DNA of 45,639 nt. Source: a virus. This document shows, piece after piece, positions 1-45,639 of this stretch. Under the pieces are notes generated by a model. It was given only the letters and a program-made list of their open reading frames with translations. It had not been told where the DNA came from and ran no database searches. The stretch is taken from positions 1-45,639 of IMG/VR virus record IMGVR_UViG_3300046376_000051, one strand, 5' to 3'. Both the position numbers and the translations under genes were made by a program. Position 1 is the stretch's first letter, and each line of letters opens with the position of its first letter.

Positions 1-60
1 CTCCGGAAATAAAAGAAAATCCTTCTACGCCGATGGGTTTTTGCAGAAGGAACGTGCTAA

Positions 61-543
61 ATGTCAAAGGTATCCAGCGCTTCCGAAAATCTACAACCGG
101 AAGCTGTATCGGTTCCCCCGACGATTCCGGGGACACAACCTGAACCCCTTGAGGAACTTTCCCAAGAGGAAAGGGCCGAATGGGCCAAATTCACCGCGCG
201 CATGCCGCCGGATTGGTTTCCCCCGGAGACGTGGCCGATGCTGGCGCAGCTTTGCCGCCATATCTGCCAAGGCCGCTTCATCGGTCAATGCCTGCAGGAG
301 GCCCGCGCCGGGATTCTCGATCCGACCGACGACGACGCGCTGGAGCGCATGGAGCGCCTGCAGCGGCTGCACGACCGCGAGGGCCGGGCGATGACGGCGA
401 TGATGGTGCGGCTGCGCCTGACGAGCCAGCAGCGCATCCCGGACGCGGACGTCGCCGACCGGGCGCGCGACCGGATCAAGGACGAGCATGTCGAGATGCC
501 GCCGTGGGCCTCCACTGGCAGGAGCATCGGGCTGCGCCAGTGA
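61..543 (+). CDS. Probable terminase small subunit
   Basis: A 160-residue acidic, helical protein directly upstream of the large terminase. Small terminase subunits bind the packaging site and hand the DNA to the large subunit. The assignment rests on position, size and general character: a Pro/Glu-rich N-terminus, then helices with conserved-looking Trp and Arg around residues 40-130. I do not see a clear helix-turn-helix. The start is supported by AGAAGGA about nine bases upstream. The stop overlaps the GTG start of the next gene. It could be another packaging accessory protein, but no other candidate lies next to the large subunit. Confidence 0.65.
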   Translation: MSKVSSASENLQPEAVSVPPTIPGTQPEPLEELSQEERAEWAKFTARMPPDWFPPETWPMLAQLCRHICQGRFIGQCLQEARAGILDPTDDDALERMERLQRLHDREGRAMTAMMVRLRLTSQQRIPDADVADRARDRIKDEHVEMPPWASTGRSIGLRQ

Positions 544-719
544 TCGACCTTGAGCGCCTGCTCACCGAGCGGCAGGACAAGTTGCGCGGCCGACCCCGCG
601 ACTGGATTGACGACTTCGGCGGCTGGCGTCGTCGCATCGACTGGACCGGCGTCGTGATCATCGCGGGCGCGTTGCTGGTGCCGCTGTCGATCCTGTTCGC
701 GGTCTGGGTGCTGGCGTGA
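540..719 (+). CDS. Small single-span membrane protein
   Basis: A 59-residue protein starting at a GTG that overlaps the stop of the upstream gene (GTGA). The first 35 residues are charged (RLLTERQDKLRGRPRDW). One hydrophobic helix follows near the C-terminus (about residues 38-58, VVIIAGALLVPLSILFAVWV). It ends four bases into the GTG start of the large terminase, so all three genes are translationally coupled. I do not recognise the family. The coupling and the clean amphipathic-then-hydrophobic layout support a real gene. The role is unknown. Confidence 0.55.
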   Translation: MIDLERLLTERQDKLRGRPRDWIDDFGGWRRRIDWTGVVIIAGALLVPLSILFAVWVLA

Positions 720-2266
720 CCGACGCCGCGATCCTCGACCAGCCGCTGACGCCCGCCGAGCGCGCCGAGCGCAACATCGAGTGGTGCGAGCAGTATCTGT
801 TTCTGCCCGAGGGCAAGAACGTCGGTCAGCGCTTCCGCATGGCCGAGTTCATGCGCCACGACTTCCGCGCGATCTACGGCAACGAGCACGGCACACGACG
901 CGCGATCATCTCAAGAGGCCGCAAGAACGCCAAGAGCGTCGAGTGCGCGTGCATCGTGCTGCTGCATCTATGCGGCCCCGAGTATCGACCGAACGGCTCG
1001 CTGTATTCCTGCGCGCAATCGCGCGACCAAGCCGCGATCATCTTCCGGCTCGCGAGCAAGATGGTCCGGATGTCGCCGATCCTGCGCCGCGTGGTCAGGA
1101 TCAAGGAATCAGCGAAAGAGTTGCGCTGTCCCGACGTCGGCACCGTCTACAAGGCGCTCAGCGCCGAGACCAGTACCGCGTTTGGTCTGTCTCCTGTGCT
1201 GACGATCCACGATGAGCTGGGTCAGGTCAAAGGTCCGCGCTATCCGCTCTACGAGGCGCTGGAAACCGCGACCGCAGCACAGGAAGAGCCGCTGACCGTG
1301 GTGATCTCGACGCAGGCACCGAGCGATGCCGATCTGCTCTCGATGCTGATCGACGACGCCATGACCGAAGCCGATCCGCGCACCGTGTTGCGGTTCAACA
1401 CCGCGCCGATGGACGACGACCCGTTCGAAGAAGACACCATCGCCAAGGCCAACCCGGCGCTCGACATCTTCATGAACAAGGGCGAAGTTCTTGCGATGGC
1501 CGAGGACGCGCGACGCCTTCCGGCCCGCGAGGCCGAGTTCAGAAACTTGATCCTGAACCAGCGCGTCGAGGCCTCCAACCCGTTCGTCACGCCATCGGTG
1601 TGGAAAGCCAATGGCGCAAAGCCGCTGCCGTTCGCATCCACGACGCCGCTCTATGGCGGGCTCGATCTGTCCTCCGTCGCCGATCTCACCGCGCTGGTGC
1701 TGATCGGTCAGCCCGACACCAAGAAATGGCATGTGCATCCGACGTTCTGGCTACCGTCCGAAGGCCTCGCCGAGAAAAGCAGACTCGACCGCGTGCCTTA
1801 CGACGTCTGGGCCAAGCAGGGTTTTCTGCAGACCACTGACGGGCCGACGATCAAATACGAGGAGGTCGCCAAGATCCTGCGCGATCTGTTCAACCGCTAC
1901 AATATTCGCAAGCTGGCGTTCGACCGCTGGAACATGGCGCATCTGAAACCGTGGCTGGAGAAGGCGGGCTTCAGTACGCAGATGATCGAGGAGCGGTTCG
2001 TCGAGTTCGGGCAGGGGACGCAGTCGATGAGCCCGGCGTTGCGCAGCTTGGAAGAGCTGTTGCGCGACAAGCTATTGGCCCACGGCAACCACCCGGTGCT
2101 GGCGATGTGTGCGGCCTGCGCCGTGGTCGAGGGCAAGGACGACGCGAACAGGAAGCTCAGCAAGAACAAGTCCTCTGGCCGGATCGACGGCCTCGTGGCG
2201 CTCGCCATGGCAGTCGGTGTCGCACAACAGATGCGTCCGGTCGATGTTTCGACGCTGATTGCATGA
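716..2266 (+). CDS. Phage terminase large subunit (Terminase_1 / HK97 type)
   Basis: This is the ATPase-nuclease motor that pumps DNA into the prohead and cuts it. Over 516 residues the N-terminal ATPase domain shows a Walker A-like loop SRGRKNAKS (residues 66-74) and a Walker B ending in the acidic pair of IHDEL (D166, E167). The C-terminal RNase-H-like nuclease shows three spaced acidic residues: D317 in GGLDLSSVADLTAL, D403 in LAFDRWN and D491 in SGRIDGLVAL. Length and motif order fit the HK97-like family. The GTG start overlaps the upstream stop, and the gene ends with ATGA into the next gene. Confidence 0.95.
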   Translation: MTDAAILDQPLTPAERAERNIEWCEQYLFLPEGKNVGQRFRMAEFMRHDFRAIYGNEHGTRRAIISRGRKNAKSVECACIVLLHLCGPEYRPNGSLYSCAQSRDQAAIIFRLASKMVRMSPILRRVVRIKESAKELRCPDVGTVYKALSAETSTAFGLSPVLTIHDELGQVKGPRYPLYEALETATAAQEEPLTVVISTQAPSDADLLSMLIDDAMTEADPRTVLRFNTAPMDDDPFEEDTIAKANPALDIFMNKGEVLAMAEDARRLPAREAEFRNLILNQRVEASNPFVTPSVWKANGAKPLPFASTTPLYGGLDLSSVADLTALVLIGQPDTKKWHVHPTFWLPSEGLAEKSRLDRVPYDVWAKQGFLQTTDGPTIKYEEVAKILRDLFNRYNIRKLAFDRWNMAHLKPWLEKAGFSTQMIEERFVEFGQGTQSMSPALRSLEELLRDKLLAHGNHPVLAMCAACAVVEGKDDANRKLSKNKSSGRIDGLVALAMAVGVAQQMRPVDVSTLIA

Positions 2267-2808
2267 AGACCATCAGCAAACACGAACTCGGCGTCACCGA
2301 CTTCACGACGCGCAAGTACATGCAGCCCGGCGAGCAGGACGTGTTGCTGGCGCTGGTCGCGAGCATCGCGCCGAAGACCATGGTCGAGATCGGCGTCAAC
2401 GAGGGCCTGACCGCTTTTGCGGTGCTGCGCGAGATCACGACCATCGAGCATTACATCGGCATCGACGTGGACGCGGCCTATCGATTCGAGATCCCGGCGC
2501 AACAGATCGAGCGCACCGATCAGCCGGGCCGACTGGTCAGCGGCGATCCGCGCTTTGAACTGCGCTTTCGCGGCGCGGAAATGCCTGCAACGGCCGATGT
2601 GGTGTTCATCGACGGCGATCACGGCAAGCACGCGGTGCTCGCCGACTCGATCTGGGCGGCCGAGATCGTGGCACCGGGCGGCCTGATCATCTGGCACGAC
2701 TACGGCAATCCGACCGTCGAGGTGACCGGCGTGCTCAACAGGATGGACAACCATCACCACCAGCTTCACCACGTCGAGGGGACGTGGCTGGTGTTCGAAC
2801 AGCGATGA
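2263..2808 (+). CDS. Class I SAM-dependent methyltransferase
   Basis: A 181-residue Rossmann-type methyltransferase. The SAM-binding loop is VEIGVNEGLTAF (about residues 45-56), followed by an acidic strand end (IGIDVD) and a second acidic motif VVFIDGDHGK, then PGGLIIWHDYGN. This pattern matches the Methyltransf_24-like group, whose members often methylate sugars or small metabolites rather than DNA; I see no DNA-methylase DPPY motif. The ATG overlaps the terminase stop (ATGA), and the gene overlaps the glycosyltransferase-like gene the same way. The pair may modify a glycan on the virion or host surface (inference). Confidence 0.8.
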   Translation: MKTISKHELGVTDFTTRKYMQPGEQDVLLALVASIAPKTMVEIGVNEGLTAFAVLREITTIEHYIGIDVDAAYRFEIPAQQIERTDQPGRLVSGDPRFELRFRGAEMPATADVVFIDGDHGKHAVLADSIWAAEIVAPGGLIIWHDYGNPTVEVTGVLNRMDNHHHQLHHVEGTWLVFEQR

Positions 2809-3800
2809 CGCAAGTCATGATGGGCGATGCCGTGGTCGCGGCGCACTACGTGCAACGTGGCATCGAGCGCTTCCGCCAGAACCAGTTTGATCAGGCGGTG
2901 GCCGCCTTCGACGGCGCGCTGCAGCTCAACCCGGACGATCCCTATGCCCGCTGGAATCGGGCGACCGCGCTGCTCTCGATGGGCGACTATGCGCGCGGCT
3001 TTCCCGAGCACGACGTGGCGTGGCGGCTGTTTCACTGGCGCGGCTTCGGCCCGGTTGGCAACGACATCGACCACATCAGCCATCTGCCGCTATGGCGCGG
3101 TGAATGCGGAGAGCGCTTGCTGGTCTATCACGAGCTGGGCTTCGGCGACGCCATCATGGCGATGCGCTATCTCCCGGAGCTTAAGCGACGCGCCGAGGTG
3201 ACGCTGCTGATCGACCAGAGCCTCGCCCGGCTGGCGCGGAGCTTCGATGTCGAGGTGACGACCAAGGTGCCGGACGTGACCGACTTCGACTATCGCCTGC
3301 CGTTCTTCGGCGTGATGTCGGCACTGGGCGAAACCGGCGAGACCATTCCGGCCGCGCCGTATATCGCGCCGGTAAAACTTCCCAATTTCCGGGAGGTTTC
3401 TCACAACGTCGGCATCGCTTGGTCTGGCCGCACGCAGACCATGTTCACGCTGGAGCGCTTTCTGTCACTGCTCGCGCATCACGGCTTTGAGCTTTACAGC
3501 CTGCAGCCCGGTGTGCTCGCCGACGAGCGCGTTGATCCGCTGCCGCCGGGCTCCGACTTCCTCGACGTGGCCGAGCGTATCGCGCAGATGGACCACATCG
3601 TGAGCGTGGACACCGCCGCGATTCATCTGGCTGGCGCGATGGGCCATCCGAGCGCGCATCTGGTGCTGCCGTTCGTCAGCGACTGGCGCTGGTGGAAAAC
3701 CGAGCTATGGTATCCGACGTTGAAGACCTACCGGCAGGACGCCGTCGCCGACTGGTCCGCGCCGTTCGCAAAAGTCAACGAGGTGCTGCGATGCCTCTGA
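2805..3800 (+). CDS. TPR-containing glycosyltransferase-like protein
   Basis: 331 residues. About residues 10-65 form a tetratricopeptide repeat pair (FRQNQFDQAVAAFDGALQLN and the following RWNRATALLSMGDY). The rest resembles the GT-B-like proteins often annotated as TPR-repeat glycosyltransferase family 9: YHELGFGDAIMAMRYLP, then VGIAWSGR, then a C-terminal VSVDTAAIHLAGAMG that forms the nucleotide-sugar site in that family. Such enzymes transfer sugars to glycans or proteins. An earlier in-frame GTG at 2784 exists, but the ATGA overlap at 2805 is preferred. It follows a methyltransferase, which suggests a joint glycan-modifying pair carried as a moron in the packaging operon. Confidence 0.75.
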   Translation: MTQVMMGDAVVAAHYVQRGIERFRQNQFDQAVAAFDGALQLNPDDPYARWNRATALLSMGDYARGFPEHDVAWRLFHWRGFGPVGNDIDHISHLPLWRGECGERLLVYHELGFGDAIMAMRYLPELKRRAEVTLLIDQSLARLARSFDVEVTTKVPDVTDFDYRLPFFGVMSALGETGETIPAAPYIAPVKLPNFREVSHNVGIAWSGRTQTMFTLERFLSLLAHHGFELYSLQPGVLADERVDPLPPGSDFLDVAERIAQMDHIVSVDTAAIHLAGAMGHPSAHLVLPFVSDWRWWKTELWYPTLKTYRQDAVADWSAPFAKVNEVLRCL

Positions 3801-3985
3801 TCCAATTCACCGTGCTGGAGCAAGCGACCGAGGACATGGTCGCACTCGGCTGCGGCGGCCTGATCGTCACCAACGCGGAGCTGACGCCGCGCGTGATCGA
3901 GGCGCTCAATAAATTCTGGATGGAAAATTCCAACCAGTTCGAAGACGGCGACACCTTCACCATCAACGTCTACCACGACGCATGA
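3791..3985 (+). CDS. Small hypothetical protein (64 aa)
   Basis: The ATG lies inside the last codons of the upstream gene (10-base overlap), and the stop overlaps the next start (ATGA). The sequence is mixed alpha/beta with a hydrophobic start (PLIQFTVLEQ), an acidic C-terminal half and the ending TFTINVYHDA. No family recognised. It is supported by tight coupling on both sides and by codon usage like its neighbours. Confidence 0.6.
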   Translation: MPLIQFTVLEQATEDMVALGCGGLIVTNAELTPRVIEALNKFWMENSNQFEDGDTFTINVYHDA

Positions 3986-4182
3986 TCGAAATCCTGGCCC
4001 GGATCGACAGCGATAATCCGCCGTTCACCGCCGGTCTGGTGCTGCACGACGACGATGTGGTCGAGGCCGCGCCGATCATCCGCTACATGGAGCGCGGCCG
4101 ATGGACCCGCGCCGTGGTGCGCGACTATTGCGAGAAGCGCGGGTGGAAGATCAAGGTGGTGCGCCAGCAGGAGCTGCCGTGA
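3982..4182 (+). CDS. Small hypothetical protein (66 aa)
   Basis: Overlaps both neighbours by four bases (ATGA at its start, GTGA at its end). It begins MIEILARIDSDN and ends with a basic segment (KRGWKIKVVRQQELP), giving an acidic N-terminal half and a basic C-terminal half. I do not recognise the family. Its place between two other coupled genes argues that it is translated. Confidence 0.6.
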   Translation: MIEILARIDSDNPPFTAGLVLHDDDVVEAAPIIRYMERGRWTRAVVRDYCEKRGWKIKVVRQQELP

Positions 4183-4571
4183 GGGTGCTGGTGTGCGGTG
4201 GCCGCGATTTCGAGGACCACATGATGATGTGGCACGTTCTCGACGATCTGCACGAGCTGCACCGTTTCAGCCTCCTGATCCACGGCATGGCGCGCGGGGC
4301 CGACACACTCGCCGGTCAGTGGGCGATCTACCGCAAGATTCCGGTCTATCGCTTCCACGCCGCGTGGAAACAACAGGGCAACGCCGCTGGCCCAATTCGT
4401 AACGCGCGCATGCTGGAGAAGGGCAAGCCCGATCTCATCGTCGCATTCCCCGGCAAGCACGGCACGCAGGACATGATCCGCAAGGCGCTGGCGGCCAAGG
4501 TCGCGGTCAAGAAGGTCAAGGCCGATGGCAGCGTGGTGCCGTGGGTCTATCCGGCCGAGCTTGCGATCTGA
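4179..4571 (+). CDS. DUF2493 / YspA-type SLOG family protein
   Basis: 130 residues starting at a GTG that overlaps the upstream stop. It begins VRVLVCGGRDFED and has the signature IHGMARGADTLAGQWA (about residues 31-46), then a conserved Asn-Ala-Arg-Met (RNARMLEKGKPDLIVAFPG). This is the DprA/LOG-like Rossmann fold of DUF2493 (YspA), thought to bind a nucleotide-derived ligand. Length matches the family. SLOG proteins are linked to nucleotide sensing or processing in conflict systems, but many phages carry this one with no known function. It sits in the packaging operon. Confidence 0.8.
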   Translation: MRVLVCGGRDFEDHMMMWHVLDDLHELHRFSLLIHGMARGADTLAGQWAIYRKIPVYRFHAAWKQQGNAAGPIRNARMLEKGKPDLIVAFPGKHGTQDMIRKALAAKVAVKKVKADGSVVPWVYPAELAI

Positions 4572-4663
4572 TGTCACCGTTCCCGAATGGCTGCGTCAAC
4601 TGGATGCTGGCCGCGTTGGTGGTGGTGGTGTTGGCCGCCATCGTGTTCAGTCTGGTTTACTAG
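4571..4663 (+). CDS. Micro membrane protein (30 aa)
   Basis: The ATG shares its A with the stop of the DUF2493 gene. The product begins MSPFPNGCVNW and then has one strongly hydrophobic helix (LAALVVVVLAAIVFSLVY) running to the stop. The coupled start and clean transmembrane segment make it a plausible tiny membrane peptide. Its end overlaps the 3' end of a convergent minus-strand gene. Function unknown. Confidence 0.45.
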   Translation: MSPFPNGCVNWMLAALVVVVLAAIVFSLVY

Positions 4664-4829
4664 CTCGTTGCTGGCTCAGGCCGACCAGAAACTGCGGCAG
4701 ATCGCGCTCAGCGTTCCAACCGCAGCTCCAGTGGCCGATCTCGCCCGCAAGCGGACAATTGCAGCGCTCCAGATCATCCTGCTCCGGTTCGCGGCCGACC
4801 CGTTCAATGAATTTCTCGCGGCTGATCAT
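4647..4829 (-). CDS. Small hypothetical protein (60 aa), Cys-containing
   Basis: Begins MISREKFIERVGREPEQDD and continues with Cys residues around CNCPLAGEIGHWSCGW. FIERVG-EPEQDDL followed by a His-Trp-x-Cys-Gly-Trp segment is a pattern I know from small uncharacterised proteins of rhizobial genomes and phages. The ATG overlaps the stop of the upstream minus-strand gene (ATGA), so the two form an operon that faces the surrounding plus-strand genes. The spaced cysteines may bind metal, but this is not shown. Confidence 0.65.
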   Translation of the reverse strand: MISREKFIERVGREPEQDDLERCNCPLAGEIGHWSCGWNAERDLPQFLVGLSQQRASKPD

Positions 4830-5038
4830 AGCTCGGTCGATTCACGTATCTGCCGCGCCATGTCTTCCAACAGATCCGGCAGCAGCAGCGTGGTCCTGAG
4901 ATCGGCCTGACAGGCAAAGCCGTTGCCCTTATTGCCACCCATCACGATCACGATCACGCCGCCGCCTTCGTTGCCGATGCCGACCTGTTCGCGCACGGCG
5001 GTGCAGACGTCGTCGTATTTGCCCGGTCCCAGTGGCAT
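4826..5038 (-). CDS. Small hypothetical protein (70 aa)
   Basis: Starts MPLGPGKYDD, with a GGAAAGGAAA purine run just upstream on the minus strand. An in-frame start at 5065 would add nine residues but has less support. It contains a Gly-rich hydrophobic strand (GGGVIVIVMGGNKGNGF) and a C-terminal amphipathic helix (LLLPDLLEDMARQIREST). The sequence resembles short uncharacterised rhizobial proteins. First gene of a two-gene minus-strand unit inside the plus-strand morphogenesis operon. Confidence 0.65.
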   Translation of the reverse strand: MPLGPGKYDDVCTAVREQVGIGNEGGGVIVIVMGGNKGNGFACQADLRTTLLLPDLLEDMARQIRESTEL

Positions 5039-5077
5039 CGAAGTTTCCTTTCCAAAAGCCAGCACAGGAGGTCGTTT

Positions 5078-5272
5078 ATGTCAGACCGTCCGCTATGGCA
5101 AGACAACTACAAATCGATGAACCCGGCGCAGCTCGTCGCCGAGCTGGAGCGGGTCGCCAAGAACCCGCACCACTTCGACATGCTGATCGAGCGCAGGCTC
5201 TACCTCACCACCGAGCTGGTGCTGCGCGGCGAGCGGCCGATGCGCTCGATCATTGTGATGGAATCCGACTGA
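5078..5272 (+). CDS. Small hypothetical protein (64 aa)
   Basis: A perfect ribosome-binding site AGGAGGT precedes the ATG by about eight bases. The protein is helical and charged (AQLVAELERVAKNPHHFDMLIERRL) and ends SIIVMESD. No family recognised. It restarts the plus-strand operon after the minus-strand gene pair. Confidence 0.6.
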   Translation: MSDRPLWQDNYKSMNPAQLVAELERVAKNPHHFDMLIERRLYLTTELVLRGERPMRSIIVMESD

Positions 5273-5288
5273 AAACAGGGAGACGACC

Positions 5289-5648
5289 ATGGCACTGACT
5301 ATTGTTGACGGACCCACCATTCCGCTGAACGAATCTCTCTCGGACGGCGCAGATTGCTCGGCGGGCACCATCGTCCGCATCACCGTTCCGCAGGAGTTCA
5401 CCAAGGCCAACCTGACGTTTCAGTCGTCCAGCGACGGCAATCTCTACAACGATCTGTACGATGCCAGCGGCAACGAGATCACGATGGTCGCCAATCCGGA
5501 CACCACGATCATCGTCGCAGCACCGTGGGCTCGCTCGCTGGGCTGGCTCAAATTCAGATCCGGCACGCGCGACGCCCCGGTTCAGCAGACCAAGGACGTG
5601 GTCAAATTCGGCATCGCCGTCGAGGTGCCAGACGTTGGCGCAGCCTGA
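5289..5648 (+). CDS. Hypothetical beta-rich structural protein
   Basis: 119 residues with a ribosome-binding site (GGGAGACGACC) before the ATG. The sequence is beta-rich with few Lys: TIVRITVPQEF, LTFQSSSDGNLYNDLYDASG, PDTTIIVAAPW, SLGWLKFRSGT. The pattern of a short sandwich with Ser/Asp-rich turns resembles phage virion accessory proteins that describe themselves as exposure or decoration domains. I cannot name the family. It lies before two tagged effector-like proteins. Confidence 0.6.
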   Translation: MALTIVDGPTIPLNESLSDGADCSAGTIVRITVPQEFTKANLTFQSSSDGNLYNDLYDASGNEITMVANPDTTIIVAAPWARSLGWLKFRSGTRDAPVQQTKDVVKFGIAVEVPDVGAA

Positions 5649-5654
5649 CGCGCC

Positions 5655-7265
5655 ATGCACACCGAGGCGCAGCTCACCACCGCGCAGCGCTTTCGAATTG
5701 CGAAGGCCCGGTCGCAGCGGCTGCTCGCGCGTGAATGGGACGAGAGCCAGCATCCGCGCGTGCCCGCAGGCTCGCCGGACGGCGGTCAGTTTGGTGAAGG
5801 CGGCGGCGGTCGCGGCGAGTCCGAATCGAAGCCGAGCGGCGGCGGCGGCAAGAAGCCAGTCAAGAAGGAAGACTTCGACAAGGCCAAGGTCAGTCTGCCG
5901 AACGACAAGGCGCAACAGGACGCCTTCATCGAGAAGTGGAATAGCAAGGTTGGCGTGGACCCGGCGACCTTCAAGAGCAACTTCATGGGCGGCCTCGACG
6001 GCCCGATGCGGTTGAGCGGCGGCAGCGGCAAGATCGACATCGACGGCGAGATTCACGACAGCGACGGCAAGACGCTCGGCACCTTCACCCGCAACATCAA
6101 TCTCGACAACAAGAGCGCCTACAGCGCCTATTTCAAACTGAACAAGTCGGCGACCAAGGGCGACATCGGCAAGAAGATGCTGGCGGGCAATGTCGAGACC
6201 TACAAGAATCTCGGCATCGAGAAACTCACCGTCACCGCCAACATCGACGTCGGCGGCTATGCGTGGGCCAAATATGGTTACGTGCCGACCGCGTCGGCGT
6301 GGTCCGATCTGCGCAGCGATCTGGAAAGGAAACTGACCGGCGGCAGCTCCAGCAGCTCCTCATCATCGCGCAGCTCCAGCGGCGTCGAGGCCGATAGCTG
6401 GGACATGCTGTCGAGCGACGTGCAGGACGATGTGCGCGACAAGTGGATGCGCGAGACCCGCAGCGAATTCATCGAGAGCGAGGAGCGCAATTGGCGCGAC
6501 TCAGGACAAGCCAAGGACGACGCCAAGCGCGAGCTGGCCGAGCAGTTCACCAATTATCAAGTCACAACCGGCGATGTCCCGGCATGGGTTGACGAGGCGC
6601 TGGACGGTGCGCGGCAGTATCGCGAAGACAAGGGCCAGCCGCCGATCCCCTACACCAACAGGCAGCTCTATGATGCGATTGAGCTGAGTTATGAATCGCG
6701 CAACGGCGATGGCGAGGACGACCCGGACATCGGCTTCGACGACAAGATGCTGCAGGAGCCGACCGGCTACGATCCGAACCAGCAGACGTTGCCCGGCATC
6801 GAGCCGGAAGATCCATCGCAGCGCCTGACGCAGGACATGCGCGACCGGATCGAGAAGCGGCTAACCGCCGCTTTCGACAAGAAGGCGGAAGACGATGCGC
6901 AGGAGATCGACCCGCCGAGCTATCTGGCCGACAGCGTCGAGGAATATCAGGACGAATACTGGGACCAGAAAGACGACGACGAAAAATTGCGCCATGCCAT
7001 CGACTACGGCATGGCCGACATCGAGATCGAGCCCGACGAGGACGAGGAAGAGCCGCAGCAGGAAATGGAGCTGCCGCAGTCGGCCGACGACAAGCTGCTC
7101 GCCGCAGTGCGCAGCAACGATCCGAAGTCGATCTGGCAAGTCGCTGACTCCGCCAAAGGCAAGCAGCTTCTGCTCGGCACCACATGGGCAGGCGTCTTGA
7201 ATCTGAAGGACAAGGCGCAGATGGACCGCTTCGACAAATATGTCGGCAAGGCCGCCCATGGCTGA
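5655..7265 (+). CDS. Tagged head-module protein with GNAT-like segment
   Basis: 536 residues. The N-terminus is basic and helical (TTAQRFRIAKARSQRLLARE), followed by the tag HPRVPAGSPDGGQFG and a Gly/Ser linker. Residues about 110-215 resemble a GNAT-type acyltransferase core (IEKLTVTANIDVGGYAWAKYGYVP), a pattern I have seen in phage and plasmid proteins. A Ser-only stretch (about 229-245) leads into a long, very acidic C-terminal half (EIEPDEDEEEPQQEMELP). Catalytic activity is not demonstrable. It overlaps the next gene by eight bases, and that gene carries the same tag. This suggests a pair of virion-associated proteins delivered with the DNA (inference). Confidence 0.6.
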   Translation: MHTEAQLTTAQRFRIAKARSQRLLAREWDESQHPRVPAGSPDGGQFGEGGGGRGESESKPSGGGGKKPVKKEDFDKAKVSLPNDKAQQDAFIEKWNSKVGVDPATFKSNFMGGLDGPMRLSGGSGKIDIDGEIHDSDGKTLGTFTRNINLDNKSAYSAYFKLNKSATKGDIGKKMLAGNVETYKNLGIEKLTVTANIDVGGYAWAKYGYVPTASAWSDLRSDLERKLTGGSSSSSSSSRSSSGVEADSWDMLSSDVQDDVRDKWMRETRSEFIESEERNWRDSGQAKDDAKRELAEQFTNYQVTTGDVPAWVDEALDGARQYREDKGQPPIPYTNRQLYDAIELSYESRNGDGEDDPDIGFDDKMLQEPTGYDPNQQTLPGIEPEDPSQRLTQDMRDRIEKRLTAAFDKKAEDDAQEIDPPSYLADSVEEYQDEYWDQKDDDEKLRHAIDYGMADIEIEPDEDEEEPQQEMELPQSADDKLLAAVRSNDPKSIWQVADSAKGKQLLLGTTWAGVLNLKDKAQMDRFDKYVGKAAHG

Positions 7266-8406
7266 CGCGGGCCAAGAGTTTTTCTATCTCGACGACGACG
7301 GCACCAAGCAGGATGCCGAGCTGCACAACGCGATCCTGAACGCGGTCGATCAGCCGGTTGACGAAAAGATCATGGCTCCGATCCGCGAACGCAACCGCGC
7401 CAAGTGGCTGGCCGAGCAGAAGGCCGCGCAGAAAGAGGCCCGGCGCAAGAGCCAGTGGCAGCGCGCCAAAGCACGGGCGCAGGCACTACTGGAGAAGTTC
7501 AATCCGAACCATGAGCCGGGCGGCTCTCCGAGCGGCGGACAATTCTCCAGCGGAGGCGGATCAGGAGGCGGTGGCGACAGCAGCGGCAGCGAGGGCTCGT
7601 CCTCGCCGCACGCCAAAGATCCGACATCGGCGTCGTCGCTGTTGCGGATCGAGAAGAACGTCACGGTCAGCGATCTGCACGACAAGGTGCCGGGCTCGCG
7701 CGAACAGGATCTGATGGCGCGGTCGCGGCTGCGGACCAGCCACGAGACCGACAAGATGTACAAGCTGCCGAACGGACACTACGCGCCGGACCGGCTTCCG
7801 ACCCACCGCGCCATCGTCAACAAGCTGATGCCGGAATCACAGGTGGCAGCGGCGATCCCGAAGGCCGGTCAGCAGCCGGTGCTGCACATTCTCGGCGGCC
7901 GGGGCGGATCTGGCAAAGGCTGGTTCACCGGCAAGAACGGCACCATCGATCCGAAGACGGCGGTCTACATCAACAACGACGATGTCAAGGAAGAGCTGCC
8001 GGAATACAAGGGCTATAACGCCGGTCATGTCCACGAGGAAGCCAGCGACATCGCCGAGGGCATGGAGAAGTATGCGCGCGACAACAAGCTCAACGTCATC
8101 GTCGATGCCACGCTGAAGAGCGGGCCGTCACTGGCCAAGCGGATCGAGACCTACAAGGCGGCGGGCTACAAGATCCACGGGCACTATATGTACGCCTCGC
8201 CCGCCGAGGCCGCGACGCGGGCACTGGGCCGCTTCGTCGGCGGCAACGCCAAGAACGGCAAGGGCCGTTTTGTGCCGCCGGAATATTCGCTGTCCTCGAC
8301 CACGAACGAGCACACGTTCGACAGCCATCGCAAGGACATGGACTACTGGGAAGTGTACGACAACATGGGCTCCAGCCCGAAGTTGCATTCGCGCAAGGGC
8401 GACTGA
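7258..8406 (+). CDS. Zeta-toxin domain kinase with GSPxGGQF tag
   Basis: 382 residues from the ATG inside the end of the upstream gene. N-terminal third: a charged helix (KWLAEQKAAQKEARRKSQWQ), then the tag PGGSPSGGQFSSGGG and a Ser/Gly linker. C-terminal part: P-loop GGRGGSGKG (residues 213-221), a strand with NNDDVKEELPEY, then HEEASDIAEGM and VIVDATLKSGPSLAKRI, typical of zeta toxins. That family phosphorylates UDP-N-acetylglucosamine or related substrates and blocks wall synthesis. There is no epsilon-type antitoxin next to it. As the last gene of the packaging-side module it could be an injected effector (inference). Confidence 0.8.
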   Translation: MADAGQEFFYLDDDGTKQDAELHNAILNAVDQPVDEKIMAPIRERNRAKWLAEQKAAQKEARRKSQWQRAKARAQALLEKFNPNHEPGGSPSGGQFSSGGGSGGGGDSSGSEGSSSPHAKDPTSASSLLRIEKNVTVSDLHDKVPGSREQDLMARSRLRTSHETDKMYKLPNGHYAPDRLPTHRAIVNKLMPESQVAAAIPKAGQQPVLHILGGRGGSGKGWFTGKNGTIDPKTAVYINNDDVKEELPEYKGYNAGHVHEEASDIAEGMEKYARDNKLNVIVDATLKSGPSLAKRIETYKAAGYKIHGHYMYASPAEAATRALGRFVGGNAKNGKGRFVPPEYSLSSTTNEHTFDSHRKDMDYWEVYDNMGSSPKLHSRKGD

Positions 8407-8407
8407 G

Positions 8408-8593
8408 CTATTTCTTGGGCTTGTGGATGTCCTTGTCGCGCTGGGTCAGGTGGTCGTGGACCGAGCCCGGCGAGGTATCGACCATCGAGTCGTCGCGACA
8501 GCGCTGATCGTTGTCCCAATTCTCGGCCGGAATCGGACCGTCCGCGCTGACGTTGGCGGACGGGAGATCTTTCGGCTTTTTCGGATCTGCCAT
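8408..8593 (-). CDS. Small hydrophilic hypothetical protein (61 aa)
   Basis: A strongly charged, probably disordered protein (MADPKKPKDLPSANV at the start, HLTQRDKDIHKPKK at the end). GGAG lies eight bases before its ATG on the minus strand. It follows the HTH gene by five bases and so is likely its operon partner. Its stop lies one base from the end of the convergent zeta-toxin gene, and I see no terminator hairpin between them. Confidence 0.55.
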   Translation of the reverse strand: MADPKKPKDLPSANVSADGPIPAENWDNDQRCRDDSMVDTSPGSVHDHLTQRDKDIHKPKK

Positions 8594-8598
8594 GGTGT

Positions 8599-8853
8599 CT
8601 ACTCCAGCAGCGCGTAATCTGCCGAGAGGGTCCAGACCCGCCCCTTACTTTCGATGAACGGCGAGGCCGGAACTTCCAGCTTGAGCTTCTTCTTTAGCAT
8701 CAAGTGGAGCAGGATGGCCACCGGGCCGGGGATACGCGCCTCGCCCAGCGCCCAGCGCCGGGCGGTGCGAGAGCCGACGCCGAACAATTCGCCAGCGGCC
8801 CCTTGGGTCATCTGAAGCCGTTCTAGCGCCTTGCGATATTCTTCCGTAGTCAT
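8599..8853 (-). CDS. HTH transcriptional regulator (Cro/XRE-like)
   Basis: 84 residues with one helix-turn-helix: TTEEYRKALERLQMTQGAAGELFGVGSRTARRWALGE is laid out like small XRE/YiaG-type regulators, with recognition helix SRTARRWALGE. The C-terminal tail (about 40 residues) is unlike the family core. Alternative in-frame ATGs lie at 8865 and 8874. The promoter just upstream would start transcription close to 8865, so the mRNA may be leaderless or have about 12 leader bases; no ribosome-binding site is visible. It is the only clear small DNA-binding regulator here and the best local candidate for binding the repeated operators (inference). Confidence 0.75.
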   Translation of the reverse strand: MTTEEYRKALERLQMTQGAAGELFGVGSRTARRWALGEARIPGPVAILLHLMLKKKLKLEVPASPFIESKGRVWTLSADYALLE

Positions 8854-8871
8854 GGTTGTATTCATCCGAAT

Positions 8872-8900
8872 CATATAGGCCGTTTTGTCCAAAATGACAA
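8872..8900 (-). promoter_or_regulatory. Promoter/operator copy 1 (degenerate)
   Basis: Read on the minus strand: -35 TTGTCA (8895-8900), 17-bp spacer, -10 TATATG (8872-8877). Only the -10-proximal operator arm (GGCCTATA) matches the repeated palindrome. The other arm is replaced by a TTTTGGACAAAA stretch. It serves the HTH gene and begins three bases after the stop of the immunity gene. Confidence 0.6.
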
Positions 8901-8902
8901 GA

Positions 8903-9190
8903 TCAGCCGACCGTGCCATCGGCGTTGCGCCGCACCACCGCCGTGTTGGCCCAGATCAATGCGGCAAACCAGCCAAGCACGGTCCAGCCGAAGGCGAGGT
9001 TAAGCACGACGATGGCCGGTTTCTGATGGTGGCCTCGATTCCACGCGACGATTGACGGCAAGAAGTAACCAGCGATGATCACGCCGATCAGGACAAGGCC
9101 CATGAAGGCATCCGCGCCCTCGTTGCCAGTTGACGCGAACGCCGGGGTTGCCGCCAGCAGTGCGGCGGCGATGAGTAGAGATCGTTTCAT
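8903..9190 (-). CDS. Superinfection immunity protein (T4 Imm-like)
   Basis: 95 residues. A signal-peptide-like N-terminus (KRSLLIAAALLAATPAFA) is followed by two membrane helices: about residues 30-50, ending GYFLPSIVAWNRGHH, and about 58-82, VLNLAFGWTVLGWFAALIWA. The YFLPSIVAW ... LNLAFGWTxLGWxxALIWA pattern is the hallmark of the Imm_superinfect family. T4 Imm sits in the inner membrane and blocks DNA entry of related phages. The periplasmic signal plus two helices suggests an N-out topology. Last gene of the unit headed by the gene at 11142. A short GGAG lies rather far (about 13 bases) upstream. Confidence 0.85.
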   Translation of the reverse strand: MKRSLLIAAALLAATPAFASTGNEGADAFMGLVLIGVIIAGYFLPSIVAWNRGHHQKPAIVVLNLAFGWTVLGWFAALIWANTAVVRRNADGTVG

Positions 9191-9204
9191 TGGTCTGGTG
9201 TTGC

Positions 9205-9281
9205 TCCTGTTTGTTGTTGTGAAGATCCGGAATGGCGCTTCGTTCTGCGCATCGTGATATGCGCAGCGGCGAAACGTCAGG
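9205..9281 (-). repeat. Duplicated intergenic hairpin element, copy A
   Basis: About 75 bp that recur almost intact at 10047-10120. On the minus strand it begins at the stop codon of the nuclease gene and runs to just before the next ribosome-binding site. It holds an 8-bp stem with a 6-base loop (CTGCGCAT at 9245-9252 pairing with ATGCGCAG at 9259-9266), flanked by an outer TTCG/CGAA pairing. There is no T-run, so it is not a classical terminator. mRNA processing, attenuation or coupling are possible roles. Confidence 0.75.
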
Positions 9282-10035
9282 CGGCCTTTGAGACCGGGTT
9301 AAATTTCAGCTCCATCTCGTATTCGATCAGGGTAACGCCCGGAATGCGAGACGCAGCCAGTTTCAAGTCCTCCGTGATTTCCTTCGCGATAATGATGCCG
9401 CGCACCGGCCGTGATGTTTCCATGTTCATATCGACCCATGCCATGTAGCGCGCCAATTGTCCGATGACGCGGTCGTAGCCGCGAGAGACCTTCAGCTCGA
9501 TCACCACGAGGCTGTCCTGCGCATCGAGTGCGAGAACGTCCATGCGACGTCCGCCTGCATCGGTCTCCAAGCCGGTGATTTCCTCGTTCTCGTAGAGGCG
9601 TAGGCCCGGCTCGACCAGATGAAGGTTCTTGGCGACAAAGTTCTGCAGATCGCGCTCATAGGCGAACTCGGCGAGCTGCTCGGCTTCGTTTGCGTCGTCC
9701 AGCCCTGCCGTCACAACAGCGATGACAGGATCGCCCTTGTAGGAGGGTGGTCCGTCCAGCTCGGGCTTCCAAAGCCGAAATTGATCCGGGCCAACTTTGT
9801 AAAACAGGTCGAAGCCGCGCCCCGGCTTGATGGTGGGATGACTCTGCCGGAATCTGGCATTGTTGATGCTCATGCCCTCGACGTGCATCGTCACCGTGTT
9901 GGGGCTGGTCTTGGGATAGTGCTGCTTGAACCAACGCACCGCGTCAAATTTGGAGAATATCTGATCGGGCTTGAGATGCTCATTTGCCCACTCCGTCAAA
10001 ATCGTCTTGGTCGGCCGGTCATAGATCGTCCTCAT
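9277..10035 (-). CDS. NucS-like PD-(D/E)XK endonuclease
   Basis: 252 residues. The C-terminal half is the NucS (DUF91-like) nuclease core: ERDLQNFVAKNLHLVEPGL, then GGRRMDVLALDAQDSLVVIELKVSRG, giving the catalytic Asp (MDV) and Glu-x-Lys (IELK), then IGQLARYMAWVDMN. The N-terminal about 100 residues (TEWANEHLKPDQIFSKFDAV...) look like a small DNA-binding or winged-helix-like domain that often precedes restriction-type nucleases. NucS proteins cut at mismatches or branched DNA. Here a role in degrading host or competitor DNA, or in repair, is possible. No methylase partner is adjacent, so a restriction-modification system is unlikely. Confidence 0.75.
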   Translation of the reverse strand: MRTIYDRPTKTILTEWANEHLKPDQIFSKFDAVRWFKQHYPKTSPNTVTMHVEGMSINNARFRQSHPTIKPGRGFDLFYKVGPDQFRLWKPELDGPPSYKGDPVIAVVTAGLDDANEAEQLAEFAYERDLQNFVAKNLHLVEPGLRLYENEEITGLETDAGGRRMDVLALDAQDSLVVIELKVSRGYDRVIGQLARYMAWVDMNMETSRPVRGIIIAKEITEDLKLAASRIPGVTLIEYEMELKFNPVSKAA

Positions 10036-10046
10036 TTCGGACTCGT

Positions 10047-10120
10047 CTCCTTTGTTGTGAAGTTACCGGGATTGGCGCTTCGGATTGCGCACCGTGATGC
10101 GCAGGGTCGAAACGTCAGGC
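10047..10120 (-). repeat. Duplicated intergenic hairpin element, copy B
   Basis: Second copy of the element at 9205-9281. It again starts at a stop codon (of the GIY-YIG-like gene) and ends before the next ribosome-binding site. The stem is shorter (TGCGCA at 10086-10091 with TGCGCA at 10098-10103) around the related loop CCGTGA. The outer TTCG/CGAA pairing is kept. Conservation of both stems, with loop and length changes between copies, suggests selection on the RNA fold. Confidence 0.75.
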
Positions 10121-10612
10121 GATGGTCATTTGCTGATCGCCGACATAGACTTCGATCTGGCGCGGCGGACCGTCGTCCGTTAAATCGCTGCAATAGGCCT
10201 TGATGGCGGGCGCATTGATCTCGGTGCCAGCCTGATAAGTGAAGCGGGCGACCTTGTTGGCGAAGTCGTATTCCTGCGTCAGCAATCCGGTTTCTATCGT
10301 TGCGCGCTGCGCTTCCATCAGGGCGCGGAGAAATTTTCCGCCACCCGTTTTGGTATTCCAGCCGATATGCCGTTGCTTGCGATGCTCCCATTCCAACTTC
10401 GCAGCTTCGAAGCGGGTGAGGTTTTCGGCCAGAACCGTGAAGATGTGTCCGGCAGGGAAGCGCCTATTATCTCTGTGCTCCTTCTGCCGGTTCTTGCGGT
10501 ATGTGATGCCGACATAGCCTTGCGTAAATGGATCGGTGTGCTCCGGGAGATGGAGCCAGTACACGCTGTGGATCGGCTGCGAGTCCGATGGCTTTGGATT
10601 CTGCATCGACAT
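10115..10612 (-). CDS. GIY-YIG-like nuclease domain protein
   Basis: 165 residues. SVYWLHLPEHTD ... QGYVGITYRKNRQKEHR matches the start of the GIY-YIG fold: a Y-W/L strand, then GYVGIT as the YIG strand, then Arg and Glu-His in the following helix. A further helix AAKLEWEHRKQRHIGWN could supply the acidic metal ligand. This family cuts DNA in homing, restriction and repair enzymes. The C-terminal half is unassigned. The ATG overlaps the upstream stop (TGATG). It is co-transcribed with the NucS-like gene, giving two nucleases in one unit. Confidence 0.6.
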   Translation of the reverse strand: MSMQNPKPSDSQPIHSVYWLHLPEHTDPFTQGYVGITYRKNRQKEHRDNRRFPAGHIFTVLAENLTRFEAAKLEWEHRKQRHIGWNTKTGGGKFLRALMEAQRATIETGLLTQEYDFANKVARFTYQAGTEINAPAIKAYCSDLTDDGPPRQIEVYVGDQQMTIA

Positions 10613-11142
10613 CACGCCACCTTGCGCGCGACCGCTTCTGCGACCGCACTCTCGATATTGGCGCGGTAGCGGTTGCGGCCTTCCTCGACCGACATCCAGC
10701 GCCAGTCGTCGCCATTGCCGTTGCGCTTGATCCGCTCGACCGCGAAGGACAGCTTCAGCGACTTGGCGAAAGCCATGAACTTGTCGCCGGGCTCGCGGGC
10801 TTCGTCCTTCTCGACTCGCGTCTTGACGCGCTTGAGCGCCTTGAGCATGCCGTGCAGCTTGCGCTCGCCAGCGGAATGCACGTCGCGAAATTCGACATCG
10901 TAGGCGATGAAGGATGGTTCGGCGGTCTCGCTGATGAAGCCGTACATGCCGAGACCATCGACCACGAGGCCGAGCAGATGTTTCGGCGTGCCGTAGCCGA
11001 GGAAATTGTCGCCATCGCTGGGACATCCCACCGGGTGTTCGTATCGATCCTCGCGGCGCGCGACGCGCACCTCGACATATTCGGTGCCGTAGCGGTTGAC
11101 CCGCTCGATCAGCAGGCCGTATTGGTCGTCAGGTTTAGTCAC
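10612..11142 (-). CDS. Hypothetical protein (176 aa)
   Basis: Starts at a GTG with AGGAG five bases upstream. Begins with TKPDDQYGLLIERVNRYG and has a central hydrophobic region (HLLGLVVDGLGMYGFISET) and a charged helical C-terminal half rich in Lys/Arg/Glu. No family recognised. First gene of the unit that continues into the GIY-YIG-like protein, the NucS-like nuclease and the immunity protein. Confidence 0.65.
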   Translation of the reverse strand: MTKPDDQYGLLIERVNRYGTEYVEVRVARREDRYEHPVGCPSDGDNFLGYGTPKHLLGLVVDGLGMYGFISETAEPSFIAYDVEFRDVHSAGERKLHGMLKALKRVKTRVEKDEAREPGDKFMAFAKSLKLSFAVERIKRNGNGDDWRWMSVEEGRNRYRANIESAVAEAVARKVA

Positions 11143-11175
11143 TGGGGCTCCTTTTCAGCCGTTTGCTTACACTCT

Positions 11176-11204
11176 ATAGATAGGTCATTTTGACCTACAG
11201 CCAA
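11176..11204 (-). promoter_or_regulatory. Promoter/operator copy 2 (divergent)
   Basis: The palindrome TAGGTCA-TTT-TGACCTA (11181-11197) is a perfect 7-bp inverted repeat and clearly related to the others, but GGCC is changed to GGTC/GACC. On the minus strand the -35 is TTGGCT (11199-11204). The -10 region is shifted by a 2-bp insertion (CTATAGATAGG in place of CTATATAGG on the plus strand). It precedes the 176-residue gene. Confidence 0.55.
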
Positions 11205-11213
11205 GATGGCATA

Positions 11214-11651
11214 TCAATTCAGACCAAACTCGCGCATCAATTTCGCTCTTTCAGCAGGGTTGTCCCTCAATTCCTTCCCTCGCTTATAAGATGTCCGTAG
11301 CTGCTGCTTGACTTGCTCCTTGGACATCTCGGAGTGGCATAGTGTTTGATCGATAAACGAAGCAGTGGCTCGCCAGTCCATCTTGTTCATGTACGGATCA
11401 AGTCGATTGAGTTCCTCACCGAAGTCAGCCATCTCTTGCTTTTCGGTCGCTGACCATGTGGGGGAGTTGAGATCCCAAGTCTTACCGTTGGCGTTCATGT
11501 TGCCATGGCATCTGATCACTGCTTGCGATTGAGCCACTTCCGGACTCTTCGTTGGTCCCGAGCTGTTCGGGCTAAACACTCCGCCGATGAGGATGAATGC
11601 GATCAGCCCGATCCACACGAGCTGGCCGAGTTCTTTCTGGTTTCGTGTCAT
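11214..11651 (-). CDS. Membrane-anchored hypothetical protein (145 aa)
   Basis: One N-terminal hydrophobic helix (about residues 8-26, LGQLVWIGLIAFILIGGVF) is followed by a soluble domain with two Cys (VIRCHGNMN and TLCHSEM) that could form a disulfide if exported. The C-terminus is charged and helical (RGKELRDNPAERAKLMREF). AGGAGA lies seven bases upstream of the ATG. It is a single-gene unit under promoter copy 3. It looks like an inner-membrane protein facing the periplasm. No family recognised. Confidence 0.65.
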   Translation of the reverse strand: MTRNQKELGQLVWIGLIAFILIGGVFSPNSSGPTKSPEVAQSQAVIRCHGNMNANGKTWDLNSPTWSATEKQEMADFGEELNRLDPYMNKMDWRATASFIDQTLCHSEMSKEQVKQQLRTSYKRGKELRDNPAERAKLMREFGLN

Positions 11652-11697
11652 ATTATGGTCTCCTGTTTAAGGCGCGCGGAATGCGCTCTTCACTCTC

Positions 11698-11726
11698 TAT
11701 ATAGGCCATTATGGCCTATATGTCAA
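11698..11726 (-). promoter_or_regulatory. Promoter/operator copy 3 (best match)
   Basis: Minus strand: -35 TTGACA (11721-11726), 17-bp spacer, -10 TATATA (11698-11703), a near-consensus sigma-70 promoter. The palindrome spans 11699-11721 with 11-base arms (ATATAGGCCAT / ATGGCCTATAT) around one base. The leader to the gene at 11651 is about 40 bases. Confidence 0.85.
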
Positions 11727-11748
11727 TAGGACGTATCAAGAGAATATT

Positions 11749-12375
11749 TTAGTGGCCCCATGAATAATACTGAGGCTGGTAGACCGGGACGCCAGCGACC
11801 ATCGTGGGCTTGCAGCGCGAGGCCCAGCGCACGCTGCAGATCCGGACGCCGCCCTCTTGGGCCAGTCGCCGTATCGGCAGGCCTTGGTCATCGCCTTCGA
11901 ATCGGGGAGCCAGATACTGGCCGGGCATCGGCACGCACTTGCCCTGATCGTGGCCGGTCGGAACCGTCTCCTGCGCGATCTCGCGCAAAATGACGTGCTT
12001 GCCCTTCACCTCGACCACTTCGAAATATTCGATGTTGGTCTGGTCGTAACCCCAATGGGTCTTGAGCAGCTCGCCGACCTTGTAGTCCGGCACCCACGCG
12101 ACCCGCTTGGCCTTGCGCTCATCCTTGAAGGCGAGCGACTTGCGGCGGCTCACGAAAGCATCGGCAACGGCAGCGTTGCGCCGGGCCTCGTCGCGATAGA
12201 TGTAATTGAAAACCGGCTTGGCCTGCTTGCCGTAGAACACCGCCGCGCCGACCTTGCCAGCGTTCTTGGCGCTGCGTGCGGAGTAGAGATAGGCGACCGC
12301 GTCGGACTGCTTGTCGGTGACCTTGGTCGCGCCCTTCGGGGTGTAAAATTCGCGGGTGAATTTCAGGCGGCGCAT
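11749..12375 (-). CDS. Hypothetical protein (208 aa)
   Basis: A basic N-terminus (MRRLKFTREFYTPKGATKV), an Ala-rich helix (AVAYLYSARSAKNAGKVGAAVFYG), then a basic segment (RRKSLAFKDERKAKRV). A beta-rich C-terminal domain follows with YFEVVEVKGKHVILREI and the end YQPQYYSWGH. AGGAGAT lies about 14 bases upstream, at the end of the preceding gene. I do not recognise it. It is the second gene of the copy 4 unit. Confidence 0.6.
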   Translation of the reverse strand: MRRLKFTREFYTPKGATKVTDKQSDAVAYLYSARSAKNAGKVGAAVFYGKQAKPVFNYIYRDEARRNAAVADAFVSRRKSLAFKDERKAKRVAWVPDYKVGELLKTHWGYDQTNIEYFEVVEVKGKHVILREIAQETVPTGHDQGKCVPMPGQYLAPRFEGDDQGLPIRRLAQEGGVRICSVRWASRCKPTMVAGVPVYQPQYYSWGH

Positions 12376-12377
12376 AA

Positions 12378-12839
12378 TTACTGGGGATCTCCTGTTTTGT
12401 AGAAGGCCTTGCGGGCCTCCGCTAATCCAACGGTCAGCGGATCGCCGCTGTTGCGGTTGGCCTCATAGGCGACCTTGGCGGCGACCCATCGGCTGAACAT
12501 CTCGCGACCGGCTTCCGGCACCGCCTCGCCGAACTTCTCGGCCCATGCCTTGGCTTCCGCGCCGCCCGAATATTCGTTCAAGCCCGACCACTGCACGTGC
12601 TCGTTTTCGTCGAGGAACATCGCGCCGCCGATCAGCGCGTAGGTCGAAGCCTTCGGCTTGTTCCAGACTTCGCCGGGCCGCTTCGGGTTGGTGGTTTGCG
12701 AGACAAACCGAAAGCCCTTCTTGGCCTTGTACTCGATCCAGTAACGGATCTTGCAGCGCAGCCGAAAACCGTAGGGATAATCCGCGACCACGTAGGCGGT
12801 CTCGGGGGAAGTGTGGCCAGAAAGCAATTTCAAAATCAT
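12378..12839 (-). CDS. Hypothetical protein (about 150-158 aa), start uncertain
   Basis: The body is clear: YGFRLRCKIRYWIEYKAKKGFRFVS, then TYALIGGAMFLDENEHVQWSG, then Ala/Glu-rich helices to the end. No family known. The start is unclear. The ATG at 12854 lies only four bases after the -10 box, too close for the transcript. The ATG at 12839 sits directly on GAGGAG. A TTG at 12833 has GAGGAG at the ideal six-base spacing. I list the middle choice. Confidence 0.6.
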   Translation of the reverse strand: MILKLLSGHTSPETAYVVADYPYGFRLRCKIRYWIEYKAKKGFRFVSQTTNPKRPGEVWNKPKASTYALIGGAMFLDENEHVQWSGLNEYSGGAEAKAWAEKFGEAVPEAGREMFSRWVAAKVAYEANRNSGDPLTVGLAEARKAFYKTGDPQ

Positions 12840-12858
12840 CTCCTCTGTTTGCATTCTC

Positions 12859-12887
12859 TATATAGGCCGTTTCGGCCTATACGTCAA
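12859..12887 (-). promoter_or_regulatory. Promoter/operator copy 4
   Basis: Minus strand: -35 TTGACG (12882-12887), 17-bp spacer, -10 TATATA (12859-12864). Palindrome TATAGGCCG-TTT-CGGCCTATA at 12861-12881 is perfect, with 9-bp arms. The TGA inside the -35 box is the stop codon of the upstream gene (12884-12886). Confidence 0.85.
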
Positions 12888-13108
12888 GTGGTCGTAACAG
12901 GATCTTCCAGCAGCTCGCCGAACAGGTGAGCCAGCGGAACGCCATCGACTTGGATCTTGCCGATGCCGTCGCCGGACACCGCGTAATAGCTGCCCATTTC
13001 GGGGTTCTTGCCGATCCGCTCCTGCGCGTATTTCCGCGCGCCCTTCAGGGTCTTGAACGACTTCGATTTGCGGTAGCCATCGACGGACGAGTAGAAAACT
13101 TTGATCAT
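12884..13108 (-). CDS. Small hypothetical protein (74 aa)
   Basis: A basic N-terminal half (IKVFYSSVDGYRKSKSFKTLKGARKYAQERIG) folds as strand-helix. The C-terminal half is acidic and ends LFGELLEDPVTTT. The layout recalls small substrate- or DNA-binding host-takeover proteins, but no family is identified. GGAGG lies upstream at the end of the preceding 25-codon gene. Its stop codon is part of the next promoter's -35 box. Confidence 0.6.
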   Translation of the reverse strand: MIKVFYSSVDGYRKSKSFKTLKGARKYAQERIGKNPEMGSYYAVSGDGIGKIQVDGVPLAHLFGELLEDPVTTT

Positions 13109-13112
13109 TGGA

Positions 13113-13190
13113 TCAGGCCTCCTGCGGGGCCGCGCCTTGGAAAAAGGCCGCGACCAGATAGTTGAGGAATTTGTTGATGAGCTTGGCCAT
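13113..13190 (-). CDS. Micro protein (25 aa)
   Basis: The ATG overlaps the TAA of the upstream gene (13190-13192) by one base. The product is an amphipathic, mostly hydrophobic helix (MAKLINKFLNYLVAAFFQG) with a short Ala/Pro tail. It ends five bases before the next gene, and its last codons supply that gene's GGAGG site. It may be a membrane-active micro protein or simply a translational coupler. Confidence 0.45.
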   Translation of the reverse strand: MAKLINKFLNYLVAAFFQGAAPQEA

Positions 13191-13366
13191 TAGTGCAGAA
13201 CCTCTTTTGCGGGGACGTGGTGGGGGTTGGCGACGAACACGCCTTCAAGAAACAGCCACTCGACTTCCGGGCATTCGGCACCGGCCTTGAGGGCGAACTC
13301 AGCGACCAGCCCGACCGGGGCGGCGTTGTGAGCGGGTTCACCGTAGGATTCATAGAACAGGGGCAC
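13190..13366 (-). CDS. Small hypothetical protein (58 aa)
   Basis: Starts at a GTG with AAGGA seven bases upstream. An in-frame ATG at 13396 lies inside the promoter and is rejected. Begins VPLFYESYGEP and has an acidic helical middle (AEFALKAGAECPEVEWLFLEG), ending VPAKEVLH. No family recognised. First gene of the copy 5 unit of three genes. Confidence 0.6.
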   Translation of the reverse strand: MPLFYESYGEPAHNAAPVGLVAEFALKAGAECPEVEWLFLEGVFVANPHHVPAKEVLH

Positions 13367-13393
13367 TTGTCGTTCCTTTCTCTCTTCACTCTT

Positions 13394-13422
13394 CATATAG
13401 GCCGTTCTGGCCTATACGACAA
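13394..13422 (-). promoter_or_regulatory. Promoter/operator copy 5
   Basis: Minus strand: -35 TTGTCG (13417-13422), 17-bp spacer, -10 TATATG (13394-13399). Palindrome TATAGGCCG-TTC-TGGCCTATA at 13396-13416. GACCACT precedes the -35, as in copies 4 and 6. The leader after the -10 (GAAGAGTGAAGAG) resembles those of copies 3 and 7. Confidence 0.8.
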
Positions 13423-13437
13423 GTGGTCATGTTCGAA

Positions 13438-13746
13438 TTATTTAGCAAGCAAGGCGTCGATTTCGTCCAGCTCAGCGATGTTCACTTCGGGGTTCCGGAA
13501 CTCGGCAGGGGCCGCCTTGTAGGCGAGCCAGCCAGCTTCGTTCAGCCGGATCGAAGCGTCCTTGCCTTCGTCCATGACGCTCACGAGGCCCTTCTTGCTC
13601 AGCGAGGCGACCACGCCAGAGAAGGTCTTCTTGCTGGCGAACGGGTTGGCGCTCCACGTCCAGACCCAGCGGCCGACCGCGCCCTCGCCGTATTCCGAGG
13701 AGACGATCCCCTCGATGGCGCGGCATTCGTTTTTGGTTAACTTCAC
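13438..13746 (-). CDS. Winged-helix-like protein (102 aa)
   Basis: Starts at a GTG (VKLTKNECRAIEG). The longer reading from 13794 would begin close to the -10 box and is disfavoured. The layout helix (KNECRAIEGIVSSEY), helix (SKKTFSGVVASLSKKGLVSV) and charged wing (DEGKDASIRLNEAG) matches a small winged-helix protein of the kind seen in transcription factors. The tail (NIAELDEIDALLAK) is acidic. It is alone under promoter copy 6. It could be a second DNA-binding regulator of the island. The start of helix one is uncertain. Confidence 0.6.
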   Translation of the reverse strand: MKLTKNECRAIEGIVSSEYGEGAVGRWVWTWSANPFASKKTFSGVVASLSKKGLVSVMDEGKDASIRLNEAGWLAYKAAPAEFRNPEVNIAELDEIDALLAK

Positions 13747-13798
13747 GGGTGGGGTTCCCTTTCTTCCGGGTCCGGGCCATCCCCGAACCAACAAGATA

Positions 13799-13827
13799 TA
13801 TATAGGCCATAACGGCCTATATGTCCA
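13799..13827 (-). promoter_or_regulatory. Promoter/operator copy 6
   Basis: Minus strand: -35 TGGACA (13822-13827), 17-bp spacer, -10 TATATA (13799-13804), inside a longer TATATATA run. Palindrome arms TATAGGCC and GGCCTATA (13801-13821) surround an asymmetric ATAAC centre. The leader to the GTG at 13746 is about 45 bases. Confidence 0.8.
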
Positions 13828-13853
13828 GTGGTCATATGTCGCAGCTTGGTGAT

Positions 13854-14351
13854 TTAGACGGCGAGGCGGGAACTCAGTTCCGCGACAAGTTCCGGATGGC
13901 CGTGGCTCAGAACCTTGAGTTCCTCGCGCATTTCCGGGAGGTACATCGCGGCGAACTCGGGGGCGAGTTCCTCGACGTTGCTGGAGTTGTCCAGCTCGTC
14001 GCTCAGCTTGATGGACGCGCCGAAATAAGACGCCTTGGCCAGATGCTCCCTGAAGGCCGCCTTACGGGCCGCACGGTTGCCGGGGACGATTGGCTTCGTC
14101 ACCTCCAGCACCAGCGCCGCGACTTCGGGACCGAACTCGGCGGCGATCTCCGGGCCGCTGACGGGCGTATCCTCGACCACGTCGTGCAGATAGGCCGCAG
14201 CAACAACTTCGGCCGGGAAGCCCATCGCGGCCAACCGGGCGGCGACGCGCTCCGGATGCCTGATGTAGGGCTCGCCCGACCACTTACGGAAGACTCCGGC
14301 GTGCGCCTTCTCGGCGAACGCATGGGCCTTCCTGACTAATAGGGGTTCCAT
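13854..14351 (-). CDS. HD-domain (p)ppGpp hydrolase-like protein
   Basis: 165 residues, the size of small alarmone hydrolases (MESH1/SpoT hydrolase domain). The signatures are in order: GEPYIRHPERVA (H32), YLHDVVEDTP (H56-D57 with E60-D61) and IKLSDELDNSSN (D118, in the place of SpoT KLADRLHN). The HDxxED motif is specific to the SpoT/MESH1 group among HD proteins and suggests Mn-dependent removal of the 3'-diphosphate of (p)ppGpp. No synthetase or TGS domain is present. GGAGG precedes the ATG by nine bases. Alone under promoter copy 7. A role in holding down the stringent response or an alarmone-linked defence is inferred. Confidence 0.8.
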   Translation of the reverse strand: MEPLLVRKAHAFAEKAHAGVFRKWSGEPYIRHPERVAARLAAMGFPAEVVAAAYLHDVVEDTPVSGPEIAAEFGPEVAALVLEVTKPIVPGNRAARKAAFREHLAKASYFGASIKLSDELDNSSNVEELAPEFAAMYLPEMREELKVLSHGHPELVAELSSRLAV

Positions 14352-14376
14352 AACCCGCTACCTCCTTTCTTCACTC

Positions 14377-14405
14377 AATATAGGCCATTACGGCCTATAT
14401 GTCAA
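14377..14405 (-). promoter_or_regulatory. Promoter/operator copy 7
   Basis: Minus strand: -35 TTGACA (14400-14405), 17-bp spacer, -10 TATATT (14377-14382). Palindrome arms TATAGGCC and GGCCTATA at 14379-14399. The TGA of the -35 box is the stop codon of the upstream gene (14402-14404), exactly as in copy 4. Confidence 0.85.
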
Positions 14406-14563
14406 CTAGACGTATTGTCATTTCGTGCGTCTGGCGATGTTGCGGGCTGGGCGGGCTTCAGAAACAGCGCCGCAATTTCGGTCAATTGCTGGAGCGCATG
14501 CTCCAGAATTTCCAGCTCCTCGATCCGGTCGCGGATCGCGTCGGCCTCGTCGCGCTCGGTCAT
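14402..14563 (-). CDS. Small coiled-coil protein (53 aa)
   Basis: Begins MTERDEADAIRDRIEELEIL, with heptad-like Leu/Ile spacing through EHALQQLTEIAALFL, then a Pro-rich, polar tail. The ATG overlaps the upstream stop (ATGA). The gene ends within the -35 box of promoter copy 7. Likely a short oligomerising helix. No family recognised. Confidence 0.55.
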   Translation of the reverse strand: MTERDEADAIRDRIEELEILEHALQQLTEIAALFLKPAQPATSPDARNDNTSS

Positions 14564-14772
14564 GGTAGTTGCCGGGGCCAGAACTCGCGGGCGGTCTCGG
14601 CCCAGTCCTTGGCTTTCGCCAGCGTGTCGGCGAAACCGTATTGCTTGCCGTGCTGCCAGAGGAATCCCTGCGGCGTCGGCTTGAGGCGAACGAAACAGTC
14701 CGGCTTGCCGGGGATATGCTCATAGCCGTTGCGATACGGTTGCCAGTTGTGGGTCATGCGGTCAGTCGCCAT
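14560..14772 (-). CDS. Small hypothetical protein (70 aa)
   Basis: GAGGAGAT lies five to six bases before the ATG, inside the end of the preceding gene (11-base overlap). Contains THNWQPYRNGYEHIPGKPD and an aromatic, basic middle (FLWQHGKQYGFADTLAKAKDWAE). Tight overlaps on both sides support it. A shorter start at 14757 is possible. Function unknown. Confidence 0.6.
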   Translation of the reverse strand: MATDRMTHNWQPYRNGYEHIPGKPDCFVRLKPTPQGFLWQHGKQYGFADTLAKAKDWAETAREFWPRQLP

Positions 14773-15025
14773 CGTTGATCTCCTCGCTCTTCCACGCGGC
14801 GCAGGGGTAGCGGTTGCCGCCGAGACTAGAGCCGCACACTTCGCAGGGTTGCCACGAGAAATACTCCTCGCTGTTTTCGTCGCCCGCGACGCAGACGTGA
14901 TAGCCCTTCCACTTGCGTTCGACCGCTTCCGGGGTCCAACCGCTGGTGTTCTCTTCAGGCAGCTCGCCATTGGCGAGGTACATGATGCAATCGGTGCATC
15001 CGGCCAGTTCGATGATGTCGGTCAT
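14762..15025 (-). CDS. Cys-rich zinc-ribbon-like protein (87 aa)
   Basis: Two Cys pairs, GCTDCIMYL near residue 10 and QPCEVCGSS near residue 62, with a further Cys later (YPCAAW). The spacing suggests a zinc ribbon or zinc-binding knuckle. The region between is acidic and Trp-rich (SGWTPEAVERKWKGY). AAAGGA precedes the ATG. First gene of the copy 8 unit. Small zinc-ribbon proteins in phages often bind host polymerases, nucleases or DNA, but no such role is shown here. Confidence 0.6.
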   Translation of the reverse strand: MTDIIELAGCTDCIMYLANGELPEENTSGWTPEAVERKWKGYHVCVAGDENSEEYFSWQPCEVCGSSLGGNRYPCAAWKSEEINDGD

Positions 15026-15044
15026 TCGTTTTCCTTTCCCGATA

Positions 15045-15073
15045 CATATAGGCCGTTATGGCCTATATGGCAA
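15045..15073 (-). promoter_or_regulatory. Promoter/operator copy 8
   Basis: Minus strand: -35 TTGCCA (15068-15073), 17-bp spacer, -10 TATATG (15045-15050). Palindrome arms TATAGGCC and GGCCTATA at 15047-15067, with centre GTTAT. The leader is the shortest of the set, about 15 bases to the ATG at 15025. Confidence 0.8.
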
Positions 15074-15091
15074 GGGGTCGTATTCTCTTTC

Positions 15092-15709
15092 TTATGCTTC
15101 GACCGTCGCGCCTTCCAGCAACCGCGCGCTGACGCCGCACAGCATGCCGTTCTCGGCGCGGAATACCGTGCTCATGCCTTTCCGGCCGCGCAGGCGGCAC
15201 ACTTCGACCGTGAAGCGCTGGCATTTGACGCCGCCCCAGTTGCCGGGCTCAGCCAGCGTCACCTTGTTGCCGGGCTTCAGCTTCCGCTTTAGCGCCTTGT
15301 TGGCAGCGGCCTTGGCGGAGCCCTCGCGGTAATTGCGGGCTGACGTGAGGCTCGACCATTCAGGCTGCGGGCCAATCGGATCTTGCAGCTCAGAGCACTG
15401 CGCGATGATCGACATCGGAGCGGGGCAACCATACGGCCCCATGCCTTCCTCCATGTCCTTGTAACCGAAATTGTACTGGTCCTTCGGGCGCACGTTGATC
15501 TTGAACACCAGCAGCGCGCGGATGTTGCCGTCCGCGTCGGGGACATAGACCTTGCTGTCCGGCTCGTTGAATTGCGCCACGATGAACACCGCCTCGCGGG
15601 TTGCCGTCGCTGCCACGAAACGCTTGGCGAGCCACTCGGCACCCATCTCGTTCTTGATCGCGTCAACGGCCTTGACGCCCTTCGGCTTGTAAAAATAAGT
15701 CCAACCCAC
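15092..15709 (-). CDS. Hypothetical protein (205 aa), MGWT-start family
   Basis: Begins GWTYFYKPKGVKAVDAIKNE from a GTG with AGGAGA nine bases upstream. MGWT(Y/F) starts are typical of a phage/plasmid family annotated as DUF6927-like; I make that link with limited certainty. The middle is strand-rich (AVFIVAQFNEPDSKVYVPDADG), with SIIAQCSELQ, then a basic Ala/Lys helix (AAANKALKRKLKPGNKVTL) and a C-terminal beta segment (CQRFTVEVCRLRGRKGM). Third gene behind promoter copy 9. Confidence 0.6.
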   Translation of the reverse strand: MGWTYFYKPKGVKAVDAIKNEMGAEWLAKRFVAATATREAVFIVAQFNEPDSKVYVPDADGNIRALLVFKINVRPKDQYNFGYKDMEEGMGPYGCPAPMSIIAQCSELQDPIGPQPEWSSLTSARNYREGSAKAAANKALKRKLKPGNKVTLAEPGNWGGVKCQRFTVEVCRLRGRKGMSTVFRAENGMLCGVSARLLEGATVEA

Positions 15710-15729
15710 TTTCGATTCTCTCCTGTTGT

Positions 15730-15936
15730 TTAGATGCTACTGGGGATCACGCCGGGGAACGCGGCGACAATTTCCTTCAGCCGCTCGTCGGGATTACCGG
15801 CTGCAATCGCCGCTTTCAGCGCGTTAGAGATTTGCGGGATTGACATCATCGGGATTTGAAACCCGGTGATCGCGCGCTGAATGCGCTTGTCGATAGCCAG
15901 CTCCGCCAGTTTCTTTGCACTCAACTTCTTAGCCAC
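15730..15936 (-). CDS. Small hypothetical protein (68 aa)
   Basis: Chosen start is a GTG (VAKKLSAKKLAELAIDK), with GGAAA upstream. It has an amphipathic basic helix, a short hydrophobic stretch (TGFQIPMMSIPQIS) and a second helix (LKAAIAAGNPDERLKEIVAAF). No family recognised. It lies about 20 bases before the MGWT-type gene, in the copy 9 unit. Confidence 0.55.
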   Translation of the reverse strand: MAKKLSAKKLAELAIDKRIQRAITGFQIPMMSIPQISNALKAAIAAGNPDERLKEIVAAFPGVIPSSI

Positions 15937-15995
15937 TTCCGTTTTTCCTTTCTGAGGGGCGCAGCCCAATGCCGCGCCCGGTTGATCTCGCCGGA

Positions 15996-16454
15996 TTAGT
16001 CCATCCGGCTGGAGGCGTAGATCCGGAGCTTGCTGTCGGCCAGCTCCTCGTTCAGCACCTTGGCCATGGCGTTGGCGCACGCTTCCTTTCGTTCCTTCGA
16101 TTGGTTGAAGGCCGAAATGTTGATCTCGACGCCGCCGTAGTAGCTCTTCCGCGCCAGCTTGTTTTTCATCAGCCACTTCGCGAACGATGAGTTGCCCGGT
16201 CCAACCTTGACCCACGCGAAACCGCAAACGCCTTCCGGCACATGCCACATCGCTTTCGGCACGCTGTAGCCCTTGGCGAGCGGATCTGAGGGCTCGACCA
16301 CCATCATGGCCCGAGGCTTGGCCGCTTCACCGGCCGCACGACCGGCCGCCGAGGCCTTGGCGAACGCCGCTTCAAACGCGGCATACTTGGCCTGCCGGGC
16401 AACCTTTTCCGCCGCGATCTTCTCGCGGAGGGAACCGTATTCAGAGACTTGCAC
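15996..16454 (-). CDS. Hypothetical protein (152 aa)
   Basis: GTG start with AGGAG seven bases upstream. The first 45 residues form one long Ala-rich helix (KIAAEKVARQAKYAAFEAAF...), probably coiled coil. A compact alpha/beta region follows (YSVPKAMWHVPEGVCGFAWVK, NSSFAKWLMKNKL, YYGGVEINISAFNQS) and a helix (ACANAMAKVLNEELADSK). I do not recognise the family. First gene of the copy 9 unit. Confidence 0.6.
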   Translation of the reverse strand: MQVSEYGSLREKIAAEKVARQAKYAAFEAAFAKASAAGRAAGEAAKPRAMMVVEPSDPLAKGYSVPKAMWHVPEGVCGFAWVKVGPGNSSFAKWLMKNKLARKSYYGGVEINISAFNQSKERKEACANAMAKVLNEELADSKLRIYASSRMD

Positions 16455-16498
16455 TTGGAACTCCTTTCCAACGGGAACACCGCGTTCCCAACATCATT

Positions 16499-16527
16499 AA
16501 TATAGGCCGTTTCGGCCTATACGACCA
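16499..16527 (-). promoter_or_regulatory. Promoter/operator copy 9
   Basis: Minus strand: -35 TGGTCG (16522-16527), the weakest -35 of copies 3-10, then a 17-bp spacer and -10 TATATT (16499-16504). The palindrome is perfect, TATAGGCCG-TTT-CGGCCTATA at 16501-16521, identical to copy 4. Confidence 0.75.
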
Positions 16528-16546
16528 TAGGTCATAATGTCGCGGT

Positions 16547-16621
16547 TTAGTTCGCGTAGTAGGCGGCGATGAAAAAGGTAACGCAGCTCGCGATGACGAT
16601 GCCGCACAGGATCGTCGTCAT
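16547..16621 (-). CDS. Micro membrane protein (24 aa)
   Basis: The ATG overlaps the upstream stop (ATGA). It encodes MTTILCGIVIASCVTFFIA followed by AYYAN, i.e. one transmembrane helix and almost nothing else. Last gene of the copy 10 unit. It fits the many phage single-helix peptides with regulatory or membrane roles. Confidence 0.5.
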   Translation of the reverse strand: MTTILCGIVIASCVTFFIAAYYAN

Positions 16622-16824
16622 GGCGTGACCGCCATGCAGGAGGCCGAGATTTTCAGCGAGATCTTGCGACCGCCGATGACCGGCGATTCCTGCGGGGCCT
16701 TGTAGAGCTGCTCGACCGCCTGAATGCAGGACCGCTCGCTGGGCCAGTCGGTATGGTCGGTGACCAGCGCGATGCTGCCGGTATCGGACACCGCGATGAC
16801 CGAGGCGATCAGTCGCCAGATCAT
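16618..16824 (-). CDS. Small exported-looking protein (68 aa)
   Basis: AGGAGG lies eight bases before the ATG. The first 20 residues (MIWRLIASVIAVSDTGSIAL) are weakly signal-peptide-like. The rest is polar with two Cys (RSCIQAVEQLY and SASCMAVTP) that could pair in the periplasm. No family recognised. Coupled to the following micro membrane gene. Confidence 0.55.
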   Translation of the reverse strand: MIWRLIASVIAVSDTGSIALVTDHTDWPSERSCIQAVEQLYKAPQESPVIGGRKISLKISASCMAVTP

Positions 16825-16827
16825 TTT

Positions 16828-17007
16828 TTAGTCCTCCTCGATGGGCTCGTCGGCCCAGTAATTGGGCTCGCGCAGAACGTCGGCGCGATAGCCCTTCATC
16901 TTCTTGGCGTGGCACTTCGAACAGGTCCGGCACAGCGGGATGCCGCGCGCGTCGTTCTGCCAATAGCTGTCGCGGCCAGAGCCGCAGGGGCAGGGGCGCG
17001 CTTTCAT
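16828..17007 (-). CDS. Small zinc-ribbon-like protein (59 aa)
   Basis: Begins MKARPCPCGSGRDSYW and has PLCRTCSKCHAKKMKGY: a CxC pair and a CxxCxxC set 18 residues apart, a good zinc-ribbon layout. PCPCGSG resembles the SEC-C metal-binding motif. The acidic end (WADEPIEED) follows. The ATG overlaps the upstream stop (TGATG). Second gene of the copy 10 unit. Confidence 0.65.
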   Translation of the reverse strand: MKARPCPCGSGRDSYWQNDARGIPLCRTCSKCHAKKMKGYRADVLREPNYWADEPIEED

Positions 17008-17210
17008 CACGCGACCGCCTTCATCTCGTTGCCGACGATGGCGTAGTTCACCGGCTCGTCGCTCTCGACCACGCGGGTCTCGCGCACCGCCGTCCAGCGC
17101 ATCGCCAGATTCGCGACCGAAATCTCGGCCTCTTCCTTGGTGGCAAAGCGCAGTGCGTTTCCGCACCACTTGCCGCTGCTGTCGGCGATCACTTCGGGCT
17201 TCCAAGACAT
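17007..17210 (-). CDS. Small hypothetical protein (67 aa)
   Basis: Begins MSWKPEVIADSSGKWCGNALRF, then TKEEAEISVANLAMRWTAVRETRVV. This strand-helix-strand protein resembles short uncharacterised proteins common in rhizobial genomes and prophages, where the N-terminal strand, a Trp and EAxxxAxxL helix recur. AAGGA precedes the ATG. First gene of the rightmost island unit, about 25 bases from the promoter. Confidence 0.65.
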   Translation of the reverse strand: MSWKPEVIADSSGKWCGNALRFATKEEAEISVANLAMRWTAVRETRVVESDEPVNYAIVGNEMKAVA

Positions 17211-17239
17211 CTCAATTCCTTTCCTCTGTTGACATCATC

Positions 17240-17268
17240 TATATAGGTCATTTCGGCCTATACGTCAA
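17240..17268 (-). promoter_or_regulatory. Promoter/operator copy 10 (rightmost)
   Basis: Minus strand: -35 TTGACG (17263-17268), 17-bp spacer, -10 TATATA (17240-17245). The palindrome at 17242-17262 has one altered arm (TATAGGTCA against CGGCCTATA), an intermediate between copies 2 and 4. It lies between the island and the plus-strand capsid gene. I see no clear promoter for the capsid gene in the about 55 bases between. Confidence 0.8.
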
Positions 17269-17323
17269 GTGGCCATATCAATTATTTTGATGTCGCCAGC
17301 CCACTGAAAACGTGGAGGTTTTC

Positions 17324-19432
17324 ATGAAGCACCTGAAAAAAGATGACGGTGACGGCGACATCGACATCTCGCCAGATGACGATGAGACCGAAGAAGATTT
17401 CATGGAGCGCTGTCTCGACGCGACCAACGGCGACGACTTCACCTGTCAACTGGCGTGGGACAACCGCAAGGCCAAAGCCGTCGTCCACAAGACGCACGTC
17501 TCGCCGGGCCACGGGCTGGAATTCATTTTGTCGGACGCGACGCCGGACCGCATGGGCGACGTGATCGACGCCGAGGGCTGGGATCTGGAAAATTTCAAGA
17601 AGAACCCGGTCGCGCTGTTCAACCACAACGCCAATTTCCCGATTGGCAAATGGACCAACCTCCGGACCGCTGACGGCAAACTGCGCGGCCATCTGCAACT
17701 CGCGCCGGAAGGCACCTCCGAGCGGATCGACGAGATCCGGCGGCTGGTCGATGCCGACATCCTGCGCGCGGTGAGCGTCGGCTTTCTGCCGATCCAGACC
17801 GAGCCGCTGACCAAGGGCGGCGGCGGCTCGCGCTTTCTCAGGTCCGAACTGGTCGAGTCCTCACTGGTCGCGATTCCAGCCAACCCGAATGCACTCGCGG
17901 TCGCCAGATCGCTCAACATTTCCGCGTCCACCACCGCAATGGTCTTTGCCGGGCAAGGCAACACAAAAGACCGGAACGTCGGGCGGCGCGGTTTCAACGG
18001 CGGGCAAGCCGAAAATCCTCCTGTACGAAAGAACAGGATCATGTCCCCCCTCACGAAGAGAATTACCGAAAGCGAGCAGCGGCTCGTCCAGTTGCGCGAT
18101 GATCTGACTGCGCATCTGGAAACCGTTGACGACGAGAACGTCAGCGATGCCGATCTCGCAACTACGCAGGAACTGAACAAGAAGATTGCCGATCAGGAAG
18201 CGCTGTACGCTTCGCTGAAGGAATCCGAGATCAAGCTGGCGAAGACCAGCGGTGACGGCAACGGCGCTTCGACGCACACCGTCATCACCAAGACCGGCGA
18301 ACGTCGGCCGTTCACGCTCAAGCCGAAGACCATGGAGCCGCTTGAGTTTCTGGTCCGCGCTGGAACGGTCCGCGCGCTGTCGCGCTCGATGGGCATCTCC
18401 ATCGACGAGGCTCGCGTCAAGGCCTATGGCGACGACGAGGCCACCAAGATGGTCTGCGATCTGACCCTGAAGAACGCGGTGTCCCCGGCGATGACCACGG
18501 TCACCGGCTGGGCCGCCGAACTGGTGCAGCAAATCGTCACCGAGCTGATGCCGACGTTGCTGCCGTCTTCGGTCTTCCCGTCGCTGTCGGCGATGGGGCT
18601 GAAGCTCAGCTTCGGCCGCAATGGGCGGATCATCATCCCGACCCGCAACGTGACGCCAACCGTTGCCGGATCGTTCGTTGGTGAAGGTCAGCCGATTCCG
18701 GTCCGCATGGCGGGGTTCTCCAGCCAGACGCTGACGCCGAAGAAGATGGCCGTGATCTCGACTTGGACGCGGGAAATGGATGAGCATTCCATTCCGGCGA
18801 TTGAGGGCCTGCTTCGCGAGGCGATCCAGCAGGACACGGCGATCTCCATCGACACGGTCCTGCTCGACATCAACCCGGCGACGGCGATCCGTCCCGCCGG
18901 TCTCCGCAACGGCGTCGCGGGTCTGACGCCGACCGCAGGCGGCGGCTTCAACGCCCTCGTCGGCGATCTGAAGCAACTGACCGGCGCGATCCTGACCGCG
19001 ACCAACGGCAACATCCGCAACATGGTCTGGATCATGAACCCGCAACAGGCTCTGAGCATTGCGTTCATCCAGCCTCCGGTGCCGGGCGGGCTGTTCCCGT
19101 TCGCGGCGGAAATCAACGCTGGTCGCCTGAACGGTCGTCCGGTGATCCAGTCGGGCACGGTGCCGGTTGGCGTCGTGATCTGCATGGACGCTGCGGACTA
19201 CGTTTCGGTGGCGGGCGATGCGCCGCGATTCGAGATCTCGGATCAAGCCACGCTGCACATGGAAGACACGGCTCCGCAGATGCTCGCTGCGGCTGGCACG
19301 CCGCCGACCATCGCGGCTCCCGCGCAGAGCATGTTCCAGACCGACAGTCTGGCGCTGCGGTTGATCCTCCCGCTCAACTGGACCGTCCGGCGCGCAGGCG
19401 TCGTGTCGTGGGTCGCCGGGGTTACGTGGTGA
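17324..19432 (+). CDS. Fused HK97-type prohead protease and major capsid protein
   Basis: 702 residues from an ATG with GGAGG five bases upstream. Residues about 40-205 are the S78 prohead protease, with catalytic His in FNHNANFPIGKW (H101) and Ser in RAVSVGFLP (S151). A linker (about 206-239) leads to a coiled-coil delta domain (about 240-310) and the HK97 capsid fold, with SFVGEGQPIPVR and a C-terminus ending in WVAGVTW. The protease normally cuts the delta domain from the capsid. An internal ATG (18041, residue 240) with AGGA nearby could make capsid alone. Separate genes are usual. Confidence 0.9.
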   Translation: MKHLKKDDGDGDIDISPDDDETEEDFMERCLDATNGDDFTCQLAWDNRKAKAVVHKTHVSPGHGLEFILSDATPDRMGDVIDAEGWDLENFKKNPVALFNHNANFPIGKWTNLRTADGKLRGHLQLAPEGTSERIDEIRRLVDADILRAVSVGFLPIQTEPLTKGGGGSRFLRSELVESSLVAIPANPNALAVARSLNISASTTAMVFAGQGNTKDRNVGRRGFNGGQAENPPVRKNRIMSPLTKRITESEQRLVQLRDDLTAHLETVDDENVSDADLATTQELNKKIADQEALYASLKESEIKLAKTSGDGNGASTHTVITKTGERRPFTLKPKTMEPLEFLVRAGTVRALSRSMGISIDEARVKAYGDDEATKMVCDLTLKNAVSPAMTTVTGWAAELVQQIVTELMPTLLPSSVFPSLSAMGLKLSFGRNGRIIIPTRNVTPTVAGSFVGEGQPIPVRMAGFSSQTLTPKKMAVISTWTREMDEHSIPAIEGLLREAIQQDTAISIDTVLLDINPATAIRPAGLRNGVAGLTPTAGGGFNALVGDLKQLTGAILTATNGNIRNMVWIMNPQQALSIAFIQPPVPGGLFPFAAEINAGRLNGRPVIQSGTVPVGVVICMDAADYVSVAGDAPRFEISDQATLHMEDTAPQMLAAAGTPPTIAAPAQSMFQTDSLALRLILPLNWTVRRAGVVSWVAGVTW

Positions 19433-19440
19433 ACCTCTAG

Positions 19441-19460
19441 CTGCGGGGTTCGCCCCGCAG
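19441..19460 (+). terminator. Stem-loop after the capsid gene
   Basis: CTGCGGGG-TTCG-CCCCGCAG forms a perfect 8-bp stem with a UUCG loop, eight bases after the capsid stop. There is no U-run, so it is not a standard intrinsic terminator. It may be an RNA-processing or 3'-stabilising hairpin that lets capsid mRNA accumulate above downstream genes (inference). Confidence 0.65.
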
Positions 19461-19494
19461 TGCCCCTCAACTCCAAACGAAAAGGAATATCCAG

Positions 19495-19803
19495 ATGGCA
19501 GACGCAGAAGCGCAGGCCAAGGAACAGCTCGCGAAGAGCAACGAGGCGAAAGCGAAGTCCGTCGAGCAGGCCTATGCCCACGGTGGCACGCCGACCCCGA
19601 CGCAGGAAGAGAACGATCTTGCGGCGCTCGGAGTCCACACCGACGAGCACGCCGACGACGGCAGCGGGCCGTCGCCGCAATTCGAGATGGTGAACACGGC
19701 GCACACCAAAAAGCAGTCCGAGGCCAAGCCATCGGGCGGCGGCAACTATCAGACGCGCGCCGCATCGCCTGCGAAAGAAACGACCAAGCAGCCGCAAAGC
19801 TGA
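19495..19803 (+). CDS. Hydrophilic hypothetical protein (102 aa)
   Basis: Low-complexity, Ala/Glu/Lys/Gln-rich and probably disordered (AEAQAKEQLAKSNEAKAKSVEQ; KPSGGGNYQTR; ETTKQPQS). A helical start is followed by polar repeats. AAAGGAA lies upstream. It sits between capsid and portal, where head accessory or scaffold-like proteins are common. I cannot assign it to a family. Confidence 0.55.
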   Translation: MADAEAQAKEQLAKSNEAKAKSVEQAYAHGGTPTPTQEENDLAALGVHTDEHADDGSGPSPQFEMVNTAHTKKQSEAKPSGGGNYQTRAASPAKETTKQPQS

Positions 19804-19804
19804 C

Positions 19805-21250
19805 ATGGCCAACTTTCTCTCGCGGATCTTCCGCCCTCTGCTCAAAGCGGCAGAGGGCGAAGTCCGTCAAGGTCCATACTATCTGCCAGTGACGGGCGGC
19901 TGGTTGCCTGCCGACGCGCCGTGGAATTGGTGGCAGACCGGCTACATTCCATCGACCGGATTCGACGGCTCGGCGATGGTCGAGGCGTGCCTTGCGGCCT
20001 ATTCGCAGACGGTCGCGATGTGTCCGGGCGATCACTGGAAACTCAACGACAAGGCCGGTCGCGACCGCGTCACCACGTCGGCGCTGTCGCGGATCTTGCG
20101 TTCGCCGAACGCCTACCAGTCGCCGTCCGACTTCATGCTGAACCTGACGCGCTCGCTCTACGCGGACGGCAATGCGTATGCTTTGGCGCTGCGCAACGAC
20201 CGCTATGAGATCGACGAGCTGCATCTGATGGACCCGCGCCAGAGCGGTCCACAGGTCGCCGTGACCGGCGACGTGTTCTATTATCTCGGCGGCAATGCCG
20301 TGATCGACCAACAGGTCAAAGAGACCTTGCTCGTGCCGCAGCGCGACGTGCTGCACGTTCGCCTGAACTCGACGCAACGCCGATACCCGTTCCCGCTGGT
20401 GGGCGACACGCCACTCGGTGCCGCGCTGCAGGATGTTGCGCTGTCGAACGCGATGACCGCGCAGCAAATCCAGTTCTACATGAACCAAGCGCGGCCGAGC
20501 GCGGTGCTGACCACCGATCTGATCCTCGACAAGGACCAAGTCCAATTCGTTCGTGACCGTTGGGATGAGCAGTCGAAAGGTCTGAAGGCTGGCGGCACGC
20601 CGATCCTGACCGGCGGTCTCAAGCCGATGATGCTGTCAAATGGCAGCAAGGACGGCGAGCTGGCCGATGTCATGAAGATGAGCGAGCAGCGCATCGCGCT
20701 GGCGTTCCGGGTGCCGCTGCAGATCCTTGGCATCGGCGGCACGCCATTCGGATCGACCGAGCTGTTGATGCAGTCGTGGATCGCGTCCGGTCTCGGCTTT
20801 GCGCTCAACCACATCGAGGACGCCTTCGGCCTGCTGTTCGCGCTCAAGGGCCAGCCCGACGAGTATGTCGAGTTCGACACCAAGGCATTGTTGCGCAGCG
20901 CATTCAACGTGCGGATCGCGGCGCTCGCGCAGGCGGTGCAGGGCGGCATCATGGCCCCGAACGAAGCCCGCGCCGAAGAGAGCTTGGCCGCCGTGAAATT
21001 CGGCGACGAGCCTCGCGTCCAACAACAGGTCGTGCCGCTGAGCGCCGCCGCTGCGATTCCGGCCGCGCCGGGCTCTCCGGGATCTCCAACTCAACCGGGC
21101 GCACCGAGGCCGCCGGGCACTGTAGAGCCGCCGCCGGAAAAGCCGCCAGAGGACAAGCCCATTTCGGCGAAGGACTACAGCGATGTCGTTGCATTCGAAC
21201 TCCGAAACATCCTTGCACGCGCCGACCATCATGACCGAAGCCACGCTTGA
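19805..21250 (+). CDS. HK97-family portal protein
   Basis: 481 residues. Typical portal signatures: VEACLAAYSQTVAMCPGDHWKL, TTSALSRILRSPNAYQSPSDFM, LTRSLYADGNAYALALRNDR, NAMTAQQIQFYMNQARPSAVL and RVPLQILGIGGTPFGSTE. Twelve copies form the ring at the head vertex through which DNA passes. The C-terminal about 55 residues are a Pro/Gly-rich tail (AAIPAAPGSPGSPTQPGAP). In most HK97-like phages the portal precedes the protease and capsid; here it follows them. Confidence 0.93.
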   Translation: MANFLSRIFRPLLKAAEGEVRQGPYYLPVTGGWLPADAPWNWWQTGYIPSTGFDGSAMVEACLAAYSQTVAMCPGDHWKLNDKAGRDRVTTSALSRILRSPNAYQSPSDFMLNLTRSLYADGNAYALALRNDRYEIDELHLMDPRQSGPQVAVTGDVFYYLGGNAVIDQQVKETLLVPQRDVLHVRLNSTQRRYPFPLVGDTPLGAALQDVALSNAMTAQQIQFYMNQARPSAVLTTDLILDKDQVQFVRDRWDEQSKGLKAGGTPILTGGLKPMMLSNGSKDGELADVMKMSEQRIALAFRVPLQILGIGGTPFGSTELLMQSWIASGLGFALNHIEDAFGLLFALKGQPDEYVEFDTKALLRSAFNVRIAALAQAVQGGIMAPNEARAEESLAAVKFGDEPRVQQQVVPLSAAAAIPAAPGSPGSPTQPGAPRPPGTVEPPPEKPPEDKPISAKDYSDVVAFELRNILARADHHDRSHA

Positions 21251-22685
21251 CGCACTGCGCGACGCGCTCGGTCAGGTGATCTCGTCCCACCGCAAGCAGT
21301 GGGCGCGCGAGCATGAGCTGATGGAGGCGCAGGGGCGTGCGACGATTGCGGAGCTGCGGGCGCAGATCACCGAGATGAAATCGGTGCTGGACAATTTGGT
21401 GCGCGAGAAGCTGGCCTCGTTGCGCGACGGAGCGCCGGGCGACAAAGGCGACAAGGGCGACAAGGGCGATCCCGGTGATCGCGGCGAGCAGGGCCTGATC
21501 GGCGTTCCCGGCAAGGACGGCGAGCCCGGACCGGCAGGCGAACGCGGCGAGCCCGGTCTGCCCGGCGAGATTGGCAAGCAGGGTGAGCCCGGCCTGCCCG
21601 GCGAGCGCGGTGAGCAGGGCCTCATTGGCAACGACGGCGAGCCCGGTGCAGTCGGAGAGAAGGGCGACAAGGGCGAGGCCGGTGACCGTGGCGAACGCGG
21701 CGAGAAGGGCGAGCAAGGTCTGCCCGGTATGCACGGCAAGGATGGCGAGCCCGGCCCGATGGGTCTCAAGGGCGATTCCGGAGAACGCGGCGAGCGCGGT
21801 GAGCAGGGCGTATCCGGTCTTCACGGCAAGGACGGTGAGCCCGGACCGATGGGTCTCAAGGGTGATCGTGGCGAGCGCGGTGAGCGCGGCCTGCAAGGCA
21901 TTCCCGGCCAGATCGGCAAGCAAGGCGAGCCCGGCCCACGCGGCGAGAAGGGCGAACCGGGTCTGAGTGTCAAGGGCGATCCCGGCGACCGTGGTGAACG
22001 TGGCGAGCGCGGTGAGAAGGGTGACCGGGGCGAGCCGGGTCTGTCGATCAAGGGCGAGCGTGGCGAACGTGGCGAGCGCGGGCTGCAGGGTGAGCCCGGC
22101 AAGATGGGCTTGCGTGGCGAGGCTGGCGTGCCCGGTGCGCGTGGTGATTCCGGACCGGCCGGTGAGCGTGGCGAGCGCGGCCTGATGGGAGCGCTGCCGC
22201 GCGTCAAGGTCTGGGAGCCCGGCGTCCACTACACCAACGACGTCGCGACCGCTGACGGTGCGACCTATCAGGCACTGCGCGACACGGCGGAACGTCCGGG
22301 CCAGAGCAAGGACTGGGTCTGTCTCGCGCGTGCGGGGTTGGACGGCGGTGCGGTTGATGTGCGCGGCCTGTTCAGCGAGACCGAGACCTACAAGAAGCTC
22401 GACATCGTCGCGCTCAACGGCGGCTCGTTCATTGCCAAGAAGGACAATCCGGGACCATGCCCCGGCGCTGGCTGGCAACTGATCGCGAGCCAAGGCAAGA
22501 GCGGCCAGAAGGGCGAGCGTGGCGAACGCGGGCTGCAGGGCCTGCGCGGCGAGGATGGGCTGATCGCCAAATGGCAGATCGACCGCGCCAACTACATCGC
22601 GGTGCCGGTCACGTCGGACGGTCGCGAAGGCGAGCCGCTGTATCTGCGAGAATTCTTCGATCAATTTCACCTTGAGGCGAGGTGA
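21231..22685 (+). CDS. Collagen-like protein with carbohydrate-binding-like modules
   Basis: 484 residues from the ATG inside the portal end (20-base overlap). A helical head (residues about 1-65) precedes an uninterrupted Gly-X-Y region (about 67-320) rich in GEK/GER/GDK, GEPG and GEQG triplets that should form a triple helix. Two similar modules follow (VWEPGVHYTNDVATADGATY...; LDIVALNGGSFIAKKDN...), resembling chitinase-type carbohydrate-binding domains, then a short second GXY block and a beta tail. It is probably a trimeric virion fibre. Placement after the portal suggests a head or neck fibre that sticks to surfaces (inference). Confidence 0.8.
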   Translation: MTEATLDALRDALGQVISSHRKQWAREHELMEAQGRATIAELRAQITEMKSVLDNLVREKLASLRDGAPGDKGDKGDKGDPGDRGEQGLIGVPGKDGEPGPAGERGEPGLPGEIGKQGEPGLPGERGEQGLIGNDGEPGAVGEKGDKGEAGDRGERGEKGEQGLPGMHGKDGEPGPMGLKGDSGERGERGEQGVSGLHGKDGEPGPMGLKGDRGERGERGLQGIPGQIGKQGEPGPRGEKGEPGLSVKGDPGDRGERGERGEKGDRGEPGLSIKGERGERGERGLQGEPGKMGLRGEAGVPGARGDSGPAGERGERGLMGALPRVKVWEPGVHYTNDVATADGATYQALRDTAERPGQSKDWVCLARAGLDGGAVDVRGLFSETETYKKLDIVALNGGSFIAKKDNPGPCPGAGWQLIASQGKSGQKGERGERGLQGLRGEDGLIAKWQIDRANYIAVPVTSDGREGEPLYLREFFDQFHLEAR

Positions 22686-22688
22686 GGC

Positions 22689-23312
22689 ATGGCTGACGTG
22701 ACCGTCAACGTCATAACGCCAGCGGACAGCTACTCGCTGATGACGTTGGACGAACTGAAGACCGCGCTGGGTGCGCCGACCGGCACCGATGTCAGTGACG
22801 CGCAGTGGCAATGGTTGATCGACACCAACTCGGCGACGATTGCGGAATTGTGCAACCGGGTGTTCGCCAAGGAGGAAGTCGAGGAGACGTGGCGCGATGT
22901 TCAGAACCAGCAGCGAATCTATCTGACGCATTTTCCAGTCGTTGCGTCTGACATCCAAAGCGTGACCACCAACGGCGGTGCTCGGCTCGACTATGAACTT
23001 GAGGAAACGTCCGGCAAGCTGCAGATCTTCACAGCTTTCCAAGAGCCCGTCGTCGTCCATTACACGGGCGGCTTCCTGTTGCCGGACGACGCGCCGCTGC
23101 CGCTCAAGCAGGCCACGGTGATGCTGGCGGCGTCGTGGAAAGCTCAGCTCGCAATGATTCAGGTGACCGGCGTTCGCATGATCGCGCACAAGGAAGCGCG
23201 CGTGATGTTTCACACGCCAGCCAACATCGCTCCCGGAGCTGGCGGCACGCATCCCGGCATTCCGCCCTCCGTCGATGCGATCCTCATGCAGTACACGCGG
23301 CTCTGGGTCTGA
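22689..23312 (+). CDS. Head-tail connector protein (gp6-like)
   Basis: 207 residues. The first third holds the DxxLKxxLG pattern (LDELKTALGAPTGTDVSDAQWQWLIDTNSATIAELCNR). The rest is the connector core with WRDV, a strand RIYLTHFPVVAS and the mid-sequence VVVHYTGGFLLPDDAPLPLKQA. This is characteristic of phiE125 gp8/HK97 gp6-type proteins that form the ring under the portal. It is followed by two further small head-completion genes. Confidence 0.8.
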   Translation: MADVTVNVITPADSYSLMTLDELKTALGAPTGTDVSDAQWQWLIDTNSATIAELCNRVFAKEEVEETWRDVQNQQRIYLTHFPVVASDIQSVTTNGGARLDYELEETSGKLQIFTAFQEPVVVHYTGGFLLPDDAPLPLKQATVMLAASWKAQLAMIQVTGVRMIAHKEARVMFHTPANIAPGAGGTHPGIPPSVDAILMQYTRLWV

Positions 23313-23313
23313 C

Positions 23314-23682
23314 GTGCCGTTCGAAGTCAAGGTCGAGGCCGACGCGACGTTGAAGCAGTTCGACGAACTGACGAAGAACATCGCGGGCCTTGAGCAGGAA
23401 ACCACGACCACTTTCCTCGCGTGGCAGAGCGAGGACATGCATCGCAAATTTCCGAAGGTCGAAGGCAGCGGGCTGTCAGTCGCGACCACGATCTATCCGC
23501 GCTCGCAATTGCGCCGAACCAAGAATCTCACGGGCGGCAAGTCGGTGCGACGCCGCTCGGTCATCGCGGCCGGTCGTCCAGCTCCCGGCGGCACGCATCG
23601 GCCGATCCTGCGGCCTGAACTGTTCGACAAATTGAAGGAGCGAATGATCGACATGGTCAAGGAAGCCTTCACATGGCAGTAG
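23314..23682 (+). CDS. HK97 gp10-like / head-tail joining protein
   Basis: 122 residues from a GTG right after the connector stop. Begins PFEVKVEADATLKQFDELTKN, has a conserved-looking helix then a basic segment (RSQLRRTKNLTGGKSVRRR), and ends with a helix (RMIDMVKEAFTWQ). This resembles HK97 gp10 neck proteins in size, position and layout (inference). It overlaps the next gene by 10 bases. Confidence 0.55.
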   Translation: MPFEVKVEADATLKQFDELTKNIAGLEQETTTTFLAWQSEDMHRKFPKVEGSGLSVATTIYPRSQLRRTKNLTGGKSVRRRSVIAAGRPAPGGTHRPILRPELFDKLKERMIDMVKEAFTWQ

Positions 23683-24041
23683 ATTTTTCGACGCTCGTCT
23701 ATCTGCCGAACTTCGATATGTTCGCGCGCCCGATCACGGTGGTGCCGCTGGCGTCGCAGCCGGGAATGCCTGCCTACACCGCGCGCGGGATCTACGACAC
23801 GCGCCCCATCGACGTGCAGGCGGAAGACGGCTCCATCGTCTCCGACCAGCAGACCATCCTCGATGTGCGCGATGTTGAATTCGGCATGGTGCCGGAACAG
23901 CTCGATCAAATATCGATTCCGTATGACGCGGCCAGCAACAGTCCGGATCTCGGCACGTTTGAAGTCACCAACACCGAGAGCAACGGCGGCGGCGAAACCA
24001 CGCTGGTGATCCGCAAGGTCATGACATCGAGGCCGTCATGA
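23673..24041 (+). CDS. Head-tail joining / neck protein
   Basis: 122 residues, beta-rich (ARPITVVPLASQPGMPAYTARGIYD; IDVQAEDGSIVSDQQTILDV), with an acidic middle. The IYDTRP...VQAEDGSIVSDQQTILDVR segment fits the short beta-barrel head-tail joining proteins that sit here in Mu-like and HK97-like phages. Family not certain. Coupled at both ends. Confidence 0.6.
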   Translation: MAVDFSTLVYLPNFDMFARPITVVPLASQPGMPAYTARGIYDTRPIDVQAEDGSIVSDQQTILDVRDVEFGMVPEQLDQISIPYDAASNSPDLGTFEVTNTESNGGGETTLVIRKVMTSRPS

Positions 24042-24757
24042 CCGCCCCATCAGGAATCGCCCGCGCGCCAAGAGTGCAGCCGCCTCCGACCATCACCGAG
24101 GTGCAGAGCTATAGCTGGGTCATCCGCGATATGTTTCTCGACCGGCTGATGCTGGCTCCGTTCTTTAGCAACTTCACGCCGCGCAAGAACAAGGCGCTGC
24201 AGATCATGACGGCGAGCATTCCCTATCTCGGGGTCTACTTCGTCAATGAGGACATGAGCCCGGACGGCGATCTGAACGCAGGCGAGATCCGCTTCACTCA
24301 TTATCTCAAACTTGGTTTCTCGGTCATCGTCATCAACAACGACCCTGTCGCATGCGAGGCCAAGCTCGATCAGGCGTTCTGGGCGATCATGAACACGCTG
24401 TGGCGTGATCCGTATCTGACCAACCTGATCGACACACGACGCTATCCCGGCGGCGTCGGCAACCCGGACAATGTGCGGATCGAGGGCGTCTCGCGCGGCA
24501 CGCGGCGGCATCTCTTCGGCAACGCTGGGCTCAACAACGAAACGCCCATCGGCGAGATGCAGTACGAGGCGACGGTCAAGTACAGCGCCGACTACGCGCC
24601 CGTGATCACCGACAACTTCCTGCAGCTCAGCGTGCGGACCGGCGTCAAGCCCGGCGACACGCCGGATGAAATGGCCGCGCGTCCGCAAACCGGCGCGGAA
24701 TACACGTTCGAACCATACCCACCGCCAGCACCGCAACCACTTGAGCAGGAGGAATGA
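24038..24757 (+). CDS. Tail completion/terminator-like protein
   Basis: 239 residues. ATGA overlap with the gene before. Position between neck proteins and the sheath is that of tail terminator/completion proteins. It contains SWVIRDMFLDRLMLAPFF, IPYLGVYFVNEDMSPDGDL and LKLGFSVIVINNDP. The beta-hairpin plus helix character fits a terminator, but no diagnostic motif is visible. The Pro-rich C-terminus (PYPPPAPQPLEQEE) is likely flexible. Confidence 0.55.
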   Translation: MTAPSGIARAPRVQPPPTITEVQSYSWVIRDMFLDRLMLAPFFSNFTPRKNKALQIMTASIPYLGVYFVNEDMSPDGDLNAGEIRFTHYLKLGFSVIVINNDPVACEAKLDQAFWAIMNTLWRDPYLTNLIDTRRYPGGVGNPDNVRIEGVSRGTRRHLFGNAGLNNETPIGEMQYEATVKYSADYAPVITDNFLQLSVRTGVKPGDTPDEMAARPQTGAEYTFEPYPPPAPQPLEQEE

Positions 24758-24759
24758 CC

Positions 24760-25446
24760 ATGGTCGATGTGAGGACCGAGACCAAGACCAACCACAATTC
24801 CAAGCCCGTCAATCCGCGCACCGCCATTCGCGAGGCGCGTCAGCGTCGGCTGCGGCTTGTCTCTGCTGGCAAGAACGAGACCGTCAAGGTCTATGCCGCC
24901 ACTGAAATGTTGCGATCAGTGCTGCGCCATCCGGCCCACGGCACGCGCTTCCGCCAAGAACTCGATCAGCCGGTTGAGTGGCCCAACGACAGCTTCACCA
25001 AGCGCCGCATCGCGGACGGCTCGGTGCGGACCGATGGTCCGGCGCAGCACCGTCCAGAGCTGGTGCAAGATGAAACGCTCAATCCGCGTCAGCACGCTGT
25101 TGCCGTCGCAGGCGCTCGCGTGGTGGTCGATAACGCCAAGACGACGTTGCGGCTCGCCTCCCTCTCCCCGAACACCGCCGTCGCCGGATCGGCAGCGGAC
25201 ATCGTGATGGCGTGCATCGGCACCGGGTTCACCAAGGAAACGGTCATCAAATTTGGTGACTACGACGAGCCGACCACGTTCGTCTCCGCGACCGAGGTGA
25301 CGACCGGAGTGAAGCCGTCGCTCTTCATCAACCCCGATACCGTGCCGGTGCTGGTGCATACCGGGAGCCTCTCTTCGGAGCCGCTCGACTTCACCTTCAC
25401 CGAGCCCGCAGTGAAGGCGAAGGCACCAAAGCCGTCTGCGGCCTGA
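24760..25446 (+). CDS. Virion protein with Ig-like (IPT/TIG-like) domain
   Basis: 228 residues from the second of two ATGs, which has AGGAGG seven bases upstream. The first half is basic and helical (RTAIREARQRRLRLVS, FRQELDQPVEWPNDSFTKRR). The C-terminal half has the pattern of an IPT/TIG Ig-like domain: LASLSPNTAVAGSAADIVM, GTGFTKETVIKFGDYDEPT, then TVPVLVHTGSLSSEPLDF. Such domains decorate phage capsids and tails and bind host surfaces weakly. Located directly before the sheath. Confidence 0.65.
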   Translation: MVDVRTETKTNHNSKPVNPRTAIREARQRRLRLVSAGKNETVKVYAATEMLRSVLRHPAHGTRFRQELDQPVEWPNDSFTKRRIADGSVRTDGPAQHRPELVQDETLNPRQHAVAVAGARVVVDNAKTTLRLASLSPNTAVAGSAADIVMACIGTGFTKETVIKFGDYDEPTTFVSATEVTTGVKPSLFINPDTVPVLVHTGSLSSEPLDFTFTEPAVKAKAPKPSAA

Positions 25447-25529
25447 GAAGGCAACTCAACTTTCAAAAAAGGAAACCCGTGGATCGCAGCGCGCCCGATG
25501 GCGTGGTCTGCAAATGAGGAGTCATGACC

Positions 25530-27104
25530 ATGCCTATCAGCTTTTCACAAATTCCTGCCGACTGGCGCTTGCCGCTGTACTGGGTCGAAGTCGATCCGTC
25601 GAAGGCTGGACTGTGGACGATCCACCAGCCCGCGCTGCTCGTCGGCATCATGACGGCAGACGGCGTGGCTGAACCCGATGTTGCGATTCCGATTGGGACG
25701 CAGGCGCAGGCTGACAAGCAATTCGGTCAGGGCTCGCATCTGGCGAATATGTTTGCCGCGTTTTTCCGCAACAACTTCGCCAATGAAGTCTGGGGGCTTC
25801 CGGCGGCGGAGCCGACGACCGGGACCGCTGCAACGGGCACCATCACGGTGACGCTGGACGCGGGCGGCCACGATGCTGGCACCATCGATCTCTACATCGC
25901 GGGCCAGCATGTGCCGGTGAATATCGGGGCGAGCGACAGCGTAGACTCGATTCACACCGCGATTGCGGCGGCGATCAACGAGAACTTCGACTTGCCGGTC
26001 ACGGCGGTTGGTAGCGCGACCGAAGTGACGCTGACGTGCAACTGGAAGGGCACCAGCGGCAACGACATCACCATGCTCGACAGCTACTACGGTCGCATGG
26101 GCTCTCAGGAGCTGCCGACCGGCGTCACCATCGCCTATAGCACCTTGGGGATGTTGTCGGGCGGTGCCAGCGTGCCGATCTTCGACACCGCGATCTCCAA
26201 TCTCGGCGAGCGCATCTTCGAATATGTGGCGATGCCGTTCACCGACTCGACATCGCTGCTGGCGTGGGAAACCGAATACGGCTTCACCGACACCGGGCGC
26301 TGGGGCTGGATGCGGCAATTGTTTGGCCACATCTTCTCGATCAAGCGAGGCGACTATCCGAGCCTGCTCACCTTTGGCGAGACCCGCAACAACGGCGTCA
26401 CCTCGATCATGGGTGTCGAGCTGGCCTCACCGACGCCGGTCTATGAATGGGCCGCCGCCTACACTGCGAAGGCGCAGCGTGGGTTGATCAATGATCCGGC
26501 GCGACCGCTGCAGACGCTTGAACTGACTGGCGTGCTGCCCGCGCCGCTGCATCAGCGTTTCAACCGGCCGGAACTGAACGCGCTGGCTGGCTCCGGAATC
26601 GCAACGCAGGAAACCGACGCCAACTCGGTGCCGATGATCCTGCGGGAAACCACGACCTACCAGCTCAATCTCTATGGTCAGGGCGACGACGCCTACGAGC
26701 TGGTGACGACGCTGGCGACGCTGGCGCGGTTGCTGCGCAATCAGAAGCAGGCGATCACGTCGGCCTTCCCGCGCCACAAGCTGGCCGACGACGGCACGCG
26801 CTTCGGTCCCGGTCAGGCCATCGTCACGCCCGGCCTGATCAAGGCGGAGCTGGTCGCCGAGTATCGCGTCGATATGTTCAACGGGCTGGTCGAGAACATC
26901 GCGGCGTTCAAGGCCAACCTGATCGTCGAGCGCGATCCGAACAATCCGAACCGGGTCAACGTGCTGTATCCGCCGGATCTGATCAATCAGCTTCGCGTCT
27001 TTGCCGTGCTGGCGCAATTCCGGCTGCAATACGACCGGGGCGTCGATTCGCTCATCACCAGCGCCGGTTCTGGCACCCAGATTGCGGCAGGCGGCGGCGC
27101 ATAA
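25530..27104 (+). CDS. Contractile tail sheath protein (Mu gpL family)
   Basis: 524 residues from the ATG eight bases after GAGGAG (an ATG six bases earlier is too close). Mu gpL-type signatures: PADWRLPLYWVEVDPSKAG at the start, FGQGSHLANMFAAFFRNN, then SVDSIHTAIAAAINENFD, GTSGNDITMLD and a C-terminal domain with LRVFAVLAQFRLQY. About 20 % of the chain is a loop domain typical of sheath proteins. Sheath subunits contract to drive the tube into the cell, so the virion has a contractile tail. Followed directly by the tube gene. Confidence 0.92.
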   Translation: MPISFSQIPADWRLPLYWVEVDPSKAGLWTIHQPALLVGIMTADGVAEPDVAIPIGTQAQADKQFGQGSHLANMFAAFFRNNFANEVWGLPAAEPTTGTAATGTITVTLDAGGHDAGTIDLYIAGQHVPVNIGASDSVDSIHTAIAAAINENFDLPVTAVGSATEVTLTCNWKGTSGNDITMLDSYYGRMGSQELPTGVTIAYSTLGMLSGGASVPIFDTAISNLGERIFEYVAMPFTDSTSLLAWETEYGFTDTGRWGWMRQLFGHIFSIKRGDYPSLLTFGETRNNGVTSIMGVELASPTPVYEWAAAYTAKAQRGLINDPARPLQTLELTGVLPAPLHQRFNRPELNALAGSGIATQETDANSVPMILRETTTYQLNLYGQGDDAYELVTTLATLARLLRNQKQAITSAFPRHKLADDGTRFGPGQAIVTPGLIKAELVAEYRVDMFNGLVENIAAFKANLIVERDPNNPNRVNVLYPPDLINQLRVFAVLAQFRLQYDRGVDSLITSAGSGTQIAAGGGA

Positions 27105-27147
27105 GCCCCCGTCGCTTCCTTTCCCCCGATTCAAACAGGAGTGAACA

Positions 27148-27564
27148 ATGGCCCAGAAATTTGCTGGCATCGCGTTTCTATTCGTGGCCGGTAACCAGCT
27201 TCGGTTGCGTGGCAACTTCACTGTGTCACCGTCGCCGGTTGAGCGCACCATGATCGCCGGACAGGACGGCGTCCACGGCTATCAGGAGCTGCCGCGCGTC
27301 CCCTTTATCGAAGGGGACATTTCGACCACGGCCGATCTGCAGCTCGAAAGCCTCGACGGCATGACCGATGTCAATGTCGTCGCACAGCTCGCCAACGGCT
27401 GGCAGTACAGCCTGATCGGCGCGACGTGCAAGGCAGCGCTTGAGGCCAACTCACGCGACGGTCAGGTGCGCGTGCGTTGGGAAGGTCTGTGGTGCGAGGA
27501 GATCCCGCTCGGCACCGGGCCGACGCTGACGGAGCAAGGCAACGTCGCGCTTGGTGGCCCGTAG
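27148..27564 (+). CDS. Tail tube protein (Mu gpM-like)
   Basis: 138 residues. QLRLRGNFTVSPSPVERTMIAGQDGVHGY then PRVPFIEGDISTT and LANGWQYSLIGATCKAALEAN are the marks of Mu gpM-type tail tube (Tail_tube family). It forms the inner tube through which DNA passes. AGGAGT precedes the ATG. It lies immediately after the sheath, as in Mu. Confidence 0.9.
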   Translation: MAQKFAGIAFLFVAGNQLRLRGNFTVSPSPVERTMIAGQDGVHGYQELPRVPFIEGDISTTADLQLESLDGMTDVNVVAQLANGWQYSLIGATCKAALEANSRDGQVRVRWEGLWCEEIPLGTGPTLTEQGNVALGGP

Positions 27565-27582
27565 GAATTTTGAAACAGGACA

Positions 27583-28017
27583 ATGGTGGAAGTAATGAAC
27601 AAGCAGAACAGGCGTGAGGGGTTTGTCAGCAATGCCGAGCCCATCGACGAGGCGACGACCGGCCCGGTGATCGACAACGATGAGCCGGTCGTACCCGTCC
27701 CGCCGGACCCGGAGCTAAAGGAAACGTGGCCGGTCAAGGTCAAGTTGCTGCACAAGAAGGTGCGCAACATGAAAGGCGAGATGGTCAACGAGCTGTCGTT
27801 TCGCGAGCCGACCGGCGGCGACATCAACCGCTATGGCAACCCGTGCCATGTCGATCAGAACGGCGATGTCATCATCCTCGACCGCAAGATGATCGTGATG
27901 ATGGCGGTGCTGTCCGGCATCCTGCAGCCGTTTCTGGAAGCGATGGACCCGCGTGATTACAATTCCTGCGCCTACAGGCTGCGCGGTTTTTTTATTCCAG
28001 ATCCGGCGGCTTGGTAG
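27583..28017 (+). CDS. Tail assembly chaperone, short form (Mu gp41-like)
   Basis: 144 residues: an acidic, Pro-rich start (DNDEPVVPVPPDPELKE), then VKVKLLHKKVRNMKGEMVNELSFREPTGGD, the core of the Mu gp41/tail assembly family, and a helix IVMMAVLSGILQPFLEAMDP. It binds the tape measure protein during tube assembly. Close to its end a run of seven T residues allows a -1 frameshift to make a longer form. Confidence 0.85.
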   Translation: MVEVMNKQNRREGFVSNAEPIDEATTGPVIDNDEPVVPVPPDPELKETWPVKVKLLHKKVRNMKGEMVNELSFREPTGGDINRYGNPCHVDQNGDVIILDRKMIVMMAVLSGILQPFLEAMDPRDYNSCAYRLRGFFIPDPAAW

Positions 28018-28178
28018 GGGACGAGCCGGTTCTGGATTGCTACCGGCTCGCCCGCTTCTATCACGTCTCGCCAACGATCTTCCTTGAGATGGGCATGACC
28101 GAGGTTCGCGTTCATCTGGAGCGGACCATCGATCTCGCACACATCATCAACCGGGAAAACTCTTCCGACGATGGCTGA
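27583..28178 (+). CDS. Tail assembly chaperone, -1 frameshift form
   Basis: Read in frame to base 27993, then one base back. The extension runs YSRSGGLVGDEPVLDCYRL and continues ARFYHVSPTIFLEMGMTE ... AHIINREN, ending at TGA 28176-28178, eight bases into the tape measure gene. Total 198 residues. The extension has the helical, Tyr/Leu-rich character of the chaperone GT extension and cannot be expressed from a start of its own. Short-plus-extended pairs are universal in long-tailed phages. Confidence 0.8.
27987..27993 (+). other. Programmed -1 ribosomal frameshift slippery site
   Basis: The frame reads GGT TTT TTT ATT, so the heptamer T-TTT-TTT is a perfect X-XXY-YYZ slip site, 22 bases before the zero-frame stop at 28015. 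The -1 frame is open from there to 28178. Confidence 0.85.
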
Positions 28179-31077
28179 CTTTGAAGAACTAAAACTGACG
28201 GTGACTCTCGTTGACGATGCGTCGGCGGGACTTACCAACATTCGTACCCAGCTCACGCAACTGACCCAGACGGCGGGCCAGGTTCAGACGGCGTTTGCCG
28301 GTGTGGCGGGCGGCGTGCAGCAAGTCGGCCAAGCGGCGCAGCAAGCGCGTCCGCACGTCGCCAACCAAGAGAAGGCGCTCAAGGAGCTGAGCCGCTCCGC
28401 CGAGGAAACCACGCGCGGCATTCTGCAGATGGGCCTTGCAGCGCGGCGAGGTGCCGAGGCGTTTCCGGAGCTGGTACTCGCCACGCGCGAGGCGTGGGCG
28501 GGCGTGAAGGGTGTCAGTGTCGTGATGGGCGAACTGGGCGCAGCATCGAGGCTGATGGTTGTCGGTCTTGGTGCCGTGGTCGTCGGCATCGGTGCCATCG
28601 GAGCTGCGGTCGCCGCTTACGGCATTTCGGTGTTCAAGTTTTCGCGCGAGATGTACACGCTCAGTCAAACCGCAAAGTCGCTGGGGATGACCTTCGGCTC
28701 GCTGAGAACCGTCACCGAACAGAATGAGAGATTTGGTGTCTCGGTCGAGGCCACCGTGGGACAACTTGGCAGGCTGCAGGAAGCGCTGACCGATCTCTCT
28801 GAAAACAATTCGCGGCTACGGCACGAGTTGCTCGGCAAGGGCCTCGATCCGAATTGGCTCAATCAATACACGCAGGAGAAGGATCTCATCACTCAGCAGA
28901 ACATGGCGCGGGAGAGAGGGCTCGCGATCAGAGACGCCGAAATTGCGAAGGGCAAAACCCTGATGCAGGCGACCGGCGAAATGAACAGGTTTCTGCAAAG
29001 CATAGGACAAGATCCCGGCATCGCGAATCGTCCGCCCGTGAAGCCGCTGACCGCCGAGGAAAAGGCGGCGTATGCCGAGATCGAACGGCAGAGCCAAGCG
29101 ATCAACGAGCAGTGGGTCCAGATCTTGGAGAAGATCAGCAAGATCAAGGAGGAGGTTCTGGCGTGGGGTCTACCGGCGGTTCTTGAGACGGTCAAACTCA
29201 TCAACCAAGGATTCGAAGCAATAGCGACGATCATTCCTAAGCTGAACATTCTGACGCAGGGCTGGGCGAACACCGCATGGAGCGCCATTAAGGCTTTGAC
29301 GCTGGGGCCGACGTTGCTGATCCCCGGCGTTCGCAATTGGGCATTTCCTAAAGACGGCGCAGTCCCTGAAGCTGCAAAGCCAGAAGCCGGTCCCACAGCC
29401 CCACCACAAGGACTAGGACACCTTCGCCGGATTCCGCCGCTGGGCTTCCATCCGACCAGCTACGAGGGTGCCAACGACAACATCAATCCACTCCTGCATC
29501 GCGCCAGCTTTGGCGGCGACAGTGATACGGGCGGCAGCAGCGGTGAAGGCCGTGCGCAGTCCATCATCAAGAGCGGCGTGTTCGAAGCGCTCGTCCAGTT
29601 TTACGGCTTCCTGAAGGGCGGCGGCACCGGAGGCGGTGGTGGCCGACCCGGCGTCGTCAATGCCAGCTACACGACGGGCAATGTTTTCGGTGGTGGTGGC
29701 GGCGGCGGCGGTGGTGGTGGCTACGCTGGTGGAGGTGGCGGCGGCGGTGGCGGCGTCAACCTTGGTGGCGGCAGCGGCGTGCCGGGCGGCGGCGGTGGTG
29801 GCGGCGGTGGTGGTGGTAGTCGCAGCGACACCGGAGGGCCAGCGGGCGGGCCATCGGTAGGAGCTACTGGCGATCCGGCCGTGCCGTCAGACATCCTCGA
29901 CAAAGCCAAGGCGGTCGCCTTGCACAGCGGCCCCGGCGGCGTCGAAGCCTTCATGCGTTCGCAGGGTTATCCGAAGGCCGGAAACTGGTGCGGCGAATTC
30001 GCTGCATCGGTGGTCAAATCGGCAGGCGGCACACCGCCGCAAAATCCGGCCATCGCGTCGAACTGGCGCAACTGGGGCACGCCTGTCGAGGGCGCACCGC
30101 AGCCCGGAGATGTCGCTGTGCGCAAGGGCGCGCGGACCGGCTCGACCGGAAGCCATGTCACCTTTGTCGAAAATTACGATCCGAAGACCGGCACCTTCAC
30201 AGGTCTGGGTGGCAATCAGGGTCGTTGGGAATCGAAACAGAACGCCAGCCGGTACGAGTTTCGGCGTGCCGGGAAGGTCGATCTTGGCAAGGTCGCTGAA
30301 TCGGCAGGCGTGAAGGGTGCGGCAGGCGGTCCGGGAACGGGCGCGGTGGGTGAAGGTGGTACCGGGTATCTGGCTGCGAAGCGCGCACCATTCGCGAAAG
30401 AACTGGAAGAACATCCAGAGACCAGAAAACTGCTCGGCGCAGTTATCAGTTCTGAAAATGTTGGTGCTGGTCCCGCCGTTGCCGAAAGCCTGTTCAACCG
30501 GACCGAGTTGGTCAATGAGGCTCGCGCAAAAAAGGGTCTGCCCCCGCTGTCGCTGAAGGACATGATGGGCACGCGAGGCCACAGCTTCTATGGCCCGATC
30601 AAGCACGGGTACATCGGTGAACATCTGGCCAAGATGAATGACCCTGCCTACGCGGCGAAGATGAACGCGCTGACGGATCAGGCTCTCGGCGGCAGCGACA
30701 CCATCAAGAGCTATACCGATCAGGGCAGCAAGGGCGATCCGAACTACGAGGCCGGTGGTGTTGGTGTCAACATCAACAAGGAGCGGTTCAACGATTGGGG
30801 CTATCCCGGCTCCGCTGGGTGGAGGCAGCGACGGGAGAGCGAAATCGCCGCTGCAGATCGCGCCGCGCTCAGCAAACCGCTCGACCGTAGCGCGCTCAAC
30901 GACAACAACAAGATTCACTCGACCGGCCAGCTCGATGTCAACGTGGCCGCTCCGCCGGGCACCAAGGTCAAATACCACGGTCAGAATCTTCTCAAGAACA
31001 CGTCGATGCAGCGGCAGACGCAGATGGAGCCAACGTCACGAGGGCCGAGCAGTGGCGATCAGAGCATGGCCATATGA
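28171..31077 (+). CDS. Tape measure protein with peptidoglycan-hydrolase-like domains
   Basis: 968 residues. Residues about 1-400 are helical tape measure (QLTQTAGQVQTAF...; a hydrophobic segment VVVGIGAIGAAVAAYG). A Gly-only hinge (about 490-555) follows. Then comes a CHAP/NlpC-like domain with Cys in GNWCGEFAASV and His in TGSHVTFVEN (about 570-700), and a domain with LLGAVISSENVGAGPAVAESLFNRTEL, reminiscent of SleB/lysozyme-like hydrolases (about 735-880). It sets tail length and probably opens the wall during injection. Only the first domain has visible catalytic residues I can name. Confidence 0.85.
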   Translation: MADFEELKLTVTLVDDASAGLTNIRTQLTQLTQTAGQVQTAFAGVAGGVQQVGQAAQQARPHVANQEKALKELSRSAEETTRGILQMGLAARRGAEAFPELVLATREAWAGVKGVSVVMGELGAASRLMVVGLGAVVVGIGAIGAAVAAYGISVFKFSREMYTLSQTAKSLGMTFGSLRTVTEQNERFGVSVEATVGQLGRLQEALTDLSENNSRLRHELLGKGLDPNWLNQYTQEKDLITQQNMARERGLAIRDAEIAKGKTLMQATGEMNRFLQSIGQDPGIANRPPVKPLTAEEKAAYAEIERQSQAINEQWVQILEKISKIKEEVLAWGLPAVLETVKLINQGFEAIATIIPKLNILTQGWANTAWSAIKALTLGPTLLIPGVRNWAFPKDGAVPEAAKPEAGPTAPPQGLGHLRRIPPLGFHPTSYEGANDNINPLLHRASFGGDSDTGGSSGEGRAQSIIKSGVFEALVQFYGFLKGGGTGGGGGRPGVVNASYTTGNVFGGGGGGGGGGGYAGGGGGGGGGVNLGGGSGVPGGGGGGGGGGGSRSDTGGPAGGPSVGATGDPAVPSDILDKAKAVALHSGPGGVEAFMRSQGYPKAGNWCGEFAASVVKSAGGTPPQNPAIASNWRNWGTPVEGAPQPGDVAVRKGARTGSTGSHVTFVENYDPKTGTFTGLGGNQGRWESKQNASRYEFRRAGKVDLGKVAESAGVKGAAGGPGTGAVGEGGTGYLAAKRAPFAKELEEHPETRKLLGAVISSENVGAGPAVAESLFNRTELVNEARAKKGLPPLSLKDMMGTRGHSFYGPIKHGYIGEHLAKMNDPAYAAKMNALTDQALGGSDTIKSYTDQGSKGDPNYEAGGVGVNINKERFNDWGYPGSAGWRQRRESEIAAADRAALSKPLDRSALNDNNKIHSTGQLDVNVAAPPGTKVKYHGQNLLKNTSMQRQTQMEPTSRGPSSGDQSMAI

Positions 31078-31091
31078 CGGGAGGAAGCTGA

Positions 31092-31730
31092 ATGGCGTCC
31101 CCGACGATACCATTTTCAGACCAAGAGATCGCGCAGTTGGCGTCGGCGGCGGGGCAAGCCACGACGATCCTTTCCCTGCAGTCCGGCATCGCATGGCGGT
31201 CGTCGCTTCGACGCGCGAGCTTTCGCGGCGCGCGATTCCATGTTGACACGGGTGTGCGCGAATCCGGGCGACGCATCGTCAATCACGAATTCCCGAAGCG
31301 CAACGTGCCCTACGCCGAGGACATGGGTCGCAAGGCGCGCGAGTTTACCGTGCGCGGCTACATCATCGTCTATCCCCGCGACACGGGCGATGTGCTGCAG
31401 CAAAGGAATTATATCCCGGCGCGCGACAGCCTGATCTTGGCGCTGGAGACCGATGGGCCAGCCAATCTGCAATTGCCGACGCTCGGCGTTTTGAACGTCG
31501 CGGTTACGCGCTATCGGATCACCGAGGAGGAGAAGTTTGGCGGCTATTGCGTCTTCGACATGACGTTCACCGAATTCGGTCAGGCCCCGGCGACCGGCAC
31601 GCGAGACAGCGCGGCTGGCGTGTACTACGCAGCGCAAACTCTCGGCGACGCCACACAGACCGCTATCACAGATGGGACCAAAGCCATCGATAGCGGAGCC
31701 GCGACCAGCACGAGCGGGGTCGCGGCATGA
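31092..31730 (+). CDS. DNA circularization protein N-terminal half (Mu gpN-like)
   Basis: 212 residues. WRSSLRRASFRGARFHVDTG, GRRIVNHEFPKRNVPYAEDMG and the strand FTVRGYIIVYPRD match the DNA_circ_N domain of Mu gpN. The family includes a baseplate/tail-tip protein, named after its Mu phenotype. Its length is only the first half of gpN; the next gene carries the rest. The C-terminal 40 residues are low-complexity (Ala/Thr/Gly). It overlaps the next gene by four bases. Confidence 0.85.
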   Translation: MASPTIPFSDQEIAQLASAAGQATTILSLQSGIAWRSSLRRASFRGARFHVDTGVRESGRRIVNHEFPKRNVPYAEDMGRKAREFTVRGYIIVYPRDTGDVLQQRNYIPARDSLILALETDGPANLQLPTLGVLNVAVTRYRITEEEKFGGYCVFDMTFTEFGQAPATGTRDSAAGVYYAAQTLGDATQTAITDGTKAIDSGAATSTSGVAA

Positions 31731-32401
31731 TGCAGGCCCCGCACGTTCGCGAAGCCGCCGACATCGTCCGCGTCGCGACCAGCATGCTGCTGGCGACATC
31801 GAACAACCAGATCGGACGCGCTGGCTCGGATCTTCGCCGCGCTTGCGGCGACATGGCGGCGAACGCCGAGGAGTACATCACCTATAATCAGGCCGCGCCC
31901 AAGCTCGCCTATTGTTTCGATCAGGCGCGGGTGACTGGCGCAACGATGGACCAGTTCAACCGGATACGCGAAGCGCTTGTTGCCGAAAATGCGGTTTCGC
32001 TGATCGCGGTGCTGATCAAGCAGTCCTGCGTGTCGTTCTGCCTGCAGCAAATGTCGAACGTGATTGCTGCCACCGTATTTGTCAGTCGTGAGGATGTCGA
32101 TCATGTACGCGGTGAGATCGGCGTAGCGTTCGACGATGCCGAAGAGGTTGCGGCCGACGAGATGGCGCTGGTGGTGTATCGGGCTTTGATTTCATTGCAT
32201 GCGGCGGTGACGTTCTATTTGTACCAGACCGCGCGCCCACTGCCGCAGATGCTCGATTTCCAGTTCGCCGCGATCCGGCCGACACTGATCCAGTCCTATC
32301 GACTCTATGCCGACGCCAGTCGCGCCGACGAGCTGCGCGAGGAAAACAAGGTCGTGCATCCCGCGTTCGCGCCTCGCACGGGGCGGGCACTGTCGTTCTG
32401 A
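31727..32401 (+). CDS. gpN C-terminal-like half
   Basis: 224 residues of helices (ADIVRVATSMLLATSNNQIG; ENAVSLIAVLIKQSCVSFC) with a tail REENKVVHPAFAPRTGRALSF that matches the C-terminal signature of gpN (ELxxxNxVxHPxFxPxGxxL). The ATGA overlap with the N-terminal half suggests that one ancestral gene was split and remains co-translated. A clean four-base overlap rather than an internal stop argues against a sequencing error. Confidence 0.7.
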   Translation: MMQAPHVREAADIVRVATSMLLATSNNQIGRAGSDLRRACGDMAANAEEYITYNQAAPKLAYCFDQARVTGATMDQFNRIREALVAENAVSLIAVLIKQSCVSFCLQQMSNVIAATVFVSREDVDHVRGEIGVAFDDAEEVAADEMALVVYRALISLHAAVTFYLYQTARPLPQMLDFQFAAIRPTLIQSYRLYADASRADELREENKVVHPAFAPRTGRALSF

Positions 32402-32404
32402 CAT

Positions 32405-33520
32405 ATGCCCAATCCGGCAGAAGTCGCGCAGCTCGCGGTCGCGGGCATCAAGTTCGAAGACTGGGAGACAGTCTGGGTCCAGCATCGCTGGCAGGACGGA
32501 TGGCCGCTGTTTCGTTTCACCGCCGCAGAAAATGCGACGATGCCGACATTCTGGACGGCGCTGCAATTCAAGCCCGGCGATCCCTGCCAGATCATCCTTG
32601 GTGGCCAGCTCGCGATCACCGGCATCATCCTGACGCGGCAGACCGCCTACGACGCCGCCAACCATAGCGTGGAGCTGTCGGGCGCTGGCAGGACGTGGGC
32701 GGCGGCGACATCGAGCATCGACCAGCAGAACAACAAGGGCAATTTCGACAACATGCCGATCACGACGATCTGCAACAAGATCTTCGCGGATTTCGGCGTG
32801 AACGTCGTGCAAATCGGGACAGTCGATCAAACACCGTTCGACAAGTGCCAGTCGCATCCGGGGGAATTGACGTTTGACTTCGCCGACAAGCTCGCGCGCA
32901 CGCGCGGGGCGACGCTCGGCTCGGACCATCTCGGCAATGTGCTGCTGATCGGAGATCACTCCTATCCGGTGGTGCAGGATCTGATCGAGGGTCAGAACAT
33001 CATGAAGATGCAATGCATCATCTCCAACGAGATGATGTCCACGGAATACTCAATATTGGGGCAGGCTCCGAATGCGGAGGAGATGAGCGCCAGCCAAGCC
33101 GCCGAAATGGAAGCGCAAGTACCGGGCACGCTGAAGAACTTCAGGAAGTTCATTCAGACGGTGGCTGAGCAGCCGGTCAAGAGCATGGCGGAGCTGCAGT
33201 CACGGGCCGCTTACGAGGCGCGGTTTCGCGAGGGGACGTTGATCCGCGCCTACGTCACGGTGCAGGGCTGGCTGCGCGACGGCAGCAATCTGTGGCGCTG
33301 CGGCGACGACGTTTTCGTCCTTTCACCGATGGCGATGCTCAGCTTCGTCATGAAGATCCAGACAATAACATTCCAGCAGGACAGCCAGAGCGGCACGACG
33401 ACCGTGCTTGAACTGGTGATGCCGTGGATGCTTGCGGACAAGCCTTACGGCACAGGCGTGGCCAGCGAAGGGCCGGATGTGCCGCAACCGCCCGGTCCCC
33501 CAAAGACTACCAGCACATAA
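32405..33520 (+). CDS. Baseplate hub protein (Mu gpP / gp44-like)
   Basis: 371 residues. GIKFEDWETVWVQHRWQDG, FKPGDPCQIILGGQLAITG and VELSGAGRTWAAATSSID are the beta-rich hub domain of Mu gpP. A DFADKLARTRGATLGSDHLGNVLLIG region and the C-terminal VLELVMPWML follow. The hub joins tail tube, tape measure end and spike. It lies between gpN and the gp45-like spike, as in Mu. Confidence 0.88.
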   Translation: MPNPAEVAQLAVAGIKFEDWETVWVQHRWQDGWPLFRFTAAENATMPTFWTALQFKPGDPCQIILGGQLAITGIILTRQTAYDAANHSVELSGAGRTWAAATSSIDQQNNKGNFDNMPITTICNKIFADFGVNVVQIGTVDQTPFDKCQSHPGELTFDFADKLARTRGATLGSDHLGNVLLIGDHSYPVVQDLIEGQNIMKMQCIISNEMMSTEYSILGQAPNAEEMSASQAAEMEAQVPGTLKNFRKFIQTVAEQPVKSMAELQSRAAYEARFREGTLIRAYVTVQGWLRDGSNLWRCGDDVFVLSPMAMLSFVMKIQTITFQQDSQSGTTTVLELVMPWMLADKPYGTGVASEGPDVPQPPGPPKTTST

Positions 33521-33534
33521 ACGGGAGCCTCTCT

Positions 33535-34545
33535 ATGCATCGCCAGACACCATTGACTGCCGGGTTTGTCGGCTACACCAGCGGCGGATCGCGCACGTTG
33601 ATCCACGAGATCGACGACAGCACGGGCATGCAGCAGATGAAGGGCTCGATGATGTTTGGCGAGGCCCGTGAGAAGGTCGAGTCGCCGCAGAACTACGGTT
33701 TCTCCAGCGTGGTGCGACCGGCGACCAAGGGCAAGGATGGCAAGATCGAGGATTGCGCCGAAGGCTTCATGTCGTATTTCGGCGGCAACCGCACCGGCTC
33801 GTTTTGCGCGGTGATGGACGACCGCCGCTATCGTCCGCTCGGATTGAAGCCCGGCGAAAATTGTCAGTATGACGATCTCGGCCAGATGACGCTGCTCCGC
33901 CGTACCGGCCTCTATCTGCTCACCAACGACAACCCGGAGGACAACCAGAGCCAGAGCGGCAGCGGTTCGACACCGGGACAGCGCGATGGCAGTAGCAGCG
34001 GCCAGACTGTGGAGCGCTTCGTCTCGCTGCGCCATGTCGAGAAGCAGAAGCAGAAACGTCCGAGCCGGGGCGGCAGCGGACAAGGGGGCGGCAACGGGAG
34101 CAGCGGCAGCGGTGCTGGCGCGGGCACGCTCGACAGTAGCAGCGGCGGCAGCGGCCAGAGCGCGCAGGACTACCAACACGAAGGCCAGAGCGTCAACCAC
34201 GAGATCAGGGTCGCGAAGGCCAACATCCAGACCATTGATGGGACGACCGTCGTTTCGCAGTACACGAAACAGACTTCGCAGTGGAATTTCAGCGGCAAGG
34301 AGCATTTGGTCTCATCGAGCGACAAGCACACCGTGACGACGAAAGAGGTCAACATCAACGGCAGCACATCCGCCACCGTTGCAGGGCAACAGGTCAACAT
34401 CAACGGCAGCACGGGCATCGCCCTCTCAGGGCCAACGTCGGTCAACGGCAATCCGGTCGCGACCGCCGATATGCTTGCCGCGCGCGATGCGGCGATTGCC
34501 GCGCTTGAAGCGAGGGTGGTGGCGCTGGAGGCGAGGCTTCCATGA
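33535..34545 (+). CDS. Baseplate spike protein (Mu gp45-like)
   Basis: 336 residues from the ATG eight bases after GGGAG. The N-terminal half has the OB-like spike domain (MHRQTPLTAGFVGYTSGG; ESPQNYGFSSVVRPATKG; NRTGSFCAVMDDRRYRP). A long Gly/Ser-rich stretch (about residues 138-210) is followed by a repetitive beta-helix-like tail (VNINGSTSATVAGQQVNINGS) and a coiled-coil end (AARDAAIAALEARVVALEA). Trimeric spike at the tail tip. The low-complexity insert is unusual for gp45. Confidence 0.85.
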   Translation: MHRQTPLTAGFVGYTSGGSRTLIHEIDDSTGMQQMKGSMMFGEAREKVESPQNYGFSSVVRPATKGKDGKIEDCAEGFMSYFGGNRTGSFCAVMDDRRYRPLGLKPGENCQYDDLGQMTLLRRTGLYLLTNDNPEDNQSQSGSGSTPGQRDGSSSGQTVERFVSLRHVEKQKQKRPSRGGSGQGGGNGSSGSGAGAGTLDSSSGGSGQSAQDYQHEGQSVNHEIRVAKANIQTIDGTTVVSQYTKQTSQWNFSGKEHLVSSSDKHTVTTKEVNINGSTSATVAGQQVNINGSTGIALSGPTSVNGNPVATADMLAARDAAIAALEARVVALEARLP

Positions 34546-34580
34546 ACAGCGATCCAACCTCTCTGGATCAGGCGCTGTAA
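34542..34580 (+). CDS. Possible 12-codon micro ORF
   Basis: ATG overlaps the spike stop (ATGA) and encodes MNSDPTSLDQAL before TAA. The next gene starts three bases later and has no good ribosome-binding site, so this micro ORF may act only to carry ribosomes over to it. Confidence 0.25.
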   Translation: MNSDPTSLDQAL

Positions 34581-34583
34581 AAA

Positions 34584-35105
34584 ATGCCGGACATCCGGCT
34601 GATTCAAAACTCGGCGGCCTTCCCGGCCTACTCGATTCCCATCGACTGGTCGCTGCTGTCGGATGGCACGCTCGACGACACGCAGGCGCTGGCGTCGGCG
34701 GTCGTTGTTGCGCTCGGCACCGACGCACTTGCCGCCCCCGACGACATCCTGCCGGACCCGGATTCAACGGACCGCGCTGGATGGTGGGGCGACTTGGATG
34801 CGGCGGAGTTGTTTGGCGGCTGGCCCATTGGGACGCGGTTGTGGCTGCTCAAGCGCACCAAGATTGTCGGGCCGGAAGATCCAGAGGGGGCGACCGTGGC
34901 CCGCGTCGAGCAATACATCGCCGAGGCGCTCCAGCCCTTTGTCGATCTGAAGATCGCGAGCGGCTTTGACGTACAGGCGGCCCGCGTCGGGGTCGAGCGG
35001 ATCGACGCGCTGGTGACGATCTATCGCGGGCCGAAAACGCCTATCGAGCTGCGGTTCGAAGTCTTGTGGGCCGAGATCTTTCCTAACATCAATACAAGGA
35101 ATTGA
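34584..35105 (+). CDS. Baseplate protein (Mu gp46-like)
   Basis: 173 residues. DSTDRAGWWGDLDAAELFGG is the gp46 signature (the family shows xDRRGWWGD), followed by TRLWLLKRTKIVGPED, a helical stretch and a final beta hairpin (ELRFEVLWAEIF). It is a small baseplate wedge component. It has no clear ribosome-binding site, so translation may depend on coupling from the upstream micro ORF. Confidence 0.85.
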   Translation: MPDIRLIQNSAAFPAYSIPIDWSLLSDGTLDDTQALASAVVVALGTDALAAPDDILPDPDSTDRAGWWGDLDAAELFGGWPIGTRLWLLKRTKIVGPEDPEGATVARVEQYIAEALQPFVDLKIASGFDVQAARVGVERIDALVTIYRGPKTPIELRFEVLWAEIFPNINTRN

Positions 35106-35108
35106 ATT

Positions 35109-36209
35109 GTGCCTTGGTCAACGCCAACGCTCAAAGAAGTCCGGAGCCTCGTCCGCGACAACGTCCGCGCGTCGTTGCCGGGCGCGGATGCCAGCGTGCC
35201 CAACTCGGTGTTGCGCGTTCTCTCCGACGCGCAGGGCGGCCTGTGCCATCTGACGCTGCAATATATCGACTGGCTGTCACTGCAGCTTCTGCCCGACACG
35301 GCCGAGACCGAATGGCTCGACCGACATGGGCAAATCTGGCTCATCAATTCTGACGGCACCAAAGGCCGCAAGCAGGCGACGTTTGCGTCCGGCTCGGCGA
35401 CGTTCACCGGAATTGATGGGACTATCGTCCCGACCGGCACGCAGCTCACTGGGCCGGTAGGTTACGAGACGACGGCGGATGTCACGATTGGCACCGGGCC
35501 GTCCGAGACCACGGTGGTTGCGCTCGATCCCGGCATCGCTGGCAACATGAACACCGGGGACACGCTGTCGCTGACGACTTCGGTCCCCAACGTCGATGGC
35601 TTCGCCACGGTGGTCACGATGGACGGTGGCGTCGATACCGAGAACGACGACGACCTTCGCGCCAGAATCCTGCATCGCATCCAGAACCCGCCGATGGGCG
35701 GCGCACAGGCCGACTATGTGACGTGGGCGCTGGCGGTCCCCGGCGTCACCCGCGCATGGGCGGCACCGGAGCAAGGCATCGGAACGATCACGGTGCGCTT
35801 CCTGATGGACCATTTGCGCGCCGACGACGACGGCTGGCCGACGCCGACCGATGTGCAGACGGTCCACGACTACATCAACAAGATGCGGCCGGTGACGGTG
35901 AAGGATTGCTATGTGCTCGCGCCGATCAAGCAGTTTGTCGATGTCACCATCCAGAATCTGGTGCCTGATTCTGCGCAGGGTGCGGTCGAGGCCAGCATTC
36001 GCGAGATGTTGTTTGAAATGGCAGCGCCGGGCCAGACCATCTACGCGGCTTGGGTCTCCTACGCGATCATGAACGCGCCCGGTGTGCAGTCGTTCAACCT
36101 GATCACCACCGATGACATCGTGATGCCGTCGCTCGGCCACATGGCGGTGATGGGCACGCTGCTATTCAATGAGCCGACGCAAGTCGCGATGGGACCGTCG
36201 CCAACATGA
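35109..36209 (+). CDS. Baseplate J-like protein (Mu gp47)
   Basis: 366 residues from a GTG with AAGGA eight bases upstream. Signatures of the baseplate J/gp47 family: TAETEWLDRHGQIWLI, GTIVPTGTQLTGPVGYETTAD, IAGNMNTGDTLSL, TENDDDLRARILHRIQNPPMGGAQADYVTWAL and VPGVTRAW. It forms the wedge ring of the baseplate that transmits the contraction signal. Length fits. The stop overlaps gp48 (ATGA). Confidence 0.92.
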   Translation: MPWSTPTLKEVRSLVRDNVRASLPGADASVPNSVLRVLSDAQGGLCHLTLQYIDWLSLQLLPDTAETEWLDRHGQIWLINSDGTKGRKQATFASGSATFTGIDGTIVPTGTQLTGPVGYETTADVTIGTGPSETTVVALDPGIAGNMNTGDTLSLTTSVPNVDGFATVVTMDGGVDTENDDDLRARILHRIQNPPMGGAQADYVTWALAVPGVTRAWAAPEQGIGTITVRFLMDHLRADDDGWPTPTDVQTVHDYINKMRPVTVKDCYVLAPIKQFVDVTIQNLVPDSAQGAVEASIREMLFEMAAPGQTIYAAWVSYAIMNAPGVQSFNLITTDDIVMPSLGHMAVMGTLLFNEPTQVAMGPSPT

Positions 36210-36967
36210 GCGACAAGCACGTCCGCCGTCTCGGTCAGGACTACGGCACCGCCTTCCTGTCGCTGCTCCCGCAAGGGCAGGCATGGCCGAAATATCCGGG
36301 CACGACGCTGGATCTCGCCTGTCGCGGCCTCGCCGAATACTGGGGCTTCGTCGATAGCCGCGCCGCCGATCTGTTGGAGCGGGAGAGCGACCCACGTTAC
36401 ACCATCGAGCTGTTGCCGGACTGGGAGCGCAACTGGGGCCTGCCCGATCCCTGCTACACCGCACCGCAGACGATAGGCGAACGCCAGCTCGCGCTGGTGA
36501 TGCGGATGACGATGGAGGGCTCGCAGTCCCGCGAGTTCTTCATCGGTGTCGCGGCGATGATCGGCTACACGATCAGCATCACCGAGTATCGCACCTTCGT
36601 CTGTGGCATCGACCGCTGTGGCGACAACCGCGTCTACGGCGACGGCTCCGATCCCATGTACAACGAATGGGGCAACCCGATCCTCGATCCGCGCGGCAAT
36701 CCAGTCGCTGACGGCGAGCTTTCGGAGTGGCCGTATTACGGGCTCGGTCCTCCTGAGAACCGCTTCTATTGGACCGTGCATGTCGATAACGCGAAGCTGG
36801 TCTGGTTTCGCGTCACGTCGGGCCAGACCGGCGTCGATCCTCATTTGCGCATCGGTGTGTTCGACGATCTTGAGTGCCTGCTGAATCGCTGGAAGCCAGC
36901 GCACACGCAAATCATCTTCGACTATTCCGGTCTGCAGACCGGCGGCGACATGGCCGGAACGCCTTAG
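36206..36967 (+). CDS. Mu gp48-like tail protein (YmfQ / DUF2313)
   Basis: 253 residues. LPQGQAWPKYPGTTLDLACRG, the RYTIELLPDWERNWGLPDPC motif, ERQLALVMRMTMEGSQSREFF and GYTISITEYRTFVCGIDRCGD mark the YmfQ/DUF2313 family, which joins fibres to the baseplate. The Cys-containing stretch after EYRTF is typical. It is coupled by ATGA to the preceding gene and precedes the fibre. Confidence 0.85.
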   Translation: MSDKHVRRLGQDYGTAFLSLLPQGQAWPKYPGTTLDLACRGLAEYWGFVDSRAADLLERESDPRYTIELLPDWERNWGLPDPCYTAPQTIGERQLALVMRMTMEGSQSREFFIGVAAMIGYTISITEYRTFVCGIDRCGDNRVYGDGSDPMYNEWGNPILDPRGNPVADGELSEWPYYGLGPPENRFYWTVHVDNAKLVWFRVTSGQTGVDPHLRIGVFDDLECLLNRWKPAHTQIIFDYSGLQTGGDMAGTP

Positions 36968-37041
36968 CCCAAACCACCCATCGCTTTTTTGGCCCGACAC
37001 TCGGCGACCCGCACAGCGCCGTGGAGAGAGGAATCGCGTCG

Positions 37042-38391
37042 ATGCAATACAATCAACCCTACGGCGTCAGCGATCCGAACGCTGGCTACATCAACGGCAA
37101 TCCATCGACCGGCACCATGGGGTCGATTCCTCCTGCGGCTTCGATTGAGTATCCCCAACGCGAGATCGTCAATCTGATCAGCGACGCGGGCATCGTGCCG
37201 GACAACGCCGATCTGCATCAGCTCGCGAAGGGCGTGCAGAGCGGACAACTGATCTATGGCGACGACACAGGTGCGGCAAATCAAGTGTCGCTCGCCGTAA
37301 ATCCTCCGGTGACGGTGCTGAAGAAAGGCATGCAGTTCATCACCATTTTTGCGCACGACAATACCGGGCCTTCCAGTGCGAGCGTCAGCGGTCTGCCGTT
37401 TATCGAAATTGTGCATCCGATTGACCGCACGCCGCTCAATCCGCTGGAGCTGCGCGCAGGCGCAATCGGTTGTCTCGCTTTTGACGGCACCAAATTCCAG
37501 CTCGCATGGTCGAACGTCGTCGGGTCAACTGTCGGTGCGCCCGGCGTTCCGATCTACCTGACCGTCAATCTGGACTATTACATCGGTGGGCCGGGTGCGA
37601 GCGACAACAACGACGGCACCACCATTGCGGTGACGACCGCGCCGCATGGTCCTTTCGCGACGTTGCAGAAAGCGATGAACACCATCGCGAACTTCAATCT
37701 CAACGGTCACAACATCACCCTCCATGTTGCGGACGGCTCATATGCCGGTGTCATGTTGGGGCGGATGGCAGGCAGCGGCCAGACAATCTGGCTTGGCAAC
37801 CCGACGACACCGGGCAACTGTCACATCACCGGGCAGAGCATGTCAGCGATCTTTGCGCAAGGTGCTGGCCCGACACATTCATTCGAGGGTTTCTTTTTAG
37901 AGAGTAATTACACCAGCGGTCCTTATGATTGTAGCGGTGCGAGCGTGGCAGGGACCGGCACGCAATTGGCCTTGCGGAATATTCTGTGGGGTCAGTGCAG
38001 CGGCTCGCATCTCTCCGTATCGCAAGCCGGTGTCGTCTCGCTCGGTGCAAAGCAGATCATCAACGGGTCGCCGCTTGGCAATAATCCGCAGATGACGAGC
38101 GGTTGGCACATCTTCTGCGTCAACGGCGCGATCATTCAGCCGCAAGGCGGCAATCTGCCGACGCTTCAAATTCTTAATCCGGTCGGTGGGCAGAACGGCG
38201 GTGGCTTCGCTGTCGTCAACACGCTCGCATTCTTTGAGGCGTACTACTCAAGCATCACGGGTGCCGGGAATTTCAGTGGCTTCAAGTATTCGGTTGGCGC
38301 GAACGCCATCCTCAACACACACGGCAGTGGCGTGAACTATCTGCCGGGAAATGTCGCAGGCACGCAAGCGACCGGCGGTCAGTATTTCTAA
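37042..38391 (+). CDS. Tail fibre with right-handed beta-helix
   Basis: 449 residues from an ATG with AGAGGA nine bases upstream. Residues about 1-180 are the fibre stem and baseplate-attachment region. From about 185 onward the pattern of a parallel beta-helix appears: YYIGGPGASDNNDGTT, FATLQKAMNTIANFNLNGHNITLHVADGSY, GRMAGSGQTIWLGN. This resembles pectate-lyase-like tailspikes that bind or cleave polysaccharides, but no catalytic residues can be named. Other readings extend upstream but without a start. Confidence 0.75.
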   Translation: MQYNQPYGVSDPNAGYINGNPSTGTMGSIPPAASIEYPQREIVNLISDAGIVPDNADLHQLAKGVQSGQLIYGDDTGAANQVSLAVNPPVTVLKKGMQFITIFAHDNTGPSSASVSGLPFIEIVHPIDRTPLNPLELRAGAIGCLAFDGTKFQLAWSNVVGSTVGAPGVPIYLTVNLDYYIGGPGASDNNDGTTIAVTTAPHGPFATLQKAMNTIANFNLNGHNITLHVADGSYAGVMLGRMAGSGQTIWLGNPTTPGNCHITGQSMSAIFAQGAGPTHSFEGFFLESNYTSGPYDCSGASVAGTGTQLALRNILWGQCSGSHLSVSQAGVVSLGAKQIINGSPLGNNPQMTSGWHIFCVNGAIIQPQGGNLPTLQILNPVGGQNGGGFAVVNTLAFFEAYYSSITGAGNFSGFKYSVGANAILNTHGSGVNYLPGNVAGTQATGGQYF

Positions 38392-38404
38392 GGGGAGATT
38401 TCGC

Positions 38405-38968
38405 ATGTATGCGCCGAACAATTGGTACTGGATCATTGGTGCCGACGAAGCCAACGTCTGGTCGAGCCGCCTTGCCGCGTCGATCCCCATCGATAACGCC
38501 GACTATGTCGCGTGGCTTGCGGCTGGCAACTTTCCGTCGCGCGCGGAAACGATGGCTGACCTTCAGGTGGTGCTCGCGGATCAATATCCTCCCGGCACGC
38601 TGGAGACCTACACGGCGCACAAGCGCTGGCAGAAGGAGCAGGCTGGCATCACGCTGACATCGGGCATGCCGATCAAAACCGATGACCGTGCGCAGGCCAA
38701 GATCAGTGGCGCGTACTTCGCGGCGCAGGAAGTGCCGACCGTCGTCACGCCGTGGCACGCAGCGGACGGCACCGTGCATGATCTCGACGCGACGCAAATC
38801 AGTGCGATGAACAACGAACTGCTGACGCACATCAACAACTGCTTCTCGATCTCTTCAGATGTTCTGGCTGGGATCGCGGCGGGCACCATCACGACGCGCG
38901 AGCAGATTGATGCCGCGTTCAACGCGCCGATGACGCAGGCGCGCAAGGACTGGCTGAAGACGACGTAG
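38405..38968 (+). CDS. Tail fibre-associated protein (DUF4376-like)
   Basis: 187 residues from an ATG with GGGGAG seven bases upstream. Begins MYAPNNWYWIIGADEANVWSS and has an RWQKEQAGITLTSGMPIKTD segment and a helical C-terminus (VLAGIAAGTITTREQIDAAF). The pattern is like the DUF4376 proteins that accompany tail fibres as assembly factors or fibre tips. Family call is moderate. It lies directly after the beta-helix fibre. Confidence 0.6.
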   Translation: MYAPNNWYWIIGADEANVWSSRLAASIPIDNADYVAWLAAGNFPSRAETMADLQVVLADQYPPGTLETYTAHKRWQKEQAGITLTSGMPIKTDDRAQAKISGAYFAAQEVPTVVTPWHAADGTVHDLDATQISAMNNELLTHINNCFSISSDVLAGIAAGTITTREQIDAAFNAPMTQARKDWLKTT

Positions 38969-38979
38969 GGCGCGGGAAA

Positions 38980-39324
38980 ATGGCCATCGTCAACATCACA
39001 ACCTACAACGATGCCGACTTCTACCGGACGTTCATCTGGCAGACGGTCGCTGGCTTGCCCATCGACTTGTCCGGCGGCTCGATGGAGATGATGTTCCGGC
39101 GTCGCGCGGCGGACAACGTCGCCGAGATGCGGCTCGCCACCGACACCGGGGAGATCGTGTTTACCGATCCGGTCAATGGTCAGTTCACGGTGCGGATCTC
39201 GCAGTATTTTCTGGAGCGGATCGGGCTGGGTAGTTTTGACCAGTCGAACATTTTCACCCGCAGCGGCTTCAAGGTTCGTGTCTGGTCCGGCACCTTCACC
39301 AACAATGCCGGTGCAACGCGATGA
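38980..39324 (+). CDS. Hypothetical tail-associated protein (114 aa)
   Basis: A beta-rich protein (TTYNDADFYRTFIWQTVAGLPIDL; GSMEMMFRRRAADNV; GQFTVRISQYFLERIG), with the FxRTFxWQ..GxPIDLxG pattern seen in small baseplate or fibre-attachment proteins. It overlaps the next gene by four bases. Not assigned to a named family. Confidence 0.6.
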   Translation: MAIVNITTYNDADFYRTFIWQTVAGLPIDLSGGSMEMMFRRRAADNVAEMRLATDTGEIVFTDPVNGQFTVRISQYFLERIGLGSFDQSNIFTRSGFKVRVWSGTFTNNAGATR

Positions 39325-40856
39325 GCAACGTCGAGATCAATAACGACATCGACGTGAGCTTCGCCACCAGCGACAGCGCCGTCATTGTCATCATGGACGA
39401 CGAGACCGAGGTCATCCAGACGCTTGAGCAGGGGCCGCCCGGTCCTCCGGGGCCGGTGGGGCCAATCGGGCCGCCATCGTCGGTGCCGGGACCGCAGGGC
39501 AACGGCATCATTTACGGCCCGAACGATCCGAGCGTCGCCGATGGAAGGCCGGGTGACTTCTGGATCAACACCACCACGCATTTTATTTTCGGTCCAAAGA
39601 CAAATGTCTGGCCCGCTGGCACTTCGCTGATCGGTCCGCAAGGCCCGCAAGGCATTCAAGGCACTCAAGGCGTTCAAGGTCCGCAAGGACCAGCCGGAAT
39701 TCAGGGACAGCAAGGCAACCAAGGCACTGCGGGTGTCGATGGCAATACCGTGCTGTATGGGACGACCGACCCGACAGGTGGCATCGGCGTCAACGGCAAC
39801 TTCTACATCAACACGACGACGCATTTTCTGTTTGGCCCGAAGGCTGGCGGCAATTGGCCCGCAGGCACATCACTGATCGGGCCGCAGGGTCCGGTGGGAC
39901 CGCAAGGTGTGCAGGGTGATGCTTCGACGGTGCCGGGACCGCAGGGACCGCAAGGCATCCCCGGTGCCAGCACCGTTGTCATCTCCGACACGGCACCGAC
40001 TGGCGTGCCCGACAATACGATCTGGTGGGAGAGCGACACCGGCCTGCTCTACGTCAGATACAATGACGGCACGAGCACAGCTTGGGTGATCGCGTGTCCG
40101 CAGCCGGATGCCTCGACGTTTCTGCTGAAGGCTGGCGACACCATGACCGGGCCGCTGGTGCTGTCGGGCAATCCCACAGCCGCGCTGCAGGCTGCACCAA
40201 AGCAATATGTCGATGGCTCTCATTCGCCAGCATCGTGGACGCGCACCGTCCTCAAGTCGGGTTCTGGCACCTACACCACAAAAGCGGGCTGCGTTGCCAT
40301 CAACGTCCGCATGGTTGGCGGCGGTGGTGGCGGTGGCGGTGGCGGCACTTCTGGCGGCACTGGCGTAGTCGGCGGCGCAACGACCTTCGGCTCATCTCTC
40401 TTGACGGCAAACGGCGGAAACCCCGGCGGCGGTTCCGGCACCGGAAGTACTAACGGCGGCACTGCTTCAGGCGGCGACATCAACCTCACAGGTCAACAAG
40501 GCCAAGCGAGTTTTGGGGCCGGTGGCGCATCGACTGTGGTGCAAGCGCCGCAAGGCGGCAACTCACCTTTCTTCGCGGGCGGCGGCGCTGGCGGCTGGCC
40601 CAACGCGGCGGGATTTCCGGGGACGCCGAACACCGGCAGTGGCGGCGGCGGCGGCGGCAGTAATAATGCTACTCCAACGACCGGCTCTGCGGGCGCTGGC
40701 GGCGGTGGCCTTGAAAAGCTGATCACCAATCCTGCGGCATCATATCCCTTTGTGGTGGGCGCGGGCGGCCAAGGCGGCGGGGCGGGCGGCGGCACGGGTG
40801 CTGGCGCTGGCGGCAATGGCGGTTCTGGCACCATCATCATTGACGAGTATTATTGA
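39321..40856 (+). CDS. Collagen-like tail fibre with Gly-rich tip
   Basis: 511 residues. Short Gly-X-Y blocks (GPPGPPGPVGPIGPP; GPQGPQGIQGTQGVQGPQG; GPQGPVGPQGVQG) alternate with two copies of a segment of about 40 residues (FWINTTTHFIFGPK / FYINTTTHFLFGPK, each followed by WPAGTSLIGPQGP). A beta domain around residues 220-330 leads into an extreme poly-Gly C-terminal third (GGGGGGGTSGGTGVVGG) that ends TIIIDEYY. It is probably a trimeric fibre. The segment duplication looks like fibre-length evolution. Confidence 0.75.
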   Translation: MSNVEINNDIDVSFATSDSAVIVIMDDETEVIQTLEQGPPGPPGPVGPIGPPSSVPGPQGNGIIYGPNDPSVADGRPGDFWINTTTHFIFGPKTNVWPAGTSLIGPQGPQGIQGTQGVQGPQGPAGIQGQQGNQGTAGVDGNTVLYGTTDPTGGIGVNGNFYINTTTHFLFGPKAGGNWPAGTSLIGPQGPVGPQGVQGDASTVPGPQGPQGIPGASTVVISDTAPTGVPDNTIWWESDTGLLYVRYNDGTSTAWVIACPQPDASTFLLKAGDTMTGPLVLSGNPTAALQAAPKQYVDGSHSPASWTRTVLKSGSGTYTTKAGCVAINVRMVGGGGGGGGGGTSGGTGVVGGATTFGSSLLTANGGNPGGGSGTGSTNGGTASGGDINLTGQQGQASFGAGGASTVVQAPQGGNSPFFAGGGAGGWPNAAGFPGTPNTGSGGGGGGSNNATPTTGSAGAGGGGLEKLITNPAASYPFVVGAGGQGGGAGGGTGAGAGGNGGSGTIIIDEYY

Positions 40857-41590
40857 TGGCCATCGACTTTCCCAGTTCACCAACTGTCGGCCAGAAATAT
40901 CCGGCCACGCCCACGACCGGCGTACCGACCTACACATGGGACGGCGAAAAGTGGACGACGATAGGTGCGCCGATTGGCGGCAAGACGCCGATCTATGCCG
41001 ATGGCTCCAACCCGATGACGGCGGCGCTGACGCTTGCGGGCGATCCGGTTAATCCGACTGATGCCGCCGATAAGCACTATGTAGACAATGCAACGCCGCC
41101 GCCGTTTCCATCCGGCACGGTGATGCTGTTCTATCAGGCGGCTGCACCTGTTGGCTGGACCAAGCTGACGACGCAGAACGACAAGGCGTTGCGCGTCGTC
41201 TCAGGCAACGGCGGCGTGGCTGGCGGCACCAATGCGTTCTCGACCGTGATGGCGCAGAGCGTTGTCGGCAACCACACAATTGCAGCGGCCGAAATCCCTG
41301 ATGGCATTGCATCCTCTCAAGTCAACTCCATCCAAGTCTTTCCGAGCGGCAACGGTTCGCTTTCCGCGCCGCTCAACACTGGCGGCGGATGGGGTGGCGT
41401 CGGAGTGGGTCAGGTGGGGTCGCAATACGCGGCATATTCCGGCAACGGCAACACCATCACCTATACCGCTTCATGGAGCGCTGGCAACAACATCGGCGTC
41501 TATTCATCTGGCAATGGGTCTGGCGCTCACAATCATCCGATCACGATGGCGATCCAGTACATCGATGTGATCTTGGCGAGTAAGAACTGA
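40856..41590 (+). CDS. Tail fibre / tail-collar-like protein
   Basis: 244 residues from the ATG overlapping the fibre stop (a TTG one codon earlier is ignored). Begins FPSSPTVGQKYPATPTTGVPTYTWDGEKWTTIG, a pattern seen at fibre N-termini. Then FPSGTVMLFYQAAAPVGWTKLTTQNDKALRVVSG, which matches phage tail-collar domains (SGxxxxFxxxxxPxGW). It ends NHPITMAIQYIDVILASKN, the HNHxxxxxxxYxDxIxA fibre C-terminal motif. It is a short fibre or fibre tip. Confidence 0.75.
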   Translation: MAIDFPSSPTVGQKYPATPTTGVPTYTWDGEKWTTIGAPIGGKTPIYADGSNPMTAALTLAGDPVNPTDAADKHYVDNATPPPFPSGTVMLFYQAAAPVGWTKLTTQNDKALRVVSGNGGVAGGTNAFSTVMAQSVVGNHTIAAAEIPDGIASSQVNSIQVFPSGNGSLSAPLNTGGGWGGVGVGQVGSQYAAYSGNGNTITYTASWSAGNNIGVYSSGNGSGAHNHPITMAIQYIDVILASKN

Positions 41591-41907
41591 TGAAAATTCC
41601 GCACGCCGACGAGGGCGGCATCTGCCCGCTCCACAAACAGGACATGAGCGAGGTCTGCCACAAGTGCCCGTGGTGGTCCTTGGTGCGTGGCAAGAACCCG
41701 CAGTCCGAAGAGATCATCGACGACTGGCGCTGCGCGGTCGCATTGCTGCCGATGCTGCTGATCGAGAACGCACAGCAGTCGCGCAGCACGGGCGCTGCAG
41801 TCGAGACGCTGCGCAATGGTTTGGTGGCTGGCGTGGCGGACGCCGTGAACATGGCCGCGCAGCACTATCAAGGGAGACTGATCGATGCGCGTAACAATCG
41901 TGGTTGA
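41590..41907 (+). CDS. Cys-containing hypothetical protein (105 aa)
   Basis: Begins MKIPHADEGGICPLHKQDMSEVCHKCPWW, a CxLH...CxxCP zinc-binding-like layout, and has CAVALLPMLLIENAQQSRS, a helix. This pattern is found in small proteins that accompany rhizobial phage fibres, but I cannot name a function. The ATG overlaps the fibre stop; the end overlaps the next gene by 23 bases. Confidence 0.55.
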   Translation: MKIPHADEGGICPLHKQDMSEVCHKCPWWSLVRGKNPQSEEIIDDWRCAVALLPMLLIENAQQSRSTGAAVETLRNGLVAGVADAVNMAAQHYQGRLIDARNNRG

Positions 41908-42376
41908 GAACGACATCGTCACGGTCGATGGCCAGTGGCGCAGGGTCGATTGCTCGCCGCTGATCGAGGACGGCATCCATGCGGTGCAGTGGTATGAGAC
42001 GGTTGGCGAGGTGGAGTTCAGGACCGAGATCGACGCGGAGCGCAAGATACAGACGCGAAAGCCGAACGAGGTCATCACCGACTTTTCGCCGTACCAGAGC
42101 TACGTCGATGCATGGGAAATCGAGAACGCCAAGCAGTCGCTGATCGAGGCCGCGCAACAGAAGGAAATGGCCGACAACGAGGAGGCGGCGGCCAAACTCG
42201 CGCGGCAGGCTAAAGCATTGATGAAATTGCCGCAGGCCGAACGGGAGCAACTGTTCGCGGCGCAACAGGCCGTGGCAGAGCAGCAGGCTGCGCAAGCCGA
42301 GCAACAGCGGCTGGAGGCGTGGGAGAAATTATCGCCGGACGAACAGCGGCAAGTGATCGCGGACGCCAGTCCATGA
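41885..42376 (+). CDS. Probable tail fibre assembly-type protein (163 aa)
   Basis: N-terminal beta segment (RVTIVVENDIVTVDGQWRRVD; VQWYETVGEVEFR), then a long Ala/Glu/Gln coiled coil (KLARQAKALMKLPQAEREQL, AAQQAVAEQQAAQAEQQRLEAWE). Position after fibre genes and a beta-plus-coil layout suggest a fibre chaperone. No diagnostic family motif is seen. Confidence 0.5.
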   Translation: MRVTIVVENDIVTVDGQWRRVDCSPLIEDGIHAVQWYETVGEVEFRTEIDAERKIQTRKPNEVITDFSPYQSYVDAWEIENAKQSLIEAAQQKEMADNEEAAAKLARQAKALMKLPQAEREQLFAAQQAVAEQQAAQAEQQRLEAWEKLSPDEQRQVIADASP

Positions 42377-42606
42377 TGCTGCTGCTCATCGTGCTGCATC
42401 TGGTCGTGCTGCACACCTTGGACGGGCGTGAGGTGAGCGTTAACCCGTCGCTCGTCACCAGCTTGCACGCATCCAAGGAGGATGAGGAGAACAAGCTACT
42501 TATCGAAGGCGTGCGCTGCGTGGTCAGCTTGGCCGATGGAAAATTCGTCAGCGTATCGGAGACCTGTGACGTTGTGCGGAAGCTGCTTGAGGAGAGCATT
42601 CCATGA
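42373..42606 (+). CDS. Small hypothetical protein (77 aa)
   Basis: Begins MMLLLIVLHLVVLHTLDGREVSVNPSLVTSL and ends VVRKLLEESIP. The pattern TLDGREVxVNPxLVTSL, then ADGKFVSVSETCDVV, recalls FlbD-like small proteins, which share that strand-turn-strand layout, but identity is weak. The start is hydrophobic, so a membrane anchor is possible. Overlaps both neighbours by four bases. Confidence 0.55.
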   Translation: MMLLLIVLHLVVLHTLDGREVSVNPSLVTSLHASKEDEENKLLIEGVRCVVSLADGKFVSVSETCDVVRKLLEESIP

Positions 42607-43673
42607 CCCGGCTTCGTGGCAAGGTTTCGTGGTTTGGAGGACCGGATGACATGGGGGTCGCGCCAGATGAAGGTCTGGCGTTCATCTACGACGTCGATGA
42701 CGCGCCGCATCTATTCTTATCGTCACAGCCGCCCGGCACAAGCGGGCTGGCTCGGCGACTCGATCCTGCGCGGAGTTATATCGCTTGCCGCTGGAATTAT
42801 GACGTCACGTCGAAGGCGGAGTTGCTGCAGACCATGGCGCTGGTGCGCGCGGTCAAGACCGGCAAAGCCTATCCCGCCTATCCCGCCGACTGGGGGCCGC
42901 ACCAAGACACCAACCGCATCGCCGACATCTCTCCCGGCTTGATGACCGCGCTCGGCATCGAGACCGACGACGAGGTCGAAGTCATTTTCCCGTACCAACA
43001 GGGAGTCTCCGTCATGCCATACGAAAGCATCGTCATCAGTTCAGGCCACGGCAAATATGTGCGCGGTGCCAGCGGAATCATCGACGAGGTTGACGAGGCT
43101 CGCCGCGTGGTCGAGCGCGTCGCCGAGATGCTGGAAGCGCGCGGCGTCGATGTCACCGTCTTCCACGACAACACGAGTCAGACCCAGAGCGAAAATCTGA
43201 ACTGCATCGTCTCGTACCACAACAGCCAAGAGCGGGATCTCGACGTGAGCGTCCATTTCAACGCCTACGTCGAGACCACCAAGCCGATGGGCGTCGAGGT
43301 GCTGTACGTGACGCAGGGCGAACTCGCGGGCGATCTGTCGCGCGCCATCGCCGAAGCTGGCGACCTGATCGACCGGGGCGCGAAGAAGCGGACAGATCTG
43401 GCGTTCCTCAACGGCACTGAAATGCCGAGCGTGCTGATCGAGACGGCATTCGTGGACAGCTCGGCCGATGCGTCGGCATATCAGGCCAACTTCGAAGGGG
43501 TCTGCGACGCCATCGCGACAGTGCTGGGCGGACCGGCCGAGGAGACTGCGCCGCCGCCGGGAGGAGAGATCGAGCCGCCGAAGCCGCCGACGCATCCGCG
43601 ACCAACCATGCGGCTCGATGTCGAGGTGACCGGCGACATCACCATCATCATCAACGGCGTGCCGGTCACATAA
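42603..43673 (+). CDS. Endolysin: N-acetylmuramoyl-L-alanine amidase (Amidase_3)
   Basis: 356 residues. Residues about 1-125 are an N-terminal domain, SWFGGPDDMGVAPDEGLAF ... SYIACRWNYD, of a double-psi beta-barrel-like kind often found on these lysins. The Amidase_3 domain follows from about 145: ISSGHGKYVRG (zinc His), the acidic EVDEARRVVERVAEM, SVHFNAYVET (second zinc His) and VLIETAFVDSSADA (catalytic Glu). It cuts the peptide from muramic acid. A Pro-rich linker and a beta strand pair (DITIIINGVPVT) end the protein. Followed by a holin-like gene. Confidence 0.88.
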   Translation: MTRLRGKVSWFGGPDDMGVAPDEGLAFIYDVDDAPHLFLSSQPPGTSGLARRLDPARSYIACRWNYDVTSKAELLQTMALVRAVKTGKAYPAYPADWGPHQDTNRIADISPGLMTALGIETDDEVEVIFPYQQGVSVMPYESIVISSGHGKYVRGASGIIDEVDEARRVVERVAEMLEARGVDVTVFHDNTSQTQSENLNCIVSYHNSQERDLDVSVHFNAYVETTKPMGVEVLYVTQGELAGDLSRAIAEAGDLIDRGAKKRTDLAFLNGTEMPSVLIETAFVDSSADASAYQANFEGVCDAIATVLGGPAEETAPPPGGEIEPPKPPTHPRPTMRLDVEVTGDITIIINGVPVT

Positions 43674-43685
43674 GAGGATCTTGCC

Positions 43686-43931
43686 ATGGGAATCCTGCTC
43701 AGCTTTCTCGAATTGCTGCTCTATCTCGCGATCATCATTTTCGTCGCCTACGCGATCAAGTGGCTGATCACCGGCTTTCTCGGCTGGCCTATCGATGCCA
43801 ACATCTACAAGTGGGGTCAGATCATCGTCGGGTTGCTCTGCATCATCGCCATCGTCGCGTGGCTCGTGAGCGCGCTCGGAGGTGGTGTCGGCTTGCCGCA
43901 CTTTTGGGGACCAGCAGCCATCTCCCGCTAG
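43686..43931 (+). CDS. Holin-like small membrane protein (81 aa)
   Basis: Two hydrophobic helices (LSFLELLLYLAIIIFVAYAI, about residues 5-25, and WGQIIVGLLCIIAIVAWLVSAL, about 43-64) joined by a short polar loop, with GAGGA seven bases upstream. Size, topology and position right after the endolysin fit a class II holin. No sequence family can be named. I find no clear spanin gene afterwards. Confidence 0.65.
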   Translation: MGILLSFLELLLYLAIIIFVAYAIKWLITGFLGWPIDANIYKWGQIIVGLLCIIAIVAWLVSALGGGVGLPHFWGPAAISR

Positions 43932-44093
43932 GCCATCGCAGTTCGACCCGCTGCCGCCCGCCGATCCGCGAACGCCATCGATCTGCAAGGGCTGCTGACT
44001 TTTGAGGCTCCGCACGGTCCAGCGCGGAGGAGGCGAGTGGCAGCACGAATTGACGTGCTTTAAACTGTCGGGGCGACTGCAAGCGTCCGCCGC

Positions 44094-44363
44094 TCACCGC
44101 TTCCGGGCCGCGACCGAAAGGGCGGCTTCCAAGGCCTTGGCGCTGGCCAAATCCGCCTGCCTCATGAGGTTTTCGAGGGTGTCCGGTAGGTCTGGACCAG
44201 CGTCCGGGAGGGCCTCCATACGGGCTCCCAAACGCCTCCGTTTCCATGCCCGCCGGGCGGCGGAACCGATGTGGAACTGGCGACAGCCGGGGCAGGATTC
44301 GGTCCGCCTCTCGCCCCGTTTCGGGGTCCAGCGGCGGTGACAGGAGGCGCAAATCAGTTTCAT
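44094..44363 (-). CDS. Small zinc-ribbon-like protein (89 aa)
   Basis: Begins MKLICASCHRRWTPKRGERR and has TESCPGCRQFHIGS: two CxxC pairs 20 residues apart, a good zinc ribbon. A basic linker (RRAWKRRRLGARM) and a helical tail (LENLMRQADLASAKALEAAL) follow. There is no visible ribosome-binding site. Its ATG shares the CATG with the divergent gene at 44362, so the two start codons overlap. Zinc-ribbon proteins of this size often bind nucleic acid or polymerase. Confidence 0.5.
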   Translation of the reverse strand: MKLICASCHRRWTPKRGERRTESCPGCRQFHIGSAARRAWKRRRLGARMEALPDAGPDLPDTLENLMRQADLASAKALEAALSVAARKR

Positions 44364-44496
44364 GGGACAGATCGGTAAGTCGTTGGCCCAGAAGATCAAA
44401 CGCCAATGTAAGGGGTGCGAGGAGCGGCGCAAGAAGATCGCGGCGGCGCTGGATCGATGGCTGAAGCGGCCGAAGCCCAAGCCGCCCTCACGATGA
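44362..44496 (+). CDS. Small basic protein (44 aa)
   Basis: Begins MGQIGKSLAQKIKRQCKGCEE and continues RRKKIAAALDRWLKRPKPKPP. The short Cys-x-x-Cys followed by Glu-Glu-Arg-Arg is a pattern I know from small phage proteins placed after lysis genes. AGGAGG lies 14 bases before the ATG, which is too far to be convincing. It is divergent with the zinc-ribbon gene. Confidence 0.45.
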   Translation: MGQIGKSLAQKIKRQCKGCEERRKKIAAALDRWLKRPKPKPPSR

Positions 44497-44562
44497 GGTG
44501 TTAAGCTGTTGCAGCGCGCCCGGTTTTGCGGTGGAATTCGGTCGTGTTGTTGGAGTTGCGTA

Positions 44563-44907
44563 ATGGGTATTTGGACGCCATCGATAGTTCCGGCGAGCCA
44601 CGATCAGGACACTTATCTCGTCATCAACCGCTTTGGCGATCACGGCACCGCCTTCGTCGAGACCGATCTCGACCGGACCGATCTAGAGACCGTCATCACC
44701 GATCTGATCAGGGGTGAGCATTCCGATCCGCAGCGCGTGGTGATGCTCAACACCGAGACCGGCTTCGCCAAGGATGTTTCGCGGGAAGTCGCGCAGGAGA
44801 TCCAGCGCCGTCTCGATCTCAGCAGCGACGAAACGCCAGTCTGCCTTGAACAGTTTTTGGATCGGTACGTGAGCCCGGATCGTCAGTTAACACTGCGTCT
44901 GACCTGA
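44563..44907 (+). CDS. Host-like hypothetical protein (114 aa)
   Basis: Begins MGIWTPSIVPASHDQDTYLV and continues NRFGDHGTAFVETD, then TDLETVITDLIRGEHSDP, VVMLNTETGFAKDVS and AQEIQRRLDL. This order is that of an uncharacterised small protein common in Bradyrhizobium chromosomes. GGAG lies seven bases before the ATG. It begins the stretch that looks more like host or moron sequence than phage structure. Confidence 0.65.
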   Translation: MGIWTPSIVPASHDQDTYLVINRFGDHGTAFVETDLDRTDLETVITDLIRGEHSDPQRVVMLNTETGFAKDVSREVAQEIQRRLDLSSDETPVCLEQFLDRYVSPDRQLTLRLT

Positions 44908-45227
44908 TGACGGAGGGGCTGTCGCTGCGACGTACCGTGATCGGCGGCGACCGGCTCGATAACGATTACTGCGTGCATCACGAGGGCCGTCTTGTAGGGC
45001 GCATCCGCGAGGCGACCGAACGCTATGGCTTTGAGCCCGGCTGGGATTGGACGATCAACCCGCCACTGCCAATCCCGACATGGGCGCATGGATCGGAGCC
45101 GACATTCGACAGGGCAAAGGCGGCGTTCAAGGAAGCGTGGGCACGGTTCTATGCGGGGCTGTCACCGCAGGACATCGCACACTGGCATCACATTCAGGAT
45201 GCCGCTGCCGCACGCTTCAAGGACTGA
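44907..45227 (+). CDS. Host-like hypothetical protein (106 aa)
   Basis: Begins at the ATG that overlaps the upstream stop. Contains SLRRTVIGGDRLDNDYCVHHEG, then IREATERYGFEPGWDWTINPPLP and a helical C-terminus (AKAAFKEAWARFYAGL). The arrangement, with a strand-turn-strand and W-rich loop, resembles small uncharacterised rhizobial proteins. It is followed by a strong terminator. Confidence 0.6.
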   Translation: MTEGLSLRRTVIGGDRLDNDYCVHHEGRLVGRIREATERYGFEPGWDWTINPPLPIPTWAHGSEPTFDRAKAAFKEAWARFYAGLSPQDIAHWHHIQDAAAARFKD

Positions 45228-45230
45228 TCA

Positions 45231-45255
45231 AGCCGCCCGCCGTGGCGGCTTTTTT
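45231..45255 (+). terminator. Rho-independent terminator
   Basis: Stem AGCCGCC (45231-45237) with GGCGGCT (45244-45250), a 6-base loop, then a T-run (45250-45255). It ends the plus-strand transcript just before a convergent gene. Confidence 0.9.
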
Positions 45256-45264
45256 GTTGCCCGG

Positions 45265-45639
45265 TCAGAACTGGTCCTGCACACGGCTGTAGGCCGGATG
45301 CCTGCGGTTCTTGACCTTGACCCAGTGGGTGCAGCGGCCGACGCGATAGGCGCGCTCGCGGTGTTTCGACACCAGTCCCTCCAGACCCATGCGGCAGGCG
45401 GCTTCGAACAGCTCTGGGCCGATCTCGCCCTGCTCAAACGGCGCGATGAAGATTCCTTCCGCATGTCCGCGCAGCAGCCGCGCAAGATTGGTTTTGCGCA
45501 TTGATAGCGGCAGCTTGCGGTGGTCGTCGCCGTCTCCCGCCAGCATGTCGAAAGCGTAGAGCTGCACCTCGTGGTCATACTTTCGCGACTGCAGCGCATT
45601 GAAGTCGGAGACGCCATCGACCCCAAGCACCACGGCTTC
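45265..45639 (-). CDS. ATP-dependent DNA ligase, C-terminal part (truncated by window edge)
   Basis: The reading frame continues past the right edge; only the last 124 codons are in the window. AVVLGVDGVSDFNALQSR, then VQLYAFDMLAGDG, GLEGLVSKHRERAYRVG and HWVKVKNRRHPAY match the nucleotidyltransferase core of LigD/ATP-dependent DNA ligases. GLEGLVSK is motif IV and WVKVKN motif V (catalytic Lys of motif I is outside the window). It stops well before an OB domain, as in small rhizobial stand-alone ligases. It may be the host flank or a phage ligase. Confidence 0.85.
   Translation of the reverse strand, partial: EAVVLGVDGVSDFNALQSRKYDHEVQLYAFDMLAGDGDDHRKLPLSMRKTNLARLLRGHAEGIFIAPFEQGEIGPELFEAACRMGLEGLVSKHRERAYRVGRCTHWVKVKNRRHPAYSRVQDQF

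Follow-up and report, generated by a model that had tools for sequence, protein, structure and literature searches.

Anti-CRISPR-associated (Aca) proteins such as Aca2 and Aca10 are autorepressors (PMC8434428, PMC9410906, PMC9410881), i.e., small dimer-type HTH proteins of phages and mobile elements, whose operators are inverted repeats, often two of them, overlapping the −35 and −10 boxes; each known Aca serves one acr-aca operon. For Aca8 and a regulatory motif of early genes in archaeal viruses, a shared small-HTH repressor has been proposed, with a single promoter-plus-regulatory consensus lying ahead of many small early genes, as in the locus described below, but in the setting of archaeal TATA/BRE promoters; neither covariation between operator and protein nor a second paralogue with its own operator is known to be described for it (PMC11065993). 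In mycobacteriophages of cluster A, many copies of a repressor site, the stoperators, are likewise spread across the phage genome (PMC6550527, PMC9283540), and these are reported to be asymmetric sites at which a monomeric repressor stops elongation (PMC9283540). The sites studied here are instead palindromes inside promoters, and do not meet the stoperator criterion (asymmetric sites, also found off promoters). Finally, phage SPbeta is said to possess a master repressor, MrpR, with repeated promoter-linked SPBRE elements, which are similar in arrangement, but the protein is different.

Our window is the whole 45,639-nucleotide stretch of the IMG/VR virus record IMGVR_UViG_3300046376_000051 (positions 1 to 45,639), from a phage of soil type. 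Between 8872 and 17268, it carries ten promoter-operator modules, all of them leftward (minus strand), and the single orientation reported in the initial annotation is thus borne out, copies 3–10 lying 22–55 bp before their downstream ORF. In these eight copies, the hexamers are always separated by exactly 17 bp (8/8), the −35 boxes being TTGACR or a variant differing by one or two bases and the −10 boxes TATATA, TATATG or TATATT, while the palindrome TATAGGCC-N5-GGCCTATA is exact in seven and has one mismatch in the other. When up to three mismatches are allowed, the whole window contains nine matches to it (seven exact, one with one mismatch and one with three), against 0.02 expected from dinucleotide shuffles, so that the repeated module is real. 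The operator it represents, O1, is best noted as 6-5-6 (TAGGCC-N5-GGCCTA), with a centre that is mostly R-NNN-Y. A second operator, O2 (TAYGWC-N5-GACRTA), is centred 17 bp upstream of O1, over the −35 box, and is found in 8/9 scored modules; the bases GACCACT noticed earlier upstream of the −35 box are indeed conserved, but they are part of O2.

On the minus strand, copy 3 is located at 11698–11726 (TTGACA-N17-TATATA; palindrome at 11700; O1 core 11702–11718; O2 about 11719–11735), copy 4 at 12859–12887 (TTGACG-N17-TATATA; 12861; O1 core 12863–12879; O2 12880–12896), copy 5 at 13394–13422 (TTGTCG-N17-TATATG; 13396; O1 core 13398–13414; O2 13415–13431), copy 6 at 13799–13827 (TGGACA-N17-TATATA; 13801; O1 core 13803–13819; O2 13820–13836, TATGAC-CACTG-GACATA), copy 7 at 14377–14405 (TTGACA-N17-TATATT; 14379; O1 core 14381–14397; O2 14398–14414), copy 8 at 15045–15073 (TTGCCA-N17-TATATG; 15047; O1 core 15049–15065; O2 15066–15082), copy 9 at 16499–16527 (TGGTCG-N17-TATATT; 16501; O1 core 16503–16519; O2 16520–16536, TATGAC-CTATG-GTCGTA) and copy 10 at 17240–17268 (TTGACG-N17-TATATA; 17242; O1 core 17244–17260; O2 17261–17277). 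As a side remark, the −35 box of copy 9 deviates from the consensus towards the symmetry of O2. Copies 1 and 2 had been considered degenerate, which holds for copy 2 (11177–11204, minus strand) as a promoter (TTGGCT, 16 bp, TATCTA), but not as an operator, since its core (11181–11197) is the perfect palindrome TAGGTC-AAAAT-GACCTA. Copy 1 (8872–8900, minus strand; TTGTCA-N17-TATATG), the own promoter of the HTH gene, does have a half-degenerate operator (TTGGAC-AAAAC-GGCCTA), but it is a distinct type of site, which recurs before the HTH gene in most relatives.

The search of related phages advocated in the initial annotation recovered the module in ten of them, for a total of 76 sites (consensus: ATAYGWCC-nC-TTGACA-TATAGGCCRnWnYGGCC-TATAT), mostly 22–55 bp ahead of small genes; 75 of the 76 sites with promoter hexamers lie at most 140 bp upstream of (or at) the start of a gene on the same strand. 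A weight matrix yielded 226 real matches of at least 14 bits versus 0 in shuffled sequences, but both strands and registers are counted, and this only shows an excess over chance. With cTTGAC separated by 17 bp from CTATAT, the consensus meets the alphaproteobacterial sigma70 criterion CTTGAC-N17-CTATAT, which is the motif of Sinorhizobium (PMC2873474). Moreover, the module is retained in relatives where the genes are, which supports the regulon reading by the test proposed in the initial annotation. The most constant member (15996–16454, minus strand) is of unknown function, without any match among cultured phages, and its family has the module 23–55 bp upstream in all 11 phages (11/11). The gene at 13854–14351 (minus strand) encodes a small HD protein resembling alarmone ((p)ppGpp) hydrolases (Pfam HD_4; PDB matches to MESH1 and to RelA/SpoT, the latter to 2e-16), and the module lies 24–28 bp upstream in nine of the ten phages having it. 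Following copy 4, a gene whose function is unknown (12378–12833, minus strand) is preceded by the module at 28–36 bp in four of the five phages in which its family occurs. The run of genes after copy 2 includes a superinfection-immunity-like membrane protein (PF14373; 8903–9190, minus strand) and a protein with DUF7669 and NucS-like nuclease domains (9277–10035, minus strand). Almost nothing was found when the first genes of the regulon in relatives were compared to Pfam, and only distant relatives were retrieved from cultured phages using TerL and the capsid protein.

The small HTH gene at 8599–8853 (minus strand) encodes P1 (P0001, 84 aa; recognition helix GSRTARRW, hence Arg32), which, going by sequence comparisons, is the best candidate for the regulator and the proposed O1 repressor, although binding and repression are inferred. 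It had already been singled out as such, and gains support from its presence in nearly all module-bearing contigs, its own variant site and the covariation of residue 32 with the operator; one relative (G002) has modules but no HTH within its 37-kb record, and five Arg-type contigs, every one a partial stretch, show no operator. Searched with the module DNA alone, 84,980 species genomes gave only two matches, both in bacteria; each has a P1-family gene no more than about 150 bp away from tandem operators spaced 17 bp apart. The prophage ppBeUSDA76-2 of Bradyrhizobium elkanii USDA 76 (OP596614) features a P1 homologue with TAGGGCCACTTGCCCTA over a −35 box upstream. P1 matched one cultured prophage and nothing in plasmids, and its single-protein scan of IMG/VR gave one relative only. 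The family search that worked used a nine-sequence alignment, a 16-sequence alignment being too diverse; when A1 was used to search the whole class, the matches were mostly other proteins of XRE-like type, G031 excepted, and no further carrier of the palindrome was found in 103 genomes of the G031 family.

How far does P1 resemble an Aca? Its AlphaFold model (pLDDT about 92 across residues 1–50) is an HTH, and Foldseek matches HigA2, MqsA, Aca2 and Aca10, so the small XRE-like fold expected of an Aca is present; it aligns to Aca2 at 1.0 Å over 54 columns (TM 0.60) and to Aca10 at 1.1 Å over 51. The best Foldseek E-value being 0.012, this likeness is therefore at the fold level only; PDB profile searches gave no significant match to a named Aca (Aca2: E 0.005–0.014; Aca10: 0.02–0.03), and Pfam matches were below cut-off. 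Another Aca feature is an inverted repeat in the core promoter of the operon that encodes the regulator, and an imperfect variant of it is present in the window and most relatives. In G017, G018 and the Bradyrhizobium prophage, a promoter of this kind is followed by small genes and then by the HTH gene. P1 differs from known Acas in apparently controlling about ten separate promoters, in having a separate weaker site for its own gene and in that comparison of island genes with Pfam, and in part with PHROGs, revealed no known acr (without an acr-specific search).

The operator varies with residue 32 of the recognition helix, being TAGGNC where this is Arg, TAYGNC where it is Gln and GGGAC where it is Asn. 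This position is that of Gln37 in Aca10 and Gln33 in Aca2, where the equivalent residues read DNA (PMC9410881); Aca10 falls in the place of the Gln class, and its operator ATACGCTCATTGAGCGTAT also reads 6-5-6, with TACGCT arms. In G017 and G018, the module geometry is unchanged but the palindrome is another one (in G017, the spacer of 17 bp reads TAGGGACAAAAAGTCCC), and their operon promoter contains GGGAC palindromes.

Three relatives encode a second, Gln32-type HTH paralogue, P2. In these phages, O2 occurs at 25/27 sites and belongs to the Gln class, which O1 does not, whereas two large genomes devoid of P2 have no O2, without any clear site of the TAYG type in the 77 kb of G422; the site is most likely that of P2, judging from this pairing. 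We think it unlikely, yet worth keeping in mind, that O2 is rather a second P1 site within tandem cooperative operators: the upstream site is of the TAGG class in G006, G007, L109, L110 and G422, all showing only P1 or no P2, and Gln-only phages carry the TACG class at both positions, but neither the class difference in the P2 phages nor G015 fits, the latter having another gene in the P2 slot and retaining P1 and O1, yet with O2 at 0/10 promoters. One promoter of G016 shows the two operator classes in reversed order. Arms are less regular in O2 than in O1 (316/532 pairs complementary; permutation z 4.3, inflated by kinship among sites), and the P2/O2 comparison is limited to five genomes. P2 was not found in the window despite O2 at most modules, which may be due to missing sequence because the window is apparently a fragment; we infer that P2 is present in the missing part of that genome. 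Two other fragments (L152 and L150) show O2-like sites with P1 only. With these reservations, we lean slightly towards a two-key regulon, in which two Aca-like paralogues, distinguished by a single recognition residue (Arg32 or Gln32), would have one operator each, the two operators being interlocked at a distance of 17 bp; once a repressor is lost, its operator would erode at all promoters.

At first sight, O1 could also be bound by another regulator, such as a CI-like lysogeny repressor of the relatives, which are temperate; the array would then serve prophage immunity, in the manner of stoperators or SPBRE, and not an Aca-like shut-off. A probably complete relative with a direct terminal repeat (G001) encodes an integrase, G005 carries other HTH proteins, and master repressors with many-operator regulons are already known (PMC6550527). 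We nonetheless find this improbable: operator class tracks residue 32 of the P1 family, the promoters of P1 genes themselves contain a form of the operator, and in small bacterial and prophage loci the operator occurs together with P1, no CI-like gene being seen adjoining. A protein bound in the spacer might activate instead of repressing. MerR-type proteins do so, and their operators lie there as O1 does; however, the spacer has the optimal length of 17 bp, not 19–20 bp, the hexamers are near consensus, the P1 fold is XRE-like and not MerR, and the −35 box is itself covered by O2, which leaves activation with very little credit. That the palindrome is an RNA hairpin or processing site, conceivable upon readthrough from an upstream operon, with an incidental promoter match, can practically be dismissed given the hexamer geometry across 76 sites, the distance to start codons and the covariation with a DNA-reading residue.

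Altogether, it appears probable to us that an early regulon with many promoters is governed by an Aca-like autorepressor; sites, geometry, conservation, covariation with residue 32 and linkage both to genes and to the HTH family are demonstrated, while binding, dimerisation, repression and timing are inferred without transcript data. The island would be an early regulon encoded by the phage, each module acting as a strong, near-consensus alphaproteobacterial housekeeping promoter whose spacer and −10 box form O1. A dimer of the Arg32-type P1 on O1 would block RNA polymerase at all ten promoters together, and P1 would restrain its own gene through the weaker site of copy 1, resulting in a burst of expression at entry followed by shut-off, as with Aca proteins on acr operons; O2, where present, which is in most of these phages, could be occupied by another dimer. 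We propose that all the small host-takeover genes are shut down together by P1, probably aided in many phages by P2. The upstream operator, the second paralogue, the residue/operator code, the different build of the HTH gene's own promoter (copy 1) and the likeness to Aca autorepressors are additions to the initial annotation.

If true, Aca-style control would no longer be confined to individual acr operons but would reach early regulons spanning a whole bacterial phage, and the phages would offer a natural protein-DNA recognition code, with swaps usable in experiments, that predicts operators from protein sequence across the group. The regulon would also serve as bait for phage anti-host genes: the tag TTGACR-TATAGGCC-N5-GGCCTATA, with its class variants, would mark candidate genes for host takeover and counter-defence among soil and rhizobial phages of a little-studied group, and it already leads to the alarmone hydrolase, one of the two genes most constant directly after the module.

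Base-by-base inspection of the island promoters confirmed the geometry proposed in the initial annotation for copies 3–10 of the leftward promoter-operator module (ten copies at 8872–17268, numbered by ascending coordinate): a -35 that is TTGACR or differs from it at one or two bases, a 17-bp spacer and TATAN2; the palindrome TATAGGCC-N5-GGCCTATA (operator O1) fills the spacer and runs into the -10 (seven exact, one with a single mismatch; chance expectation 0.02). Copies 1 and 2 had been called degenerate, which holds only in part: copy 2 is a weak promoter, yet its operator core is perfect (TAGGTC-AAAAT-GACCTA), while copy 1 is half-degenerate but a distinct kind of site, the HTH gene's own promoter. 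The modules lie in an island of leftward small genes (8.4–17.3 kb) between the rightward terminase side (terminase, 716–2266) and the capsid of a tailed, contractile phage (fused protease/capsid, 17312–19432; portal, 19805–21250; sheath, 25524–27104; 45.6-kb record). A Zeta-toxin domain protein (7258–8406, + strand) separates terminase side and island, and an intergenic repeat of about 55 bp with an inverted repeat (9229–9283 and 10069–10121, 83–92% alike) also has copies in the related contig G002.

An exact module scan of IMG/VR returned ten stretches, and terminase neighbours further ones; allowing up to three mismatches, most module-bearing contigs show 6–12 sites per record. Sites re-derived genome by genome (76 cleaned sites, 11 phages; related sites are not independent) give the consensus aTAYGWCCnC-TTGACA-TATAGGCCRnAnYGGCC-TATAT, equal to the rhizobial sigma70 motif CTTGAC-N17-CTATAT (PMC2873474), with the first ORF mostly 22–55 bp downstream (relatives' genes were called by a simple codon-usage finder). 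Relatives keeping the genes without the module would have refuted the regulon, which was not the case: the module lies 24–28 bp upstream of the HD-hydrolase gene in nine of ten phages and 23–55 bp upstream of the 15996–16454 family in all eleven, and G017 and G018, devoid of the TAGGCC module, also lack nearly all island genes. No description of this regulon was found in open-access papers. The 15996–16454 family (- strand) comprises the unknown genes most tied to the module; it has relatives in at least 317 IMG/VR stretches, and most of the distant ones examined are without the module. The O1 centre is G-NNN-T or A-NNN-C in 52 of the 76 sites and symmetric (G..C or A..T) in 15, which gives each individual site a hidden polarity that may point either way. 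Near the start of many longer leaders (16452–16498, and long leaders in G001, G002, G003, G006, G009, G015 and G016), some 5 nt after the presumed transcription start, lies a short hairpin of GGGAACGCGGTGTTCCC or GGGACCGCGGTAGTCGCGGTTCC type. It may serve as a 5' stem-loop that stabilises the transcript, or as a further level of control; short leaders (~27 nt) leave too little room for it.

Homologues of the proposed repressor, P1 (84 aa, 8599–8853), occur in nearly every contig with modules, and the promoter of the P1 gene itself carries a recurring variant, roughly TTGnCA...GGACARAAYGRCCTATAT. As a blind test of this linkage, the module was searched across 84,980 genomes of bacteria and archaea. 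It matched only two, L109 and L110; in both, a P1-family gene lies within ~150 bp and two operators overlap at a spacing of 17 bp. In L110, a bacterial genome, GTGCGCTAACACCGGGG-like stretches also recur between the small genes adjoining its module (240–880). One cultured record, Bradyrhizobium phage ppBeUSDA76-2, encodes a P1 homologue and, upstream of that gene, TAGGGC-CACTT-GCCCTA lies across a -35. AlphaFold gives P1 a confident four-helix HTH fold (about residues 1–50), matched by Foldseek to HigA2, MqsA and the anti-CRISPR-associated autorepressors Aca2 and Aca10. At the sequence level P1 does not resemble Aca proteins significantly, so it is proposed to work like an Aca protein, not to be one.

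In a profile alignment of helices with Aca10, P1 Arg32 aligns with Aca10 Gln37 and Aca2 Gln33, identified as DNA-reading residues (PMC9410881). Operator classes follow this residue, with at most 0.2 sites expected by chance per contig and class: TAGGNC-N5-GNCCTA in 15 of 20 Arg32 contigs (the others partial), TAYGNC without TAGGNC in Gln32-only phages (G024, L170, L172), and GGGAC-N5-GTCCC, neither other class, in the Asn32 phages G017 and G018; in G017 the palindrome again occupies the 17-bp spacer (TTGAAA-TAGGGACAAAAAGTCCC-TATCTT). The published Aca10 operator likewise has TACG arms, as in the Gln class.

A second operator, O2 (TAYGWC-N5-GACRTA), is made up of the conserved bases upstream of the -35; it lies 17 bp from O1, and its right arm includes part of the -35. 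Three relatives encode a Gln32-type paralogue, P2 (G001, 5510; G005, 45018; G016, 21451), in each case immediately ahead of a member of one downstream gene family, and there O2 (at least 5/6 left-arm positions) is found at 10/10, 5/7 and 10/10 sites, respectively. G015 has another small gene in the P2 slot and O2 at none of ten sites; in G422 (77 kb), a single HTH is accompanied by 13 TAGG-type sites and one mixed site, with no clear TAYG-type site. Near 26585 of G016 the two classes occur in swapped order, and P1-only phages often have a TAGG-class site at the O2 position (G006, G007, L109, L110, G422). The P2/O2 comparison rests on five informative genomes only. The window has O2 at eight of nine scored modules; as it contains neither P2 nor an integrase and appears to be a fragment, P2 is predicted in this phage, not seen. 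A partial ATP-dependent DNA ligase domain at its extreme end (45265–45639, - strand; 100% protein identity to the end of G002) belongs either to the phage or to host DNA flanking a prophage. The best reference for the group is G001 (IMGVR_UViG_3300036846_000738; L111–L114; 76.6 kb), whose direct terminal repeat and integrase (PF00589) make it probably a complete temperate phage.

From geometry and Aca precedent (PMC8434428, PMC9410906), without wet-lab data, we infer the following mechanism. Because their hexamers are near consensus, the promoters would fire on entry, when repressor is absent; the weaker site at its own gene would let P1 accumulate and then shut the set, with P1 at O1 covering the spacer and -10, and the -35 covered by whatever protein occupies O2. 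In G001, G005 and G016 the P2 gene is part of gene runs that follow modules, and should therefore share this control. The genes under the modules (among them an alarmone hydrolase, a superinfection-immunity-like protein, a NucS-domain protein and many unknowns) suit a host-takeover or counter-defence set, without this being proof.
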